A DNA stretch of 56,533 nt, taken from positions 1 to 56,533 of the forward strand of contig CACBWE010000004.1 of assembly GCA_902542855.1 (NCBI GenBank), given 5' to 3'. The notes beneath the pieces were generated by a model that did not search any database, was not told the origin of the DNA, and saw nothing but the letters and a program-made list of their open reading frames with translations. Made by a program: the position numbers and the translations under genes. The stretch's first letter is position 1, and every line of letters starts with the position of its first letter. Positions 1-56,533 of the stretch are shown here, in pieces. The DNA is from an uncultured Pelagibacteraceae bacterium. GTDB taxonomy: Bacteria; Pseudomonadota; Alphaproteobacteria; Pelagibacterales; Pelagibacteraceae.

Positions 1-2
1 TC

Positions 3-266
3 TTTTCGACTGATAAAGAGGGAAGACCAACTATATCTTATATAGATCAATTTCCAGAACCTCAAAACATGGATCAAGGAAATTTTTTACAAAGATTGTC
101 TGATGGATTAGAGGAAAGTAAAAATAAAATAATTACAAAATTACCTGTTGGATTCTCTGTGATTGCAAATAATTATTTCTGGCTTCATGGAAGAAAACCT
201 TTTAAAGAAAACAAGGAATTAAGCAGAGAATTACTAAGAATTAGAGGTTCTTTTTTTGTTAATTAA
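3..266 (+). CDS. glaH: Glutarate 2-hydroxylase (CsiD/GlaH family), C-terminal part; 5' end outside the window
   Basis: The open frame runs in from the left edge with no stop, so the ATG at 69 is internal. The visible 87 residues match, from memory, the C-terminus of E. coli CsiD/GlaH: a GRP-x5-YIDQF block, a LSDGLEESK block, LPVG, then NNYFWLHGR and a final R-ELLRIRG. WLHGR carries the distal iron-ligand histidine, and the arginine of RELLR is in the position that binds 2-oxoglutarate in this family. The family hydroxylates glutarate to L-2-hydroxyglutarate in lysine degradation, using Fe(II), O2 and 2-oxoglutarate. A P5C-reductase homologue and an amino-acid ABC transporter follow on the same strand. 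The HxD iron motif is outside the window. Confidence 0.8.
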   Translation, partial: FSTDKEGRPTISYIDQFPEPQNMDQGNFLQRLSDGLEESKNKIITKLPVGFSVIANNYFWLHGRKPFKENKELSRELLRIRGSFFVN

Positions 267-298
267 TTCAATATAATCAATATAAAGTATCCAAAATT

Positions 299-1066
299 AT
301 GAATTTAGGTTTTATTGGTACTGGAAAAATTGCAGCTTCAGTAATTACTGGAATATGTAAATCAAAAATTTCCTATAGGAAAATTATTATTTCTCCAAGA
401 AATAAAAAAATAGCTCTTAGGTTAAAAAGAAAGTTTAAAAAAATAATTATTGCCAAGGATAATCAACAAATTTTAGATCAATCTAATTGGGTATTTTTAT
501 CTGTTACACCTACTGTTGGTGAAAAAATTATTAAAGATTTAAAATTTAAATCGACCCAAACAGTTGTTAGTTTTATTTCAACAATTACTTTATCTCAATT
601 AAAGAAAGCAATTAAAGTAAAAGCAAAAATTATAAGAGCAATACCTCTACCTCCAATTTCATTAAAGAGAGGTCCTGTGCCTATTTGCCCTCCCAACTCA
701 AAAGTTAAAGCATTTTTTAATAATTTGGGCACAACTGTAGAAATTAAAAACGAAAAATCATCTATAAATTTTTGGTCAACATCTGGCATGATGGCACCTT
801 TTTATGAGATGTTGAGAGTAATGACTGATTGGTTGGTAAAAAGAGGGGTAAAAAGAAATAATGCTCAAAAATATATTACTTCTTTATTTTTAGCTTTATC
901 TGAAGATGCTGTAGTAAATTCAAAAGAAAATTTAAAGAATTTAGTAAATGAGTCTCAAACGCCAAAAGGGTTAAATGAACAAGGTGTGAAAGAATTAACT
1001 AAAGCTGGATTTTATAGATCTCTAGAAAAAACATTAAATAGCATTCACAGAAGACTTAACAAATAA
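299..1066 (+). CDS. Pyrroline-5-carboxylate reductase family protein
   Basis: A 255-residue protein opening with a Rossmann dinucleotide motif (GFIGTGKIA, residues 4-12). The segment RAIPLPPISLKRGP corresponds to the conserved R-x-MPN-P region of P5C reductases, but with LPP in place of MPN. A helical dimerisation domain follows. Known ProC enzymes reduce 1-pyrroline-5-carboxylate to proline with NAD(P)H and are about 270 residues long. The altered central motif and the absence of the usual glycine-rich tail suggest a divergent subfamily that may act on another imine or keto acid. It lies 32 bases after the glutarate hydroxylase end and 5 bases before an ABC transporter operon, so a shared transcript is likely. 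Confidence 0.7.
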   Translation: MNLGFIGTGKIAASVITGICKSKISYRKIIISPRNKKIALRLKRKFKKIIIAKDNQQILDQSNWVFLSVTPTVGEKIIKDLKFKSTQTVVSFISTITLSQLKKAIKVKAKIIRAIPLPPISLKRGPVPICPPNSKVKAFFNNLGTTVEIKNEKSSINFWSTSGMMAPFYEMLRVMTDWLVKRGVKRNNAQKYITSLFLALSEDAVVNSKENLKNLVNESQTPKGLNEQGVKELTKAGFYRSLEKTLNSIHRRLNK

Positions 1067-1071
1067 ATCAA

Positions 1072-1860
1072 ATGTCTGAAAATATTTTAGAGATTAATAA
1101 TTTAAGTAAACATTTTGGTGGATTAGCTGCAGTTTCAGATTGTTCAATAAAAGTTAAAAGAGGAACTATCACTGGTATCATTGGGCCAAATGGATCTGGT
1201 AAAACAACTTTATTTAATTTAATTGCTGGAAACTTAAAATCCTCTGGTGGAAATGTTGTTTTTGATGATGAAAATATTACTGATGTTCCATCTTATGAAT
1301 TATTTTCTAAAGGGTTGTTAAGAACATTTCAAATTGCACATGAGTTTTCAAATTTATCTGTTTTAGAAAATTTAATGATGGTTCCAGGAAATCAATCTGG
1401 AGAAAAAATAATGACAGCATTATTTAAACCAGGTTTAGTTGCACAAGAAGAGGCTGTGGTTAAAGAGAAAGCGAAAGAAGTTGTTGAATTTTTAAATTTA
1501 GGACATTTATCAAATGAGCTCGCTGGAAATCTTTCAGGTGGACAAAAGAAATTATTAGAACTTGGAAGAACCATGATGGTTGATGCAAAATTAGTATTAT
1601 TAGATGAAGTAGGGGCTGGAGTTAACAGGACTTTGTTAAAAGATCTTGGAACTGCAATAGAAAAGTTAAATAAAGAAAAAGGTTATACTTTTTGTATGAT
1701 TGAACATGATATGGATTTTATTGGAAGATTGTGTGATCCAGTGATTGTAATGGCTGAGGGGTCAGTATTATTTGAAGGAAGTGTTGAAGAAGCAAAAAAA
1801 GATGAGAAAGTTATCGAAAGCTATCTTGGAAGAGGATCAAAATTAAAGGATACAAATTAA
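1072..1860 (+). CDS. livG: Branched-chain amino acid/amide-type ABC transporter ATP-binding protein (LivG-like)
   Basis: A 262-residue ABC ATPase of the HAAT (LivG) type. Walker A is GPNGSGKTT at residues 38-46, the signature LSGGQ at 154-158 and Walker B LVLLDE at 174-179. The residue after the Walker B glutamate is valine where LivG proteins usually have proline (DEV instead of DEP). The long helical insert between Walker A and signature and the C-terminal SYLG motif are typical of LivG. It hydrolyses ATP on the cytoplasmic face of the LivH-LivM pore. It overlaps livF by one base (TAATG), which implies translational coupling. The substrate cannot be read from the ATPase: branched-chain amino acids, amides and urea all use this family. 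Confidence 0.9.
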   Translation: MSENILEINNLSKHFGGLAAVSDCSIKVKRGTITGIIGPNGSGKTTLFNLIAGNLKSSGGNVVFDDENITDVPSYELFSKGLLRTFQIAHEFSNLSVLENLMMVPGNQSGEKIMTALFKPGLVAQEEAVVKEKAKEVVEFLNLGHLSNELAGNLSGGQKKLLELGRTMMVDAKLVLLDEVGAGVNRTLLKDLGTAIEKLNKEKGYTFCMIEHDMDFIGRLCDPVIVMAEGSVLFEGSVEEAKKDEKVIESYLGRGSKLKDTN

Positions 1861-2567
1861 TGGCATATTTTGAAGGAATAGAAATGACAGGTGGTTATGG
1901 TAATGGTCCTGACATTATTAGTTCGTGTTCAGTAAATGTTAATAAAGGTGAAATAGTTTCTATTTTGGGGCCTAATGGTGCTGGCAAATCAACTGCCATG
2001 AAAGCAATGTTGGGCTTGTTGAATTTAAAGTCTGGATCAGTAAAGATTGATGGTAAAGATATTTCAAAATTATCTCCTCAAGATCGAGTTAAGCAAGGTA
2101 TTTCTTTTGTGCCACAGACTAAAAATGTTTTTGCAGGGATGACTGTTGAAGAAAATTTAGAAATGGGTGCATTTCTTGTTGAGGATGAAATCAAAAATAT
2201 AATTGAGGAAATTTATGAATTATTTCCAATTTTAAGAGAGAAAAGAAATCAGTTGGTTGGTGAACTTTCTGGAGGTCAAAGACAACAAGTAGCTCTAGGT
2301 CGAGCTTTAATGATTAAACCCACTGTTTTAATGTTAGACGAGCCAACTGCCGGTGTATCGCCAATTGTGATGGACGAATTATTTGATCATATTGTAAAAG
2401 TAAAAAGAACAAACGTTGCTATCTTAATGGTAGAACAAAATGCAAAACAAGCCTTAAGCATTTCAGATAGAGGCTACGTGCTAGTTACTGGAGAAAATCG
2501 TTATTCAGGAACTGGAAAAGAATTATTAGACGATCCAAGAGTAAGAAGCTCTTTTTTGGGAGGGTAA
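1860..2567 (+). CDS. livF: Branched-chain amino acid/amide-type ABC transporter ATP-binding protein (LivF-like)
   Basis: A 235-residue second ATPase of the transporter. Walker A GPNGAGKST is at residues 37-45, the signature LSGGQ at 136-140, and Walker B VLMLDEP at 156-162 followed by TAGVSP. Length and the C-terminal LGG are normal for LivF. The start ATG uses the last base of livG's stop codon, and livH begins two bases after its stop. Together the two ATPases form the heterodimeric motor of the LivFGHM importer. Confidence 0.92.
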   Translation: MAYFEGIEMTGGYGNGPDIISSCSVNVNKGEIVSILGPNGAGKSTAMKAMLGLLNLKSGSVKIDGKDISKLSPQDRVKQGISFVPQTKNVFAGMTVEENLEMGAFLVEDEIKNIIEEIYELFPILREKRNQLVGELSGGQRQQVALGRALMIKPTVLMLDEPTAGVSPIVMDELFDHIVKVKRTNVAILMVEQNAKQALSISDRGYVLVTGENRYSGTGKELLDDPRVRSSFLGG

Positions 2568-2568
2568 T

Positions 2569-3579
2569 ATGGATTTTGTAAATGCAATAATTCTTTTATT
2601 AAATTATATATTTATTCCTGCATTAACTTATGGTTCTCAGTTAGCATTAGGTGCAATATTTGTAACATTAATCTATGGAATTTTAAGATTTGCAAACTTT
2701 GCGACTGGTGACATGATGTCTTTTGGAACCATGATGACAATATTGTTTACATGGTATTTTCAATCTTTAGGTGTCTCTTTAGGTGTTTTACCTACTGCTT
2801 TATTGGCTATTCCATTTGGAATAATTTTCATGATTTTTTACATGCTTATAATAGATAAGTTTGTCTTTAAGTATTATAGAAATCAAAAAAGTCCCCCAGT
2901 TCAATTTGCAATGGTGAGTATTGGAGTAATGTTTGTAACACAAGCAGTGGTAAGAATTATTATTGGACCTGGTGACAGAAGATTTTTTGATGGTGAAAAA
3001 TTTATTATTAAAGCTCGTGAATTTAAGGAGATGACAGGTTTAAATGAAGGTCTTGCATTGAAATCAACTCAAGTGATAACCATTTTTGTAACAATAGTTT
3101 TAGTCTCTTTATTGTTTTGGTTTTTAAATAGAACAAAAACTGGAAAAAGTATGAAAGCTTATTCTGATAATGAAGATCTTGCTTTGTTGTCAGGTATTGA
3201 TCCAAAAAAAATAGTTTTAGTTACTTGGGTTATTGCTGGAATTTTAGCTACAATAGGCGGTGCTTTGTATGGTTTGGATAAAAGTTTTAAACCATTTACT
3301 TATTTTAATAATATGCTTCCTATTTTTGCTGCTGCAATTGTTGGAGGAATTGGAAATCCATTTGGAGCTTTTTTAGGTGGATATGTAATTGCTTTTTCTG
3401 AAATATTGCTCACTTACGCATATAAAAAATTCTTTATGTATATTTTACCAGAAAGTATGGAGCCAAGTAGTTTGGTTCAGTTATTATCCACAGATTATAA
3501 GTTTGCAGTCTCGTTTTCTATTCTTGTAATTGTTTTAATTTATCGACCTTCGGGAATATTTAAGGGGAAAGTATTGTGA
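2569..3579 (+). CDS. livH: Branched-chain amino acid/amide-type ABC transporter permease (LivH-like)
   Basis: A 336-residue hydrophobic protein with about eight predicted membrane segments. It carries the LivH hallmarks: an early GAIFVTLIYGILRFANFATGD segment and, near residue 260, AAAIVGGIGNPFGAFLGG, the cytoplasmic coupling loop that contacts the ATPases. It makes one half of the inner-membrane pore. The next gene, livM, starts with a GTG that overlaps this stop codon (GTGA, 4 bases), so translation is probably coupled. The usual LivH is about 300 residues; the extra length lies in the periplasmic/C-terminal parts. Confidence 0.9.
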   Translation: MDFVNAIILLLNYIFIPALTYGSQLALGAIFVTLIYGILRFANFATGDMMSFGTMMTILFTWYFQSLGVSLGVLPTALLAIPFGIIFMIFYMLIIDKFVFKYYRNQKSPPVQFAMVSIGVMFVTQAVVRIIIGPGDRRFFDGEKFIIKAREFKEMTGLNEGLALKSTQVITIFVTIVLVSLLFWFLNRTKTGKSMKAYSDNEDLALLSGIDPKKIVLVTWVIAGILATIGGALYGLDKSFKPFTYFNNMLPIFAAAIVGGIGNPFGAFLGGYVIAFSEILLTYAYKKFFMYILPESMEPSSLVQLLSTDYKFAVSFSILVIVLIYRPSGIFKGKVL

Positions 3580-4946
3580 GAAAAAACCTAAATGTAATTG
3601 CAGCATATAGTATCATGATGGTACTCATTCTGATGGTTGGTATATTTCAGTCTTGGAACATAGCGTTATCAATATTTAATCTTTGTTTAATTTCTGCAGT
3701 TATGACAATGGGTGCGAATATTCAATGGGGATATGCTGGTTTAATTAATTTTGGAATTATGGGCTATACAGCTTTAGGTGGTTTAGCTGCGGTATTAATA
3801 TCTGTAGATCCTGTCCAAGAAGCTTGGAGGGCTGGAGGTTTCGACATTCTAATGTCGTTGTGGCTGATAGTAGTAATGGTATTAGTTATACGCTTTGTTT
3901 TAAAAAGATTTGAAAAATCAAAAATAAGAACGTACAGCATAGCTGCAATAATAATTTCAGGTATTTTACTTATCAGATTTTCTGCAGAGCCAGGCATAGA
4001 AGCAATTGAAGCAGTAGATCCAGCTAAAACTGGTTTCTTAGGAGGATTTGGATTACCAATTATATTTTCTTGGATAGTTGGAGCACTTTTTGCTGGTAGT
4101 TTAGCTTTTATAGTTGGAAAAGTTGCGCTTGGTCTTAGAGCAGATTATTTAGCTATCGCAACACTTCTTATTTCTGAAATTGTTATTGCAATTATTAAAC
4201 ATGAAGACTGGCTCACAAGAGGAGTCAAAAATGTTATCGGCTTAAAAAGACCTGCACCTTATGAAGTAGATCTTCAAACAACTGATTGGTTTATTAAATT
4301 AGTTGAAAAGTTTAATTCAGGAAAATTAAGTGTAATTGAGAATTTAGCTGATAGACAAGCTGCTTTAAATCAACTTGTTATTGAAGGCTCTTCAGTATTT
4401 GTAAAACTGTGTTATTCAGGATTATTTTTAGTAGTAGTAATCATTCTTTTAATTTTAACTCAAAAGGCTCTTTATTCTCCATGGGGAAGAATGATGAGGG
4501 CAATTAGAGACAATGAGGAAGCTGCAAATGCAATGGGTAAAAATGTTGTTAAACAACATTTACTAATTTTTATTTTAGGCTCAGCAATTGTTGGAATTGC
4601 AGGTGCAATGCTTGTTACACAAGATGGTTTATTTACACCGGGAAGTTATAGACCTATGAGATATACTTTTTTGATTTGGGTGATGGTAATTGTTGGAGGA
4701 AGTGGAAATAATTTTGGAGCAATTTTAGGAGGATTTGTTGTTTGGTTTTTATGGATAGAAGCTGCACCAATATCATTATTCTTAATAAACTTTTTCACTG
4801 CGGGAATTCCTGAAACAAATGCACTTAAAGCTCATTTAATTGAAAGCGTTCCTTATTTCAGATTTTTACTGATGGGATTAGGATTGTTGTTTATTATGAG
4901 GTATAGACCTAAAGGTATACTTCCTGAAAAAATAGAAATAAAGTAA
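3576..4946 (+). CDS. livM: Branched-chain amino acid/amide-type ABC transporter permease (LivM-like)
   Basis: A 456-residue membrane protein with a GTG start overlapping the livH stop. LivM features include GYAGLINFGIMGYTALGG near residue 50, LGLRADYLAIATL near 190, the EAA-like loop AIRDNEEAANAMG near 305, and VGGSGNNFGAILGG near 370. It is longer than a typical LivM because of a hydrophilic stretch (residues 215-275) between membrane segments. It pairs with LivH as the pore. No binding protein follows on this strand; the nearest candidate is the LivK-like gene at 6225-7415 on the other strand. Confidence 0.9.
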   Translation: MRKNLNVIAAYSIMMVLILMVGIFQSWNIALSIFNLCLISAVMTMGANIQWGYAGLINFGIMGYTALGGLAAVLISVDPVQEAWRAGGFDILMSLWLIVVMVLVIRFVLKRFEKSKIRTYSIAAIIISGILLIRFSAEPGIEAIEAVDPAKTGFLGGFGLPIIFSWIVGALFAGSLAFIVGKVALGLRADYLAIATLLISEIVIAIIKHEDWLTRGVKNVIGLKRPAPYEVDLQTTDWFIKLVEKFNSGKLSVIENLADRQAALNQLVIEGSSVFVKLCYSGLFLVVVIILLILTQKALYSPWGRMMRAIRDNEEAANAMGKNVVKQHLLIFILGSAIVGIAGAMLVTQDGLFTPGSYRPMRYTFLIWVMVIVGGSGNNFGAILGGFVVWFLWIEAAPISLFLINFFTAGIPETNALKAHLIESVPYFRFLLMGLGLLFIMRYRPKGILPEKIEIK

Positions 4947-4951
4947 ACGTA

Positions 4952-5023
4952 ATGAAATATATTATATTAGGTGCTGCTGCTGCTTGGGCTTTGTATATGG
5001 CTGATAAGTATTTATTCTTTTAA
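4952..5023 (+). CDS. Small hydrophobic peptide, 23 residues, between livM and an MFS gene
   Basis: A short open frame beginning five bases after the livM stop and ending in TAATG, so its stop codon shares one base with the start of the MFS transporter gene. The peptide is MKYIILGAAAAWALYMADKY plus LFF, a single short hydrophobic helix with a positively charged N-terminus. The overlap matches the other coupled junctions here (livG/livF, 17652, 22853), which supports real translation. I do not recognise it. It could be a small transporter-associated peptide or simply a leader that couples translation to the MFS gene. Confidence 0.5.
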   Translation: MKYIILGAAAAWALYMADKYLFF

Positions 5024-6192
5024 TGAATAAAAATCTTTCGTTACTTATATTAAGCCAGATTTTTGCTTTTACAGCTGCCCCAGTCACCGTTTTTTTAAGT
5101 GGTATAATTGGTTCAAAATTTAGTCCAATAAATACTTTAGCAACTCTTCCAATGGCTTTGTCAGTAGTCGGAATTGCGTTATTTGCATTTTTTGCTGCAA
5201 AGTTAATGAGTATAATTGGACGGAAATTGGGATTCATTTACGCATCAGTAGGTACATGTTTTGCATCTCTTTTAACTGCATACTCTATAATTATAGAAAG
5301 TTTTGTCTTATATAATTTAGGATGCTTTTTAATTGGTGGAGGAATAGCTTTTAGCCATCAATATCGTTTTGCAGCAGTCGAGGTTGTGGATAAGGATTAT
5401 GCACCAAAAGCAATTTCTATCATTTTGTTAGCAGGAATAGGTTCGGCCTTTATTGGTCCAAACATTGCAAACATTTCAAAAGAATTAATTTCAGATCATA
5501 TGTATGCAGGTTCTTATCTTACACTTGCCATTTTATCTATCTCATCAACAATATTTTTAATTTTTTATCAGGAACCAAAAACGATATCTAGTAATCAATA
5601 TAAAACAGGAAGAAGTTTTTTTGAGCTTATCTCACAACCTAGATTTCTACAGGCACTGATAGCTTCAGCTTTTGCGTATGCAGTAATGACTTTTTTAATG
5701 ACAGCAACTCCCATAAGTATGCATTTGATGGATAAAATAAGTTTATCCAAGACTGGATTTGTTATTCAGCTTCATATAGCAGCCATGTTTTTACCTTCAT
5801 TAATTACTGGAAATTTAATTAAAAGGTTTGGTCATAGTAAAATTATGCATATGGGAGTTTTATTATTTTTAATCACAATAATTACTAGTTTGTTTGAACA
5901 AAATTTTATTAATTATATGATTGCTCTTATTTTTCTAGGGCTAGGATGGAATTTTTTATTTATATCAGGAACAAGTTTACTTGTTTTGTGTTATAGAGAA
6001 GAGGAGAAATATAGAGCTCAAGGGTATAATGATTTAATTGTTTATTCTATACAAGCAGCAGCGAGTTTGTCTGCTGGGGTGTTTCTAAGCTTAACTAGCT
6101 GGAAAACTATGAATTTAATTTGTTTGATTTTTCTAATTATCATAGCTCTATCTACCATAAGAGCTGACTTAAAAAAAAACCCCAGTAATTAA
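5023..6192 (+). CDS. Major facilitator superfamily transporter
   Basis: A 389-residue protein with about twelve hydrophobic segments and an MFS loop between segments 2 and 3 (KLMSIIGRKLGF, near residues 60-71), the counterpart of the G-x3-D-R-x-GR motif but lacking the aspartate. A second copy of the motif appears after the central loop (GNLIKRFGHSK, near residue 265), as expected for the two six-helix halves. Substrate unknown. It starts in the stop codon of the 23-residue peptide. Its stop codon lies inside a terminator hairpin, so this gene ends the livGFHM transcription unit. Confidence 0.8.
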   Translation: MNKNLSLLILSQIFAFTAAPVTVFLSGIIGSKFSPINTLATLPMALSVVGIALFAFFAAKLMSIIGRKLGFIYASVGTCFASLLTAYSIIIESFVLYNLGCFLIGGGIAFSHQYRFAAVEVVDKDYAPKAISIILLAGIGSAFIGPNIANISKELISDHMYAGSYLTLAILSISSTIFLIFYQEPKTISSNQYKTGRSFFELISQPRFLQALIASAFAYAVMTFLMTATPISMHLMDKISLSKTGFVIQLHIAAMFLPSLITGNLIKRFGHSKIMHMGVLLFLITIITSLFEQNFINYMIALIFLGLGWNFLFISGTSLLVLCYREEEKYRAQGYNDLIVYSIQAAASLSAGVFLSLTSWKTMNLICLIFLIIIALSTIRADLKKNPSN

Positions 6193-6208
6193 ATTACTGG
6201 GGTTTTTT
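6171..6208. terminator. Bidirectional intrinsic terminator between the MFS gene and livK
   Basis: An 11-bp inverted repeat CCCCAGTAATT/AATTACTGGGG (6180-6190 and 6192-6202) has a run of nine A on the left and six T on the right. It therefore reads as a rho-independent terminator on both strands, serving the two convergent units. The MFS stop codon TAA (6190-6192) sits at the tip of the hairpin. Confidence 0.9.
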
Positions 6209-6224
6209 GAATTAAGATAAAAAA

Positions 6225-7415
6225 TTATCTTTGTTTTTTTGTTTTGAATTTTCCACCTTTAATTTCTTGTTCTAAGAAAGAACCTTCAGCTTCACCAACG
6301 CTAGTAAAAGTTACTCCAGTTGCACCTTCGTAATTAATCTTTTTACCTTTTGCTAGTAAGTCTAAACCTTTCTTAAGTTCACCTGGATAAATTTTAGTTC
6401 CAGGAGCATTAGCAACATCCATTACATTTTTTGCAATTGATGCTCTGTCAGCAGAGTTACCTGCTTGCATTGCAAGAACGATTAAAGCAGCTGCATCGTA
6501 AGATTCACCTGTGTAAGGACCAGAAGCTTCTACACCTCCAGCTTTTGCAACTTCAGCAAATATACCTGCACCTTTACCAGTAGAACCTGGTAATGATCCA
6601 AATGATTTGCTTAAATCTTTTCCGAATGCATCAACTAAAGATTGACCAATCATACCATCTGATAAAATAAATCTATCAAACGCACCAGAGTCTAAAGAAG
6701 CTTGAATAATTCCTTTTCCTCCTTGGTCAAGATAGCCAATAACTGCTACAGCATCACCACCAGCAGAAGCAAGAGTTGCTACTTCAGATGAGTAATCTGC
6801 TTTTCCATCTTCGTGAGCAGTTACAGTTGTAACTTTAATACCATGAGCTTCAACTGCCGCTTTGTAAACATCAGCTAAACCTTTACCATAGTCATTGTTA
6901 GTATAAGTGATTGCAACACTTTTTACTTTTCTGTCTTTAGTTATATCAGCTAAAATTTGACCACCTCTAGCATCTGATGGAGCAGTTCTAAAGAAATACC
7001 CTTTGTCGTCTAGAGTTGTTAATCCTGGAGAAGTAGCTGAAGGTGAAATCATTACTACACCATTTGGTACAGCAACGTTAGTTGCAATAGCACCAGTTAC
7101 ACCTGAACAGTCTGCTCCCATAATTGCAGCTACACCACCTGAAATTAAACCTTCAGCTGCAGCTGTTGCCGCTGCTGAGTCAACACAAGTTGAGTCTGCT
7201 CTTACTGGCTCAATTTTTTTTCCACCTAATAGTGAACCTGAATCAGATGCTTCTTTAAATGCAAGCTCTGCAGATGCAGCCATAGCTGGAGTTAGAGATT
7301 CAATAGGACCAGTGAATCCTAAGATTATCCCCATTTTAATCGAATGTCCGTCTGCCATTACATTTGAACCAAAACTTGATACAAATATAAATACAGCGAT
7401 AAATAGTTTTCTCAT
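6225..7415 (-). CDS. livK: ABC transporter periplasmic substrate-binding protein (LivK/HAAT family)
   Basis: A 396-residue type I periplasmic binding protein. Residues 1-21 form a signal peptide ending VMA, with cleavage likely before DGHSIKMG. The mature protein begins with the family motif ILGFTGPIESLTP, then shows ADSTCVDSAAATAAAEGLI and GADCSGVTGAIA, which fit the first ligand-binding lobe. Two cysteines (in STCVDS and ADCSG) could form the disulphide common in this family. It is convergent with livGFHM-MFS and shares their terminator, so it has its own promoter between 7416 and 7525; a purine-rich AGAGGAAG Shine-Dalgarno precedes the ATG. Separate transcription would allow the high binding-protein excess seen with such importers. 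Confidence 0.9.
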   Translation of the reverse strand: MRKLFIAVFIFVSSFGSNVMADGHSIKMGIILGFTGPIESLTPAMAASAELAFKEASDSGSLLGGKKIEPVRADSTCVDSAAATAAAEGLISGGVAAIMGADCSGVTGAIATNVAVPNGVVMISPSATSPGLTTLDDKGYFFRTAPSDARGGQILADITKDRKVKSVAITYTNNDYGKGLADVYKAAVEAHGIKVTTVTAHEDGKADYSSEVATLASAGGDAVAVIGYLDQGGKGIIQASLDSGAFDRFILSDGMIGQSLVDAFGKDLSKSFGSLPGSTGKGAGIFAEVAKAGGVEASGPYTGESYDAAALIVLAMQAGNSADRASIAKNVMDVANAPGTKIYPGELKKGLDLLAKGKKINYEGATGVTFTSVGEAEGSFLEQEIKGGKFKTKKQR

Positions 7416-7463
7416 TATCTTCCTCTATATTGTTAACAATTTATAAAAGACCAATTTAAGTAT

Positions 7464-7480
7464 GAATATTGTTAATATTC
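7464..7480. promoter_or_regulatory. Short dyad GAATATT-N3-AATATTC upstream of livK
   Basis: A 7-bp perfect inverted repeat separated by GTT lies about 50 bases upstream of the livK start, in the only non-coding space between livK and the aldehyde dehydrogenase gene. It may be an operator, but AT-rich dyads of this size can arise by chance and no recognised regulator is in the window. Confidence 0.25.
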
Positions 7481-7525
7481 AATGACAAAATTATCCTATT
7501 TTAGACAGTTAATTGACGCTGAAAA

Positions 7526-9007
7526 TTACCTGATTGAGAAGGGGTCTAAAGAAGGTTCATCAGATGTATAGAACCAAGTTGTTTTTACTCTTGTATAGTC
7601 TTTAATCGAGTCAATTCCTGCTTCTTTTCCATATCCACTATCTTTAATGCCTCCAAATGGTGCAGATGGTGAAATTAATCGATAAGTGTTAACAAAAGTT
7701 ATTCCTGCCCTAATTGCTTTCGAAACTCTCATGCCTCTAGATAAATTGCTTGTATAAACTCCAGAAGATAATCCATATTGATTATCATTCATTTTAGAAA
7801 TTACTTCTTCTTCAGTATCAAATTTCATAACCGATAATACAGGTCCAAATAATTCGTTTTCTGCTACAGGCAGATTATGATTGTCACATTCAATAATTGT
7901 TGGGGGAAAGTAATACCCTTTATTTGAGAAAGAATGTCTTTCACCTCCACACTTAATTTTTCCACCTTGATCAATTGTCTCTTTAATATTTTTTTCTATT
8001 ACCTCTAATTGTTTAAAATTACTTAAAGGACCCATCTCTGTTTCTGGATCCATTGGTGCTCCAATTTTTATTTTTGATGCACGATTTGAAAGCTTATTTA
8101 AAAATTCATCGTAAATTCCTTTTTGCAAATAAAGTCTTGATCCTGCTATACAACTTTGTCCACTTGCACCAAATATACCTGCAGTAATTCCATTTATTGC
8201 ATTTTCTTGGTCTGCATCATCAAAGACTGCAACTGGACTTTTTCCACCTAATTCTAAGCTTACTTCTGATAAATTTTCTGCTGAGTTTTTAATTATATGT
8301 CTTGCTGTTTCAGGACCACCAGTAAAAGCAACTTTTTCAATTAAGTTATGAGTAGTTAAACTTTTACCACAAGGATCTCCAAATCCTGTAATTACATTCA
8401 CCACACCTTTAGGGATGCCAGTTTTTTCAACTAATTTTGCAAATTCAAACAAAACAGCAGGTGCAAGTTCTGAAGATTTAATTACCACTGTATTACCCAT
8501 TGCAAGTGCTGGTGCTACTTTAGTTGCGGTTAAAAACATTTGTGAATTCCATGGAATGATTGCAGCTATAACTCCTATAGGTATTCTTGTTGTTATTGCT
8601 TGAACATTTGGCTTATCGATTGGCAAAACCGTACCTTCAACTTTATCTGCCAAGCCAGCATAATAGTCGTAGTATTCTGCTATATAAACTGCTTGTTTTT
8701 TTGTTTCTCTGTAAAGTTTTCCAGTATCAATTGTTTCTATTTCTCCTAGCATTTCTGCATTCTCTCTCAATTGATTTCCAATAGCTCTTAAATATTTAGC
8801 TCTTTCTCTGGGAAGTAGTTTTGGCCATTCACCTTCGAATGCTTTTTGAGCAGCTTTTACTGCATTATCAACATCTTTAGCATTTGCTTCTGGAACAACT
8901 GCCCATGGTTCATTATGTTCTGGATTTAGAGTTTCAAATGTTCTTTTACTTTCAGAGTCAACCCACTCTCCATTAATAAACATTTTATATTGTTTAAGTT
9001 TACTCAT
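7526..9007 (-). CDS. NAD(P)-dependent aldehyde dehydrogenase (operon-terminal)
   Basis: An aldehyde dehydrogenase of 493 residues from the ATG at 9007. An upstream TTG at 9016 is also in frame, but ATG inside the preceding gene's end (ATGAGTAA) is the better start. Catalytic elements in order: PWN near residue 152-154 (Asn of the oxyanion hole), VIKSSELAP (cofactor Lys), FTGG, LELGGKSP (general-base Glu near 252) and GQSCIAGSRL (nucleophilic Cys near 286). It oxidises an aldehyde to an acid in the cytoplasm. As the last gene of the flavin oxidoreductase/ThDP enzyme operon it probably oxidises the aldehyde made by the ThDP decarboxylase. It belongs to a different subgroup from the paralogous pair at 18787 and 33249. 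Confidence 0.92.
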   Translation of the reverse strand: MSKLKQYKMFINGEWVDSESKRTFETLNPEHNEPWAVVPEANAKDVDNAVKAAQKAFEGEWPKLLPRERAKYLRAIGNQLRENAEMLGEIETIDTGKLYRETKKQAVYIAEYYDYYAGLADKVEGTVLPIDKPNVQAITTRIPIGVIAAIIPWNSQMFLTATKVAPALAMGNTVVIKSSELAPAVLFEFAKLVEKTGIPKGVVNVITGFGDPCGKSLTTHNLIEKVAFTGGPETARHIIKNSAENLSEVSLELGGKSPVAVFDDADQENAINGITAGIFGASGQSCIAGSRLYLQKGIYDEFLNKLSNRASKIKIGAPMDPETEMGPLSNFKQLEVIEKNIKETIDQGGKIKCGGERHSFSNKGYYFPPTIIECDNHNLPVAENELFGPVLSVMKFDTEEEVISKMNDNQYGLSSGVYTSNLSRGMRVSKAIRAGITFVNTYRLISPSAPFGGIKDSGYGKEAGIDSIKDYTRVKTTWFYTSDEPSLDPFSIR

Positions 9008-9785
9008 CTGATCCAATAAAATTTTCGATAGTTAAATTTACATCATCAGCACACTCAATACCACAAAGATGTTTTCCATCTTTAATGATCTTTAATTGAC
9101 TTTTAGAAATTAAAGCATTCAATTCTTGAGACATTTTTACAGTTGAGCCAATATCGTATTCACCTGTCACAACTAGCGTATTAGCTTTAATTTTATTAAA
9201 ATCTTCATCATTTTTATGATAAACGAATAGCTTGTAAACCTTTAGAAAATTATTCATGTTATTTGCAGATAAAATTGAACTTATTTTTTCATATATTTCT
9301 GGATTATTTTCTAAATATTTATCAGTAAACCACCTCTTTAAAGCTTGCTTTGAAAGTTTTAAATCTTGTTTTACCTGTTCAAACCTTTGATTAACAATTT
9401 TTTGTTGTTCTTCAGTTCTTTTATAAATAGAACACAAAAGAGTTAATGTCTGTAAACGTTCATTATGTTTAATTGCAAAATTTCGTGCAATTAAAGACCC
9501 TATAGAGAAACCTACAAGATGTATTTTTTTTATTTTAAGATGGTTCAAAAGCTCGATAAGTTGTTTAGAAAAATCATCAAAACTTATTTCACCTTCTTCT
9601 AATGGTGATCTTCCATGACCTAAAATGTCGTAAGCAATATTTGAATGATAATTAAAAAATTCAAGTTGAGGTTGCCAAATTTCATGAGTTAAACCAACAC
9701 CATGCACAAATACTATTGGGACTTCTTGATCTTTTTTATTGAATAAGTAATAGGTTCCTGAGGCAGTAGTTCCTGTAATCATCAA
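9000..9785 (-). CDS. Alpha/beta-fold hydrolase
   Basis: A 261-residue alpha/beta hydrolase. The oxyanion motif HGVGLTHEIW is at residues 29-38, DILGHGRS near 53-60, and the nucleophile elbow GFSIG at 92-96 (Ser94). The probable acid Asp is in VVTGEYDIGS and the His in DGKHLCGIE near the C-terminus, so the triad looks complete. The family resembles 3-oxoadipate enol-lactonase and RutD-type hydrolases, which cleave lactones, esters or carbamates. Its 3' end overlaps the aldehyde dehydrogenase by 8 bases and it begins 3 bases after the AA_synth gene, so it is fully embedded in the operon. The substrate is unknown. Confidence 0.85.
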   Translation of the reverse strand: MMITGTTASGTYYLFNKKDQEVPIVFVHGVGLTHEIWQPQLEFFNYHSNIAYDILGHGRSPLEEGEISFDDFSKQLIELLNHLKIKKIHLVGFSIGSLIARNFAIKHNERLQTLTLLCSIYKRTEEQQKIVNQRFEQVKQDLKLSKQALKRWFTDKYLENNPEIYEKISSILSANNMNNFLKVYKLFVYHKNDEDFNKIKANTLVVTGEYDIGSTVKMSQELNALISKSQLKIIKDGKHLCGIECADDVNLTIENFIGSDE

Positions 9786-9788
9786 GAA

Positions 9789-10376
9789 TTATTTTGGCTC
9801 AATGCCCATTTCTTTCATATCTTGATATCTGTCACCAGTTCTTGCATGTGCTCTACCACTTGATGCCCCACCAATTGCAATAACCACCTCGTCATCGAAG
9901 GGTGCATCATGAATAGTAAATTCATGAGTTAGGTAATATGGTCTCAATCCAGAGTCTGTTTTATGCATCATAGGAATTGCAATCTTTGATCCAGCTGGTC
10001 CTCTTGTGTTTGTAAAACTTAAATATGAAGTTCCACCCACCGCATCTCTAAATTTATTTCCAAACCTTAAAGTATGAATAAAAGCTGAAGCATGTTCTAT
10101 TTCACCGTTCAGTCCAACTACACCTGCCTTACCATATGCTAATATTTTTTCAGGTGATCCTATTTCTTTTATCAATTCTGGAACAAGTAAATCTCCTAGC
10201 TTTGGTGCAAGATCTAAAATAGTTGTTCTGAGATTTTCAACAAAACCCTGACCATGCCATGGATTTTTAAAAACTGCTGCTACTGATACCATTAAAACTG
10301 GTTCTTTCGCTTCTTTACCACCTTCAATAAAAGTTTTGTCTACAAATTTTGTAAATTTTCTTAATTCTAATTTCAT
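9789..10376 (-). CDS. AA_synth (DUF1185) family protein
   Basis: A 195-residue soluble protein that I assign to the AA_synth family (PF06684, formerly DUF1185). Features are the start LELRKFTKFVDKTFIEGG, the block VAAVFKNPWHGQGFVE (residues 33-48), EHASAFIHTLRFGNKFRDAVGG in the middle, and AIGGASSGRAHARTGDRY near the C-terminus. The family has solved structures, but I know of no firmly established reaction. It shares ATGA with the ThDP enzyme gene upstream (10373-10376), so it is translationally coupled. Conserved His and Arg residues in the last block suggest a catalytic or ligand-binding site. In this operon it may process the product or substrate of the ThDP enzyme. Confidence 0.75.
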   Translation of the reverse strand: MKLELRKFTKFVDKTFIEGGKEAKEPVLMVSVAAVFKNPWHGQGFVENLRTTILDLAPKLGDLLVPELIKEIGSPEKILAYGKAGVVGLNGEIEHASAFIHTLRFGNKFRDAVGGTSYLSFTNTRGPAGSKIAIPMMHKTDSGLRPYYLTHEFTIHDAPFDDEVVIAIGGASSGRAHARTGDRYQDMKEMGIEPK

Positions 10377-12076
10377 TTTTTTACTCTATGTTTGAAACTA
10401 TCTCTTCTAAAACTGTATAATGCTTTTGGATCTACATCAACATCAATCACAGATGGCTTATTTGATTTAATTGCTGCTCTTACAGCTTCACAAATCTCAG
10501 AAATTTTTTTAACTTTAAAACCTTTTGCACCATAAAGTTCCGCAACTTTATCAAAGGATGGACTGGTAATATCCGCACCTAAATATCTTTTTCCAAAAAA
10601 ATCTTTTTGATAAGCTTTTTCAGCACCCCAACTTTTATTGTTCATCACAATAGTTGTAGTATTAATTCTATATTCAACAGCAGTGCTCAATTCAGATATT
10701 GTCATGCCAAAACCCCCATCACCCATAAGACTAACGACTGTTTTTTTAGGTTTTGCAACTTTGACTCCAAGACCACATGCAAATGAAAAACCAACTAAAC
10801 CAAAATCCAATGGAGTAAATAATGAAGGAGGATCATAATATTCTAAAGCATCTGTAGCCTGCAAACATAACGTTCCAGCATCTAGAGTAATTGCTGAGTT
10901 TCTTGGTAGCACTTTTCTTAATTGTTTAAATAGTCCTTTTGGTTGTATAGGAAAATTTGGACCCAAATTTTCTTTATTTCTATTTATCAAATATTCTTTT
11001 CTCTCTTGTAAATAAGAGTTAGTCCAATCTTTAACATTTAATTTAATTTTCTCTTTTTTAACCTCTTCGTAAAGTTGTTTAGTTGCAGTCGCAGCATCCG
11101 CATGTATCTTTACTTTTACAGGAAAATATTTTCCAAGCATTGTTTTTTCTAGTTCAATTTGAATTATCTTTGCTTTTTTATTTATATTTTCATAGGAGTA
11201 AAAAGTTGAATTAAATCCTAAACGTGTTCCAATTGCTAAAATGACATCTGCATTTTTAACTAATCTTGATGCTACAGGATTTCCTCTAGGACCCATTTGT
11301 CCTGCATTTAATTTATGACCAAAAGGAATTGCATCTCCATGACCCGCTGCTGTAACAATAGGTAGGTTGCATAGTTCAGCTAGCTTTATTACCTCTTTGT
11401 ATTTAGAATTATACTTAATTCCTGCTCCAACAATAATTACCGAACATTTTGAAGATCCGATTAATTTTGCAGCTTTTTTGATATTTTCCTCATTTCCTTT
11501 TTGTTTGCTTACATTTATGAACGATGGTTTTTTAGTATTGATATTATAATTGTTTGAAGCTGCTAATATATTTCTTGGTAAATTTACACAAACAGGTCCT
11601 TTTCTAGGTTTCATTGCCAAACTAAAAGCATCACTCATAATTTTTGGAATTATTTTTGAATTTTTTATAGTCCAAGTTTTTTTTGTAATAGGTGTAAACA
11701 TAGACTGTTGATCTAAACCCTGAAATGCATCTTCCATTTTATCTTTAGTTGAATAAGAACCTGCAATTGCAACAACTGGAGAAAAGGCTGCTTTTGCTTG
11801 AGCGACCCCTGTAACTAAATTAGTAGCACCAGGTCCGTTTTGGCCTGCAATAATTACCCCAGGTTTATTTGAGGCTCTTGCATAACCATCAGCCATATGT
11901 GTGCCAGTTCTTTCATCTCTGACACCAATAAATTTTATACTTTTCTCATGATAAAGAGCATCAAACATTTCCATTGTAGCTGAACCAATAAGTCCAAAAA
12001 CATGTTTTACTCTTTCTTTTTTTAATGATTGAACAGCAGCTTGTCCGCCGCTAATTCTTTTTCGTTTTTTATTCAC
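10373..12076 (-). CDS. Thiamine-diphosphate-dependent enzyme (acetolactate synthase/2-oxoacid decarboxylase family)
   Basis: A 567-residue ThDP enzyme with a GTG start that overlaps the preceding stop (GTGA). The N-terminal pyrimidine-binding domain has the catalytic glutamate at E55 in GVRDERTGTHMADGYAR. The central domain spans roughly 195-335. The C-terminal ThDP-binding motif starts MGDGGFGM at 451-458 and ends NN at 479-480. The length suits acetolactate synthase, benzoylformate decarboxylase or glyoxylate carboligase relatives. It is not the housekeeping IlvB, because no small subunit IlvN accompanies it. Its neighbours (flavin oxidoreductase upstream, aldehyde dehydrogenase downstream) favour a decarboxylase producing an aldehyde. 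That role is inferred. Confidence 0.85.
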   Translation of the reverse strand: MNKKRKRISGGQAAVQSLKKERVKHVFGLIGSATMEMFDALYHEKSIKFIGVRDERTGTHMADGYARASNKPGVIIAGQNGPGATNLVTGVAQAKAAFSPVVAIAGSYSTKDKMEDAFQGLDQQSMFTPITKKTWTIKNSKIIPKIMSDAFSLAMKPRKGPVCVNLPRNILAASNNYNINTKKPSFINVSKQKGNEENIKKAAKLIGSSKCSVIIVGAGIKYNSKYKEVIKLAELCNLPIVTAAGHGDAIPFGHKLNAGQMGPRGNPVASRLVKNADVILAIGTRLGFNSTFYSYENINKKAKIIQIELEKTMLGKYFPVKVKIHADAATATKQLYEEVKKEKIKLNVKDWTNSYLQERKEYLINRNKENLGPNFPIQPKGLFKQLRKVLPRNSAITLDAGTLCLQATDALEYYDPPSLFTPLDFGLVGFSFACGLGVKVAKPKKTVVSLMGDGGFGMTISELSTAVEYRINTTTIVMNNKSWGAEKAYQKDFFGKRYLGADITSPSFDKVAELYGAKGFKVKKISEICEAVRAAIKSNKPSVIDVDVDPKALYSFRRDSFKHRVKK

Positions 12077-13242
12077 GAAACTTTTTTTACTTCGGTATCG
12101 AAATCATCTTGGAAGTGAGGCATAACTTTTTCTGTAAAGAGTTTTATACTTTTCATACAATCTTTATGCTTCACACCTGGAAAATTAGACCAAACTTGTA
12201 AATTTTGTAAATTGAGTTCAGATTTTAATTCATGAATTTTATCAATCACATATTCTGGTGTTCCAAATAACATATTTCTTTTATGTAAAAATTCATAATT
12301 TAATAAATCCAATTTACCTTTTGTCTCTGGTAATTCTTCACCTGGATCCATATGATTTCCTAAACCTCTCCAATGACAAACCCATCTCATATAATTTACC
12401 ATATGTTCACCAGCTTTCTCTTTTGCTTCTTCCATCGTATCTGCAACGAACATATCTCTTACAAGAGACACCCCTTCTCCAAGGGGTATATTTTTCTTTG
12501 TTACTTCTGATCTTTTGTTTTTATAAGCTTCAAACTTTGGCTTCAAAGCTTTTACTGTTGGTATCCACATGATAACATTGATATTATTTTCAGCAGCCCA
12601 CTCAATCGATCTAATTCCATCAACTACTTGATGAATTGGAGGATGTGGCTGTTGATATGGCTGAGGAACAACACTAATTTTTTTCATAGTACTGTCTTCC
12701 ATATTCATAAATTCTTCACTAGGAGGACTCATATCATGCTGCCAAACATAATTTGGGGATGGATAAGTATAAAATTCTCCTTGGTGACTGAAAAATTTTT
12801 CACTCCATGCTTTCTTCAATACTTCTAAAGTCTCAGCAAATAATCTAAAATTTTTAGCCTGATCTTTTAAGTCAGCTTCTTTATTTAGGTTAATTGCTTC
12901 TCTTCCATAAATTCCTCTTGCCACACCTACTTCAACTCTTCCTTTAGAAAGCTGATCTAGTGTAGCTATATCTTCAGCTAATCTTATTGGATTATGAAAA
13001 GTAATAACGTTTGCAGCTTGGCCTATTCTAATATTTTTTGTTCTTGCAGCTGCATCTGCACCCATCATTAATGGATTTGTACAAGACTCCATTCCCTCGT
13101 GATTGAAGTGATGTTCTGTAAACCAAATTGAATTCCATTTGTTTTGATCACAGTATTCTGTGATTTCTTTAGTTTCATCTAATAATTGATGATAAGGTTT
13201 GTGTGTCCAGTTTGTGGTATTACAAAAATAACCAAATTTCAT
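12073..13242 (-). CDS. LLM-class (luciferase-like) flavin-dependent oxidoreductase
   Basis: A 389-residue bacterial-luciferase-like protein. I place the start at the ATG at 13242 because an excellent Shine-Dalgarno GGAGG (13247-13251) lies 4 bases before it; the frame stays open to 13284 but that adds only a non-conserved extension. Family features are FGYFCNTTNW, SIWFTEHHFNHEG, MGADAAARTKNIRIGQAANVI, the block PIRLAEDIATLDQLS and GRVEVGVARG, which line the TIM-barrel flavin site. Members use FMNH2 or F420 to oxygenate or oxidise small molecules. No flavin reductase is present in the operon, so reduced flavin must come from elsewhere. As the first gene it probably performs the initial attack on the substrate. 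Confidence 0.88.
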   Translation of the reverse strand: MKFGYFCNTTNWTHKPYHQLLDETKEITEYCDQNKWNSIWFTEHHFNHEGMESCTNPLMMGADAAARTKNIRIGQAANVITFHNPIRLAEDIATLDQLSKGRVEVGVARGIYGREAINLNKEADLKDQAKNFRLFAETLEVLKKAWSEKFFSHQGEFYTYPSPNYVWQHDMSPPSEEFMNMEDSTMKKISVVPQPYQQPHPPIHQVVDGIRSIEWAAENNINVIMWIPTVKALKPKFEAYKNKRSEVTKKNIPLGEGVSLVRDMFVADTMEEAKEKAGEHMVNYMRWVCHWRGLGNHMDPGEELPETKGKLDLLNYEFLHKRNMLFGTPEYVIDKIHELKSELNLQNLQVWSNFPGVKHKDCMKSIKLFTEKVMPHFQDDFDTEVKKVS

Positions 13243-13347
13243 AAAGCCTCCTTTAAAAGTTAATTTAAAGACGACCGATCCCACTTTCGTAAATCTATGA
13301 ATTTATCGACGAGTTATGTATCGCTTTATAATTAAACTTTATTATTA
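13243..13347 (-). promoter_or_regulatory. Leader/promoter region of the flavin oxidoreductase operon
   Basis: This 105-base stretch is the only non-coding DNA upstream of the five-gene minus-strand operon (7526-13242), so the promoter should be here. The strong GGAGG ribosome-binding site at 13247-13251 is unusual in this window, where most genes lack an obvious one. I could not choose convincing -35/-10 boxes by eye. Confidence 0.4.
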
Positions 13348-14316
13348 CTAACGTTGATATTCAATAAATTTCTTTAAGGATTTATTAAGAAATTTCTCAT
13401 AAATTTGACCATTATTTTTGAATTTACCTCCATTTAAAAAAGATTGGTTCATTTTGAAATCATAGGAAGGTTCAAAAAAAAAAGGAACAGATAGTCTCTT
13501 ACTTTTATTCCACAACACCCTGTGATTAGTTGCTTTAAATTTACCTTTACTTAGAAACTCTAATGCTCTTCCTGTATTTACTACTAAAGCTTTTTTGTTG
13601 AATGGCACATCATACCATTTTTTGTTTTTTCTATTTTGCACTTGTAATCCACCTTTTCTATCTTGATAGAGAACTGTAAATATTCCACTATCAACATGTG
13701 TTTCACATCCAAGCGCTACTCCATCTTGTTTTGATATTTCTACTGGTTTAGTTTGATTTGGGTAATAATTAAATCTTAATGTGCTTAAAGTTTTTAATCT
13801 TGAAAAAGCTACAGTAGAAATCTCAGGATTTTTTTTATTAAGTTTTATTAAACTTTTAAACAATATTTCACTCAATCTATAAATGTTATCAAAATATTTT
13901 TTTAGAATTTTAATTGAGCTTTTATTAAAACACATGCCTAGATTAATAAACTCTATGTATTGATTTTTGAGATTTGAGGAATATTTTTTAGTTACTTTTA
14001 AATCACCTATATCAAGACCTTCTTTTCCATTAACATCATTAGGAAAATATCCTCTGTATAAATTTTTATTTTTTTTATTCCATTTTTTAGGTGCTAATCT
14101 TCTTTTCGTGCTGTCTGGTAAATTAAAAAATTTATTAGCAACTTCACATGTTTTTTTTATTTCTTTCTGATTAATTCCATGTCCAGTAATTTGAAAAAAT
14201 CCTACATCAACACAAGCTTTTTCAATTTCTTTAATTGTTTTAAATGCATTTTGATTTTCAAAATTATTTTCAATTAATGACGATATGTTTATTTTTGGTA
14301 TAAAATTCTTGTTCAT
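13348..14316 (-). CDS. 2-oxoglutarate/Fe(II) dioxygenase, isopenicillin-N-synthase-like
   Basis: A 322-residue non-haem iron oxygenase. The N-terminal DIOX_N part includes the block CVDVGFFQITGHGI (residues 35-48). The iron triad is H207 and D209 (THVDSG) and H265 (ATNHRV). The 2-oxoglutarate-binding R-x-S is R274-x-S276 (KRLSVPFFFEP). All key residues are present, so it should be active. Relatives hydroxylate, desaturate or cyclise small molecules; the substrate is not evident. It is the last gene of a unit starting with ProV, the thioesterase and an EamA transporter, and it overlaps the EamA stop codon (ATGA, 14313-14316). Confidence 0.85.
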   Translation of the reverse strand: MNKNFIPKINISSLIENNFENQNAFKTIKEIEKACVDVGFFQITGHGINQKEIKKTCEVANKFFNLPDSTKRRLAPKKWNKKNKNLYRGYFPNDVNGKEGLDIGDLKVTKKYSSNLKNQYIEFINLGMCFNKSSIKILKKYFDNIYRLSEILFKSLIKLNKKNPEISTVAFSRLKTLSTLRFNYYPNQTKPVEISKQDGVALGCETHVDSGIFTVLYQDRKGGLQVQNRKNKKWYDVPFNKKALVVNTGRALEFLSKGKFKATNHRVLWNKSKRLSVPFFFEPSYDFKMNQSFLNGGKFKNNGQIYEKFLNKSLKKFIEYQR

Positions 14317-15266
14317 CTTCTAACCGGTGTTTCTGTTGCAATATATTGATCTCTAACTCTCTCCCTCATATAAATATAAATTCCAGCTGCTATAATACAT
14401 GCAACACCAACAAATGTTCTGGTAGTTGGTACTTCATTAAATAAAAAGTATCCAGGTATCATAGACATAATTATTAATGAGTACTCAAACAAAGAAACAA
14501 CAGATGGTGATGCAACTATATATGCTGAAAAAATACAAACAAAAGCTATTGATGCAGCAAAACCAAAAAATAAAATAAATTTCCATGTATATTCAATATT
14601 TGAAAACCATTCTCTAAAGATGAATTGTATTGTTGGATCAAAGTTTGTATTATTTAGCTGACCACTTCCCATAAAAAAATACAAAATTACACACAGCAAT
14701 ATTGCAATTAGATAAAAGTAATAAAGTTGGGTGTTAACATCATCTTTATCGGATGTATATTTAGTGATTGTCATAGAGGCAGCATAACAAAATGCACAAA
14801 AAACTGGTAAAAGACTTCGATATTCAAAGTCTGAAAAATTTGGATTTAAGACTATAAAAACGCCAATAAAACCAAAAACAATTGCTGACCACCTTCTAAT
14901 ACCAATAGTTTCTTTTAAAAATAACTTTGCAAATATTGATACGAAAAAAGGGGAGGAAAAAAATAGAGCATTTGCTGTTGCTAGAGGCATAAAAGTTAAT
15001 GAGATAAAAAACGCTGAAAAAGCAATAAAATGTAAAACCACTCTTAATATTGTTAAAAAAGGATAGTGAGTTTTAAGAGAGACTTTTTGTTTACTTAATT
15101 TTATATAACCAAAAAGCAGAATTGCTGCAACAAAATATCTTCCAAAAAATATTTCATATAAAGCTGCTTTTTCAAAAATAAATTTAATTAAAGCATCCTG
15201 CATTGCAAAAAATGTCATTGCAGTAATTATTAGAAGTATACCTTTTGAATTATTATTAGCGCTCAT
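14313..15266 (-). CDS. EamA/DMT-family transporter (first of two)
   Basis: A 317-residue membrane protein with about ten hydrophobic segments arranged as two EamA repeats. The second repeat starts near residue 165. The first carries the typical segment PLATANALFFSSPFFVSIFAKLFLKE (residues 83-108), the second the PSVVSLFEYSLIIMSMIPGYFLFNE counterpart. These drug/metabolite exporters move small polar solutes such as amino acids across the inner membrane. It is translationally coupled to the downstream dioxygenase gene, so the two may handle the same compound. Confidence 0.82.
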   Translation of the reverse strand: MSANNNSKGILLIITAMTFFAMQDALIKFIFEKAALYEIFFGRYFVAAILLFGYIKLSKQKVSLKTHYPFLTILRVVLHFIAFSAFFISLTFMPLATANALFFSSPFFVSIFAKLFLKETIGIRRWSAIVFGFIGVFIVLNPNFSDFEYRSLLPVFCAFCYAASMTITKYTSDKDDVNTQLYYFYLIAILLCVILYFFMGSGQLNNTNFDPTIQFIFREWFSNIEYTWKFILFFGFAASIAFVCIFSAYIVASPSVVSLFEYSLIIMSMIPGYFLFNEVPTTRTFVGVACIIAAGIYIYMRERVRDQYIATETPVRR

Positions 15267-15306
15267 TATGCACCTATATCAAAAAAAAATTGTATAGAAT
15301 ATTTAA

Positions 15307-15768
15307 TTATTTCTTTAATTTAGAAGAAAATAGAAGAGCTTCGTTTGAAAATTTTGACTTATTTTCTTCAATAAAATCTTTCATTAATTTTACTTTTTCT
15401 TCTTCAAATTCAGTGACTTTCCTTTTGCTTAAATCTATATATAGCGATATCCACTCCATAGATGCTGAAAGTTTGTTAGTTTTTTGAGAAATCATTTCCA
15501 TTTTTAAATGTAATCTTTTTTTATCATGATCAAAATAAGTTAGATTAACATCAACCATTTCTCCCTCTTTTATCTCATTTAAATATTTAGTATTAGTTTC
15601 AACAACCATTGTGCTTCTATGTAAATCTTTTGCTGCTGTTCCACCCATTTTAAATTTTTCAAGAGCAACCTCCCATGCTTGATCAAAAACAAGTACATAA
15701 TAAGCCATGTTCATATGATTGTTGTAATCAACCCATTCCTTTTTTACTTCGAAAGTTTTTAATAACAC
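15307..15768 (-). CDS. Hot-dog-fold acyl-CoA thioesterase (4HBT/YbgC-like)
   Basis: A 153-residue single hot-dog domain. The block EWVDYNNHMNMAYYVLVFDQAWE (residues 11-33) matches the 4-hydroxybenzoyl-CoA thioesterase consensus VxxxDxDxxGHVNNxxY, with D14 as the likely catalytic acid. The length is normal for the family. Its ATG is one base after the stop of the ProV gene, so they form one operon. In carnitine degradation of pseudomonads a betainyl-CoA thioesterase (CdhB) belongs to the same fold. Beside a betaine-type ATPase and a butyrobetaine-hydroxylase-like gene a similar role is possible, but this is inference. Confidence 0.75.
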   Translation of the reverse strand: MLLKTFEVKKEWVDYNNHMNMAYYVLVFDQAWEVALEKFKMGGTAAKDLHRSTMVVETNTKYLNEIKEGEMVDVNLTYFDHDKKRLHLKMEMISQKTNKLSASMEWISLYIDLSKRKVTEFEEEKVKLMKDFIEENKSKFSNEALLFSSKLKK

Positions 15769-15769
15769 T

Positions 15770-16795
15770 TTATGATCTTGTTAATGAAGACTGTAATTCT
15801 TGATTTGAAATGTATCCCTTTACATTTCCACTTTTATCAACCACTTCACAGTTTGAATCAGAACAGACAATTTTTGGTAAAAAATCTTCTATAAATTCAT
15901 CTTCATTTACTTTTATTAAGTTTGATTTATCTATGTCATTAGCTTGATCAGCAGTTTTCATAATAATCTTTGCCTTGATAACTTTTGCTCTGTTCACATC
16001 TTTTACAAAAGCTTTTACATAATCATCAGCAGGGTTCATAATAATTTCCTCTGGGGTTCCAACTTGAACTAATTTTCCAGAATTTAATATCCCGATGTGG
16101 TCTCCCAATCTTAATGACTCATCCAAATCATGTGTAATAAATACAATAGTTTTTTTTAGTTCTGCTTGAAGATCAATCAATTGTTTTTGCATATCACTTC
16201 TAATCAGAGGATCTAGAGCGCTGAAAGCTTCATCCATTAACATTATGTCTGTATCTGTCGCTAATGCTCTTGCTAAACCAACACGTTGCTGCATTCCTCC
16301 TGATAACTGAGCAGGGTATTGATTTTCAAAACCAGTTAGACCAACTGCATCAATTTTTTCCATTGAGATTTTGTTTCTTTCATCCTCAGTTTTTCCTTGC
16401 ATTTCTAGTCCGTAACCAACATTTTGAATTACTGTTTTATGCGGGAATAAACCAAATCTTTGAAACACCATGCTCATTTTATGTCTTCTAAATTCAATAA
16501 GTTTATCTTTATCAAGTGACATTACATTCGTGCCCTCAACTAAAATTTCACCATCAGTTGGATCAATTAGTCTATTTAAATGTCTTATTAGTGTTGATTT
16601 TCCTGATCCTGATAAACCCATACAAACAAAGGTTTCTCCTTCTTCAATTTTAAGAGAAACATTATCTAATCCAACGGTATGACCAGTTTGCTCTAAAATT
16701 TCGTCTTTCGTTGCACCATCTTTTACCATTGGCAGCACAGAAGAAGGGTTGTTTCCAAAAATTTTGTATACGTTGTTGATCTCAATTTTTGACAT
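15770..16795 (-). CDS. proV: Glycine betaine/quaternary-amine ABC transporter ATP-binding protein (ProV/OpuAA-like)
   Basis: A 341-residue ATPase of the quaternary amine uptake family. The ProV-specific N-terminal extension (ILEQTGHTVGLDNVSL, residues 33-48) precedes Walker A GLSGSGKST at 60-68. The signature is LSGGMQQ at 164-170, with the methionine typical of this family, and Walker B is IMLMDEAFSALDP. The C-terminal 70 residues form a single degenerate CBS-like region, whereas E. coli ProV has a tandem pair and is about 400 residues. No ProW permease or ProX binding protein is in the window, so it must pair with products encoded elsewhere or outside the edges. Confidence 0.88.
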   Translation of the reverse strand: MSKIEINNVYKIFGNNPSSVLPMVKDGATKDEILEQTGHTVGLDNVSLKIEEGETFVCMGLSGSGKSTLIRHLNRLIDPTDGEILVEGTNVMSLDKDKLIEFRRHKMSMVFQRFGLFPHKTVIQNVGYGLEMQGKTEDERNKISMEKIDAVGLTGFENQYPAQLSGGMQQRVGLARALATDTDIMLMDEAFSALDPLIRSDMQKQLIDLQAELKKTIVFITHDLDESLRLGDHIGILNSGKLVQVGTPEEIIMNPADDYVKAFVKDVNRAKVIKAKIIMKTADQANDIDKSNLIKVNEDEFIEDFLPKIVCSDSNCEVVDKSGNVKGYISNQELQSSLTRS

Positions 16796-16920
16796 GATGT
16801 AATGTTCTAACAGTTACAATCATCATATGTAAAACAAATATTATACAACTTATAATTGTTTTAAGAAATAACAGTTGTATTTATTTGCTTTTGCTTATTT
16901 TTTAAATAAAAATTTTATAT
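16796..16920. promoter_or_regulatory. Divergent promoter region with an ATACAACT/AGTTGTAT dyad
   Basis: This 125-base region separates the divergent ProV and class II aldolase genes and must hold both promoters. It contains an inverted repeat ATACAACT (16843-16850) and AGTTGTAT (16873-16880) with centres 30 bases apart, about three helical turns. A direct repeat AACAGTT occurs at 16809-16815 and 16870-16876. This arrangement would suit a dimeric or looping regulator that controls both sides. No Shine-Dalgarno is visible before the aldolase ATG. Confidence 0.4.
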
Positions 16921-17652
16921 ATGGCGCAAACAGATAAACATGTGCGACTAGAGTTGTCTGCTCTCTATAGAATTTTGCATATGTACGGCATGACAGACCT
17001 TGCTAATCAATGTGCCGGGGCAAGATCTGCTGAAGATAAGAATTGTTCTTTCGTTCATCCATATGGAATGTTTTATGAAGAAATTACTGCTTCATCTTTA
17101 GTTAAAATTGATCAAAACGGAAAAAAATTAGACTCAGATGGACCTTGGTTAAACGATGGATGTATTAATCTTGCTCAATGGATTTTTAATAAAAGAGACG
17201 ATGTAAATTTTTATGTTCATGGACATGCCAACGATGTGATGGCAGTTGGTGGCACTAAAGAGGGTTTAATGTATCTCTCGCAGGCTGCAGTTTATTTAAA
17301 TCATCTTGTTGGATATATTGATTATGAATTTGTTGAGGACAAAGAATTTGGAAGCAAGTTTGAAAACCTAATTAGCAAACACGATATTTTGATTACTAGA
17401 AATCATGGATATTATACAGTAGGAAAAACTGCTGCAGAAGCATTTTTCAGAGCTTATTATCTAGAGCAAGCATGTTCAGTTCAGGTAAAAAACCTTGCAA
17501 TGGGGTTAAACAAACATGAAATAGATAAACAGAAAGCTGCGTATTTTTGGGAAAACATGAGTGACTCTGATGATTATAATTATGATGGAAAAACGGAGTG
17601 GGCTGCTTTATTAAGAAAACTAGAGAGAGAACATTCAAATTATAAAAATTAA
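16921..17652 (+). CDS. Class II aldolase/adducin-family protein
   Basis: A 243-residue protein of the class II aldolase/adducin fold. Likely zinc ligands are the two histidines of YVHGHANDVMAV (near residues 99-101) and H160 in the segment ITRNHGYYTVGKTAAEAF, matching the family's H-x-H and RNHG patterns. Family enzymes cleave or epimerise hydroxy-sugar phosphates and similar compounds; some members are not aldolases. Its stop codon shares a base with the start of the dioxygenase gene (TAATG), so both are made together. A substrate carrying a quaternary amine is suggested by the neighbours, not by the sequence. Confidence 0.82.
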   Translation: MAQTDKHVRLELSALYRILHMYGMTDLANQCAGARSAEDKNCSFVHPYGMFYEEITASSLVKIDQNGKKLDSDGPWLNDGCINLAQWIFNKRDDVNFYVHGHANDVMAVGGTKEGLMYLSQAAVYLNHLVGYIDYEFVEDKEFGSKFENLISKHDILITRNHGYYTVGKTAAEAFFRAYYLEQACSVQVKNLAMGLNKHEIDKQKAAYFWENMSDSDDYNYDGKTEWAALLRKLEREHSNYKN

Positions 17653-18803
17653 TGGAGCAAAATTTTACAATAACAAATATAACTAAAAATTCTACAAATT
17701 TAGAAGTTGACTGGAGCGATGGAAAAAAAAGTAAATTTAATTATTTGTGGCTAAGAGACAATTGTCCAACTGCACATGACAAAGACTCACGTCATAGAAT
17801 GTTTAATATTTTAAAAGTATCAAACAAAATTAATCCAAAAAAATTTGCAGTAAATAATGAAGGCAAGCTTGAAATTGAATGGAGCGAAGGTGACCATATA
17901 AGTTATTATGACCAAAATTGGTTAAGAGAAAACTGCTATACTATAAAAAATAATTTAGAATATAAATCTCCATATCAACTTTGGGACAACTCTTTACAAA
18001 ATGACCTGAAGTCAATTGAGATTGAACATGATGAAATTATAAGTTCATATAAGGGACTTGTCAGATGGTTAGAGCTCTTACACCACACTGGAATTGCTAT
18101 AGTAAAAAATGCTCCAACTGAAAATAATTCTGGCTTTAAAATTTTAAACAGAATTAGCCATACTAGAGAAACTTTTTTTAAAACACCTTTTGAAGTAATT
18201 AATATTCCTAAACCAAATAATTCTGCTTACACAGCGCATGCTTTAAGAAATCATATGGATTTACCATGGTTTGAAACACCACCGGGATATCAATTTCTTC
18301 ATTGTTTAGTAAATTCTGTAACTGGAGGAGACTCATCCGCCGTAGATGGCTTTGCAGTTGCAGATTATTTAAGAAAAAATGAGAAAGAAATATTTGATAC
18401 GCTAGTAAACGTTCATTTAAAATTTAGAGACATGGATTATACTCAAGAGTCTGTTAGAAGTTATTACGCACCCGCGATATCTCTAACAAAAGATAATGAT
18501 TATCATGATATTCGGTTTAGCGTAGCAACTATGGATGCTTTAGACTGTCATCCTGATTTGATGGATAAAGTTTACAAAGCTCATCATCGATTTGGAAATT
18601 TACTCCATGACGATCAATTCCAGATTAAATTTAGATTAGGACCAGGTGATATTTTTTCTTTTAACAATAGACGATTATTACACGGCAGAACTGAATATGA
18701 TCCAAACTCAGGACATAGACATTTACAAGGTTATTATATGGATCGAGATGAAATTATTGGGAGACTAAGATATTTAAAAAATTCTGTTAACTCCAACCAG
18801 TAA
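17652..18803 (+). CDS. Gamma-butyrobetaine/trimethyllysine hydroxylase-like dioxygenase
   Basis: A 383-residue protein with the two-domain layout of gamma-butyrobetaine hydroxylase (BBOX) and trimethyllysine hydroxylase. The N-terminal DUF971-like domain contains LWLRDNCPTAHDKDSRHR (residues 32-49). The C-terminal TauD-type domain has the iron ligands H201 and D203 (RNHMDLPW), H344 (RRLLHGRTEY) and the 2-oxoglutarate arginine R356 (GHRHLQGYY). All key residues are intact. BBOX hydroxylates gamma-butyrobetaine to carnitine using Fe(II), O2 and 2-oxoglutarate. In the N-terminal domain H48 and C38 are present but a full zinc site is not obvious. The 3' end overlaps the convergent aldehyde dehydrogenase by 17 bases. 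Confidence 0.82.
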   Translation: MEQNFTITNITKNSTNLEVDWSDGKKSKFNYLWLRDNCPTAHDKDSRHRMFNILKVSNKINPKKFAVNNEGKLEIEWSEGDHISYYDQNWLRENCYTIKNNLEYKSPYQLWDNSLQNDLKSIEIEHDEIISSYKGLVRWLELLHHTGIAIVKNAPTENNSGFKILNRISHTRETFFKTPFEVINIPKPNNSAYTAHALRNHMDLPWFETPPGYQFLHCLVNSVTGGDSSAVDGFAVADYLRKNEKEIFDTLVNVHLKFRDMDYTQESVRSYYAPAISLTKDNDYHDIRFSVATMDALDCHPDLMDKVYKAHHRFGNLLHDDQFQIKFRLGPGDIFSFNNRRLLHGRTEYDPNSGHRHLQGYYMDRDEIIGRLRYLKNSVNSNQ

Positions 18804-20217
18804 CATTCTTTACTTCAAGATATTCCTCAAGGCCCCAAACACCTCCTTCTCTCCCATTACCTGATTGTCTGTAACCACCAAATGGAGTTCCGGCATCTGC
18901 TCCATTTCCATTTATGTAAACACATCCAGATCTTAATTTTTTAGCAACTCTGTGTGCTTTCTCTCTATCTTCAGTTTGCAAATAATTTCCGAGACCATAA
19001 GAAGTATCATTTACAATATTGACTGCCTCATCTTCAGTCCCAAATGGAATTATAGATAATACAGGTCCAAAAATTTCTTCTTTAGCAATTCTCATTTCAT
19101 TAGTTACATCTGTAAATATAGTTGGTTTGATGAAGTACCCTTTGTTCAAACCGTTTGGTAACTCAGGTCCACCTGCTGCAAGAGTTGCGCCTTCAGAAAT
19201 TCCACTTTCAATAAGATTTATAATTTTATCATATTGAATTTTAGAAATTACTGGTCCTATATGATCTCCCTTTTTTGAAGCTTGATCTACTTTAATTTTG
19301 TTTGCTTCATCAACAGCTTCTTTAACAGCTCTTTTGTAAATTGATTTTTCAACAAGCATCCTTGTTGGTGCATCACAAGATTGACCAGAATTGCTCATTA
19401 CATTTCGAATGCCATCTCTTACAGCATCTTTATAACTATCAGCAAAAACAATATTTCCACCTTTTCCACCTAATTCAAGACAAACTCTTTTAATTGTTTC
19501 AGCAGCATTTTTTGAAATTAATCTTCCTGCTCTTGTTGAACCTGTGAAAGAAACCATATCAATATCAGGGTGGCTTGAAATGTGGGTTCCCACTCCTGCA
19601 CCGTCTCCATTTACCAAATTAAATACACCTTTTGGAAAACCTACTTCATCAATCATTTCTGCAAATAGCATTCCAGAAATAGGAGCAATTTCTGATGGTT
19701 TTAAAATCATTGTACATCCAGTTGCGAATGCAGGAACGACTTTTAAAGCAATTTGATTAATTGGCCAATTCCACGGTGTGATTAATCCACAAACTCCAAT
19801 TGGCTCATAATAGATATGATTATTTGATTTATTATCAAAGTGTTCATCAAATTTAAAATTTTTTAATCTTAAAATAAAATCATCTAAATGATCTTTACCT
19901 GAAGCTGTTTGAACATCTGTTGCCCAATCCATTGGTGCACCCATTTCAAGAGAAATAGCCTCAGCCATTTCATTAAATCTTTTTTTATAAACTGATGATA
20001 ATTTTTCAAGTAAACTGAGCCTTTCTTTCTTGCTAGTTTCTTTCCAAGTATTAAAGGCTTTTTTTGCTGATTTGACAGCTAAATCTGTATCCTCTTTTGA
20101 ACCTAAAGAAATAACAGCAAACGGATCTTCATTGCATGGATTAATGACTTCAAAATCATTTTTTTTAATTGGATCAACCCACTGACCATTTATGTAAAAT
20201 TTTCTTTTATCTAACAT
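18787..20217 (-). CDS. Aldehyde dehydrogenase (paralogue of the one at 33249)
   Basis: A 476-residue aldehyde dehydrogenase with a complete active site: N150 (TPWNWPI), K173 (LKPSE), E248 (LELGGKGG) and C281 (SGQSCDAPTR). It shares length and long identical blocks with the gene at 33249 (FYINGxW near the start, LEMGAP at 90-95, TPWNWP, SGQSC-AP-TRMLVE), so the two are recent paralogues. Substrates of this subgroup include amino- and betaine-type aldehydes. It is first on the minus strand relative to nothing upstream but the dehydrogenase gene 20 bases away, and its tail overlaps the dioxygenase gene tail-to-tail. Confidence 0.92.
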   Translation of the reverse strand: MLDKRKFYINGQWVDPIKKNDFEVINPCNEDPFAVISLGSKEDTDLAVKSAKKAFNTWKETSKKERLSLLEKLSSVYKKRFNEMAEAISLEMGAPMDWATDVQTASGKDHLDDFILRLKNFKFDEHFDNKSNNHIYYEPIGVCGLITPWNWPINQIALKVVPAFATGCTMILKPSEIAPISGMLFAEMIDEVGFPKGVFNLVNGDGAGVGTHISSHPDIDMVSFTGSTRAGRLISKNAAETIKRVCLELGGKGGNIVFADSYKDAVRDGIRNVMSNSGQSCDAPTRMLVEKSIYKRAVKEAVDEANKIKVDQASKKGDHIGPVISKIQYDKIINLIESGISEGATLAAGGPELPNGLNKGYFIKPTIFTDVTNEMRIAKEEIFGPVLSIIPFGTEDEAVNIVNDTSYGLGNYLQTEDREKAHRVAKKLRSGCVYINGNGADAGTPFGGYRQSGNGREGGVWGLEEYLEVKNVTGWS

Positions 20218-20237
20218 TTTTTATCTTAACACATTAA

Positions 20238-21179
20238 TTAAATTTCATATCCTTTTTCCTCAGGTTCGCTATCAACCAACTCATCAGGAAAACCATTAGC
20301 TCTAAAATTAATATTATTTAAATCCTCCATCCTTTTCACAATCATTGATGACCAAGCTCTAGAACCATATTTTTTTTGACCATCTTTGAAAATTTCAACT
20401 ATTTGAGGAGAAATTTCTAAAGGAGCATTTATTTTTTTTGCAAGATTATCAAATAGACTTGTGTCTTTTAAAACCAAATCCATTGTAAAGTTTATATTAT
20501 AAGATCCATTTAATATAACCTGACTTTCAGTTTCATGTACAAATGAATTACCAGAGGAAATAGCAATCCCTTTATAAGTTTTTGCTAAATCTAAATTAGA
20601 TTTTTTTGCTACAGTCCAAGCCTCACCTAATGCAACTAAATGCGCAGATGCTAGATAATTTGTAATTACTTTTAATACACTTGCTGTACCAAGCTCACCA
20701 GTGTGCAATATTTTTCTCCCCATAACAGTTAATACAGGTAAAATTTTTTCAAATGCTTTTCTTTCTCCACCCACGAATATAGAAATATTACCAGTTGCTG
20801 CTCTATGACATCCGCCACTAACAGGTCCATCCATAGGTATAGATTTTTTTTCTATCACTTTTTTTCCAATTCTTTTTACCTCATTTTCGTCTGTGGTACT
20901 CATTTCTAACCAAATTTTATTGTCTGACAGTCCATTTATAATTCCGTCATCAGCCTCCATCACTTCAGCGGATACTTCAGGGGAAGGAAGAGATGTAATT
21001 ATTAAATCAGTTTTTTCTGCTAATTCTTTTGGTGATTTTGCTACCTTAGCACCTAAGTCTTTTAGAGGATTTGTTAAATTTTCATCTATATCTCTTACTG
21101 TAAGATCAAAGTTATTTCTTAATAAACTTCCAGCAAGTTTTCCTCCAACATTACCTAAACCAATAAATCCAATTTTCAT
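20238..21179 (-). CDS. NAD(P)-dependent beta-hydroxyacid dehydrogenase (3-hydroxyisobutyrate dehydrogenase family)
   Basis: A 313-residue enzyme with the Rossmann motif GLGNVGGKLAG at residues 7-17, the substrate-binding motif DGPVSGGCHRAATG at 117-130 (family consensus DAPVSGG) and the catalytic lysine K170 in KVITNYL. The family oxidises 3-hydroxyacids such as 3-hydroxyisobutyrate, tartronate semialdehyde or gamma-hydroxybutyrate in the cytoplasm. It overlaps the EamA transporter gene upstream by 4 bases (ATGA) and precedes the aldehyde dehydrogenase by 20 bases, so the order transporter, dehydrogenase, aldehyde dehydrogenase is one operon. This is the classic alcohol-to-aldehyde-to-acid pairing. 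Confidence 0.88.
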   Translation of the reverse strand: MKIGFIGLGNVGGKLAGSLLRNNFDLTVRDIDENLTNPLKDLGAKVAKSPKELAEKTDLIITSLPSPEVSAEVMEADDGIINGLSDNKIWLEMSTTDENEVKRIGKKVIEKKSIPMDGPVSGGCHRAATGNISIFVGGERKAFEKILPVLTVMGRKILHTGELGTASVLKVITNYLASAHLVALGEAWTVAKKSNLDLAKTYKGIAISSGNSFVHETESQVILNGSYNINFTMDLVLKDTSLFDNLAKKINAPLEISPQIVEIFKDGQKKYGSRAWSSMIVKRMEDLNNINFRANGFPDELVDSEPEEKGYEI

Positions 21180-22048
21180 TTTATTTCCTCTTCCTTTTTG
21201 TTTTTTGTAAATACAATTAAAATCACACCAACTATGATTATTGTACCACCTATAAATAATTCTGAAGTTGGCTTTTCACCTAAAAGAAATATTGCTGCCA
21301 ATAAACCGGTTGGTGGAATCCCCATAGTTACAATAGGTAGAACTTTATAAAGTGGGTTATTTTTTAAAACATAATAGAAACAACCGTATGTAATTGGTTG
21401 CATGATGAAACCAATATAAATAGCAATAATCCAATGATCAAATTTTGCATTCGTTAGATAATTAATTGTATTTCCATCAATTATCGCAGATGACATTACT
21501 AATATTGGTCCAGAGAATAATGCTAACCAAGCAACTAACGCTAGAGGATTTATTTCTTTACTTAAAGGTTTAACCATAACTTGTCCAAGAGCCCATACAG
21601 CAGATCCTAAAATCGTAAGTCCAATTCCAATAAATTTTCCATCCAAGTTAGGAGATCCAGTTAAAATATAAACACCAACAAATGCGATAGCTATACCAAT
21701 CAAAGCTCTGATCGTTGGTTTTTCTTTAAGCATGAAGTAAGCAAAAATAACTCCAAACGGAACTTCCATCTGAACCAAAAGAACTGCTGAAGATGCATCA
21801 ATTAAATCTAAACCTGTATATGTAATGCTATATTGTAAAGTATTAGCCACTAATGATGCAGCAAAAATTCTTTTTAAATATCCTTTTGGAATTGGAAACC
21901 ACCAAATTAACAATGAAGCAGCAAATGTAAATCTGATACCCATTAAAAGAATAGGAGGAAAAGACTCAAAAGCTGGTTTAGCTATAACAAAACCAAAGCC
22001 TAAAAAAATAGGCACCAAGGATGCTACGAAAGTATCTTTTATATTCAT
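21176..22048 (-). CDS. EamA/DMT-family transporter (second of two)
   Basis: A 290-residue membrane protein with ten hydrophobic segments in two EamA repeats. The first contains ASSAVLLVQMEVPFGVIFAYFMLKEKPT (residues 85-112), the second a VLPIVTMGIPPTGLLAAIFLLGEKPT counterpart. It ends in a basic/acidic tail (KNKKEEEIK). It heads the operon with the hydroxyacid and aldehyde dehydrogenases. It is diverged from the EamA protein at 14313 and likely has a different cargo, which cannot be named from sequence. Confidence 0.82.
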   Translation of the reverse strand: MNIKDTFVASLVPIFLGFGFVIAKPAFESFPPILLMGIRFTFAASLLIWWFPIPKGYLKRIFAASLVANTLQYSITYTGLDLIDASSAVLLVQMEVPFGVIFAYFMLKEKPTIRALIGIAIAFVGVYILTGSPNLDGKFIGIGLTILGSAVWALGQVMVKPLSKEINPLALVAWLALFSGPILVMSSAIIDGNTINYLTNAKFDHWIIAIYIGFIMQPITYGCFYYVLKNNPLYKVLPIVTMGIPPTGLLAAIFLLGEKPTSELFIGGTIIIVGVILIVFTKNKKEEEIK

Positions 22049-22106
22049 ACCTATTTTTTATATTAATGATTATTAAAGAACTTCTGATATATTCACCTTT
22101 TAAAAT

Positions 22107-22853
22107 ATGAATTCAACAAAAATAGATCCTAAATACATTACTAAATCTAATCCAAGAATTGGTCTTATTGCGCTTGCAAGTGATTTTATGATTGAAAGAG
22201 ATTTTATAAACGTCATTAAGGATAGAGAAGTCGATTTCTTTGTAAATCGTATTGAATGCTATAACCCTCTAACAAAAGAAAATTTGATAAAAATGTCAAA
22301 TAAAGTAACTGAGGTAACAAAAGATATATTACCCGATCAGGATATCGATTGTGTTGTTTATGGTTGTACATCTGGAACAATAGCTGCAGGTTATGAATCT
22401 ATTGAAAAAAAAGTAAAAGCTGCAAAACCTATGGCAGAGGTGACAACTCCAAGTACCGCTGTAATCAAAGCTTTAAAGAAATTAAATATAAATAAAATAT
22501 GTCTATTTACACCATATAGTAAAAAACTTAACGATGAAGTTTTAAAATATTTTAAAGAAGAAGGATTTGAAGTTACGTCAAATTCTTACTTTGATATAGA
22601 AGCTGATTATGATATCGGAAAAGTTGATCAAAATTATTTGTATAATGTTCTATCTGAAATAGATTTGAATGGGGCAGAGGCACTCTTTGTTTCTTGTACC
22701 GCTTTACCAGTATTGCCAATAATTGATAAATTAGAGAAAAAATTAAATACTACAGTTTTATCTAGCAATCAGGCTTTGATTTGGGATACCCTTGTTAAAA
22801 TAAATAAAAATAATTCTGTCGAAGGGTTTGGTAAATTATTTAAAGAAAATTAA
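22107..22853 (+). CDS. eutA: Asp/Glu racemase-superfamily protein, EutA/maleate-isomerase-like
   Basis: A 248-residue protein with two conserved cysteines at matching positions of a two-lobed fold: C87 in VVYGCTSGT and C197 in FVSCTALPV. This pattern is typical of maleate isomerase, arylmalonate decarboxylase and EutA. The N-terminal segment PRIGLIALASDFMIERDF fits the GLIVPSSN region of the family. EutA is encoded in many ectoine-degradation operons beside EutD/DoeA, which is exactly the next gene here (TAATG overlap at 22853). The biochemical role of EutA is not settled. Outside that context maleate isomerase would be the alternative. Confidence 0.7.
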   Translation: MNSTKIDPKYITKSNPRIGLIALASDFMIERDFINVIKDREVDFFVNRIECYNPLTKENLIKMSNKVTEVTKDILPDQDIDCVVYGCTSGTIAAGYESIEKKVKAAKPMAEVTTPSTAVIKALKKLNINKICLFTPYSKKLNDEVLKYFKEEGFEVTSNSYFDIEADYDIGKVDQNYLYNVLSEIDLNGAEALFVSCTALPVLPIIDKLEKKLNTTVLSSNQALIWDTLVKINKNNSVEGFGKLFKEN

Positions 22854-24022
22854 TGCTTTTCACAAAAGAAGAATACAAGCAAAGATTAATAAAAGTTAAA
22901 AAAATGATGCAAGAAAAAGGCATCGAACTTTTAATCTCACATGATACTAACAATATGAATTACCTAACAGGTTATGATGCTTGGTCTTTTTATTATGCAC
23001 AATGTGCAATTGTTCACATAGATGAAGATGAGCCTTTATGTTTTGTAAGGGCGCAAGATGCAGGTGGTGCATATATAAAAACTTATTTAAAGGATGAGAA
23101 TATTTTAGTTTATGACGAAAATTATATTCACACATGGCCAAAACATCCTTATGACAACCTAGTAAAAATTATAAAAGAAAGAAAATGGGACAACTCATGC
23201 ATTGGCCTAGAAATGGATGCACATTACTTCACTGCGTTTTGTTATGAAAAAATTAAGCAAGGGTTGCCTAACGCAAAAATTAAAGATAGCGATCGTCTAG
23301 TTAATTGGGCAAGGTTAGTAAAATCACATGCCGAAATAGGTTTCATGAAAGCTGCTGCAAAAATTTCTGAAAAAGGAATGAAAACTGCAATGGAGGTTAT
23401 TAAACCAGGTGTCAGACAGTGTGATGCAGTTGGTGAAATTCAAAAAACTTTATTTTATGGAACAGAGGAATTTGGAGGTGAATATTCTAGTATTGCAACT
23501 TTACTTCCAACAGGAAAAGGCACTTCAGCTTCACATTTAACAGCAACACAAGATAAATTTGTAGAAGGTGAGGCTACAATTATTGAACTATCTGGTGTTT
23601 ATAAGAGATATCATGCTCCAATGGCGAGAACAGTTTTGTTAGGAAAGCCTAATCAATTAAAGATTGATACAATGAATAAAACAATCGAGGCTTTAAATGC
23701 AGGCATAAGTCAAATTAAACCAGGGAATACAGCAGATGATGTTGCTCAAGCTTTTTGGAAAATATTAGATAAATACGGAATAGAAAAAAAATCTAGAACA
23801 GGTTATTCGATTGGAATTGGTTATCCTCCTGATTGGGGCGAACATACACTTAATATTTATAAGGGAGACATGACAATACTTGAGCCCAATGTTTGTTTTC
23901 ATATGATAGCAGTGATGCAGTTTGGTGATTGGGGTGTTGAAGCATCTGAAGCTATAAGAGTTACCGAGAATGGATCAGAATTGTTCTGTAATTTTCCAAA
24001 AGAGCTTCATATTAAGAGTTAA
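22853..24022 (+). CDS. doeA: M24-family (creatinase/DoeA-like) hydrolase, probable ectoine hydrolase
   Basis: A 389-residue pita-bread-fold protein: a creatinase N-terminal domain (1-155) and an M24 domain (160-385). In the metallopeptidase core the first metal aspartate is replaced (IIELSGVYKRY, residues 243-253) and the second is proline (YHAPMART, 253-260), so the dimetal site is missing, as in creatinase and ectoine hydrolase. H228 (SASHLT) fits the creatinase catalytic histidine. The blocks GYDAWSFY, FGGEYSSIATLLPTGKGTSA and GYPPDWGEH resemble DoeA/EutD as I remember it. DoeA opens the ectoine ring to N-acetyl-diaminobutyrate. Coupling to an EutA-like gene strengthens this; no DoeB-like deacetylase is adjacent. 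Confidence 0.72.
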   Translation: MLFTKEEYKQRLIKVKKMMQEKGIELLISHDTNNMNYLTGYDAWSFYYAQCAIVHIDEDEPLCFVRAQDAGGAYIKTYLKDENILVYDENYIHTWPKHPYDNLVKIIKERKWDNSCIGLEMDAHYFTAFCYEKIKQGLPNAKIKDSDRLVNWARLVKSHAEIGFMKAAAKISEKGMKTAMEVIKPGVRQCDAVGEIQKTLFYGTEEFGGEYSSIATLLPTGKGTSASHLTATQDKFVEGEATIIELSGVYKRYHAPMARTVLLGKPNQLKIDTMNKTIEALNAGISQIKPGNTADDVAQAFWKILDKYGIEKKSRTGYSIGIGYPPDWGEHTLNIYKGDMTILEPNVCFHMIAVMQFGDWGVEASEAIRVTENGSELFCNFPKELHIKS

Positions 24023-24067
24023 TTAGCTATTGAAATCTATTTATACAAATGTTTTATATGCACTTTT

Positions 24068-25153
24068 ATGTCTAAAAATCCAGAATTTGTAAAGTTTGAT
24101 AAAGTAGATAAAAGTTATGACGGCAAAGTTCTTGTCGTAAAAGATCTTCAATTAGATATTGCTGAAGGTGAATTCATAACAATGCTTGGTCCATCTGGCT
24201 CAGGTAAAACAACGTGTCTGATGATGTTGGCTGGTTTTGAAACACCAACTCACGGCGAAATATTATTAGATGGAAATATAATTTCTAACATTCCTCCACA
24301 TAAGAGAGGTATTGGTATGGTTTTCCAAAACTACGCATTGTTTCCACATATGACAGTTTATGAAAATTTAGCTTTCCCATTAAGAGTAAGAAAAGTTGAA
24401 AAAGATGAAATAGATAAAAAAGTTGATAAAGCCTTATCGATGGTTTCGCTTAACGGTTTTGAAACTAGAATGCCAGCTCAGTTATCAGGTGGTCAACAAC
24501 AAAGGGTAGCAGTTGCGAGAGCCTTGGTATTTGATCCAGCAGTTGTTTTAATGGATGAACCTTTAGGAGCATTAGATAAAAATTTAAGAGAAAGCATGCA
24601 ATATGAAATTAAACACATTCATGAAAGCATAGGTGTTACAGTAGTGTACGTAACTCATGATCAAAGTGAAGCACTAACTATGTCAAACCGAATTGCTGTA
24701 TTTAATGATGGAAAAGTTCAACAACTTTCAAATCCTGCTGAGCTTTATGAAAAACCTGTAAATTCTTTTGTAGCAGAGTTTATTGGTGAAAATAATACTT
24801 TTAACGGAGAAATAGTAGATATTGATAAAGATAAATGTAAAGTTAAATTAGCTAATTCAGAAATATTAGCTAATCCTATATCAGTCAAATCTAAAGGTGA
24901 AAAAACAACAGTCTCATTAAGACCTGAGAGAGCATTAATAAATCCAACTGATAAAATGGATAATATGTTTACTGGAAAGATTGAAGAAGTGATCTATCAT
25001 GGAGATCACACAAGAGTTAGATTAAATCTTTTGGGAAGCTCCGAGTTTATTCTCAAAGTCCCTAACAGCACATCCAATTTAGAATTAAATGTAAGTCAAG
25101 ATATAAATATTGGATGGAACAGTGTTGATGCTAGAGCACTAGACCCAAAATAA
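24068..25153 (+). CDS. potA: Polyamine-type ABC transporter ATP-binding protein (PotA-like)
   Basis: A 361-residue ATPase of the spermidine/putrescine type. Walker A GPSGSGKTT is at residues 41-49, the signature LSGGQQQRVAVARAL starts at 139, and Walker B is VVLMDEPLGALD, with D-loop. A C-terminal TOBE domain (about 285-355) is present, as in PotA and other MalK-like subunits. It begins 45 bases after the DoeA-like gene and is followed by a 128-base gap before the binding-protein gene. Cargo could be a polyamine, another cationic amine, or ectoine given the upstream pair; the ATPase itself does not decide this. Confidence 0.88.
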   Translation: MSKNPEFVKFDKVDKSYDGKVLVVKDLQLDIAEGEFITMLGPSGSGKTTCLMMLAGFETPTHGEILLDGNIISNIPPHKRGIGMVFQNYALFPHMTVYENLAFPLRVRKVEKDEIDKKVDKALSMVSLNGFETRMPAQLSGGQQQRVAVARALVFDPAVVLMDEPLGALDKNLRESMQYEIKHIHESIGVTVVYVTHDQSEALTMSNRIAVFNDGKVQQLSNPAELYEKPVNSFVAEFIGENNTFNGEIVDIDKDKCKVKLANSEILANPISVKSKGEKTTVSLRPERALINPTDKMDNMFTGKIEEVIYHGDHTRVRLNLLGSSEFILKVPNSTSNLELNVSQDINIGWNSVDARALDPK

Positions 25154-25281
25154 TCCTATTAATAAAATATACATCTAATACACATAACTAATGACAAAAT
25201 CAGCTGTTGACTTAATCATCCCTATTTGTTGTACTTTTACTTATATAAATTAATTTATATCAACGTTTAAACGGAGGAATA
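25154..25281 (+). promoter_or_regulatory. Promoter/leader of the PotD-like gene with an 18-bp perfect palindrome
   Basis: A possible -35 box TTGACT (25207-25212) is followed after 17 bases by TGTACT (25230-25235), a moderate -10 match. Next comes the perfect palindrome ATATAAATTAATTTATAT (25243-25260), then a strong ribosome-binding site GGAGG (25273-25277) before the ATG at 25282. This gap within the pot cluster suggests that the binding-protein gene has its own, regulated promoter. Confidence 0.45.
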
Positions 25282-26397
25282 ATGAGAAAAATAAGTAAAT
25301 TATTACTTGCTCTTTCTTTTGTTGTGTCTCTAACATCTTCAGCCTTTGCTGTTACTGTAGCATCATGGGGTGGAGCTTATACAGAGTCTCAAAAGCTAGG
25401 GTATGGTGATCCGACTGCTAAAGCACTTGGAGTAGAGATCAACTGGGTTGACTATTCTGGTGGTTTGTCAGAGATCAAAGCACAAAAAGAAGCAGGTGCT
25501 ATAACTTGGGATATTATAGACTTATTTGCATTCGATACTATTAATGGATGTGATGAAGGTTTATTTGTTAAATTTGATTTTGACAAAGATTTCCCAGCAG
25601 CACCAGATGGAACTCCAGCGAGTGAAGATTTCTTTGCTCCAATGCCGAGTGAATGTGCTGTAGGTAACATTCTATATTCTTGGAATTATGCTTATAACAA
25701 AAACAATGTTAAAGGCACACCAAAAACTATTAAAGATTTCTTTAATACTAAAAAGTTTCCTGGAAAAAGAGCTATCTATAACAGTGCTTTAACTAATTTA
25801 GAAATCGCTTTAGCAGCAGATGGAGTTAAATTAGGTGACGGTGGAACTAGAGTTTATAGAAAACTTCTAGAAGATGGCGGAATCGACAGAGCGATGAATA
25901 AAATCAAAGCATTATGTACAGATCCTAATGGTGGATGTGTATTCTGGTCAGCAGGTGCTCAACCACCAGAACTTTTAATGAGTGGTGAAGTTGTAATGGC
26001 AACTGGATGGAACGGAAGATTTTTTAATGCAATAGTTGGTGAAGGTGCACCACTTGTACAGGTATGGGATGGTCAAGGTCTTGACTACGAATATTTTGCA
26101 CTTGTTAAAGGTGGACCAGATGAAGCAAATGCTAAAAAAGCTTTAGCTATGATGACTAACACAGAAATGTTAGCTGGTAGTGCAAAGTATATTGCTTATG
26201 CACCATACAGAAAATCATCACTTGATGTAATTACTGCTGGTGAGCCGTGGTATAAAGATGGTAAAACTGAAATGATGCCAGCAATGCCAACAGCTCCTGC
26301 AAATACTAAGAATTACTTCTTAGTAGACCCATTCTTCTGGGCTGATAACAATACTGAGATCAGTGAGAAGTGGGAAGCAATGAAAGCAGGACTATAA
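25282..26397 (+). CDS. potD: Polyamine-type ABC transporter periplasmic binding protein (PotD-like)
   Basis: A 371-residue periplasmic binding protein. Residues 1-23 are a signal peptide ending AFA; the mature protein starts VTVASWGGAYTESQ, the typical first strand of the PotD/PotF-like group. Later hallmarks are the block ITWDIIDL (hinge-proximal) and GWNGRFFNA, within the ligand cleft. Four cysteines (in NGCDEG, PSECAV, ALCTDP and GGCVFW) could make periplasmic disulphides. It has its own leader and strong ribosome-binding site and is followed by a terminator, so it should be produced in excess over the permeases. Mature acidic cleft residues expected for cationic ligands could not be assigned by eye. 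Confidence 0.9.
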   Translation: MRKISKLLLALSFVVSLTSSAFAVTVASWGGAYTESQKLGYGDPTAKALGVEINWVDYSGGLSEIKAQKEAGAITWDIIDLFAFDTINGCDEGLFVKFDFDKDFPAAPDGTPASEDFFAPMPSECAVGNILYSWNYAYNKNNVKGTPKTIKDFFNTKKFPGKRAIYNSALTNLEIALAADGVKLGDGGTRVYRKLLEDGGIDRAMNKIKALCTDPNGGCVFWSAGAQPPELLMSGEVVMATGWNGRFFNAIVGEGAPLVQVWDGQGLDYEYFALVKGGPDEANAKKALAMMTNTEMLAGSAKYIAYAPYRKSSLDVITAGEPWYKDGKTEMMPAMPTAPANTKNYFLVDPFFWADNNTEISEKWEAMKAGL

Positions 26398-26433
26398 TTT
26401 CAGTTTTAAACACTGAATTTATATAATATATTT

Positions 26434-26465
26434 AGGGCGGTTATTGTTAGCCGCCCTATTTTTTT
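26434..26465 (+). terminator. Intrinsic terminator between potD and potB
   Basis: A 10-bp stem (AGGGCGGTTA at 26434-26443 with TAGCCGCCCT at 26448-26457, including one G-T pair) closes a TTGT loop and is followed by A and seven T up to 26465. It is GC-rich against an AT-rich background and should end most potD transcripts; some read-through must supply potB and potC. The T-run ends directly at the potB ATG. Confidence 0.88.
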
Positions 26466-27731
26466 ATGAGCTCTGAAACAAAACAAATTTTAACAACTGA
26501 CGGTATTCCTTTAGAGGTCAGTTTAAAAAAAGCAGAAAAGAAGAATAAAATTAAAGCATTTCTTCTTGTAGCTCCACTACTGTTATTTTTAGTTATCACT
26601 TATATTTTTCCAATAGGCGATATGTTTATGAGAAGTGTTGATGATAAAATGATTACCAACATGCTTCCTAAAACTTTTAAAGCTATGGAAAAATGGGAAA
26701 ATTTAGAAGAGCTACCTCCAGAGGAGGTTTATCGGAGTTTTTATGAAGACTATAAATTACTTGCTGAAAATCAACAGCATGGAAAATTAGGACAAAGATT
26801 AAATAAAGAAAAAAATGGTTTTAATACAATTACCAAAAAGCTTTTTAGACAAATTAAAAGAAAAAAAATTGATGAAAGTGTTAGTATAAAAGAACAAATT
26901 AATAAACTTCATAAAAGATGGAGAAATGTTGAATACTGGCTAGCAATTAAAAGAACTGCTCCTCCTTATACTGTTGCTAAATATTTGAAAGGCATGGATA
27001 TGTACTTTGACTCTGATGGCAGTATAACCCAAGTAGAAGAGGATAGAAGAATTCATAGAATTTTATGGCTTAGAACCTTAGAAATTGCATTTTTTGTTAC
27101 ACTTTTTAGCTTTTTTATGGGTTATCCAATAGCTCATTTGTTGGCAACACTTCCTATGAAGTACAGCAACTTGTTGATGATTTGTGTATTACTCCCATTC
27201 TGGACTTCATTGCTTGTAAGAACTGCAAGTTGGATGATTTTGTTGCAGCAACAAGGTTTGGTAAACGATTTCTTTGTAATGATTGGTTTGGTTGGCGACG
27301 ATAACAGGCCAGAGATGATGTACAATAAAGTTGGAACTTACGTTGCGATGACACAAATATTATTACCTTTTATGGTTCTACCTTTATACAGTGTCATGAA
27401 AACAATATCACCAAGTTTAATGAGAGCAGGAAAATCATTAGGCGGAACACCTTTTGTTGCTTTTTGGAAAGTTTACTTTCCTTTAACAATTCCAGGAATA
27501 GGAGCTGGATGTTTGTTAGTTTTTATTTTAGCGATAGGATACTACATAACCCCAGCTTTAGTTGGTGGTGCATCAGGAACTTTAATAAGTAATCAAATTG
27601 CATTTCATATGAAGACAACTCTTGATTGGAGTTTTGCATCAGCAATGGGATTAATGCTTTTGACAGGAGTTTTGGTTATTTATTGGATTTATAACAAATT
27701 GGTTGGAGTTGATAACATTAAATTAGGATAA
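26466..27731 (+). CDS. potB: Polyamine-type ABC transporter permease (PotB-like) with a large periplasmic loop
   Basis: A 421-residue permease; typical PotB is near 280-300. TM1 is at residues 31-50 and TM2 at about 203-225. Between them lies a hydrophilic, charged segment of about 150 residues, roughly 100 more than usual, which should face the periplasm. The core permease follows, with the coupling EAA loop in AGKSLGGTPFVAFWKVYFPLTIPG near residue 325. The ATG abuts a terminator T-run and no Shine-Dalgarno is visible, so expression should be low. It ends 2 bases before potC. The loop may contact the binding protein, as the MalF P2 loop does. Confidence 0.87.
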   Translation: MSSETKQILTTDGIPLEVSLKKAEKKNKIKAFLLVAPLLLFLVITYIFPIGDMFMRSVDDKMITNMLPKTFKAMEKWENLEELPPEEVYRSFYEDYKLLAENQQHGKLGQRLNKEKNGFNTITKKLFRQIKRKKIDESVSIKEQINKLHKRWRNVEYWLAIKRTAPPYTVAKYLKGMDMYFDSDGSITQVEEDRRIHRILWLRTLEIAFFVTLFSFFMGYPIAHLLATLPMKYSNLLMICVLLPFWTSLLVRTASWMILLQQQGLVNDFFVMIGLVGDDNRPEMMYNKVGTYVAMTQILLPFMVLPLYSVMKTISPSLMRAGKSLGGTPFVAFWKVYFPLTIPGIGAGCLLVFILAIGYYITPALVGGASGTLISNQIAFHMKTTLDWSFASAMGLMLLTGVLVIYWIYNKLVGVDNIKLG

Positions 27732-27733
27732 TT

Positions 27734-28588
27734 ATGGCATTACCAAGTTACACAGAAACTAGATATAGAATCTGGCATTATATTTATCTTACAATTTGTA
27801 CCTTTGTTTTTTTCTTTTTGATTGCACCCCTATTTGTGATTTTCCCTTTGTCGTTTAATGCAGAAGAATTTTTAGTTTTTTCTGAAGGAATGAAAAATCT
27901 TGATCCAGATGCATTTTCTCTAAGATGGTACAAAGATATGATTTATGGAACAAAAAATCCCTGGGGTTTAGCTGCAAAAAATAGTTTTATAATAGCAATA
28001 TTTGCAACTATTGGATCAATTATTTTAGGGACACTTGCTGCTTTAGGATTAAGTAGCAGACACATGCCTTATAAAGGATTAATAATGGCAACTTTAATAT
28101 CACCCATGATTGTTCCTTTAATTATTTCAGGTGTTGCAATTTTCTTTTTTATGGCAAAAGCTGGTTTGGCAGCAACTCATACAGGAATAGTATTAGCTCA
28201 TATAATACTTGGAACACCATTTGTAGTTATAACAGTAACAGCTACACTTTCTGGTTTTGATCATAGTGTTACGAGAGCTGCTGCAAGCTTAGGCAGTAAC
28301 CCAGTTAATACATTTATGAAGATAACATTACCTTTAATATTACCTGGAGTAATATCTGGAGGGCTGTTTGCATTTGTAACATCTTTTGATGAAGTTGTAG
28401 TTGTACTATTCTTAGCAGGTTTAGAAAATACAACTATCCCAATACAGATGTGGACTGGTTTGAGAGAACAACTAAGCCCCACAATTCTTGCAGTTGCAAC
28501 TTGTTTAATTCTTTTATCTACCTTGATATTAATTAGTGCAGAGTTATTAAGAAGAAGATCTGAAAGATTAAGAGGAATAAATAGATAA
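27734..28588 (+). CDS. potC: Polyamine-type ABC transporter permease (PotC-like)
   Basis: A 284-residue permease of normal length with six predicted membrane segments. It carries the coupling motif DHSVTRAAASLGSNPVNTFMKITLPLILPG (from residue 176; family form E-A-x3-G-x9-I-x2-P). The N-terminal periplasmic segment PLSFNAEEFLVF and DAFSLRWYKDMI match PotC. It forms the pore with PotB. No terminator is visible after it; the FadN-like gene begins 36 bases later and may be co-transcribed. Confidence 0.92.
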   Translation: MALPSYTETRYRIWHYIYLTICTFVFFFLIAPLFVIFPLSFNAEEFLVFSEGMKNLDPDAFSLRWYKDMIYGTKNPWGLAAKNSFIIAIFATIGSIILGTLAALGLSSRHMPYKGLIMATLISPMIVPLIISGVAIFFFMAKAGLAATHTGIVLAHIILGTPFVVITVTATLSGFDHSVTRAAASLGSNPVNTFMKITLPLILPGVISGGLFAFVTSFDEVVVVLFLAGLENTTIPIQMWTGLREQLSPTILAVATCLILLSTLILISAELLRRRSERLRGINR

Positions 28589-28624
28589 TTTACCAGAATA
28601 AATTATTCATATATAGAAGTTGCT

Positions 28625-30847
28625 ATGAAAATAAAAAAAGTTGTAGTCATTGGATCTGGCACAATGGGAAGTGGGATAGCGGCTCACTTATGTAATGCAG
28701 GTGTTCCCGTAACTCTTTTAGATTTAACTACTGAAATCAGCGAAAAAGCTAGAGAAAGAATTCATAAATCTAGACCTCCTTTGCTGATAGATAAAAGTAA
28801 AATTAACAATATAAATGTTGGAAATATTGAAGAAAATTTTGACGTAGTAAAAGATGCAGACTGGGTGGTAGAGGCAGTAGTAGAAAGAATTGATATTAAA
28901 CATAATATTTATGAGAAGATATTTAAAAATAGAAAAAAAGGTGCAATAGTTTCATCAAATACATCATCAATTCCAATTAAAGTTCTATCAGAAAAATTAA
29001 ATGACGAAGAAAAAAAAGATTTTTGTATTACTCACTTTTTTAATCCTGTCAGATACATGGGGTTGTTAGAAATTGTTAAAAACGAAAATAATGACTTAAA
29101 TAAAATTAATTCTTTAAAGAAATTTTGTGAAGTTGAGCTTGGTAAAGGAGCTATAATTTGCAATGATACTCCAGGGTTTTTAGGTAATAGAATTGGTGTT
29201 TACGCTATGCAGGTTGCTATGACGGAAGCATTCAAAATGAAACTTTCAATAGAAGAAGCAGATGCAGTTTTTGGTAGACCGATGGGTATACCTAAAACGG
29301 GAGTATTCGGATTGTATGATCTAATTGGAATTGATTTGATGGCTGATGTATTAAAAAGTTTTATAAAGGAACTTTCAGATAAAGATGAATTTCAAATTGT
29401 TGCAAAAGAAATTCCATTAGTAAAAAAATTAATTGAGACAGGCTACACTGGTCGTAAAGGAAAAGGTGGCTTTTATAGAATGAATAAAAGTGGATATCAA
29501 AAAATTTTAGAAGCAATTAATTTAGAAACAGGAGAGTATTCGACAACAAAAAAAATAGATTTAGGAATTGAGACTGTTGACATTAATAATTTAATTAATC
29601 GAAAAGATAAGTTTGGTGAGTATGCTTGGGTTGTAATTTCAAAAATAATTAAATATGCATCTTCACTTGTTCCAGGAATTACTGATAAGTTCAATGATAT
29701 TGATGAGGCTATGAGACTAGGTTTTAATTGGGCAATGGGTCCTTTTGAAATGTTGAGATCTATAGGGGTAAAGAATTTTTTTGAAAGAATTGATAACTTT
29801 GAAAATAATAAATTTTTAGAAAATTTATCAAAAACAAAAGATGAAAACTTTTATGGACAAAGACAAATTTATACAGATATTCAAACTTTAGGAAAAATAA
29901 GACCATCAGCAATTAAAGTAGATAAAAATAATTCTGCTGAAATTCATCGATTTAAAGATTTTAATATTGTTGAGTTTACAACAAAAGCCTGTGCATTAGA
30001 TTATGACTCAATGGATGCACTGAAAAATGCAACTGACAAACCTTTAATAATAATTAATGAAAGCATGCAATTTTCAGCAGGTGTGAATTTAAGTTATACT
30101 ATGAATTTCGCCGACAAAGATGATTTTAAATCAATTGAAAAATTTATTAAATATTTTCAAGATACTTGTAAAACTTTAAAATACTCTAAGTACCCAGTTG
30201 TGTCAGCACCTTCTGGACTTACACTTGGAGGAGGCTTTGAGGTTTTAGTTCAAAGTAATTTTGTTGCCTCACACACAAATTTAGTTATTGGATTAGTTGA
30301 AACTATTGTCGGATTAGTTCCTGCAGGTGGGGGATGTAAAGAAATGTTGTGGAGATGGTCACAAACAGAGGAAGCAAAATCAGATCCAGATTATGCCCCA
30401 CTAAAAGTTTTTGATATTATTGGTTATGCTAAAACAGCCACATCTCCAATCGAGGCTGAGCCATTAAAGTATTTAAGACCAGAAGATAAAAAAATAATGA
30501 ACAGAAATAGCCTTTTTGAGGAAGCAAAAAATTTAATTAATCAAAATACTGATTTTGTTCCTCCAGAGGAGTGTAAATTCAAGCTTTCTGGTAAGCCGTT
30601 GAAAGATAAAATGATTAAGGTTTTAGAGAAATTATACAACGAAAAGGTAATTTTAGATCATGGTATGCATGTTGGAACCGAGCTTGCAAACGTTTTAAGT
30701 GGTGGAGACACCACTATTGAAAAAACATTGTCAGAGGATGATTTGTATAAGTTAGAACTAGACTCTTTTATGAGATTGATAGAAACAAAACAAACTCAAG
30801 AGAGAATTAAACATACATTATCGACAGGTAAACCTTTAGTTAATTAG
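28625..30847 (+). CDS. fadN: 3-hydroxyacyl-CoA dehydrogenase/enoyl-CoA hydratase fusion (FadN-like)
   Basis: A 740-residue two-function enzyme. The NAD-binding 3-hydroxyacyl-CoA dehydrogenase domain comes first (GSGTMGSGIAAHL at residues 10-22; catalytic His in THFFNPVRYMG near 138). One or two dehydrogenase C-terminal domains follow (about 185-420), then a crotonase domain (about 435-660) with a modified oxyanion segment SAGVNLSYT and the two glutamates in GGGFEVL and GLVETIVGLVPAGGG. This order, dehydrogenase before hydratase, is that of Bacillus FadN, not FadB. It acts in beta-oxidation with a separate thiolase, which is not in this window. The 3' end overlaps the convergent cyclophilin gene by 8 bases. 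Confidence 0.85.
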   Translation: MKIKKVVVIGSGTMGSGIAAHLCNAGVPVTLLDLTTEISEKARERIHKSRPPLLIDKSKINNINVGNIEENFDVVKDADWVVEAVVERIDIKHNIYEKIFKNRKKGAIVSSNTSSIPIKVLSEKLNDEEKKDFCITHFFNPVRYMGLLEIVKNENNDLNKINSLKKFCEVELGKGAIICNDTPGFLGNRIGVYAMQVAMTEAFKMKLSIEEADAVFGRPMGIPKTGVFGLYDLIGIDLMADVLKSFIKELSDKDEFQIVAKEIPLVKKLIETGYTGRKGKGGFYRMNKSGYQKILEAINLETGEYSTTKKIDLGIETVDINNLINRKDKFGEYAWVVISKIIKYASSLVPGITDKFNDIDEAMRLGFNWAMGPFEMLRSIGVKNFFERIDNFENNKFLENLSKTKDENFYGQRQIYTDIQTLGKIRPSAIKVDKNNSAEIHRFKDFNIVEFTTKACALDYDSMDALKNATDKPLIIINESMQFSAGVNLSYTMNFADKDDFKSIEKFIKYFQDTCKTLKYSKYPVVSAPSGLTLGGGFEVLVQSNFVASHTNLVIGLVETIVGLVPAGGGCKEMLWRWSQTEEAKSDPDYAPLKVFDIIGYAKTATSPIEAEPLKYLRPEDKKIMNRNSLFEEAKNLINQNTDFVPPEECKFKLSGKPLKDKMIKVLEKLYNEKVILDHGMHVGTELANVLSGGDTTIEKTLSEDDLYKLELDSFMRLIETKQTQERIKHTLSTGKPLVN

Positions 30848-31490
30848 AATTAAACATTCTAAAGGTTTTAATATAATCAGGTCTTAAAACATAAAATACC
30901 TTATTTCCTGTTTTAATTTTAGTTAATATATCTAAACCATAAACTACTTTACCAATAGGAGTATATTCACCTTGATAAATTGGAATTTCTTTTAATGTAA
31001 TAAAGAATTCACTATCTTCTGTATTAAATTCTGTTGCTCTAGCAAAACCAACACTACCCTCTGTAAATTTAAAATCGTTGCTCAGTTCTGATTTTAACAA
31101 TCCCATTCCAGACTTTCCGCTACCAATTTTAGAATAATCTAAATTATTTATATTTCCATACTCAATATCTCCAGCTTGCACAAAAGTATTTTCTGAAACT
31201 TTATAAAAAGCAGAACCATCATACATTTTTTGTTCAATTAAAATTTTAAATCTTTCCACCGCTTTAGGAGAAATATCTGGATAAAGTTCAATTATTACAT
31301 TTCCACACTCAACATTCATTACTGCAATATTATCTGGATCATTAAAATTAAGTTTATTTAAATTATTTTTTTCTACAAAAAGACATTTATTTTTTAATAG
31401 AAAAAAAGATGTAAAAGCAAAAATTGAAAGACAAATTAAAAATATAAATAAAATTTTTTCTGATTTTGAGGCTTTAATAGTTTTAATCAT
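30840..31490 (-). CDS. Membrane-anchored cyclophilin-type peptidyl-prolyl isomerase
   Basis: A 216-residue protein: an N-terminal membrane anchor (residues 13-33) without an obvious cleavage site, then a cyclophilin domain from about 55. Recognisable blocks are GNVIIELYPDISPKAVERF, YDGSAFYKV (family form F-x-G-x-x-F-H-R-V) and SEFFITLKEIP. The catalytic arginine of FHRV is replaced by lysine (FYKV), and SQFFI reads SEFFI, so activity may be weak. It should face the periplasm and fold envelope proteins. Its start overlaps the stop of the putative peptidase gene upstream by 4 bases. Confidence 0.82.
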   Translation of the reverse strand: MIKTIKASKSEKILFIFLICLSIFAFTSFFLLKNKCLFVEKNNLNKLNFNDPDNIAVMNVECGNVIIELYPDISPKAVERFKILIEQKMYDGSAFYKVSENTFVQAGDIEYGNINNLDYSKIGSGKSGMGLLKSELSNDFKFTEGSVGFARATEFNTEDSEFFITLKEIPIYQGEYTPIGKVVYGLDILTKIKTGNKVFYVLRPDYIKTFRMFNSN

Positions 31491-32215
31491 AAAATATTTT
31501 TATCTATTTTAGCTAAGATTAATTTTATAAAATTCACTTTATTATTTAAGATTTTGTCACTATTAATTTTATATTCAATTATTTCTTTATCAGTCATTAA
31601 AAATGAAAAAATTTCTGCCATATCTTCAGATGGTATAGATTTAGAATATTCTGTTAAAAAACCATCAGTTTTTTCATATAGATCTAAATTTAATCTATCA
31701 GAACAAGTTGAACATTCAGCATAATTAAATGATGTTAGGTTAAAAGAAGAAAATTTATCCTCATCGAAATATTCAATATGAGTGTTTTGTATCATATGAA
31801 AAATTTCATGGTGCATCATTCTTTCAAAATATTTTTTATTAAAATTAATATCTAAGATTAAGGTTCTATTTTTATGGTTTGGTATCCCCCCAGTATTAAT
31901 TTCAGAGATGAATAAATTTTCACAAAATACAATATATTTTAATTTTATCTTTTTAAGAAAATTAGAATTATATCGATTAAGATTTTTTTCAATTAAAGGA
32001 AATTTTGAATTTAAATTATTTATATTAACTTTATCGCAAGAAATGTTCTTATTCACACCAATTTTAAAATTATCTTTAGCACTCAAATAACGAATATTAT
32101 TATCATTTTTTAGTTTATAAATTTCTAAATTTGGAATTTTTATCAGATTATATATTTCATCAGCATTTACATGCGAAATATGAAAAATAAGAATAAATAA
32201 AAATAAAATTTTCAT
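31487..32215 (-). CDS. Putative secreted zinc-dependent peptidase, family unrecognised
   Basis: A 242-residue protein with a signal peptide (residues 1-18, ending VNA). It has a zincin motif HEIFH at 136-140, and downstream an EDMAEIFS block at 197-204 that could supply the third zinc ligand, as in gluzincin-like peptidases with a GF-x-S-x-YA...EDxAE pattern. C60 and C98 could pair, and a C-S-T-C motif (C168, C171) sits between the zinc motifs. I cannot name the family. It is coupled to the anchored cyclophilin (ATGA overlap), pointing to a joint envelope-maturation or quality-control role. Confidence 0.6.
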   Translation of the reverse strand: MKILFLFILIFHISHVNADEIYNLIKIPNLEIYKLKNDNNIRYLSAKDNFKIGVNKNISCDKVNINNLNSKFPLIEKNLNRYNSNFLKKIKLKYIVFCENLFISEINTGGIPNHKNRTLILDINFNKKYFERMMHHEIFHMIQNTHIEYFDEDKFSSFNLTSFNYAECSTCSDRLNLDLYEKTDGFLTEYSKSIPSEDMAEIFSFLMTDKEIIEYKINSDKILNNKVNFIKLILAKIDKNIL

Positions 32216-32268
32216 TAAATTATTATAGACGAATTAGATGAGATAATATTATCTTAGATTATTTAAAA

Positions 32269-33228
32269 ATGAAAAAAGAAAGAAACAAAAATCCAATTCA
32301 ACCAGTTAGTGGAACTAAAGTTCCAAGATTTGCTGGACCAAGCACTTTTGCAAGACTTCCTGAATTAAGAGATGTAGAAAGTTGTGACGTTGCAATCGTC
32401 GGAATTCCTTTTGACGCAGGAACAAGTTATCGACCTGGAGCGAGATTTGGTCCTCAAAGCATTAGGCAAGCTTCAAGACATTTACGAACGAATTATCATC
32501 CAAGTTATGATGTAGAACCTTTTAAAATTCAGCAAGTTGCTGATGCTGGCGACATTGCTTGCAATCCATTTAGTATTGATGAAGCAATTAAACAAATAGA
32601 AGTAGGAGCAATTGATTTATTAAATAAGGTTGGAGGTATAATTAGTCTGGGAGGAGATCATACTATTGCTGTACCTCTTTTAAGAGCAATTAATAAAAAA
32701 AATAATGGACCAGTATCTTTGGTTCACTTTGATGCTCACCTAGATACTTGGGATACATATTTTGGAGCACCCTATACTCATGGAACTCCATTCAGAAGAG
32801 CTAGAGAAGAAGGACTATTTTTAGATGATGCCTCTATGCATGTTGGAATTAGAGGACCACTTTATAGCAGAGATGACATTAAAAATGATGAAAGTTTTGG
32901 TTTCAAAATAATTCACTGCGATGAATTCCAAACTGAAGGAACAGATAAAATTGCTGAAAGGATTAGAAAAAGAGTAGGAGACAATCCACTTTATCTATCT
33001 ATTGATATTGATGTTTTGGATCCAGCATTTGCTCCAGGAACTGGTACTCCAGAAATTGCAGGAATGACAACAAGAGAAATGGTTAATGTTCTTAGAGGCT
33101 TGTCAGGATTAAATTTAGTCTCTGCTGACGTAGTCGAAGTTTCGCCAGCATATGATCATGCTGAGGTAACTTCCTTAGCAGCAGCAACTATCGTTTATGA
33201 GCTTACTAATTTATTTGCAAAATTATAG
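32269..33228 (+). CDS. speB: Agmatinase/ureohydrolase family enzyme
   Basis: A 319-residue ureohydrolase with all six manganese ligands in place: H131 (GGDHT), D155, H157 and D159 (HFDAHLDT), D246 and D248 (SIDIDVLDPA). The N-terminal blocks GIPFDAGTSYRPGARFGP and the C-terminal AGMTTREMVNVLRGL favour agmatinase or guanidinobutyrase over arginase. It hydrolyses a guanidino group to urea in the cytoplasm. The aldehyde dehydrogenase 20 bases downstream suggests a route guanidino compound to amine to aldehyde to acid. Substrate could be agmatine, guanidinobutyrate, guanidinopropionate or guanidine-type analogues. Confidence 0.88.
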   Translation: MKKERNKNPIQPVSGTKVPRFAGPSTFARLPELRDVESCDVAIVGIPFDAGTSYRPGARFGPQSIRQASRHLRTNYHPSYDVEPFKIQQVADAGDIACNPFSIDEAIKQIEVGAIDLLNKVGGIISLGGDHTIAVPLLRAINKKNNGPVSLVHFDAHLDTWDTYFGAPYTHGTPFRRAREEGLFLDDASMHVGIRGPLYSRDDIKNDESFGFKIIHCDEFQTEGTDKIAERIRKRVGDNPLYLSIDIDVLDPAFAPGTGTPEIAGMTTREMVNVLRGLSGLNLVSADVVEVSPAYDHAEVTSLAAATIVYELTNLFAKL

Positions 33229-33248
33229 ATAAAGGATAACGTCTTATC

Positions 33249-34682
33249 ATGTTAAACAAAAAAAATTTTTATATAAATGGTGAATGGATAAAACCAAACA
33301 GTGCTGAAGAAATCTCAGTAGTAGATCCTGCTACAGAAGAAAATTGTGCTGTAATTACTTTAGGTAACAAAATTGATATTGATATGGCTGTAAAAGCAGC
33401 AAAAAATGCATATGAGTCATGGTCCTTCTCATCTAAGGAAGATAGAATTGAATTATTAGAAAAACTTTACAAAAATTACAAAAAAAGATGGGCGGATATT
33501 GCAAAAGCCATAACTCTTGAAATGGGCGCTCCAAAAGATTTTGCATCTAAATTGCAAGCAGGTACAGGAGCAAGTCATATTAAATCATTCATAAGATATT
33601 TAAAAAATTTTGAATTTGAAAAGCCATTAGGTGAGCATGCTCCAAATCAAAGACTAATTTATGAACCAAAAGGTGTTTGTGCATTAATTACACCTTGGAA
33701 TTGGCCAATGAATCAAGTTTGTTTGAAAGTAATGCCTGCCATGGCAGCAGGATGTACAATGGTATTAAAACCATCTGAACTTGCACCCTTGTCCTCTATG
33801 ATACTTGCTGAAATTGTGGATGAAGTAAAGTTTCCAAAAGGTGTATTTAATCTAGTCAATGGTGATGGAGCAAATACTGGTGATGCTTTAACAAGTCATC
33901 CAGATATAAATATGATTTCTTTTACTGGATCGACTAGGGCTGGAGCTCTAATTTCGCAAAATGCTGCAAAAGATTTTAAAAGGGTAAGTTTAGAGCTTGG
34001 AGGCAAAGGGGCTAATATAATTTTTAAAGACGCTGATCCGGAAGCTATAGAAAGAGGTGCTTTTAGATGTTTTAGAAATTCAGGACAATCTTGTAATGCG
34101 CCCACAAGAATGCTCGTTGAAAAATCTATGTACAACGAAGCTATTGAGAGATTAAAAAAATATACAGAAAATTTTGAGGTAGGTGATCCAAAAAAAGAAG
34201 GAGAGCATATCGGTCCTGTCATTTCAGAAAATCAATTCAAAAAAATACAAGCTTTAATTCAAAAAGGTATTGATGAAGGTGCAAAATTAGTAGCTGGAGG
34301 AACAGGAAAACCAGATGGCCTAGATAAAGGTTATTTTGTAAAACCAACAGTATTTGCTGACGTTAATAACAATATGGAAGTTGCGAGAACAGAAATTTTT
34401 GGTCCAGTTCTATCTGTTATACCATTTGAGTCAGAGGAGGATGCAATTAAGATTGCAAATGATACTAGTTATGGATTAACAAATTATATTCAATCACAGG
34501 ATCATGATAAAGTAAAACGAGTTGCCAGAAAATTAAGATCTGGAATGGTTGATGTAAATGGAGCTGGTATTGCAGTTGACGCACCATTTGGAGGTTTTAA
34601 ACATTCTGGAATAGGTCGAGAAGCAGGGGAGTTCGGTTTAGAAGAATTCTTAGAGGTTAAAGCTGTAGGTGGCTGGAGTTAA
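33249..34682 (+). CDS. Aldehyde dehydrogenase (paralogue of the one at 18787)
   Basis: A 477-residue aldehyde dehydrogenase with N151 (TPWNWPM), K174 (LKPSE), E249 (LELGGKGA) and C282 (SGQSCNAPTR). It is a close paralogue of the 476-residue enzyme at 18787, with the same N-terminus pattern, LEMGAP and TRMLVE blocks. Following agmatinase, it may oxidise an aminoaldehyde such as 4-aminobutanal or 4-guanidinobutanal. It overlaps the convergent ArgE-like gene by 4 bases at the 3' end. Confidence 0.92.
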   Translation: MLNKKNFYINGEWIKPNSAEEISVVDPATEENCAVITLGNKIDIDMAVKAAKNAYESWSFSSKEDRIELLEKLYKNYKKRWADIAKAITLEMGAPKDFASKLQAGTGASHIKSFIRYLKNFEFEKPLGEHAPNQRLIYEPKGVCALITPWNWPMNQVCLKVMPAMAAGCTMVLKPSELAPLSSMILAEIVDEVKFPKGVFNLVNGDGANTGDALTSHPDINMISFTGSTRAGALISQNAAKDFKRVSLELGGKGANIIFKDADPEAIERGAFRCFRNSGQSCNAPTRMLVEKSMYNEAIERLKKYTENFEVGDPKKEGEHIGPVISENQFKKIQALIQKGIDEGAKLVAGGTGKPDGLDKGYFVKPTVFADVNNNMEVARTEIFGPVLSVIPFESEEDAIKIANDTSYGLTNYIQSQDHDKVKRVARKLRSGMVDVNGAGIAVDAPFGGFKHSGIGREAGEFGLEEFLEVKAVGGWS

Positions 34683-35878
34683 TTTACAGTAGAGTTATCT
34701 TTTATACCATCAAGAAGTTTCAAACATTTTTTTAGTTCATCTAAAATAATAAATTCGTCAATTTTATGAGCTTGTTCAATTGAGCCAGGACCACAGACAA
34801 CTGTACTAATACCTATTTCTTGAAACAAACCTGCTTCAGTTCCAAATGAAACTACTTGGCGTGAATTGTCTCCAGTTAAACTAGATATTAATTCACATGC
34901 ATCTGATTTTTCATCTCTATCAAAGCCAACTATCTCTCCAATTATTTCTTTTTCAATTGAGGAATTAGGAAAAACTTTTTTCATTTCTGGTAATAAAACT
35001 TCATTTGCATATTTATCTAGCTCATTGTTTAGAAAAACTGCATCCTCTTTTACTACTGGTCTTGTCTCCCAATTAACATGACATTTATCTGCAATTACAT
35101 TATGAGCTATTCCACCAAATATACCTCCAATTGATAAAGTAGAATGAGGAGGATCAAATATAGAACCTTTAGGTGATCTTTCTTTAAGTTTTTCTCTCAA
35201 CTCAATTAATTTATTTACATATCTTGTGGCATATTCAACCGCACTCACACCTTTATGAGGCGCTGAACTATGTCCAGCTAAACCTTTAAAATAAGTAGTG
35301 TACTCATAACATCCTTTGTGAGCATCGATAATTTTCATATTAGTTGGTTCACCGACAATACAAATTCCATCTTTGATATCTCTTTTTTTTAATTCTTCAA
35401 TTAGAATTGGTGCTCCTTGACATGCAGTTTCTTCATCAAAAGTAAATGAAAAATGTATATCTCTATCTAGATTTGACTTTGAAAAAATTGGAGCAAAAGC
35501 TAAAGTACATGCAATGAAACCCTTCATATCACATGAACCTCTTCCAAAAAGTTTATTTTCCTTAATTGTTGCCTTGAAAGGATCAGTTGCCCAGCCTTTT
35601 GATACAGGAACAACATCAGTATGTCCTGATAAAATTATTGGTTTTTTATTACTGATATTTTTTGCCTTAATTGTAGCAAATAGATTTACTCTCTTTTTAT
35701 CTTCATCAAATGTTCTAAAAGAGCTAGCGCCTAGATCTTTTAAAATGTTATCACAATAATCAATAAGAGAACTATTATCTTCTCCTGAAATAGTTTTGAA
35801 ACCAATGAGATCAGTTAATATTTTTATTGAATTTTTGAATAAAAGTTCTGAATTATTTTCTGTACTCATAATTTTCAT
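34679..35878 (-). CDS. argE: M20-family deacylase, acetylornithine deacetylase (ArgE)-like
   Basis: A 399-residue M20 metalloamidase. Metal and catalytic residues by motif: H86 and D88 (LSGHTDVV), D118 (GRGSCDMKG), E149/E150 (TFDEETACQG) and E177 (GEPTN), with the last His in GSIEQAHKIDEF near the C-terminus. The order and the length fit ArgE. ArgE removes acetyl from N-acetylornithine; related enzymes deacylate other N-acyl amino acids, including acetyl-diaminobutyrate, which would link it to the DoeA-like gene. A second in-frame ATG at 35869 is an alternative start. The divergent csaA gene starts only 18 bases away. Confidence 0.8.
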   Translation of the reverse strand: MKIMSTENNSELLFKNSIKILTDLIGFKTISGEDNSSLIDYCDNILKDLGASSFRTFDEDKKRVNLFATIKAKNISNKKPIILSGHTDVVPVSKGWATDPFKATIKENKLFGRGSCDMKGFIACTLAFAPIFSKSNLDRDIHFSFTFDEETACQGAPILIEELKKRDIKDGICIVGEPTNMKIIDAHKGCYEYTTYFKGLAGHSSAPHKGVSAVEYATRYVNKLIELREKLKERSPKGSIFDPPHSTLSIGGIFGGIAHNVIADKCHVNWETRPVVKEDAVFLNNELDKYANEVLLPEMKKVFPNSSIEKEIIGEIVGFDRDEKSDACELISSLTGDNSRQVVSFGTEAGLFQEIGISTVVCGPGSIEQAHKIDEFIILDELKKCLKLLDGIKDNSTVN

Positions 35879-35896
35879 CCATTATATATTAATTAT

Positions 35897-36238
35897 ATGA
35901 AAGAACAAATCACCTACGATATTTTTGATAAAGTTGATATTAGAGTTGGAACAGTAATTTCTGTAAAAAAAAATGAAAAGGCCAGAAAACCTTCTTTAGT
36001 TGTTGAGGTAGATTTTGGAAAAGAAATTGGAATTAGACAATCTTCTGCCCAAATTACCCACTATTATAATGAAGAAAATCTTAAAGGAAAACAAGTAATA
36101 GGTGTTTGTAATTTTCCAGAAAAAAATATAGCTGGCGTAGTTTCTCAAGTACTTATTCTTGGCTCAATAGACAAGGAGGGCAAAGTAATTTTGGTCCATC
36201 CATCTCAAAAATCTGAGAATGGTTTACCTATTGCATAA
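35897..36238 (+). CDS. csaA: CsaA-type tRNA-binding-domain protein
   Basis: A 113-residue protein consisting of one OB-fold tRNA-binding (EMAP/Trbp111) domain: the start FDKVDIRVGTV (residues 9-19), the core KPSLVVEVDFGKEIGIRQSSAQI (from 31) and IGVCNFPEKNIAGVVSQVLILG are family hallmarks. CsaA is described as a chaperone with export-related activity in Bacillus. Length is standard. It heads a plus-strand run of housekeeping genes with 2-base gaps to the LysE-type gene. Confidence 0.9.
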   Translation: MKEQITYDIFDKVDIRVGTVISVKKNEKARKPSLVVEVDFGKEIGIRQSSAQITHYYNEENLKGKQVIGVCNFPEKNIAGVVSQVLILGSIDKEGKVILVHPSQKSENGLPIA

Positions 36239-36240
36239 AA

Positions 36241-36834
36241 ATGCATCCAGAAATTTTATCTATAACATTGTTTGGAATTGTAGCTGCTTATTCCCCAGGG
36301 CCAAATAATTTTGTAGCATTTTATTCTGGATTTAATTTTGGTATTACCAGAACTCTTCCGCACATTATTGGAGTGACTTTTGGTTTCCCTTTTTTATTAT
36401 TATGTGTAGCTTTAGGTTTAATAAATGTTTTTAAACTTTATCCATTTATTCAGGAAATATTAAAATATCTTGGAACAGTATTTTTAATTTATCTAGCATA
36501 TAAAATATCTTTCTCTAGTTCAAAAAATCAAGAAAATAAAAATAAAAATCCAGTAAAATTTTTAGAAACATTTATTTTTCAGTTTTTAAATCCAAAAGCT
36601 GTAATTGCTTCAATTATAATTGTATCAACATACATTCAAGTAGGTGAAAATTTTGTAAGTCATACGACTCAAATTGTTATATTGGCTCTGTTAGTCTCAG
36701 TAACCAGTATTACATTATGGACATTTTTAGGTAAATTCTTTAGGAAATTCGCGACAAATCAGAAATTTATTAATTATTTTAATTATGTTATGTCACTGCT
36801 TCTTTTATTAAGCATATTAACTTTTTATTTATAA
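36241..36834 (+). CDS. LysE-family amino acid exporter
   Basis: A 197-residue membrane protein with six predicted segments and the family's N-terminal motif AAYSPGPNNFVAFYSG (residues 14-29), plus FQFLNPKAVIASIIIV in the second half. RhtB/LysE proteins export amino acids such as homoserine, threonine or lysine. It lies 2 bases after csaA and 1 base before acnA, so it is co-transcribed with housekeeping genes. Confidence 0.85.
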   Translation: MHPEILSITLFGIVAAYSPGPNNFVAFYSGFNFGITRTLPHIIGVTFGFPFLLLCVALGLINVFKLYPFIQEILKYLGTVFLIYLAYKISFSSSKNQENKNKNPVKFLETFIFQFLNPKAVIASIIIVSTYIQVGENFVSHTTQIVILALLVSVTSITLWTFLGKFFRKFATNQKFINYFNYVMSLLLLLSILTFYL

Positions 36835-36835
36835 C

Positions 36836-39505
36836 ATGGAACCAGGAAACAAAAATTCTTATAATTCACTTAAAAAAATTTCAATAGATGGTAAAGATTT
36901 TAAATATTACTCTTTAACTGAAGCGGAAAAAAATGGTCTAAATGGTATAAGTAAACTTCCTAAATCTCTCAAAGTTTTGTTAGAAAATTTATTGAGATAT
37001 GAAGATGACTTGAGCGTTACAAAGTCTCAAATAGAGGCTGTAAAAAACTGGTTAAAAACAAAAAAATCTAAAACTGAAATTGCTTATAGGCCGGCTAGAG
37101 TACTCCTTCAGGATTACACTGGTATTCCAGCAGTTGCTGATCTTGCAGCAATGCGAGAAGCTGTAAAAGAAAAAAATAAAGATCCTAATACTATAAATCC
37201 TTTATCGGCAGTAGATCTTGTAATTGACCATTCAGTTCAGGTAGATCAGTCTGCTAAAGCTGATTCATTTGAAAAAAATGTGGATATTGAATTTGAAAGA
37301 AATGGAGAAAGGTATTCTTTTTTGAAATGGGGGCAACAAGCATTTAACAACTTTAGAATTGTACCACCTGGTACAGGAATCTGTCATCAGGTAAATTTAG
37401 AGTATCTATCAAAGGTTGTGTGGTCAGAAGAATTCAAAGGAGATAATTATTTATTTCCTGACACTTTAGTAGGAACTGATAGCCACACTACAATGGTAAA
37501 TGGATTATCTGTCTTAGGATGGGGAGTTGGTGGAATTGAAGCTGAAGCAGGAATGCTTGGGCAACCAATATCAATGTTAATACCTGAAGTTATTGGTTTT
37601 GAGATGAAAAATAAAATGCCTGAAGGAACTACAGCAACTGATTTAGTTTTAACTGTTGTTAAAATGTTAAGAGATAAAGGAGTTGTTGGAAAGTTTGTTG
37701 AGTTTTATGGAGAAGGTTTAAAAAACTTAACTCTTGCTGATAGAGCTACAATTGCGAACATGGCACCAGAATATGGTGCTACATGTGGGTTCTTTCCCAT
37801 TGATGAAGAAACTTTGAAATATTTAAAATTTTCAGGAAGAGATCAACATACTGTTAATATAGTTGAAAATTATGCTAAGGAACAAGGATTATGGGCAAGT
37901 GGTGATTTAGAATTTACTGACACGATATCTTTAGATATGTCTACAGTTGTTCCGACTATTTCAGGTCCCAAAAGACCTCAAGACAAAGTACTTTTGACTG
38001 ATGCACCAAATTCTTTTAAAAAAGTATTAAAGGAAGCTACAAGCAAAAATGAAAAATCTGTTTCAAAAGTAACCAACACAGACTATGATATAAAAGATGG
38101 TTCTATATTAATTGCTGCAATTACTTCTTGTACTAATACTTCAAATCCAAATGTTTTGATTGGAGCAGGACTTTTGGCAAAAAAGGCAATTGAGAAAGGT
38201 TTACAAGTTAAACCATGGGTAAAAACTTCTTTAGCACCTGGATCTCAAGTAGTAACTGATTATTTAGAAAAGGCTGGATTAAATACATATTTAGACGAGT
38301 TAGGATTTAATCTAGTTGGCTACGGATGTACTACGTGTATTGGTAACTCAGGACCACTACCAGAAAATATTGTAGAGGCAATCCAAAAAGAAAATATTTA
38401 TGCAGTTTCAGTTTTATCAGGCAATAGAAATTTTGAAGGAAGAATTTCACCCCATATTAAAGCTAATTATCTAGCCTCACCTCCACTTGTTGTTGCATAT
38501 GCAATTGCAGGACATATGGAAGTTGATTTATACAAGGATCCATTAGGGAAAGATAAAAACGGTAAAGAAGTATTTTTAAAAGATATTTGGCCTTCCAATA
38601 AAGAGATAGAAGAAACTTTAACAAAATCGCTCAATGCAGAGATGTTTATAAAAAGATATTCCAATGTATCCGAGGGCCCAACTCAATGGCAAAAAATTAA
38701 AACTGACAAAAGCAGCATCTACAATTGGGATGAAAGCTCAACCTATGTAAAAAAACCTCCGTTCTTTGACTCTTTGTCAGATAAACCAGAAGGATTTAAA
38801 GAAATTAAAGATGCAAGACCATTATTAATTTTAGGGGATATGGTAACAACAGATCATATATCGCCAGCTGGCAGTATTCAAAAAGATAGTCCAACTGGTG
38901 AATATTTTATGGAGCATCAGATTTTACCAAAAGACTTTAATTCTTACGGTTCAAGAAGAGGAAATCATGAAGTTATGATGAGGGGAACTTTTGCAAATAT
39001 AAGAATTAGAAACGAGATGGCACCTGGTACAGAAGGCGGTTTTACAAAGTTATATCCAGAGGAAAAAGTTCTTCCTATTTATGATGCTGTAGTTGAATAT
39101 CAAAAAAGAGGAACCGACTTAGTTGTAATTGGTGGAAAAGAATACGGTACTGGATCTTCAAGAGATTGGGCTGCTAAAGGCACAAAATTATTAGGGATAA
39201 AAGCAGTTATTGTGGAGAGCTTTGAAAGAATTCACAGATCTAATTTGATTGGAATGGGTATATTGCCATTACAATTTATAGACGATGTAAATAGAAAAAA
39301 TCTAAAATTAATTGGTTCTGAATTAATTAGCATTTTAAATATAGAAAAAGGTGTTAATCCCTCAGATGAAGTGACAGTCGAAATTAAATATGCTTCTGGC
39401 GAAATAAAGAAAATTAAAACTTTATGCAGAATTGATACAAAAAATGAATTAGAGTATTATAAGAACGGAGGTATTCTGCAGTACGTTTTAAGGAATATGA
39501 TTTAG
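36836..39505 (+). CDS. acnA: Aconitate hydratase A
   Basis: An 889-residue aconitase of the AcnA/IRP type, full length. The 4Fe-4S cysteines are in TSCTNTSNPNV (near residue 434) and GCTTCIGNSG (near 500). The swivel domain (from about 660) holds GDMVTTDHISPAGSI, GSRRGNHEVM and YGTGSSRDWAAKG, the last with the catalytic serine. It interconverts citrate and isocitrate in the TCA cycle. It begins 1 base after the LysE-type gene stop and is followed 2 bases later by the YfgM-like gene. Confidence 0.97.
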   Translation: MEPGNKNSYNSLKKISIDGKDFKYYSLTEAEKNGLNGISKLPKSLKVLLENLLRYEDDLSVTKSQIEAVKNWLKTKKSKTEIAYRPARVLLQDYTGIPAVADLAAMREAVKEKNKDPNTINPLSAVDLVIDHSVQVDQSAKADSFEKNVDIEFERNGERYSFLKWGQQAFNNFRIVPPGTGICHQVNLEYLSKVVWSEEFKGDNYLFPDTLVGTDSHTTMVNGLSVLGWGVGGIEAEAGMLGQPISMLIPEVIGFEMKNKMPEGTTATDLVLTVVKMLRDKGVVGKFVEFYGEGLKNLTLADRATIANMAPEYGATCGFFPIDEETLKYLKFSGRDQHTVNIVENYAKEQGLWASGDLEFTDTISLDMSTVVPTISGPKRPQDKVLLTDAPNSFKKVLKEATSKNEKSVSKVTNTDYDIKDGSILIAAITSCTNTSNPNVLIGAGLLAKKAIEKGLQVKPWVKTSLAPGSQVVTDYLEKAGLNTYLDELGFNLVGYGCTTCIGNSGPLPENIVEAIQKENIYAVSVLSGNRNFEGRISPHIKANYLASPPLVVAYAIAGHMEVDLYKDPLGKDKNGKEVFLKDIWPSNKEIEETLTKSLNAEMFIKRYSNVSEGPTQWQKIKTDKSSIYNWDESSTYVKKPPFFDSLSDKPEGFKEIKDARPLLILGDMVTTDHISPAGSIQKDSPTGEYFMEHQILPKDFNSYGSRRGNHEVMMRGTFANIRIRNEMAPGTEGGFTKLYPEEKVLPIYDAVVEYQKRGTDLVVIGGKEYGTGSSRDWAAKGTKLLGIKAVIVESFERIHRSNLIGMGILPLQFIDDVNRKNLKLIGSELISILNIEKGVNPSDEVTVEIKYASGEIKKIKTLCRIDTKNELEYYKNGGILQYVLRNMI

Positions 39506-39507
39506 TT

Positions 39508-40152
39508 ATGGACGAAGATTTATCAATTATAAATACCAATACTAGAAATGAAAAAATTAAGAATTTTTTTGTAAATAATAAAAATAAAATAATTTCAGGT
39601 ATAATTATTTTAATAATTATCATAATAGGCGTTTTTAGTTACGATAAATATTTAATTAATAAAAAAAAAGATATCTCAGATAGTTATAATTCAATAATCA
39701 TTGATTATTCAGAAAAAACAAAAGAAAAAACAGCTAGCAGTCTAATTGAAATTATAAATAAGAAAGATCCAACTTATTCACCTCTATCACTTTACTTTAT
39801 CATTGATAATAATCTTGTAAGTGATCAGTCCAAAATCAATTCATTGTTTGATATATTGATAAAGGATACTTCATTAGACAGTGAGATTAAAAACTTAATT
39901 ATATACAAGAAGGCACTCTTCAATGCAGATAACGCTCAGGAGAGTGATCTTCTAAATATTTTAAATCCACTAATTAATTCAAAAAGTGTATGGAAATCAC
40001 ATTCTTTATATTTAATGGCGGAATATTTTTATGCAAATAGTCAAAAACAAAAAGCTAAAGAATTTTTCAACCAAATAATAACTTTAGAAAATTCAAATCC
40101 AGATATAAGGCTTCAAGCAGAGAGAAGATTGAACAGAGACTTGAGTGAATAA
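39508..40152 (+). CDS. YfgM-like membrane-anchored TPR protein
   Basis: A 214-residue protein with a 30-residue charged cytoplasmic start, one membrane segment (residues 31-49, very Ile-rich) and a helical TPR-like periplasmic domain. The layout and position immediately before a BamB-like gene match YfgM (PF09976), an ancillary SecYEG/periplasmic chaperone factor usually encoded beside bamB and der. Sequence conservation is low, so the assignment rests on architecture and synteny. The 3' end overlaps the next gene by 8 bases. Confidence 0.62.
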   Translation: MDEDLSIINTNTRNEKIKNFFVNNKNKIISGIIILIIIIIGVFSYDKYLINKKKDISDSYNSIIIDYSEKTKEKTASSLIEIINKKDPTYSPLSLYFIIDNNLVSDQSKINSLFDILIKDTSLDSEIKNLIIYKKALFNADNAQESDLLNILNPLINSKSVWKSHSLYLMAEYFYANSQKQKAKEFFNQIITLENSNPDIRLQAERRLNRDLSE

Positions 40153-41443
40153 ATTAATTTTTACTTTCATTGCATTATTTTTTCTTAATAACTGTTCATT
40201 TAATGAAAACTCCAGAATTTGGCAAGATAAAGATAATAAATTAGAAACAGATAAAAAAATAACAAAAATTTTTACAGAAGAAAATATAAGCGTTTCAGAA
40301 TTTAATAGAGATTTAAAATTAGATCTATCATCAATAAAAATAAATAATAAAAAAAATGAAAATCAAAATAATCTTGGTTTACAAAATTACAAAGGTGAAT
40401 TAACAAAGATTGGTAACTTTAAATTTTCAAAGTTAGAGGAACTTAATCAATTAGATTTCAAACCGATTTTTTTAAACAATGGAATTATATTTTTTGATAA
40501 AAAAGGTACAATTATAAGGTATGATAATAATCAGAAAGTTATTTGGAAACAAAACCATTATTCAAAAGGTGAAAAAAAATTAAAACCAAAACTTAATTTA
40601 TTAGTAGATGGCCAAAATCTTTTAGTTACTGACAGTATAGCAAAATATTATTCTGTAAATATTAGTACTGGAGGATTAAATTGGTCAAAAAATAATGATT
40701 ATCCGTTTAATTCAAATATTAAAAAGCATAAAGATAAAATATTTGTTATCGATTATAAAAATACATTGAGATGTTTTAAAATTATTGATGGTTCTGAATG
40801 TTGGAATTTGCAAACAGAGGACTCATTTACAATTTCAAATATTAAATATTCTTTAATTATTTTAAACGACAATGTTATTTTCAATAATTCTATAGGAGAT
40901 ATTACAGCTGTAGATATTGAAACAGGTTTAATTATATGGCAACTACCTACACAGAGTAGCTCGATAATAAATGAAACTTATAACTTTAAGACTTCTCAAC
41001 TAGTATCAGATGGAAACTCTGTATTTTTTTCAAATAATAAAAATCAATTTTATTCTATTGATTTAAAAACAGGAACAACAAACTGGTTAAATGAAGTTAA
41101 TTCAAATGTAAAACCTATTTTGGTTGGAAATCTAATTTTTACAATCTCTAATGAAGGTTATTTATATTTAATTGACAAAAATAAAGGTAATATAGTTCGA
41201 ATTACAGATTTATTTCTGAATTATAAAGATAAAAAAAGAAAAAATATTTATCCTATTGGTTTTGTAATTGGAGACAAAAAAGTATTTTTAACTAACTCAG
41301 ATGGTAAGATGATCATAGCCAGGATTGAGGATGGAAAAATAATAATAATTGAAAAAGTTTCTAGTGGATTGGTATCCGAACCGTTTATATTTAATAACAA
41401 TTTATATGTAGTAAGAAATGGATCAATTGTACAATATAATTAA
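40145..41443 (+). CDS. bamB: PQQ-like beta-propeller protein, BamB-like
   Basis: A 432-residue secreted protein with a GTG start overlapping the upstream gene by 8 bases. Residues 1-17 are hydrophobic and end FFLNNC, a near-lipobox that would make C17 the lipidated residue. The body has repeated propeller blades ending in W: VIWKQN, LNWSKN, SECWNL, IIWQLP and TNWLNE, with the G-x2-W pattern of PQQ-type repeats. BamB supports outer-membrane protein insertion by the BAM complex. Its usual partner der (engA) does not follow here; a cupin gene does. Confidence 0.75.
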   Translation: MNKLIFTFIALFFLNNCSFNENSRIWQDKDNKLETDKKITKIFTEENISVSEFNRDLKLDLSSIKINNKKNENQNNLGLQNYKGELTKIGNFKFSKLEELNQLDFKPIFLNNGIIFFDKKGTIIRYDNNQKVIWKQNHYSKGEKKLKPKLNLLVDGQNLLVTDSIAKYYSVNISTGGLNWSKNNDYPFNSNIKKHKDKIFVIDYKNTLRCFKIIDGSECWNLQTEDSFTISNIKYSLIILNDNVIFNNSIGDITAVDIETGLIIWQLPTQSSSIINETYNFKTSQLVSDGNSVFFSNNKNQFYSIDLKTGTTNWLNEVNSNVKPILVGNLIFTISNEGYLYLIDKNKGNIVRITDLFLNYKDKKRKNIYPIGFVIGDKKVFLTNSDGKMIIARIEDGKIIIIEKVSSGLVSEPFIFNNNLYVVRNGSIVQYN

Positions 41444-41445
41444 AC

Positions 41446-41877
41446 ATGTTCTTAAAATTTTTAGAAAAAATTGGCAGAAAAAAAGTTGTATTAGATAGAG
41501 GACCTTCACATCCAAATTTTAAAGAGGCAAAGCCTTGGATGAACCGTTACTATGTTTTGATGAGGTATCGACCTAAATGGTTTCCATTCAATATATTAAT
41601 TCATGAGATGCTAGCAGATGATCATGGAGAAGGAGTTCATAATCACACATTTCCTTATATCACTATAATTTTAAGAGGCGGTTATTGGGAAACATTAAGC
41701 ACTGGCAAGTTTTGGCGTCCACCAGGGTATATTGGTTTTAGATCAGCAAATAATTTACATCGAGTAGATTTGGAACCAGGAACCAAACCATTAACTTTAT
41801 TTATCTCAGGTCCATTTGGTTTAAGGAAAGGACCAAGATCAGAGTATGGTATTGACTTTAAAACTAAAAAAAATTGA
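41446..41877 (+). CDS. Small cupin-like protein of unknown function
   Basis: A 143-residue soluble protein. The central part has a cupin-like metal pattern: HGEGVHNHTFPYITIILRGG (residues 59-78), with three closely spaced His, then W-x5-H late (NNLHRVDLEP, near residue 104). This resembles the H-x-H...H set of single-domain cupins. Function unknown. It sits 2 bases after the BamB-like gene and overlaps zapE by one base (TGATG). Confidence 0.6.
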   Translation: MFLKFLEKIGRKKVVLDRGPSHPNFKEAKPWMNRYYVLMRYRPKWFPFNILIHEMLADDHGEGVHNHTFPYITIILRGGYWETLSTGKFWRPPGYIGFRSANNLHRVDLEPGTKPLTLFISGPFGLRKGPRSEYGIDFKTKKN

Positions 41878-42932
41878 TGCCAAAAAAATTTGAAAAAGAA
41901 TTCATATCTTATTGTGAAAATCAAAATTTAGAAGTTAATCCTAATCAAATCAAAGTTATTAAAAAATTAGAGGATTACCATGATAGTAATTACAAATCAT
42001 TTTTTTCAAAATTATTTTCTAAACAAAAAACTAAAAAAGGATTTTATTTATATGGTGGTGTGGGGGTTGGTAAAACAATGATTTTAAACTTCTTTTATGA
42101 TTATCTTGAAGAAAAAAAATTAAAAAAGCATTTTAATGAATTTATGTTAGGGTTTCATGATTTTGTCCATGAGCAAAAAGAAAAAAATGAAGAAAATGTA
42201 ATCAATCAATTTGTCAAAAATTTAAAATCAAAAGCTTCATTAGTTTATTTCGATGAGTTCCAAGTAACAAATATTGTTGATGCAATGATTTTAGGAAAAC
42301 TATTTGAACAAATTTTTAAAGAAGATATTAAAATTATTCTTACTTCAAATACTAAAATTTCTGACCTTTATAAAGATGGTCTTCAACGTGAACAATTTAT
42401 ACCTTTTATAAAAATAATGGAAGATAAGTCCATCGAGTATGAATTAAAAATTGAGGATGATTATAGAAAATCTAATGATAATCAAAAACAAAGATATTTT
42501 TTTCCACTTAATCAAGAAACCAATTTTAAGATTAATAAATTTTTTAGAACTATAACAAAGGATAAAAAACAATCTTCAATAAAAATAAATGTAAAGGGAA
42601 GAGAATTTAAAATAGAAAACTTTTATGAGGGAATTGTTAGATGTGACTTTAATCAACTTTGTGATCAAAATTTAGGAGCGGAAGATTATTTAGAAATAGT
42701 TAAAAACTGTAAATTTATGGTAATAGATCAAATACCTCAATTTAATGATGTAAATTCAAATCAACAACAACGTTTTATCACTTTGTTAGATGTAATTTAT
42801 GATAAAAATATTTCATTAGCAGTTACAGCTGATATAAATTTAGATCAATTTACCTCTTCAAGATTATTAGAAAAACCATTTAAACGAACCATTAGTCGTT
42901 TGTATGAGCTTACATCGAACGAGTATAATTAA
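41877..42932 (+). CDS. zapE: AFG1/ZapE-family ATPase
   Basis: An AFG1-like AAA ATPase of 351 residues from the ATG at 41877 (a TTG three bases earlier is less likely). Walker A is YGGVGVGKTM (about residues 59-68), Walker B LVYFDEFQVTN and sensor 1 ILTSNT, followed by the family motif DGLQREQFIPFI. The usual Walker B is CFDEFQVTD. In E. coli ZapE binds FtsZ and affects division under stress; mitochondrial relatives help degrade respiratory subunits. It overlaps both neighbours by single bases, so it is tightly coupled. Confidence 0.9.
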   Translation: MPKKFEKEFISYCENQNLEVNPNQIKVIKKLEDYHDSNYKSFFSKLFSKQKTKKGFYLYGGVGVGKTMILNFFYDYLEEKKLKKHFNEFMLGFHDFVHEQKEKNEENVINQFVKNLKSKASLVYFDEFQVTNIVDAMILGKLFEQIFKEDIKIILTSNTKISDLYKDGLQREQFIPFIKIMEDKSIEYELKIEDDYRKSNDNQKQRYFFPLNQETNFKINKFFRTITKDKKQSSIKINVKGREFKIENFYEGIVRCDFNQLCDQNLGAEDYLEIVKNCKFMVIDQIPQFNDVNSNQQQRFITLLDVIYDKNISLAVTADINLDQFTSSRLLEKPFKRTISRLYELTSNEYN

Positions 42933-43351
42933 TGAAACAAGAATTTTACAATCTTCAAATTAAGACCAATGGTCAAAAGTTATATGAATTTACTAATGAT
43001 ACAATTCATTGGATTGGTCAAAATAACTTTAAAAATGGTATTCTTAATTTAAGTATTCAGCATACAAGCGCCTCATTAATTGTTCAAGAAAATGCAGATC
43101 CAGATGTACAAAAAGATTTAATAAATTATTTTGATAAATTAGCTCCTATGGATAACAAACTATATGTTCATACTACGGAGGGAAAAGATGATATGCCTGC
43201 ACATATTAAATCTGCATTAACAAATAATCAAATTTCTCTAAGTGTGAAAGATAGTGAATTGTTGCTTGGAACTTGGCAGGGCATATATTTATTTGAACAC
43301 AGATTAGAGGCGCAAAAAAGAACTATAATTCATCATTTTATTGGAGAATAA
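42932..43351 (+). CDS. YjbQ/UPF0047 family protein
   Basis: A 139-residue single-domain protein with the family pattern: LSIQHTSASLIVQENADPDVQKDL (from residue 39), HTTEGKDDMPAHIKSAL (from 71), LGTWQGIYLFEHR near the end. The conserved His and Asp residues form a metal-type site. Members show weak thiamine-phosphate-synthase activity in complementation tests, but the physiological reaction is uncertain. It is the last gene of the acnA-containing run. Confidence 0.9.
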   Translation: MKQEFYNLQIKTNGQKLYEFTNDTIHWIGQNNFKNGILNLSIQHTSASLIVQENADPDVQKDLINYFDKLAPMDNKLYVHTTEGKDDMPAHIKSALTNNQISLSVKDSELLLGTWQGIYLFEHRLEAQKRTIIHHFIGE

Positions 43352-43359
43352 AATTAAAT

Positions 43360-44781
43360 TTATTTTTTCTTCAAAGATTGAAACGCTTCAAGAGCTGCAG
43401 CTCTAGCTTTTTCATGAACAACAATAGGGCCTGGGTAATCTTTGCCAATAATTGTTTTTATAGCTTCTTGATACTTTAATTCCATTTCCCATGGCTTATG
43501 AATGAATTTTTTTGGCACTTTGCTTAATTCAGGAACCCATTTTTTTACATATAAACCTTCCTTATCAAATTTTTCTCCCTGCAAAATCGGATTAAATATT
43601 CTAAAGTAAGGTGCAGCATCAGCTCCACAACCAGCAACCCATTGCCATTGAGCTACATTATTTGCTTTATTGAAATCTAATAAACAATTTCTGAAATGTT
43701 TCTCACCTTCCGTCCAATTAATTCTTAAATGTTTTACAAGAAAGGAACCAACAACCATTCGAATTCTGTTATGCACCCATCCAGTTTCATATAATTCTCT
43801 CATTCCAGCATCCACAATAGGATAGCCAGTCATTCCTGATTTCCATGCCTTTAAAAATTTCTCATTTTTTACCCACGGAAATTTATCAAATTCTTTTCTA
43901 TAATTACCTTTTAAAAATTCAGGAAAATAATTAATTAAACTATGTGAAAATTCACGCCATCCTAATTCATTGATATATTTCCTATAGCCAATTCCTTTAG
44001 ATTTTATTTCATTACATTTTTGCCAAATACTACTTACGTGAATTTGACCATGTTTAATGTATGGAGACAATTTTGATGTACCCTCGATTGATGGATAATC
44101 TCTAGCTGTTCCATAATCTTTAATTTTTTTTTCAATTAAATTGTTAAGAACTTTTTTCGAATCATTTTCAGAAACTTTCCAGTATTTCTCAAATTTTTTA
44201 TACCAATTTTTTTTTGGTAAAATATTTTTAGGTTCAACACTATTTTTAAAAAAAGAAATTAATTTAATTTTTTTTTTTACAACATAATTTTTGCTTGGGG
44301 GCAAACTAAGATATTTCTCTTCAGCATTTCTCCAGAATGGACTAAATACTTTAAAAGGTGTGCCATCATTTTTAGTTACTTCTTGAAACTCATTAAGAAT
44401 ATTTCCTTTAAAATATTTGAACTCAACTTCGTTTTTTAGAAAAGTATCTCTTATTTTTTTTCCTTTAGCAATTACATCTGGTTCATATATCTTATTCCAA
44501 TAGACAGAAATATTATCTTTTTTTTTAATTTTTGATAATATATCTATCTCGTCTCCCTCCAATATTTGAAGATTGATTTTGTATTTAAATAATTCTGATT
44601 TAAATTCCACTAAAGACTTATATAGCCACCATTTTTGTGCTTCTCTTTTTTTATCAAAATCACTTTTATTATAAATAAACAATGCAATAACGTTATCATG
44701 ATTTTGACTTGCAAAAGATAGTGCAGGATTATGTTCAATTCTAAAATCTTCTCTAATCCAAAATATCGCATTTTTTTTCAT
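43360..44781 (-). CDS. phrB: Deoxyribodipyrimidine photolyase
   Basis: A 473-residue photolyase of full length. The N-terminal alpha/beta domain starts AIFWIREDFRIEHNPAL (residues 5-21), the antenna-binding half. The FAD domain has TSKLSPYIKHG near 250, WREFSHSLI near 290, TGYPIVDAGMREL near 335 and the signature VAQWQWVAGCGADAAPYFRIFNP near 390, including the tryptophan of the electron-transfer path. It repairs UV pyrimidine dimers with blue light, fitting a surface-water organism. The class I CPD type is most likely; (6-4) specificity is not excluded. Confidence 0.92.
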   Translation of the reverse strand: MKKNAIFWIREDFRIEHNPALSFASQNHDNVIALFIYNKSDFDKKREAQKWWLYKSLVEFKSELFKYKINLQILEGDEIDILSKIKKKDNISVYWNKIYEPDVIAKGKKIRDTFLKNEVEFKYFKGNILNEFQEVTKNDGTPFKVFSPFWRNAEEKYLSLPPSKNYVVKKKIKLISFFKNSVEPKNILPKKNWYKKFEKYWKVSENDSKKVLNNLIEKKIKDYGTARDYPSIEGTSKLSPYIKHGQIHVSSIWQKCNEIKSKGIGYRKYINELGWREFSHSLINYFPEFLKGNYRKEFDKFPWVKNEKFLKAWKSGMTGYPIVDAGMRELYETGWVHNRIRMVVGSFLVKHLRINWTEGEKHFRNCLLDFNKANNVAQWQWVAGCGADAAPYFRIFNPILQGEKFDKEGLYVKKWVPELSKVPKKFIHKPWEMELKYQEAIKTIIGKDYPGPIVVHEKARAAALEAFQSLKKK

Positions 44782-44787
44782 GTGATT

Positions 44788-45921
44788 TTATTTTCTGCCT
44801 TTAGATAGCAGTTGTTTGTAAAGTTTTACATCTGCATTACCTTCGCATCCAATTACCAAAACATTAGAATTTTCGTTAAGTTCTATAATTTTTTTAATTT
44901 TAGTATTATTACAAACACCTACCAAGCTCATAATACCAGGTGCAGAGCACTCGCCACCAATTATTGAATTTTTACTAAGCTTTTTGTCTTTCAACATCGC
45001 TACAGTTTTAGAAATATTTCGATCACTTACAGACACACAACAATTGCTCGTTTTTTTCAAAATTTGCCAAGGAATATATGACATTTCATTACATGACATA
45101 CCACCCATGATGCTCTCTTTTTTAATTTTAATTTTTTTTAATTTATTGTGTTTTATGCTTTGAAGAACACAATCAGCTCTATCAGGCTCAACAATTATTA
45201 TCTTTGGAATTCTTTTAAAATATTTTGCAACACCAATAACTACACCAGCAGCCATACCACCAACACCAGCTTGTAAAAAAATATGGGTTATATATTGATT
45301 TGTTTGTTTAGAAATTTCTTTGATCATTACGGAATACCCTGCCATAGTAAGTTGAGGGACCAATTTGTAATCTTTTGTTGAAACATCTTGTACAATTTTC
45401 CAATTATTTTTTTTTGATAATTTCTTACATTCGTTGAGTGAATTTTCATAATCTCCTTTAACTCTTATTACTTCAGCACCAAATTTTTTAATTTCTTTAA
45501 CCCGTGTGTCGCTAACGTATTGACTAACAAAGATTTTACATTTTAACCCAAGCCTTTTCGCACCCCATGCTACAGATCTTCCGTGGTTCCCAGCAGTTGC
45601 CGAAGAAATGATTATATTTTTTTTTCCTTTAGATATTTTTTCAACAGCATAAGCACCACCCAAAGCTTTAAATGATTTTAAATGAAATCTTTTAGATTCA
45701 TCCTTATAAAAAACATTGTTTAGTTTTAAATTTTTTTGTAATTTATCAAGTTTTAATAATGGGGTTGGTTTATAATTTTTCCAACTGGAAATTGATTTAA
45801 AAGCGTTTGTTAATAGTAATGAAGGAACAAATTTTAAAACATAATTTCTTTTAAAACTAAAATTATTATTTTTTAAAGATTTTGTAAGTGTCCAGTTTTT
45901 AATGCTTTTTAAACTCTTCAC
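44788..45921 (-). CDS. PLP-dependent ammonia-lyase, diaminopropionate ammonia-lyase-like
   Basis: A 377-residue fold-type II PLP enzyme. The Schiff-base lysine is K85 in RFHLKSFKALGGAYAV; the substrate loop is SATAGNHGRSVAWGA (107-121), and the PLP phosphate loop is QAGVGGMAAG near 225. The pattern K-D-E-S-x-R-F-x-L-x3-K-A-L-G-G is that of diaminopropionate ammonia-lyase rather than threonine dehydratase. It releases ammonia from an amino acid. It starts 1 base after the glutamine-synthetase-family gene, so the two act together; EutB of ectoine pathways has a related fold and is an alternative. Confidence 0.78.
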   Translation of the reverse strand: MKSLKSIKNWTLTKSLKNNNFSFKRNYVLKFVPSLLLTNAFKSISSWKNYKPTPLLKLDKLQKNLKLNNVFYKDESKRFHLKSFKALGGAYAVEKISKGKKNIIISSATAGNHGRSVAWGAKRLGLKCKIFVSQYVSDTRVKEIKKFGAEVIRVKGDYENSLNECKKLSKKNNWKIVQDVSTKDYKLVPQLTMAGYSVMIKEISKQTNQYITHIFLQAGVGGMAAGVVIGVAKYFKRIPKIIIVEPDRADCVLQSIKHNKLKKIKIKKESIMGGMSCNEMSYIPWQILKKTSNCCVSVSDRNISKTVAMLKDKKLSKNSIIGGECSAPGIMSLVGVCNNTKIKKIIELNENSNVLVIGCEGNADVKLYKQLLSKGRK

Positions 45922-45922
45922 T

Positions 45923-47248
45923 TTAACAGTCTAAAGTATTTTGTCTTTCCCACTGAGTTACAGGTTTGGACTTATCGAAGTTTTCTATATTATCAAATTC
46001 ATTAATTTCAGATTTTCTAAGTTTTATATAACTATTGATTGTTTCTTTTCCAAAAGCATCATTCATTTCCTTATTATTTCTTAATAGTTCAAGTGATTCT
46101 TTAAGATCATTTGGTAGTTTTGGCAGGTCGGGGTACTTCTTGTAATCTGTGTACATGTTACAATTTAAAGGTTCACCTGGATTGATTTTATGTTTTAATC
46201 CATTCAACCCTGCTGCTAACACACTTGCTTGTAATAAATACGGATTTACAGATCCATCCATCAACCTCAATTCAAACCTTCCAGGGTCTGGAATTCTTAT
46301 CATATGAGTTCTGTTATTTCCTGTATAAGATATACTACTTGGCGACCAAGATGCTCCGGACTTAGTTGGGGGTGCGTTAATCCTCCTATAGCTATTAATT
46401 GTTGGATTAAAAAAAGCAGATAATGAAGAAGCATTTTTAATAACTCCACCTAAAAAATTGTAAGCCATTTTACTTAATCCAAGCTTGTCTGATTTATCTA
46501 AAAATTTATTTTTTTTTCCATCCCAAACTGATATGTGGGCATGACAGCCATTACCCGTGAGGTTTTCGAATGGTTTAGGCATGAATGTTGCTCTTAAACC
46601 ATGTTTTTCAGCTATAGTTTTTACCATATATTTAAAAAAAGTATGCCTGTCTGCCGTTTTTAGACAATCATCATAGTCCCAATTCATCTCAAATTGACCA
46701 TTAGCATCCTCATGATCATTTTGGTAAGGACCCCATTCCATCTCAATCATGCAATCACAAATCTCTTTGATTAAATCATATCTCCTCATTAACGCTGATT
46801 GGTCGTAACAAGGTTTAGATTGAGTATCTCTCAGATCTGCAATTGAGTTTCCATCTGATGAGATTAAAAAGTATTCACACTCTACACCTGATTTCATCGT
46901 TAAATTTTGTTTTTTTAATTTCTTTATTTGATTTTTTAACATTACTCTTGGGGAAGCTTCCACAGGTTTACCGTCCATCCACAAATCAGATGCAAGCCAT
47001 CCTACTTCTTTATTCCAAGGTAATTGAATTAAACTATCTGGGTCTGGAATACCAAACATATCACTATCTGCAGGAGACATATCTAGCCATGCTGCAAAAC
47101 CAGCAAATCCTGCCCCAGCAGTTTGCATTTCTTTAATAGCATGAACAGGAACAAGTTTTGATCTAAGTACACCAAAAAGATCAACAAAACTTATTAAGAA
47201 GTATTTTATTTTTTTTTGTTTTGCTATTTTAAATAAGTTTTTAGCCAT
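45923..47248 (-). CDS. Glutamine-synthetase-family ligase (GlnT/PuuA-like), first of two
   Basis: A glutamine-synthetase-fold enzyme of 441 residues from the ATG at 47248 (an in-frame GTG at 47263 is less likely). Active-site blocks are GVECEYFLIS (metal Glu), DHEDANGQFEMNWDY, GNGCHAHISVWDG, the ATP/glutamate arginines in NRTHMIRIPDPGRFELRLMDG and N-P-Y. It lacks the C-terminal adenylylation loop of GlnA type I. Such enzymes make gamma-glutamyl amides from glutamate and an amine. It is a paralogue of the enzyme at 52889, but the sequences are well diverged, so the amine probably differs. It is coupled with the ammonia-lyase-like gene. Confidence 0.85.
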   Translation of the reverse strand: MAKNLFKIAKQKKIKYFLISFVDLFGVLRSKLVPVHAIKEMQTAGAGFAGFAAWLDMSPADSDMFGIPDPDSLIQLPWNKEVGWLASDLWMDGKPVEASPRVMLKNQIKKLKKQNLTMKSGVECEYFLISSDGNSIADLRDTQSKPCYDQSALMRRYDLIKEICDCMIEMEWGPYQNDHEDANGQFEMNWDYDDCLKTADRHTFFKYMVKTIAEKHGLRATFMPKPFENLTGNGCHAHISVWDGKKNKFLDKSDKLGLSKMAYNFLGGVIKNASSLSAFFNPTINSYRRINAPPTKSGASWSPSSISYTGNNRTHMIRIPDPGRFELRLMDGSVNPYLLQASVLAAGLNGLKHKINPGEPLNCNMYTDYKKYPDLPKLPNDLKESLELLRNNKEMNDAFGKETINSYIKLRKSEINEFDNIENFDKSKPVTQWERQNTLDC

Positions 47249-47265
47249 TACTAAGGCTACCACAA

Positions 47266-47418
47266 TTATTTGAAAAATGAAAAGATAGTTTCTTTATAAT
47301 AAATAAAATTAACTAAAATTATCAGGATAATTGCAAGAATTACTCCATACTTTGCTTTTGGAAAAGCAACACCTCTCATTTTACTCGGTCTTAGTTGTTC
47401 GTTTTTGTCTTCACTCAT
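47266..47418 (-). CDS. Small membrane protein, 50 residues
   Basis: An open frame on the minus strand from ATG 47418 to TAA 47266. The first 24 residues are hydrophilic and basic (MSEDKNEQLRPSKMRGVAFP, then KAKY). One membrane helix follows at 25-41 (GVILAIILIILVNFIYY), then a short tail KETIFSFFK. It starts 17 bases after the amt-operon terminator and ends 17 bases before the ligase gene, filling the gap neatly. Not recognised; topology would be N-in. It could regulate the neighbouring transporter or ligase. Confidence 0.6.
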   Translation of the reverse strand: MSEDKNEQLRPSKMRGVAFPKAKYGVILAIILIILVNFIYYKETIFSFFK

Positions 47419-47428
47419 TTAAATCATT

Positions 47429-47458
47429 AAAAAAGGGCGCTACAATTTTGTAGCGCCC
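47429..47458 (-). terminator. Intrinsic terminator of the amt unit
   Basis: Inverted repeat GGGCGCTACAA (47435-47445) and TTGTAGCGCCC (47448-47458) with a two-base centre, and six A at 47429-47434 that are T on the minus strand. It ends the amt plus 76-residue gene transcript. GC-rich stem against AT-rich DNA makes it convincing. Confidence 0.92.
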
Positions 47459-47468
47459 AAATTTTATT

Positions 47469-47699
47469 TTACCATTCAGTAATATTACTTTTATGGTCGT
47501 TAGCACTGTGTCTTTTTCTGGATAATGCGTTCAGCTCATCACTTTCAGATTTGCTAGTAATTACAGTCCATCCTATCCACACAGCAATTAAAACAATAAC
47601 TAGTATAAATTCACTAGATCCTGCTCCAGGATAAACCGATCCACCAACTTCCTCAGCTGGTTTATTTAGATGATCTATCCAGTTTGATACTGTTGCCAT
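47469..47699 (-). CDS. Single-pass membrane protein of 76 residues, downstream of amt
   Basis: A 76-residue protein: a 29-residue hydrophilic start with two prolines and a GGSVYPGAGSSEF segment, one membrane helix (residues 31-47), and a 29-residue charged tail rich in Ser, Lys and Arg. A clear AAGGAG ribosome-binding site precedes the ATG, within the 11-base gap after amt, and the terminator lies just after the gene. I do not recognise it. The position suggests a transporter accessory or regulatory subunit, in the role that GlnK plays elsewhere, though it has no GlnK features. Confidence 0.75.
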   Translation of the reverse strand: MATVSNWIDHLNKPAEEVGGSVYPGAGSSEFILVIVLIAVWIGWTVITSKSESDELNALSRKRHSANDHKSNITEW

Positions 47700-47710
47700 A
47701 TTTTTCTCCT

Positions 47711-49111
47711 TTACCTGGTTGCTGATGAAACTGCTTTTTCATCTTCTTTAGCACTTTCCATCATTTCATAGTCTAGTCCAGCTATTTCAACTTCTCGTGG
47801 GATCCTCAATTTACCCATACCATTGAGAACTCTAGCGATGATATAGCCAGGTATTAATCCTAAAACAAAGAACATTATTATTGCTCCAATAAATTGTCCT
47901 AGTGGATTAATTGTTGCATAAGTTGTTCCATCAAACATAGCTCCAACACTGTAACCAGATGAAGGATAACCGTTTAAGACGAATCCACAAATTACAAGAC
48001 CTACAAAACCAGCATAACCATGTACAGCTACTGCGCCAACTGCATCATCAATCTTGAACTTTCGCTCAACCCAGTAATGAAGTTTGTAAGCAATAACAAC
48101 TCCAATCATACCAATAACTAATGCTTGAATTGGATGATATAAGTCGTTTCCTGCAGATGCACATATAATGCCAGCTAGTCCACTTGAATAAGTCCAGAAA
48201 GGATCACCTTTAGCAATAACATATCCAGCCAATAAACCTCCTGACAATGACATCAAAAAGTTCATTGTAATTCCACTTAAAGTAGTTGGTGTTAAATAGA
48301 TGTTAGTTGCTGTCCAGAATGATATACCTTCCATACCATACTCCGGGCCAAGATCGTATATTGGGACGTTACAAGCCGCATAAAATCCCCAAAATCCAGT
48401 GTAAATTAAGAACAATCCAATTGTTACTAACCAAGGATTTCGTGGACCAATATTTCTTGGTTCACCACTTGATGAAAATTTTCCAATTCTTGGACCTAAA
48501 ACCATCAGCACACCTAAAGCAAATCCACCAGCAATAGCGTGAATTACACCCGATGCATATGCATCATGATAACCTAAGATTTTAAGCATCCAACCATCAA
48601 AGTGCCATCCCCATGACGCGTCTATTGACCAGAAAACAGATCCTATTGCAATTGCCAAAACTCCAAATGCAAAAGTTGTAATTCTTTCAATAACTGCACC
48701 TGAAACTATAGATGCTGCGGTCCATGAAAATAAAAGGAATGCTGCCCAGAACACACCCATTATATGGTCGTTAAGATTGATTGCCATAAGAGCATTTGTT
48801 GGATTGGCAAGATCATTTCCTCCAAATCCTCCACCAAGGACAAGCCCTGTACTTTCTGTCATTATTGATGGAGCTAATCCAGGTCCAGTTGGAAAAGCCC
48901 AATAAATCCACCAACCAAACAAAAACCAAGTTACTGTTACCAACGGTATCAGCATTGTGTTTTTCATAAGAGTATGTTGATGGTGTTTGTATCTTGAAGC
49001 TCCGACCTCATACATACAGAAACCAACGTGAATTAAAAACATTAGCACCACTGTTGTCCAGTAGTAAAATTCTGTAAATATCGTGGTAAGAGCACCTAAC
49101 TGATCAGTCAT
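47711..49111 (-). CDS. amt: Ammonium/methylammonium transporter (Amt family)
   Basis: A 466-residue Amt/Mep protein with about eleven membrane segments. The conserved pore residues are visible: D and His in HDAYASGVIHAIAGG (near 183-197; family D-x-AGG-x-V-V-H) and the second twin-His in VAVHGYAGFVG (near 360). It conducts ammonium or methylammonium into the cell. A GGAGAGA ribosome-binding site precedes the ATG. The nearby N-methylglutamate genes make methylammonium a reasonable alternative cargo, but no residue tells the two apart by eye. Confidence 0.93.
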   Translation of the reverse strand: MTDQLGALTTIFTEFYYWTTVVLMFLIHVGFCMYEVGASRYKHHQHTLMKNTMLIPLVTVTWFLFGWWIYWAFPTGPGLAPSIMTESTGLVLGGGFGGNDLANPTNALMAINLNDHIMGVFWAAFLLFSWTAASIVSGAVIERITTFAFGVLAIAIGSVFWSIDASWGWHFDGWMLKILGYHDAYASGVIHAIAGGFALGVLMVLGPRIGKFSSSGEPRNIGPRNPWLVTIGLFLIYTGFWGFYAACNVPIYDLGPEYGMEGISFWTATNIYLTPTTLSGITMNFLMSLSGGLLAGYVIAKGDPFWTYSSGLAGIICASAGNDLYHPIQALVIGMIGVVIAYKLHYWVERKFKIDDAVGAVAVHGYAGFVGLVICGFVLNGYPSSGYSVGAMFDGTTYATINPLGQFIGAIIMFFVLGLIPGYIIARVLNGMGKLRIPREVEIAGLDYEMMESAKEDEKAVSSATR

Positions 49112-49184
49112 ATTCTCTCTCCATATTTGTTTATTTAAACCCTATTAAATTTTATGAGTCCTTACAAATATAAAGAGAGTAAAA

Positions 49185-49209
49185 AAATCTAGTTATAAAC
49201 ACTAGATTT
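49185..49209 (-). terminator. Intrinsic terminator between the mgs unit and amt
   Basis: A 9-bp inverted repeat AAATCTAGT (49185-49193) and ACTAGATTT (49201-49209) with a 7-base loop. The A-run at 49181-49187 becomes a T-run on the minus strand. It is weak (AT-rich stem) but well placed, 30 bases after the 136-residue gene, and would separate that transcript from amt. Confidence 0.6.
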
Positions 49210-49238
49210 ACAAAAATAATCAACTATTGATTGTAATA

Positions 49239-49649
49239 TTAAAACTTTAAATATGCTTTTTTCAAATCAACAAGAGGATGTTTCGGAGACATTTGGAACT
49301 TAACTAATAGCTCTCTTGCAATCATATCTCTATCTTGTTGATTGTTAGGTAACTTTATTGAACTTGGAATAGTAACCCAACCATTCGCATTTCTGCAAAA
49401 AACAGCAGGTCTATCTTCTTCATAACCCATATGTACATCTTCTAACCAATTTAGATCATCCCATCCCATTGCCTCTATATATTTTTTTAGAAAAGGGGTG
49501 ATTTTGCTATAATCAGGTAAAAGATTAACATCATATCTGTAACCAATAGACTGACCAATCATTTTTTCTCTGGCTGTCTCTTTTTTTTTACCTAATTGAC
49601 CTTTGATCACTTTTGATTTTGATACTTTTTTATTTTTTTTCTTTGGCAT
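49239..49649 (-). CDS. Conserved-looking soluble protein of 136 residues in the N-methylglutamate synthase cluster
   Basis: A 136-residue soluble protein. A Lys-rich start (MPKKKNKKVSKSK, 13 residues) is followed by a compact acidic domain with ITPFLKKYIEAMGWDDLNWLEDVHMGYEEDRP (from 50) and a C-terminal LLVKFQMSPKHPLVDLKKAY. No motif I can place. It begins 8 bases after the mgsC stop, and ends its transcript. A small subunit or assembly factor of the glutamate-synthase-like complex is the natural guess. Its Lys-rich start resembles that of the mgsC product. Confidence 0.7.
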   Translation of the reverse strand: MPKKKNKKVSKSKVIKGQLGKKKETAREKMIGQSIGYRYDVNLLPDYSKITPFLKKYIEAMGWDDLNWLEDVHMGYEEDRPAVFCRNANGWVTIPSSIKLPNNQQDRDMIARELLVKFQMSPKHPLVDLKKAYLKF

Positions 49650-49657
49650 AGTTAACT

Positions 49658-51070
49658 CTATATTTTGTGGTAGTTATCAACACCAACTGTGTAGTTAGTT
49701 CCAGCTAATGGAACTTTCGCTAAAGCCGATGCTTCTGATGTTAAAGCAGCTAAATCTTCTGGCTCTAGAGAGTGGATATTTGTTTTACCACAAGCTCTTG
49801 CTAAAAGCTGAGCTTCTAAAGTCATTGAGTGAAGATAATTGTAAACTCTTAATGCTGCATCATCAGGGTTTAATCTTGCTCTTAATTTAGGATCTTGAGT
49901 AGCTACACCAACTGGGCAACGACCCGTATGGCAGTGATAACATTCACCTGCTTTTACACCCATCTCTTTTTCAAAGTCAGCTTCTGGGATATCTTTGTTG
50001 CAGTTTAATGCAATCATTGAACCAGTACCAATAGCGATTGCATCAGCTCCAAGAGCTAAAGCTTTAGCCATGTCAGCACCATCTCTCACTCCACCAGCAT
50101 AAATTAAAGTTACCTTTCCTGTTTTACCAACGTCATCTATCGCTCTTCTAGCTTCTCGAATAGCAGCTATACCTGGAATACCAGTATTTGCAGCAGCAAT
50201 ATGTGGGCCAGCTCCAGTAGAACCTTCCATTCCATCCAGGTAAATAGAGTCGGGATCACATTTTGCAGCCATACGCACATCATCATAAACTTTAGATGCA
50301 CCTAACTTTAATTGAATTGGCACTTTATTTTTTGTTAATTGTCTTAATTCCTCTACTTTTAAAGCTAAATCATCTGGACCTAACCAGTCAGGGTGTCTCG
50401 CAGGAGATCTTTGGTCAATACCAGATGGTAATGATCTCATCTCAGCAACTTGGTCAGTAACTTTTTGACCCATTAAGTGTCCGCCCATTCCAACTTTTTG
50501 ACCTTGTCCAATAAACACTTCAATACCATCTGCTAATTGTGCATGATGTGGGTTAAAACCATATCTTGATTGAATACATTGGTAATACCATTTTTCAGAA
50601 TATCTTCTTTCATCAGGTATCATTCCACCTTCACCAGAACATGTAGCACTACCTGCCATAGTCGCTCCTCTTGCTAAAGCAGTTTTTGCTTCATAAGATA
50701 GAGCACCAAAACTCATACCTGTAATATAAACTGGAATATCTAACTCAATTGGATTTTCACATCTTGGACCAATTACTGTTTTTGTTTCACATTTTTCTCT
50801 GTAACCTTCGATTACAAATCTAGTTAAAGTTCCAGGCAAGAAAACTAAATCGTCAAACGTAGGAATTTTTTTCATTAATGCCATTCCACGCATTCTGTAT
50901 CTTCCTAATTGTGCTTTAATATGAATGTCGTCTATTACTTCAGGAGTGAAGATAGCATTATGTCCTAATAAACTTTTATTTCTTTTACCTTCTTCGTGCA
51001 CATGGACATCTGCTTTTCCACCAACACCTTTTCCATTTTTTTTAACTTTTTTACTTTTTTTCTTAGGCAT
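49658..51070 (-). CDS. mgsC: N-methylglutamate synthase FMN/Fe-S subunit (MgsC, GltB central-domain homologue)
   Basis: A 470-residue protein homologous to the FMN-binding synthase domain of glutamate synthase. Features: ITGMSFGALSYEAKTALARG near 113, LKLGASKVYDDV, DGMEGSTGAGP, YAGGVRDGADMAKALALGADAIAIGT and the Fe-S cysteines in CYHCHTGRCPVGVATQ near 388-403. It condenses 2-oxoglutarate-derived carbon with methylamine (N-methylglutamate) or ammonia on its FMN. A 13-residue Lys-rich start (MPKKKSKKVKKNG) is unusual. The start overlaps the mgsB stop (TAATG). Glutamate synthase-like activity (GlxD) is the alternative reading. Confidence 0.88.
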   Translation of the reverse strand: MPKKKSKKVKKNGKGVGGKADVHVHEEGKRNKSLLGHNAIFTPEVIDDIHIKAQLGRYRMRGMALMKKIPTFDDLVFLPGTLTRFVIEGYREKCETKTVIGPRCENPIELDIPVYITGMSFGALSYEAKTALARGATMAGSATCSGEGGMIPDERRYSEKWYYQCIQSRYGFNPHHAQLADGIEVFIGQGQKVGMGGHLMGQKVTDQVAEMRSLPSGIDQRSPARHPDWLGPDDLALKVEELRQLTKNKVPIQLKLGASKVYDDVRMAAKCDPDSIYLDGMEGSTGAGPHIAAANTGIPGIAAIREARRAIDDVGKTGKVTLIYAGGVRDGADMAKALALGADAIAIGTGSMIALNCNKDIPEADFEKEMGVKAGECYHCHTGRCPVGVATQDPKLRARLNPDDAALRVYNYLHSMTLEAQLLARACGKTNIHSLEPEDLAALTSEASALAKVPLAGTNYTVGVDNYHKI

Positions 51071-51924
51071 TAAATTGCTCCCTTCTTCTCTGTAGGTTCC
51101 AAATTATCATAATTCCAAAGTTTTTTACCTGCTACAATTTTTTTCATTTTACTTACATCAAAATTTTCACCAATCTCAGCAACTTTTAATTTTCTTTTAA
51201 GCCAATCTTGGTCACTTGGTGTTAATTCCGAATCTACAGCATCACTACCATATGACCCAATTTCTCCACCTACGAAAATTGTCCCATCATACATAGAGTC
51301 ACCGAGGTTAATTCCAACATCTCCCAGGATAATTATTCTTCCTCTTTGCATCATAAAACCTGTAAATGCACCCGCATCTCCACCAATAATGATAGTTCCA
51401 CCTTTCATGTCAATTCCAGTTCTAGCACCAACACTACCTTTACAAATTAAATCTCCACCTCTAATTGCCGCACCAAAACATGATCCAGCATTTTTTTCAA
51501 TTACCACTTTACCAGCCATCAAGTTTTCTGCACATGACCATCCAACTCTTCCGTTAATTCTGACTATTGGACCATCACAAGAACCCATTCCAAAGTATCC
51601 TAAACTTCCTTCAAAAATTAAATTCAGTTTATTTAAAATACCAACTCCAAGACTGTGTTTACCTTGTGGATTTTTAATAACTATTGTTCCATACCCTTGG
51701 CTCATTAAGTTATCAATTTCTTTATTAGCTTCTGGTGCTGTCATATCTTTGACATCAAGCTCAGTCCTTTTATTAAAATCTACATCATACGTACCAAAGT
51801 AATAAAAGTTTTCTGCTTCATCAGGATTAAAGAATTTTTGTTGAGTTCTTCCTGTTAATACCTCAGTGTGCATACCCATTGATTGGGCTTTTGATTTTTT
51901 CGACACAGTTTTTAGATTTGCCAT
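51070..51924 (-). CDS. mgsB: N-methylglutamate synthase GXGXG-domain subunit (MgsB, GltB C-terminal homologue)
   Basis: A 284-residue protein whose last 200 residues are a beta-helix built of G-x-G repeats, as in the C-terminal domain of GltB: IVRINGRVGWSCAENLM, GSCFGAAIRGGDLICKGSVGARTGI, GGTIIIGGDAGAFTGFMMQRG, GSMYDGTIFVGGEIGSYG. It has no catalytic residues of its own and holds the synthase together. The start overlaps the mgsA stop by 13 bases. GlxC of rhizobia is the equivalent. Confidence 0.88.
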   Translation of the reverse strand: MANLKTVSKKSKAQSMGMHTEVLTGRTQQKFFNPDEAENFYYFGTYDVDFNKRTELDVKDMTAPEANKEIDNLMSQGYGTIVIKNPQGKHSLGVGILNKLNLIFEGSLGYFGMGSCDGPIVRINGRVGWSCAENLMAGKVVIEKNAGSCFGAAIRGGDLICKGSVGARTGIDMKGGTIIIGGDAGAFTGFMMQRGRIIILGDVGINLGDSMYDGTIFVGGEIGSYGSDAVDSELTPSDQDWLKRKLKVAEIGENFDVSKMKKIVAGKKLWNYDNLEPTEKKGAI

Positions 51925-52856
51925 ACCTTCACCTCCCCATCAAATGGATCATATGTATCAATTTCTTGAGGTAACACAGACCTGATTGCAATTTCTTCTG
52001 ATCCCATTGCTACTAAATCATCAGACTCATACAAAACTAAAGGTTTTGCAGCCATTGTATCTTTAGCCATACCTAATGAATCTTTAGTTGCAACAAAGTA
52101 TGTGAAAACTCCATCAAGACCAGTTAATGACTCTTTCATTCCTTCTTCTAAAGTTGCTCCATGTCTCATTTTTTCTGCAATATAAACTGCAATTAATTCT
52201 GAGTCACATTCAGACATAAATCTCATTCCCTTGTTTTCTAAAACTCTTCTGTTATTCCAATAATTAGTTAATTGTCCATTATGAACTACAGACACATCAC
52301 TAAATGGATAACCCCAGAAAGGGTGAGCAGACTTAATATCCACACCTGATTCAGTTGCCATTCTAGCATGACCAATTGCATGTGTTCCAACTACTTTATC
52401 TAAACTATATCTGTCACAAACCATTTTAGCATTTCCTAGATCTTTAATTACTTCTAAAGATTTTCCCATAGATAGAATTTCAACGCCTGGAATGCTTTCA
52501 ATTCTCTGTGAAAAGTCTAACAAATCTTTTGTATCATAATCAATCTCATATCTTAGAGAGTAAGGAAGAGTTCTCTCTTCTTTAATCACTTTAGCTCCCA
52601 TCTCAGCTAAAGTTTCATCTACAATTTTTTTTCTTTCATCGTAAACAGACACATCTTCCATAACCGATGAACTTCCTTCTCCTACGTTTTCTCCAACTTT
52701 AAAACGCATAATGAAGTTTTTTCCATCTGTATCTCCATATAGAGCATACCCTGTAGAATCTTCACCTCTATGTTTTAATGCTTGGAGCATCCCTTGTAGT
52801 TCACTTCCAACATTTGAAGATTTTCCTCTATGAATTAAACCTGCTATTCCACACAT
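51912..52856 (-). CDS. mgsA: N-methylglutamate synthase class-II amidotransferase subunit (MgsA)
   Basis: A 314-residue class II (Ntn) glutamine amidotransferase. The nucleophile is C2 after removal of Met1 (MCGIAGLIHRG). Further family motifs are HGQLTNYWNNR, the block CDSELIAVYIAE and HARMATESG. In the synthase it would cleave the gamma-glutamyl amide: glutamine, or gamma-glutamylmethylamide in the methylamine pathway, and pass the amine to the FMN subunit. The gene order A-B-C is the canonical one. An AAGGGT ribosome-binding site precedes the ATG. Confidence 0.88.
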   Translation of the reverse strand: MCGIAGLIHRGKSSNVGSELQGMLQALKHRGEDSTGYALYGDTDGKNFIMRFKVGENVGEGSSSVMEDVSVYDERKKIVDETLAEMGAKVIKEERTLPYSLRYEIDYDTKDLLDFSQRIESIPGVEILSMGKSLEVIKDLGNAKMVCDRYSLDKVVGTHAIGHARMATESGVDIKSAHPFWGYPFSDVSVVHNGQLTNYWNNRRVLENKGMRFMSECDSELIAVYIAEKMRHGATLEEGMKESLTGLDGVFTYFVATKDSLGMAKDTMAAKPLVLYESDDLVAMGSEEIAIRSVLPQEIDTYDPFDGEVKVWQI

Positions 52857-52888
52857 ATATTTTTACCCTTTCTATCTATTTCTGTGAC

Positions 52889-54364
52889 CTACGGTAGACA
52901 ATCAAGATAAGTATCCAGATCCCACTGTGTTGTTGCACCAAGAAATCTTTCCCACTCATCATTTTTATACCAATGGAAAACTTTATACATTTCATCTGGC
53001 ATCGCAGATTTGATTACTTCATCTTCTGCCAGTCTATCCAAAGCCTCACCTAAACTTAATGGAAGTTTTTTTACATCTTTACCAGCTTTTTGAGCTTCAT
53101 AAATATTTCTAGATTCTGGAGCTGCTGGTTTCATTTTTTTAGTTATACCTTCATCACAAGCTTTTAATAAAGCAGCACCTAATAGATAAGGATTGTGCAT
53201 AGAGTCAACTGATCTATATTCAAATCTTCCTGGAGCAGAAACTCTTAAACCACAAGTTCTATTTTGATATCCCCAGTCTGCATAAACAGGAGCCCAAAAA
53301 CCTTGATCCCATAATCTTCTATAAGAGTTTACTGTTGAAGATCCAAGAGCTGTTAATGCTGGTAAGTGCTTCATTATACCTGCAATCGATTGTAAACCAA
53401 TTTTACCTGGTAATTGCATATCCTTAGTATCAGGCATAAAAGTATTGGTTCCACCTTCAACATAACTAAATACTTCTTCAACACCTGGAAGTGTTTTGTT
53501 TCCAAGTTTATTTAGTTTAATTTTTCCACCTTTCCATAAAGACATATTTGTATGACAACCACTAGCAGAGACACCCATAAATGGTTTTGTCATAAAGCAT
53601 GCGATTAAATTATGTTCTCTTGCTACTTGAGCACATATTTGTCTATATGTTGATAATCTATCTGCATTTCTTAAAACGTTATCGTAAGTCCAATTTAATT
53701 CTAATTGGCCTGGAGCATCTTCGTGATCTCCTTGAATCATATCAAGACCCATTGCTTTGGCATACTCAATAACCTTCATAAATACTGGTCTTAATGACTC
53801 AAACTGATCGATGTGATAACAGAATGGTTTAGAAAAACCTTTACCTGTAGGAGTTCCATCCTCATTTTTTGTTAACCACATCATTTCAGGCTCAGTACCA
53901 ACTCTTAATTCTAGACCATGTTTTTTCTTAAATTCATCCATAAAAATTCTTAGATTTCCTCTGCAGTCTGAAGTTAAATGACCACCTGGATTTTTTCTTT
54001 CTTCTCTGTTTCTAAAACAAGTTACAAATACTCTTCCAACTCTTTTATCCCACGGTAATTGAACAAAAGTTTCAGGATCAGGTATCCCAACAAGCTCCAT
54101 GGCTTCTGGTCCATAACCAATATAATTATTGTGACGATCTAAAAATAAGTTTGCGGTAGCACCGTATACTAATTGAAAACCCCTTTCGGCAGTTCTTTCC
54201 CAATGATCAGCGGGTATACCTTTTCCAACAACTCTACCTGTTACAGAAATGAATTGATAATAAATATAAGTGATGCCAAGCTCGTTAATTTTTTCTCTAA
54301 CTTTTTTAACTAATTTCGCTCTACCTGGCTGGTTAACATGTTTCTCTAGATCTGTCATTTTCAC
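52889..54364 (-). CDS. gmaS: Gamma-glutamylmethylamide synthetase/type III glutamine synthetase-like (GmaS/GlnT)
   Basis: A 491-residue glutamine-synthetase-fold ligase. Active-site blocks: VGTEPEMMW (metal Glu), GDHEDAPGQLELNWTYDN, SASGCHTNMSLWKGG and NRTCGLRVSAPGRFEYRS. It has the strong GGGGTG ribosome-binding site before the ATG. Next to mgsABC it should make gamma-glutamylmethylamide from glutamate, methylamine and ATP, the entry step of the N-methylglutamate pathway. GlnT-type glutamine synthetase is the alternative. It is longer (491) than the paralogue at 45923, and has an extended N-terminus and basic loops. Confidence 0.85.
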   Translation of the reverse strand: MKMTDLEKHVNQPGRAKLVKKVREKINELGITYIYYQFISVTGRVVGKGIPADHWERTAERGFQLVYGATANLFLDRHNNYIGYGPEAMELVGIPDPETFVQLPWDKRVGRVFVTCFRNREERKNPGGHLTSDCRGNLRIFMDEFKKKHGLELRVGTEPEMMWLTKNEDGTPTGKGFSKPFCYHIDQFESLRPVFMKVIEYAKAMGLDMIQGDHEDAPGQLELNWTYDNVLRNADRLSTYRQICAQVAREHNLIACFMTKPFMGVSASGCHTNMSLWKGGKIKLNKLGNKTLPGVEEVFSYVEGGTNTFMPDTKDMQLPGKIGLQSIAGIMKHLPALTALGSSTVNSYRRLWDQGFWAPVYADWGYQNRTCGLRVSAPGRFEYRSVDSMHNPYLLGAALLKACDEGITKKMKPAAPESRNIYEAQKAGKDVKKLPLSLGEALDRLAEDEVIKSAMPDEMYKVFHWYKNDEWERFLGATTQWDLDTYLDCLP

Positions 54365-54427
54365 CCCTCAATGAATTTAATTTATTCAAACGTAGCTGAA
54401 AAATTTATTTGTGTCTAGGCTTTGAGT

Positions 54428-55756
54428 CTAGCTCCAAGGAAACGGACTGTTCGAAGTAGGGTGAAGTTCACCCTTCTCGTAACGGTTGAATCTAAATGGT
54501 TTTAATAAATCACTTTCAGTACCAAGAATTTCTTTTGCAACAAGTTCTCCAACCCCAATCATTTTATAACCATGATTAGCATCTGCAATCATGTAAACGT
54601 TTTCAAAAAATCTATCAAAGATTGGAAACGAGTCTGGTGTCATACATCCAAGTCCACCCGATGGTCCTTTTCTATATAAATCAGATTTATCCTCAAATCT
54701 TTTTTGACAATGCGCTAAAGCTGAACACCACATTTCACTAAATGCATCAGTCGTTTGATACTCAGGAGATTCAATTCCATAAGGATCAACATTAACTTGA
54801 TCAAAATGTTTTTTGACTATGTAAGGTGAGGTACCACCTTGAACACCTAATCCATCAATATCAGGTTTATAATAAATTCCCCAAATTTTATCTGTTAATA
54901 ATTTTTTAGTTTTGTCTGAATATAATGGAGCAGTAGAATCGACATGAACTACAGGTGGTTGTTTTCCATCATTTGTTTTCAAAAAATCTGGTTCAACACC
55001 AATAACACCTTCTTGTAACATCCAGTAAGTCCACATATCAGTTTCATGCATTTTTCCATCTTTACCTTTTATGTTTGCTGTTTTAGGTAATTCCAACATG
55101 TTCCAAAAATCTCTGGCCCAAGGACCTGCACCGATAACAACCTGTTCACATTCAATTATACCTTTGTCCGTTTCTACTCCTGTAACAGCTTGACTGTTAC
55201 TTCCTTTTTTAAATCCTGTTACCTTTACACCTTTCATCACTTGAACACCATTTGATATAGATTTACTCTCAAGTGCTTTAATTGAATCTTTGTTAAATGC
55301 GTATCCACCTTTTTTTTCATGAAGTACAGAAGTGATATTTTTTGCCTGCCAATCATCAAAAATACCTTTCATATAATTTGAACAATCTTTTTCACCTTCT
55401 ATGAAGACTGACTCGTATCCAATAGCTTTTTGTTGCTCGTAAATAGTTGCAACATCTTCATGCATTACCTCAGGTGATATTTGCATATAACCAACTGGAT
55501 TGTATTTAAATGCTTTAGGATCACTCTCCCAAACAGAAACTGAGTGAGCCATTAATTCTCTCATTGCTGGTTGAAAATAATTATTTCTTACAACACCACA
55601 TGCAATACCACTTGCACCAGCTGCAGTATCTTTTTTTTCTAATACAATTATGTCACCAGGATTTTTGTATGTTTCTGAAAGTTTCCAAGCAGTACTTAGT
55701 CCATGAATTCCACCACCAATGATAACTACTTTAGCTTTCGAAGGTAATGTCGTCAT
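54428..55756 (-). CDS. FAD-dependent oxidoreductase, sarcosine-oxidase-beta/N-methylglutamate-dehydrogenase-like
   Basis: A 442-residue DAO-fold flavoprotein. The FAD motif is VVIIGGGIHGLSTAWKLSE (residues 10-28), then GASGIACGVVRNNYFQPA (from 48), where heterotetrameric sarcosine oxidase beta has GASGRNGGG-like residues. The C-terminus has GPSGGLGCMTPDSFPIFD and ANHGYKMIGVGELVA. It should oxidise a secondary or N-methyl amine. The MgdA subunit of N-methylglutamate dehydrogenase belongs here, but the partner subunits (MgdB, C, D) are not next to it, so a monomeric amine oxidase is possible. It is the first gene of the minus-strand unit. Confidence 0.78.
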   Translation of the reverse strand: MTTLPSKAKVVIIGGGIHGLSTAWKLSETYKNPGDIIVLEKKDTAAGASGIACGVVRNNYFQPAMRELMAHSVSVWESDPKAFKYNPVGYMQISPEVMHEDVATIYEQQKAIGYESVFIEGEKDCSNYMKGIFDDWQAKNITSVLHEKKGGYAFNKDSIKALESKSISNGVQVMKGVKVTGFKKGSNSQAVTGVETDKGIIECEQVVIGAGPWARDFWNMLELPKTANIKGKDGKMHETDMWTYWMLQEGVIGVEPDFLKTNDGKQPPVVHVDSTAPLYSDKTKKLLTDKIWGIYYKPDIDGLGVQGGTSPYIVKKHFDQVNVDPYGIESPEYQTTDAFSEMWCSALAHCQKRFEDKSDLYRKGPSGGLGCMTPDSFPIFDRFFENVYMIADANHGYKMIGVGELVAKEILGTESDLLKPFRFNRYEKGELHPTSNSPFPWS

Positions 55757-55864
55757 AAGAAAACACTATTTTTTGCAAATAGTAATTAATATAATTTTTT
55801 ATAGAACTAAAAATTATATATATAATTTAGATATTTCAATTTTTGTGAAATTTATCGCTAATAA
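55757..55864. promoter_or_regulatory. Divergent intergenic region with an 18-bp AT palindrome
   Basis: About 100 very AT-rich bases between the minus-strand flavoprotein gene and the GcvT-like remnant. It contains a perfect palindrome, AAATTATATATATAATTT (55811-55828). The promoter of the minus-strand unit must lie here. The palindrome resembles in size and composition the one upstream of potD, but shares no clear core. Confidence 0.35.
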
Positions 55865-56425
55865 CTTATATTTTTTAAGGTATCCAGGTATTCATTAAAT
55901 TCTTTAATAAAAAATGCCCCTGAAGTTTGGGATAAATTAATGGAAGCAGGTAAAGATGAAGGATTGATACCAGCTGGGTTTGCTGCATTAGATAAACTAA
56001 GAATTGAGGCGGGTTTAATTTTATTTGGCGCTGAATTTGATGGAGAGCAAGATCCTTTTGAAGCCGGTATAGGTTTTGCTGTTCCATTGAAAACAAAAGA
56101 AGAAGATTTTATTGGCAAAGAGGAATTGATCAAAAGAAAAGCTAACCCTCAAAAGAAATTAGTAGGTCTAGAACTTAATGGAAAAGAAATAGCAGGCCAT
56201 GGAGACTGTGTTCATATTGGAAGATCACAAGTTGGTATAGTTACCAGTGGATGCTTATCCTCTACTTTGAATAAAAATATTGCTCTTTGCAGAATAGATG
56301 TTCAATACTCAGAAATCGGTACTGAAGTTGAAATAGGTAAAATTGATGGTCATCAAAAAAGGATTGGTGCTAAAGTTGTTGGTTTTCCATTCTACGATCC
56401 AACCAAATCAAGAGTCAGAGCTTAA
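55865..56425 (+). pseudogene. GcvT-family aminomethyltransferase, C-terminal fragment (N-terminus missing)
   Basis: An open frame from 55865 to 56425 with its first ATG at 55940. Family similarity begins before that ATG (KNAPEVWDKLMEAGKDEG, about 55910-55963), so the ATG is inside the ancestral protein. What remains is the last 160-170 residues of a roughly 370-residue GcvT-type protein: ALDKLRIEAGLILFG (canonical GLGARDTLRLEAG), DPFEAGIGFAVPL, FIGKEELIKRK and a barrel domain ending PFYDPTKSRVRA. The folate-binding N-terminal part is absent upstream. It may be a decayed gene, a free C-terminal domain, or an artefact of assembly. It is not DmdA, which differs in these blocks. Confidence 0.7.
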
Positions 56426-56430
56426 AAATA

Positions 56431-56533
56431 ATGCCAAAAGAAAAAAAGACGTTATTAGATTTTTGGGAAGATCAAATGAGACAATCACATACAGCTAGTA
56501 ATTATTTTTTTAGAAAATCTCCCTCTCACTATC
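56431..56533 (+). CDS. Start of an unknown gene, cut by the window end
   Basis: An ATG 5 bases after the GcvT-fragment stop opens a frame of 34 codons to the edge without a stop. The product starts MPKEKKTLLDFWEDQMRQSH and continues with an aromatic, basic stretch. Not recognised. The tight spacing suggests the same transcript as the GcvT-like fragment, which argues that the fragment is still expressed. Confidence 0.45.
   Translation, partial: MPKEKKTLLDFWEDQMRQSHTASNYFFRKSPSHY

Follow-up and report, generated by a model that had tools for sequence, protein, structure and literature searches.

Five coupled genes in the stretch of DNA analysed here (56,533 nucleotides; hereafter the window) probably form an operon for the catabolism of a small nitrogen ring compound, a reading to which we assign a probability of about 0.65. 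The operon belongs to a HIMB59/AEGEAN-169-type bacterium and appears to use the kit of the trigonelline (tgn) pathway with a different oxygenase and one further step by a ThDP enzyme, with a pyridinium betaine such as homarine as a candidate substrate. A tgn-like kit is already known; on this reading the operon is a variant, set apart by an LLM oxygenase of another clade and by the added ThDP enzyme.

Layout and conservation of the operon

The five genes occupy positions 7526-13242 of the minus strand. In gene order they encode an LLM flavin-dependent monooxygenase (12073..13242, ATG at 13242; PF00296, E 9.7e-44), a ThDP-dependent enzyme of the acetolactate synthase/Xsc-like superfamily (10373..12076, GTG start; PF02775/02776/00205), an AA_synth protein (9789..10376; PF06684, DUF1185, E 2.6e-63), an alpha/beta hydrolase (9000..9785, TTG start; PF00561, E 6.4e-23) and an aldehyde dehydrogenase (ALDH, 7526..9007; PF00171), whose reading frame is open to 9016. 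Counted from the ATG at 9007, the successive spacings are -4, -4, +3 and -8 bases, so the open reading frames and Pfam families confirm the 4- and 8-base overlaps and the 3-base gap described in the sequence-only reading. The GGAGG ribosome-binding site that it placed before the first gene was also found (13247..13251, minus strand, read from 13251 to 13247), four bases from the LLM start codon. A promoter scan of the DNA returned 30 promoter-like sites against 51.7 expected, and a terminator scan was likewise uninformative.

The layout is conserved among relatives, supporting the proposal of a catabolic operon. The best 80 of 502 loci were all close kin. We compared 98 overlapping loci of one order, which are not independent observations because they come from close kin and include some genomes twice. 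LLM and ThDP genes occur together in 81 of these loci; eight have the LLM without the ThDP gene and retain ALDH, hydrolase and AA_synth, and nine have no LLM in view (two with the ThDP gene, seven without). Among neighbours on the same strand and no more than 200 bases apart, the 4-base overlap is kept in 75/80 LLM/ThDP pairs and 64/69 ThDP/AA_synth pairs, and the +3 gap in 65/97 AA_synth/hydrolase pairs. Gene order shows few exceptions, including a rearranged locus (L098) and one where an additional gene separates ThDP from AA_synth (L022). The search for the same neighbourhood elsewhere, suggested at the outset, found all five families together again in another lineage (L254, discussed below).

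Comparison with trigonelline-type operons

The AA_synth family already had a catabolic setting. The sequence-only reading had regarded the window operon as giving this family its functional context, but tgn-type operons, which apart from the ThDP gene hold the same families, are present in Sinorhizobium, Leisingera, Shinella and Acinetobacter. We found operons of AA_synth, hydrolase, flavin reductase, LLM and ALDH in seven named records, by annotation in S. medicae, Shinella, Leisingera and Chimaeribacter and by ORF match in A. baumannii, Azospirillum and Paraburkholderia; those of S. medicae and A. baumannii include an SSADH. The tgn names used here rest on family match and literature. TgnF of the trigonelline pathway is reported to be homologous to HcdD, a DUF1185 protein (PMC7913881). 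Judged by sequence against members of tgn-type operons, the window AA_synth belongs to the TgnF subfamily, with 55-59% identity and the motif HTLxFGN, which is found in the AA_synth of all 98 kin loci.

A census of AA_synth loci indicates that the family splits in two. It covered 60 alphaproteobacterial loci from 52 genomes, hand-picked for spread over genera among 129 matches in 82 genomes. Two genomes already read (G271 and G286) were omitted, a third (G363) was examined afterwards on account of its ThDP gene, and for several loci the contig ended short of the stretch requested. The TgnF motif occurs in 15 loci, with a hydrolase nearby in 12, an ALDH in eight and an LLM in eight; the corresponding counts for the 45 motif-less loci are 0, 0 and 1. 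In three motif-bearing loci the sequence read, in one case a 4.5 kb contig, contains no kit gene, and one kit-linked AA_synth (L266) carries HTVWFGN in place of the motif.

The ALDH also points to the tgn pathway, and the hydrolase may do so. The window ALDH, with conserved Cys and Glu motifs, is 50-52% identical to type I tgn ALDHs, 40% to type II and 35% to the S. medicae SSADH, placing it with the TgnC-like enzymes; a second ALDH in the window (18787-20217) reaches only 32-34% with type I. TgnE-type SSADH is absent from the cluster, the lone operon ALDH scoring below the SSADH cut-offs. The hydrolase is possibly PcaD/TgnD-like, with its serine in GFSIGS and its Ser, Asp and His positions aligned, and shares the family of the tgn-type hydrolases at only 23-31% identity.

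The LLM departs further from the tgn model. Along most of the protein its identity to tgn-type LLMs is only 24-27%, and it lies in a deep clade apart from the TgnA type. The first tree used 49 of 127 LLMs, thinned by identity, and the second omitted two long rows (L173_1 and L234_0); on the second, with L265 and L267 relabelled as kit-linked, the AU test rejected a single clade for all kit-linked LLMs (p-AU 6.3e-6). Given the low identities of both the LLM and the hydrolase, reaction and substrate may differ from those of the tgn pathway. An AlphaFold model of the LLM (19 close relatives) had a mean pLDDT of 45.8 and was not used. A Rut pyrimidine pathway was rejected, as the RutA oxygenase model scores 19.6 bits against a cut-off of 498.3. 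The best-scoring plasmid LLMs, in Peribacillus (34%) and Sulfitobacter (30%), were set aside, having no AA_synth annotated nearby; the neighbours of the former include an ALDH, and those of the latter a hydrolase and a flavin reductase, both from a cluster for aromatic compounds.

The source of reduced flavin would lie outside the cluster. As first noted, a flavin reductase and an IlvN subunit are both missing from the cluster, a scan of ten ORFs across 6225-16795 having found neither. The PF01613 reductase family gave no hit in any of 37 genomes from the genus, one of them complete, and nitroreductase and NAD_binding_1 have none in six; FMN_red is present in the genus and shows no visible tracking of the operon.

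Compared with the tgn operons of A. baumannii (L127) and S. medicae pSymA (L123), the window operon shares a tight single-operon layout with AA_synth, ALDH, hydrolase and LLM genes, and a transporter lies nearby in S. medicae too. However, it has no TgnB-type flavin reductase, no SSADH and no regulator among the scanned neighbours, its LLM is of another deep clade, and it has gained a ThDP enzyme. Two alphaproteobacterial clusters combine these features differently. The G271 cluster (L161) has a window-type LLM (54% identity), AA_synth (61%), hydrolase and ALDH, but a tgn-like flavin reductase adjoins it, along with a Rieske-like protein and a LysR-like regulator as judged from sequence, and the stretch read holds no ThDP gene. 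The G370 cluster (L254) has all five families, with the ThDP enzyme at 61%, but its LLM falls on the tgn side of the tree, its order is ALDH-LLM-AA_synth-hydrolase-ThDP, and it includes an apparent LysR-like regulator. We tentatively suggest that one downstream kit of TgnF-like AA_synth, TgnC-like ALDH and hydrolase may be combined with two unrelated LLM lineages. In one branch, again tentatively, a dedicated ThDP enzyme, joined in the HIMB59-type genus by a 2OG oxygenase, would contribute a new step that acts on a 2-keto acid.

The ThDP enzyme and its place in the pathway

The ThDP enzyme is probably an accessory to the kit. Its best NCBIfam matches are two Xsc models, at 407 bits (cut-off 620) and 390.6 bits (cut-off 676.4), and these matches would favour a sulfonate route, in which an SsuD-like LLM frees sulfite and an Xsc-like enzyme handles sulfoacetaldehyde. 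Such a route is highly improbable, as both scores fall far under their cut-offs, the acetolactate synthase model scores nearly the same (389.1 bits), the LLM reaches 30.9 bits with the alkanesulfonate monooxygenase model (cut-off 518.2), and the AA_synth and ALDH, and perhaps the hydrolase, indicate tgn. Acetolactate synthase was itself rejected as an identity, its score being below the curated cut-off of 538.35 and the ORFs scanned in 6225-16795 holding no IlvN.

Relatives of the ThDP enzyme at 58-62% identity occur in six other genomes. Kit genes lie alongside in four of them, the alphaproteobacterial genomes G370, G273, G363 and G236, three of which have tgn-side LLMs; the kit is missing in G339 and G417. 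ThDP-like ORFs near kit genes in two loci (L163 and L229) were dropped as other ThDP families, at 22-23% to the window enzyme. The nearest plasmid ThDPs, from R. pomeroyi (39.5%) and Ruegeria sp. (39.6%), were set aside as part of an MttB-like/aminotransferase/FAD-oxidoreductase cluster lacking the kit. The ThDP genes of the order's two families were not joined in a first tree of 29 of 91 ThDPs (thinned by identity) and were joined at 77/88 in a second of 20 rows, which omitted one very long row (L131). A 2OG-Fe(II) oxygenase gene (13348..14316, minus strand; PF03171/PF14226) tracks the ThDP gene within the genus: of 80 loci, 71 have both, six neither, three the ThDP gene only and none the oxygenase only.

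The order of steps first proposed is doubtful. It ran linearly, with oxidation by the LLM, cleavage by the hydrolase, decarboxylation of a 2-oxo acid to an aldehyde by the ThDP enzyme and oxidation of that aldehyde by the ALDH. The family classes permit such a route, and the ThDP gene adjoins an ALDH gene in four other genomes, with a hydrolase gene as well in three. However, ALDH, hydrolase, AA_synth and LLM stay together where the ThDP gene is missing, both in the eight kin loci and in operons of the tgn type. The aldehyde that the ALDH oxidises need therefore not come from the ThDP enzyme. In the tgn pathway, the substrate of the TgnC-like ALDH arises from ring opening, and the window ALDH is nearest to these enzymes. 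A linear route of this kind is unlikely.

Proposed ring catabolism and its significance

Under the preferred reading of ring-compound catabolism, a LIV-type ABC transporter would import a zwitterionic pyridine-type compound. A LIV-type periplasmic binding protein (6225..7415, minus strand; PF13458) is a candidate substrate importer, and LivG, LivF, LivH and LivM-like genes, recognised by eye in ORF translations, lie at 1072..4946 on the plus strand. Such transporter genes frequently adjoin the operon in kin, with binding protein and LIVM together in 65 of the 76 loci having sufficient flank. The LLM, with O2 and reduced flavin from a reductase encoded elsewhere, would open the ring as in the tgn pathway, giving an N-acyl enamine bearing an aldehyde, which the ALDH would convert to an acid. 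The hydrolase may then cut the N-acyl enamide to an amine, formate and a keto acid, and the AA_synth protein may assist either a dehydrogenase or a hydrolase, a role reported for TgnF. In loci that have it, the ThDP enzyme would work on the released 2-keto acid, and a ring with a carboxylate beside the nitrogen (homarine or picolinate type) would fit this step better than trigonelline.

If the substrate is N-methylated, methylamine might pass to a GmaS/Mgs-like pathway encoded 33 kb away. The window carries a type III glutamate-ammonia ligase of the GmaS type (45923..47263, minus strand; TIGR03105, 620 bits, cut-off 469.6), a possible methylamine sink, and a glutamate-synthase-like trio (Glu_synthase, GXGXG and GATase; 49658..52856, minus strand; PF01645, PF01493, PF13522) that we interpret from its families as N-methylglutamate synthase-like (Mgs). 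GmaS does not significantly track the operon, occurring in 17 of 21 genomes with it and 12 of 22 without it (p 0.10), the latter a selection of 12 from the genus and 10 from the sister family; among genomes at least 90% complete the counts are 4/5 and 9/15 (p 0.61). Two sister-genus genomes with neither operon nor GmaS over the cut-off (G158 and G435) were excluded from this table; including them gives 12/24 without the operon (p 0.06), or 9/17 at this completeness (p 0.36). In 12 kit-bearing genomes outside the order, GmaS occurs in 4/4 with the ThDP gene and 2/8 without (p 0.06); adding G286, which has GmaS and lacks the window-type ThDP gene, makes the latter 3/9 (p 0.07). None of these associations was counted as support.

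A homarine operon is said to have been named homABCDER and to reach SAR11. The window operon could be the form that the homarine pathway published recently (Ferrer-Gonzalez et al. 2026) takes in HIMB59-type bacteria, and so be already described in substance; the two may have a substrate class in common. Publication of this pathway from environmental bacteria in 2026, and the participation of N-methylglutamate dehydrogenase in it, are reported in PMC13390433 (its reference 55), and N-methylglutamate-type genes are present in the window. Against this equivalence, which we consider rather doubtful, stands the lack of significant tracking of the operon by GmaS. A title-level search of mostly open-access literature gave no paper on the five-gene operon among the matches listed.

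Ring catabolism by this host would matter in the surface ocean. AEGEAN169 (HIMB59-type) bacteria are reported to make up several percent of South Pacific Gyre surface communities (PMC11366302), and homarine has been reported to account for as much as 3% of particulate carbon (PMC8269262), a share that has since been corrected downwards. With a kit like that of tgn, but a different oxygenase and an extra ThDP enzyme, the host may use a related ring compound as food. If the kit, the oxygenases and the ThDP step are combined in the manner suggested, small ocean bacteria could use a pyridinium betaine such as homarine or other N-heterocycle by an undescribed route without a PF01613 reductase. A vaguely named "amino acid synthesis" family is narrowed here to a subfamily linked by context to ring catabolism, and the use of such a ring compound, predicted from an operon whose oxygenase clade is new and whose ThDP partner is unexplained, can be tested directly.

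The operon and its trigonelline-type relatives

The five minus-strand open reading frames at 7526-13242 lie where the sequence-only reading placed them, with overlaps of 4, 4 and 8 bases, one 3-base gap and a GGAGG site four bases ahead of the LLM start codon, and Pfam upheld their families: an LLM oxygenase, a ThDP enzyme, AA_synth (PF06684, DUF1185), an alpha/beta hydrolase and an aldehyde dehydrogenase (ALDH). That reading also took the operon to give AA_synth a functional setting, which was already known through TgnF. Two structures of PF06684 have been solved (PMC2954203). Plasmid records searched with the window AA_synth and LLM proteins held operons in the order AA_synth, alpha/beta hydrolase, flavin reductase, LLM, ALDH, beside a GntR regulator (Shinella, Chimaeribacter, Leisingera and S. 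medicae pSymA), and our own ORF matching found the same order in Azospirillum, A. baumannii and P. caribensis. Family by family, these operons agree with TgnA-F of trigonelline degradation, an agreement at the level of protein family. The tgn pathway converts trigonelline to methylamine, formate and succinic semialdehyde; close to the tgn-type operon, SSADH is annotated in S. medicae and was identified by match in A. baumannii. The A. baumannii record (NZ_CP077849.1, labelled a plasmid, 3.66 Mb) is probably a chromosome. A second operon type, in Mesorhizobium and R. leguminosarum, comprises flavin reductase, ALDH, LLM and hydrolase with a divergent AA_synth. According to PMC7913881, an effect reported in A. 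baylyi was not seen for HcdD.

The oxygenase of this gene kit is swapped in the window. The window ALDH matches the first operon type at 50-52% identity, the second at 40% and SSADH at 35%, and AA_synth shares 55-59% with tgn-type AA_synth; the hydrolase shares 23-31% with tgn-type hydrolases, and the LLM 24-27% with tgn-type LLMs across most of its length. In the LLM tree, a long, fully supported branch separates tgn-type from window-type LLMs, and placing every kit-linked LLM in one clade gave a best tree that the AU test rejected (p-AU 6.3e-6; 33 vs 14 rows, two long rows left out). Relatives of the window LLM at 43-54% identity occur in the genomes G271, G182 and G286. The window-type LLM of G271 adjoins a flavin reductase (40% to the tgn type), AA_synth, hydrolase and ALDH, and two window-type LLMs of G286 lie close to ALDH, AA_synth and hydrolase. 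In the remaining 13 of the 15 LLM stretches read, kit AA_synth or ALDH was not found, and two of these (L162 from G182, and L173) carry hydrolase-like ORFs.

An AA_synth motif and its neighbouring genes

PF06684 was present in 82 of 385 evenly drawn alphaproteobacterial genomes, and 60 loci from 52 of them, hand-picked for genus spread, were read with up to 7 kb of flank on each side. The motif HTLxFG[NE] occurred in 15 of the 60, at 56-86% identity to the nearest tgn-type, G271 or window AA_synth, and was absent from the other 45 (34-46% identity). Kit genes accompanied the motif: hydrolase in 12 of the 15 loci, ALDH in 8, LLM in 8 and flavin reductase in 6, all four together in 5, against 0, 0, 1 and 1 in the 45 motif-less loci. 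Two observations count against this association, namely the three motif loci in which no kit gene was seen (L224, L237 and L221, the last a 4.5 kb contig) and the kit-linked AA_synth of L266, outside the census, in which HTVWFGN replaces the motif. The other AA_synth subfamily (34-46%) appeared as two tandem genes in 12 of the 60 loci (L195, L197-L200, L203, L207-L210, L228 and L243), where no kit gene was seen.

The ThDP partner and conservation among kin

Identification of the window ThDP enzyme as Xsc or acetolactate synthase was rejected, its scores falling under the curated cut-offs. Relatives at 58-62% identity were found in six other genomes among the 385, and all window-type ThDP proteins group together in the trees, apart from the R. 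pomeroyi type (100/100). The five-family neighbourhood that the sequence-only reading proposed to seek elsewhere recurs in G370 (ALDH, LLM, AA_synth, hydrolase, ThDP). G273 has ALDH, LLM, hydrolase and ThDP together, with AA_synth elsewhere in the genome; G363 has flavin reductase, ALDH, AA_synth, hydrolase and ThDP, with no LLM seen; and G236 has ALDH, LLM and ThDP together, AA_synth not being found in the PF06684 search of the 385 genomes. G339 and G417 carry the ThDP gene with no kit genes within the stretch read. The LLMs of G370, G273 and G236 fall on the tgn side of the tree, and thus this type of ThDP enzyme has partners in both LLM lineages. On the R. pomeroyi megaplasmid (L129, 1354-10674), a related ThDP enzyme (39.5%) ends a cluster of an MttB-like methyltransferase, a class III aminotransferase and two FAD oxidoreductases.

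Among 98 loci of the same order (18 from the genome set and 80 from named contigs, some genomes being in both), which are close kin whose counts measure conservation and not independent events, LLM and ThDP occurred together in 81, LLM without ThDP in 8, ThDP without a visible LLM in 2, and neither in view in 7, several of which end at a contig edge. The operon overlaps are conserved across these loci. Of the eight loci with LLM but no ThDP, seven have an LLM stop codon that shares one base with the AA_synth start, which leaves no gap where the ThDP gene would lie; in the LLM tree, four such rows from the window's genus were left after thinning, and they form a single clade (100/97). The upstream 2OG-Fe(II) oxygenase (13348-14316) comes and goes with ThDP (71 loci with both, 6 with neither and 3 with ThDP only, of 80), and 65 of the 76 loci with enough flank carry a LIV-type binding protein and permease on the downstream side. 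Whole-genome searches covered 37 genomes of the genus and 24 of the sister family, many of them incomplete; AA_synth was found in 14 and 5 of these, respectively, and LLM in 13 and 6. A pyrroline-5-carboxylate reductase-like gene (299-1066; PF03807, PF14748) adjoins the LIV transporter, as in many kin loci. Upstream of the operon in L103 (1165-5993), the sequence suggests Rieske-like, VOC-like and cupin-like proteins and a glutamine-synthetase-like gene. In L098, a short contig, the LLM/ThDP pair lies on the strand opposite to AA_synth, through rearrangement or an assembly fault.

The genus has small genomes (0.5-1.3 Mb). The AA_synth proteins of the 80 named loci, the best 80 of 502, are 94-99% identical, and their titles read Pelagibacteraceae or Pelagibacterales, with one BACL5. 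NCBI places HIMB59 in the same family as the window, and HIMB59/AEGEAN169 are argued to fall outside SAR11 (PMC11366302). From these lines we infer that the window is of HIMB59 type.

Flavin supply and candidate substrates

PF01613 flavin reductase had no match in any of 37 genus members, which include one complete genome; in the sister family, 20 of 24 genomes had a match. Nitroreductase and NAD_binding_1 had no match in six genomes of the genus, four of which contained FMN_red (PF03358). This family, present in many genomes both with and without the operon, is the remaining candidate for flavin supply among those searched.

Because SSADH is missing from the operon and the LLM falls outside the TgnA type, trigonelline itself is less likely to be the substrate. 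Homarine, a candidate, has its carboxylate adjacent to the nitrogen, and tgn-type steps applied to homarine would yield a 2-keto acid, a usual substrate of ThDP enzymes. In PMC8269262, homarine was the most abundant compound of one marine data set, and action of TgnA/B on it was considered improbable on steric grounds; a later correction states that these homarine values were overstated. A homarine pathway involving N-methylglutamate dehydrogenase was published in 2026, as cited in PMC13390433. The window at 45923-55756 encodes a GmaS-type ligase (45923-47263), an ammonium transporter, a glutamate-synthase-like trio (49658-52856), a second glutamine-synthetase-like gene and an FAD (DAO) oxidoreductase, which together look like an N-methylglutamate (methylamine) pathway. 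The ligase and trio fit methylamine use, and other methylated amines explain them too; GmaS was not significantly commoner with the operon (17/21 with vs 12/22 without; p 0.10). Pending comparison with the homarine pathway, what is new here is the exchange of the LLM for one of another lineage, the accompanying ThDP enzyme and the distribution of this operon across HIMB59-type bacteria.
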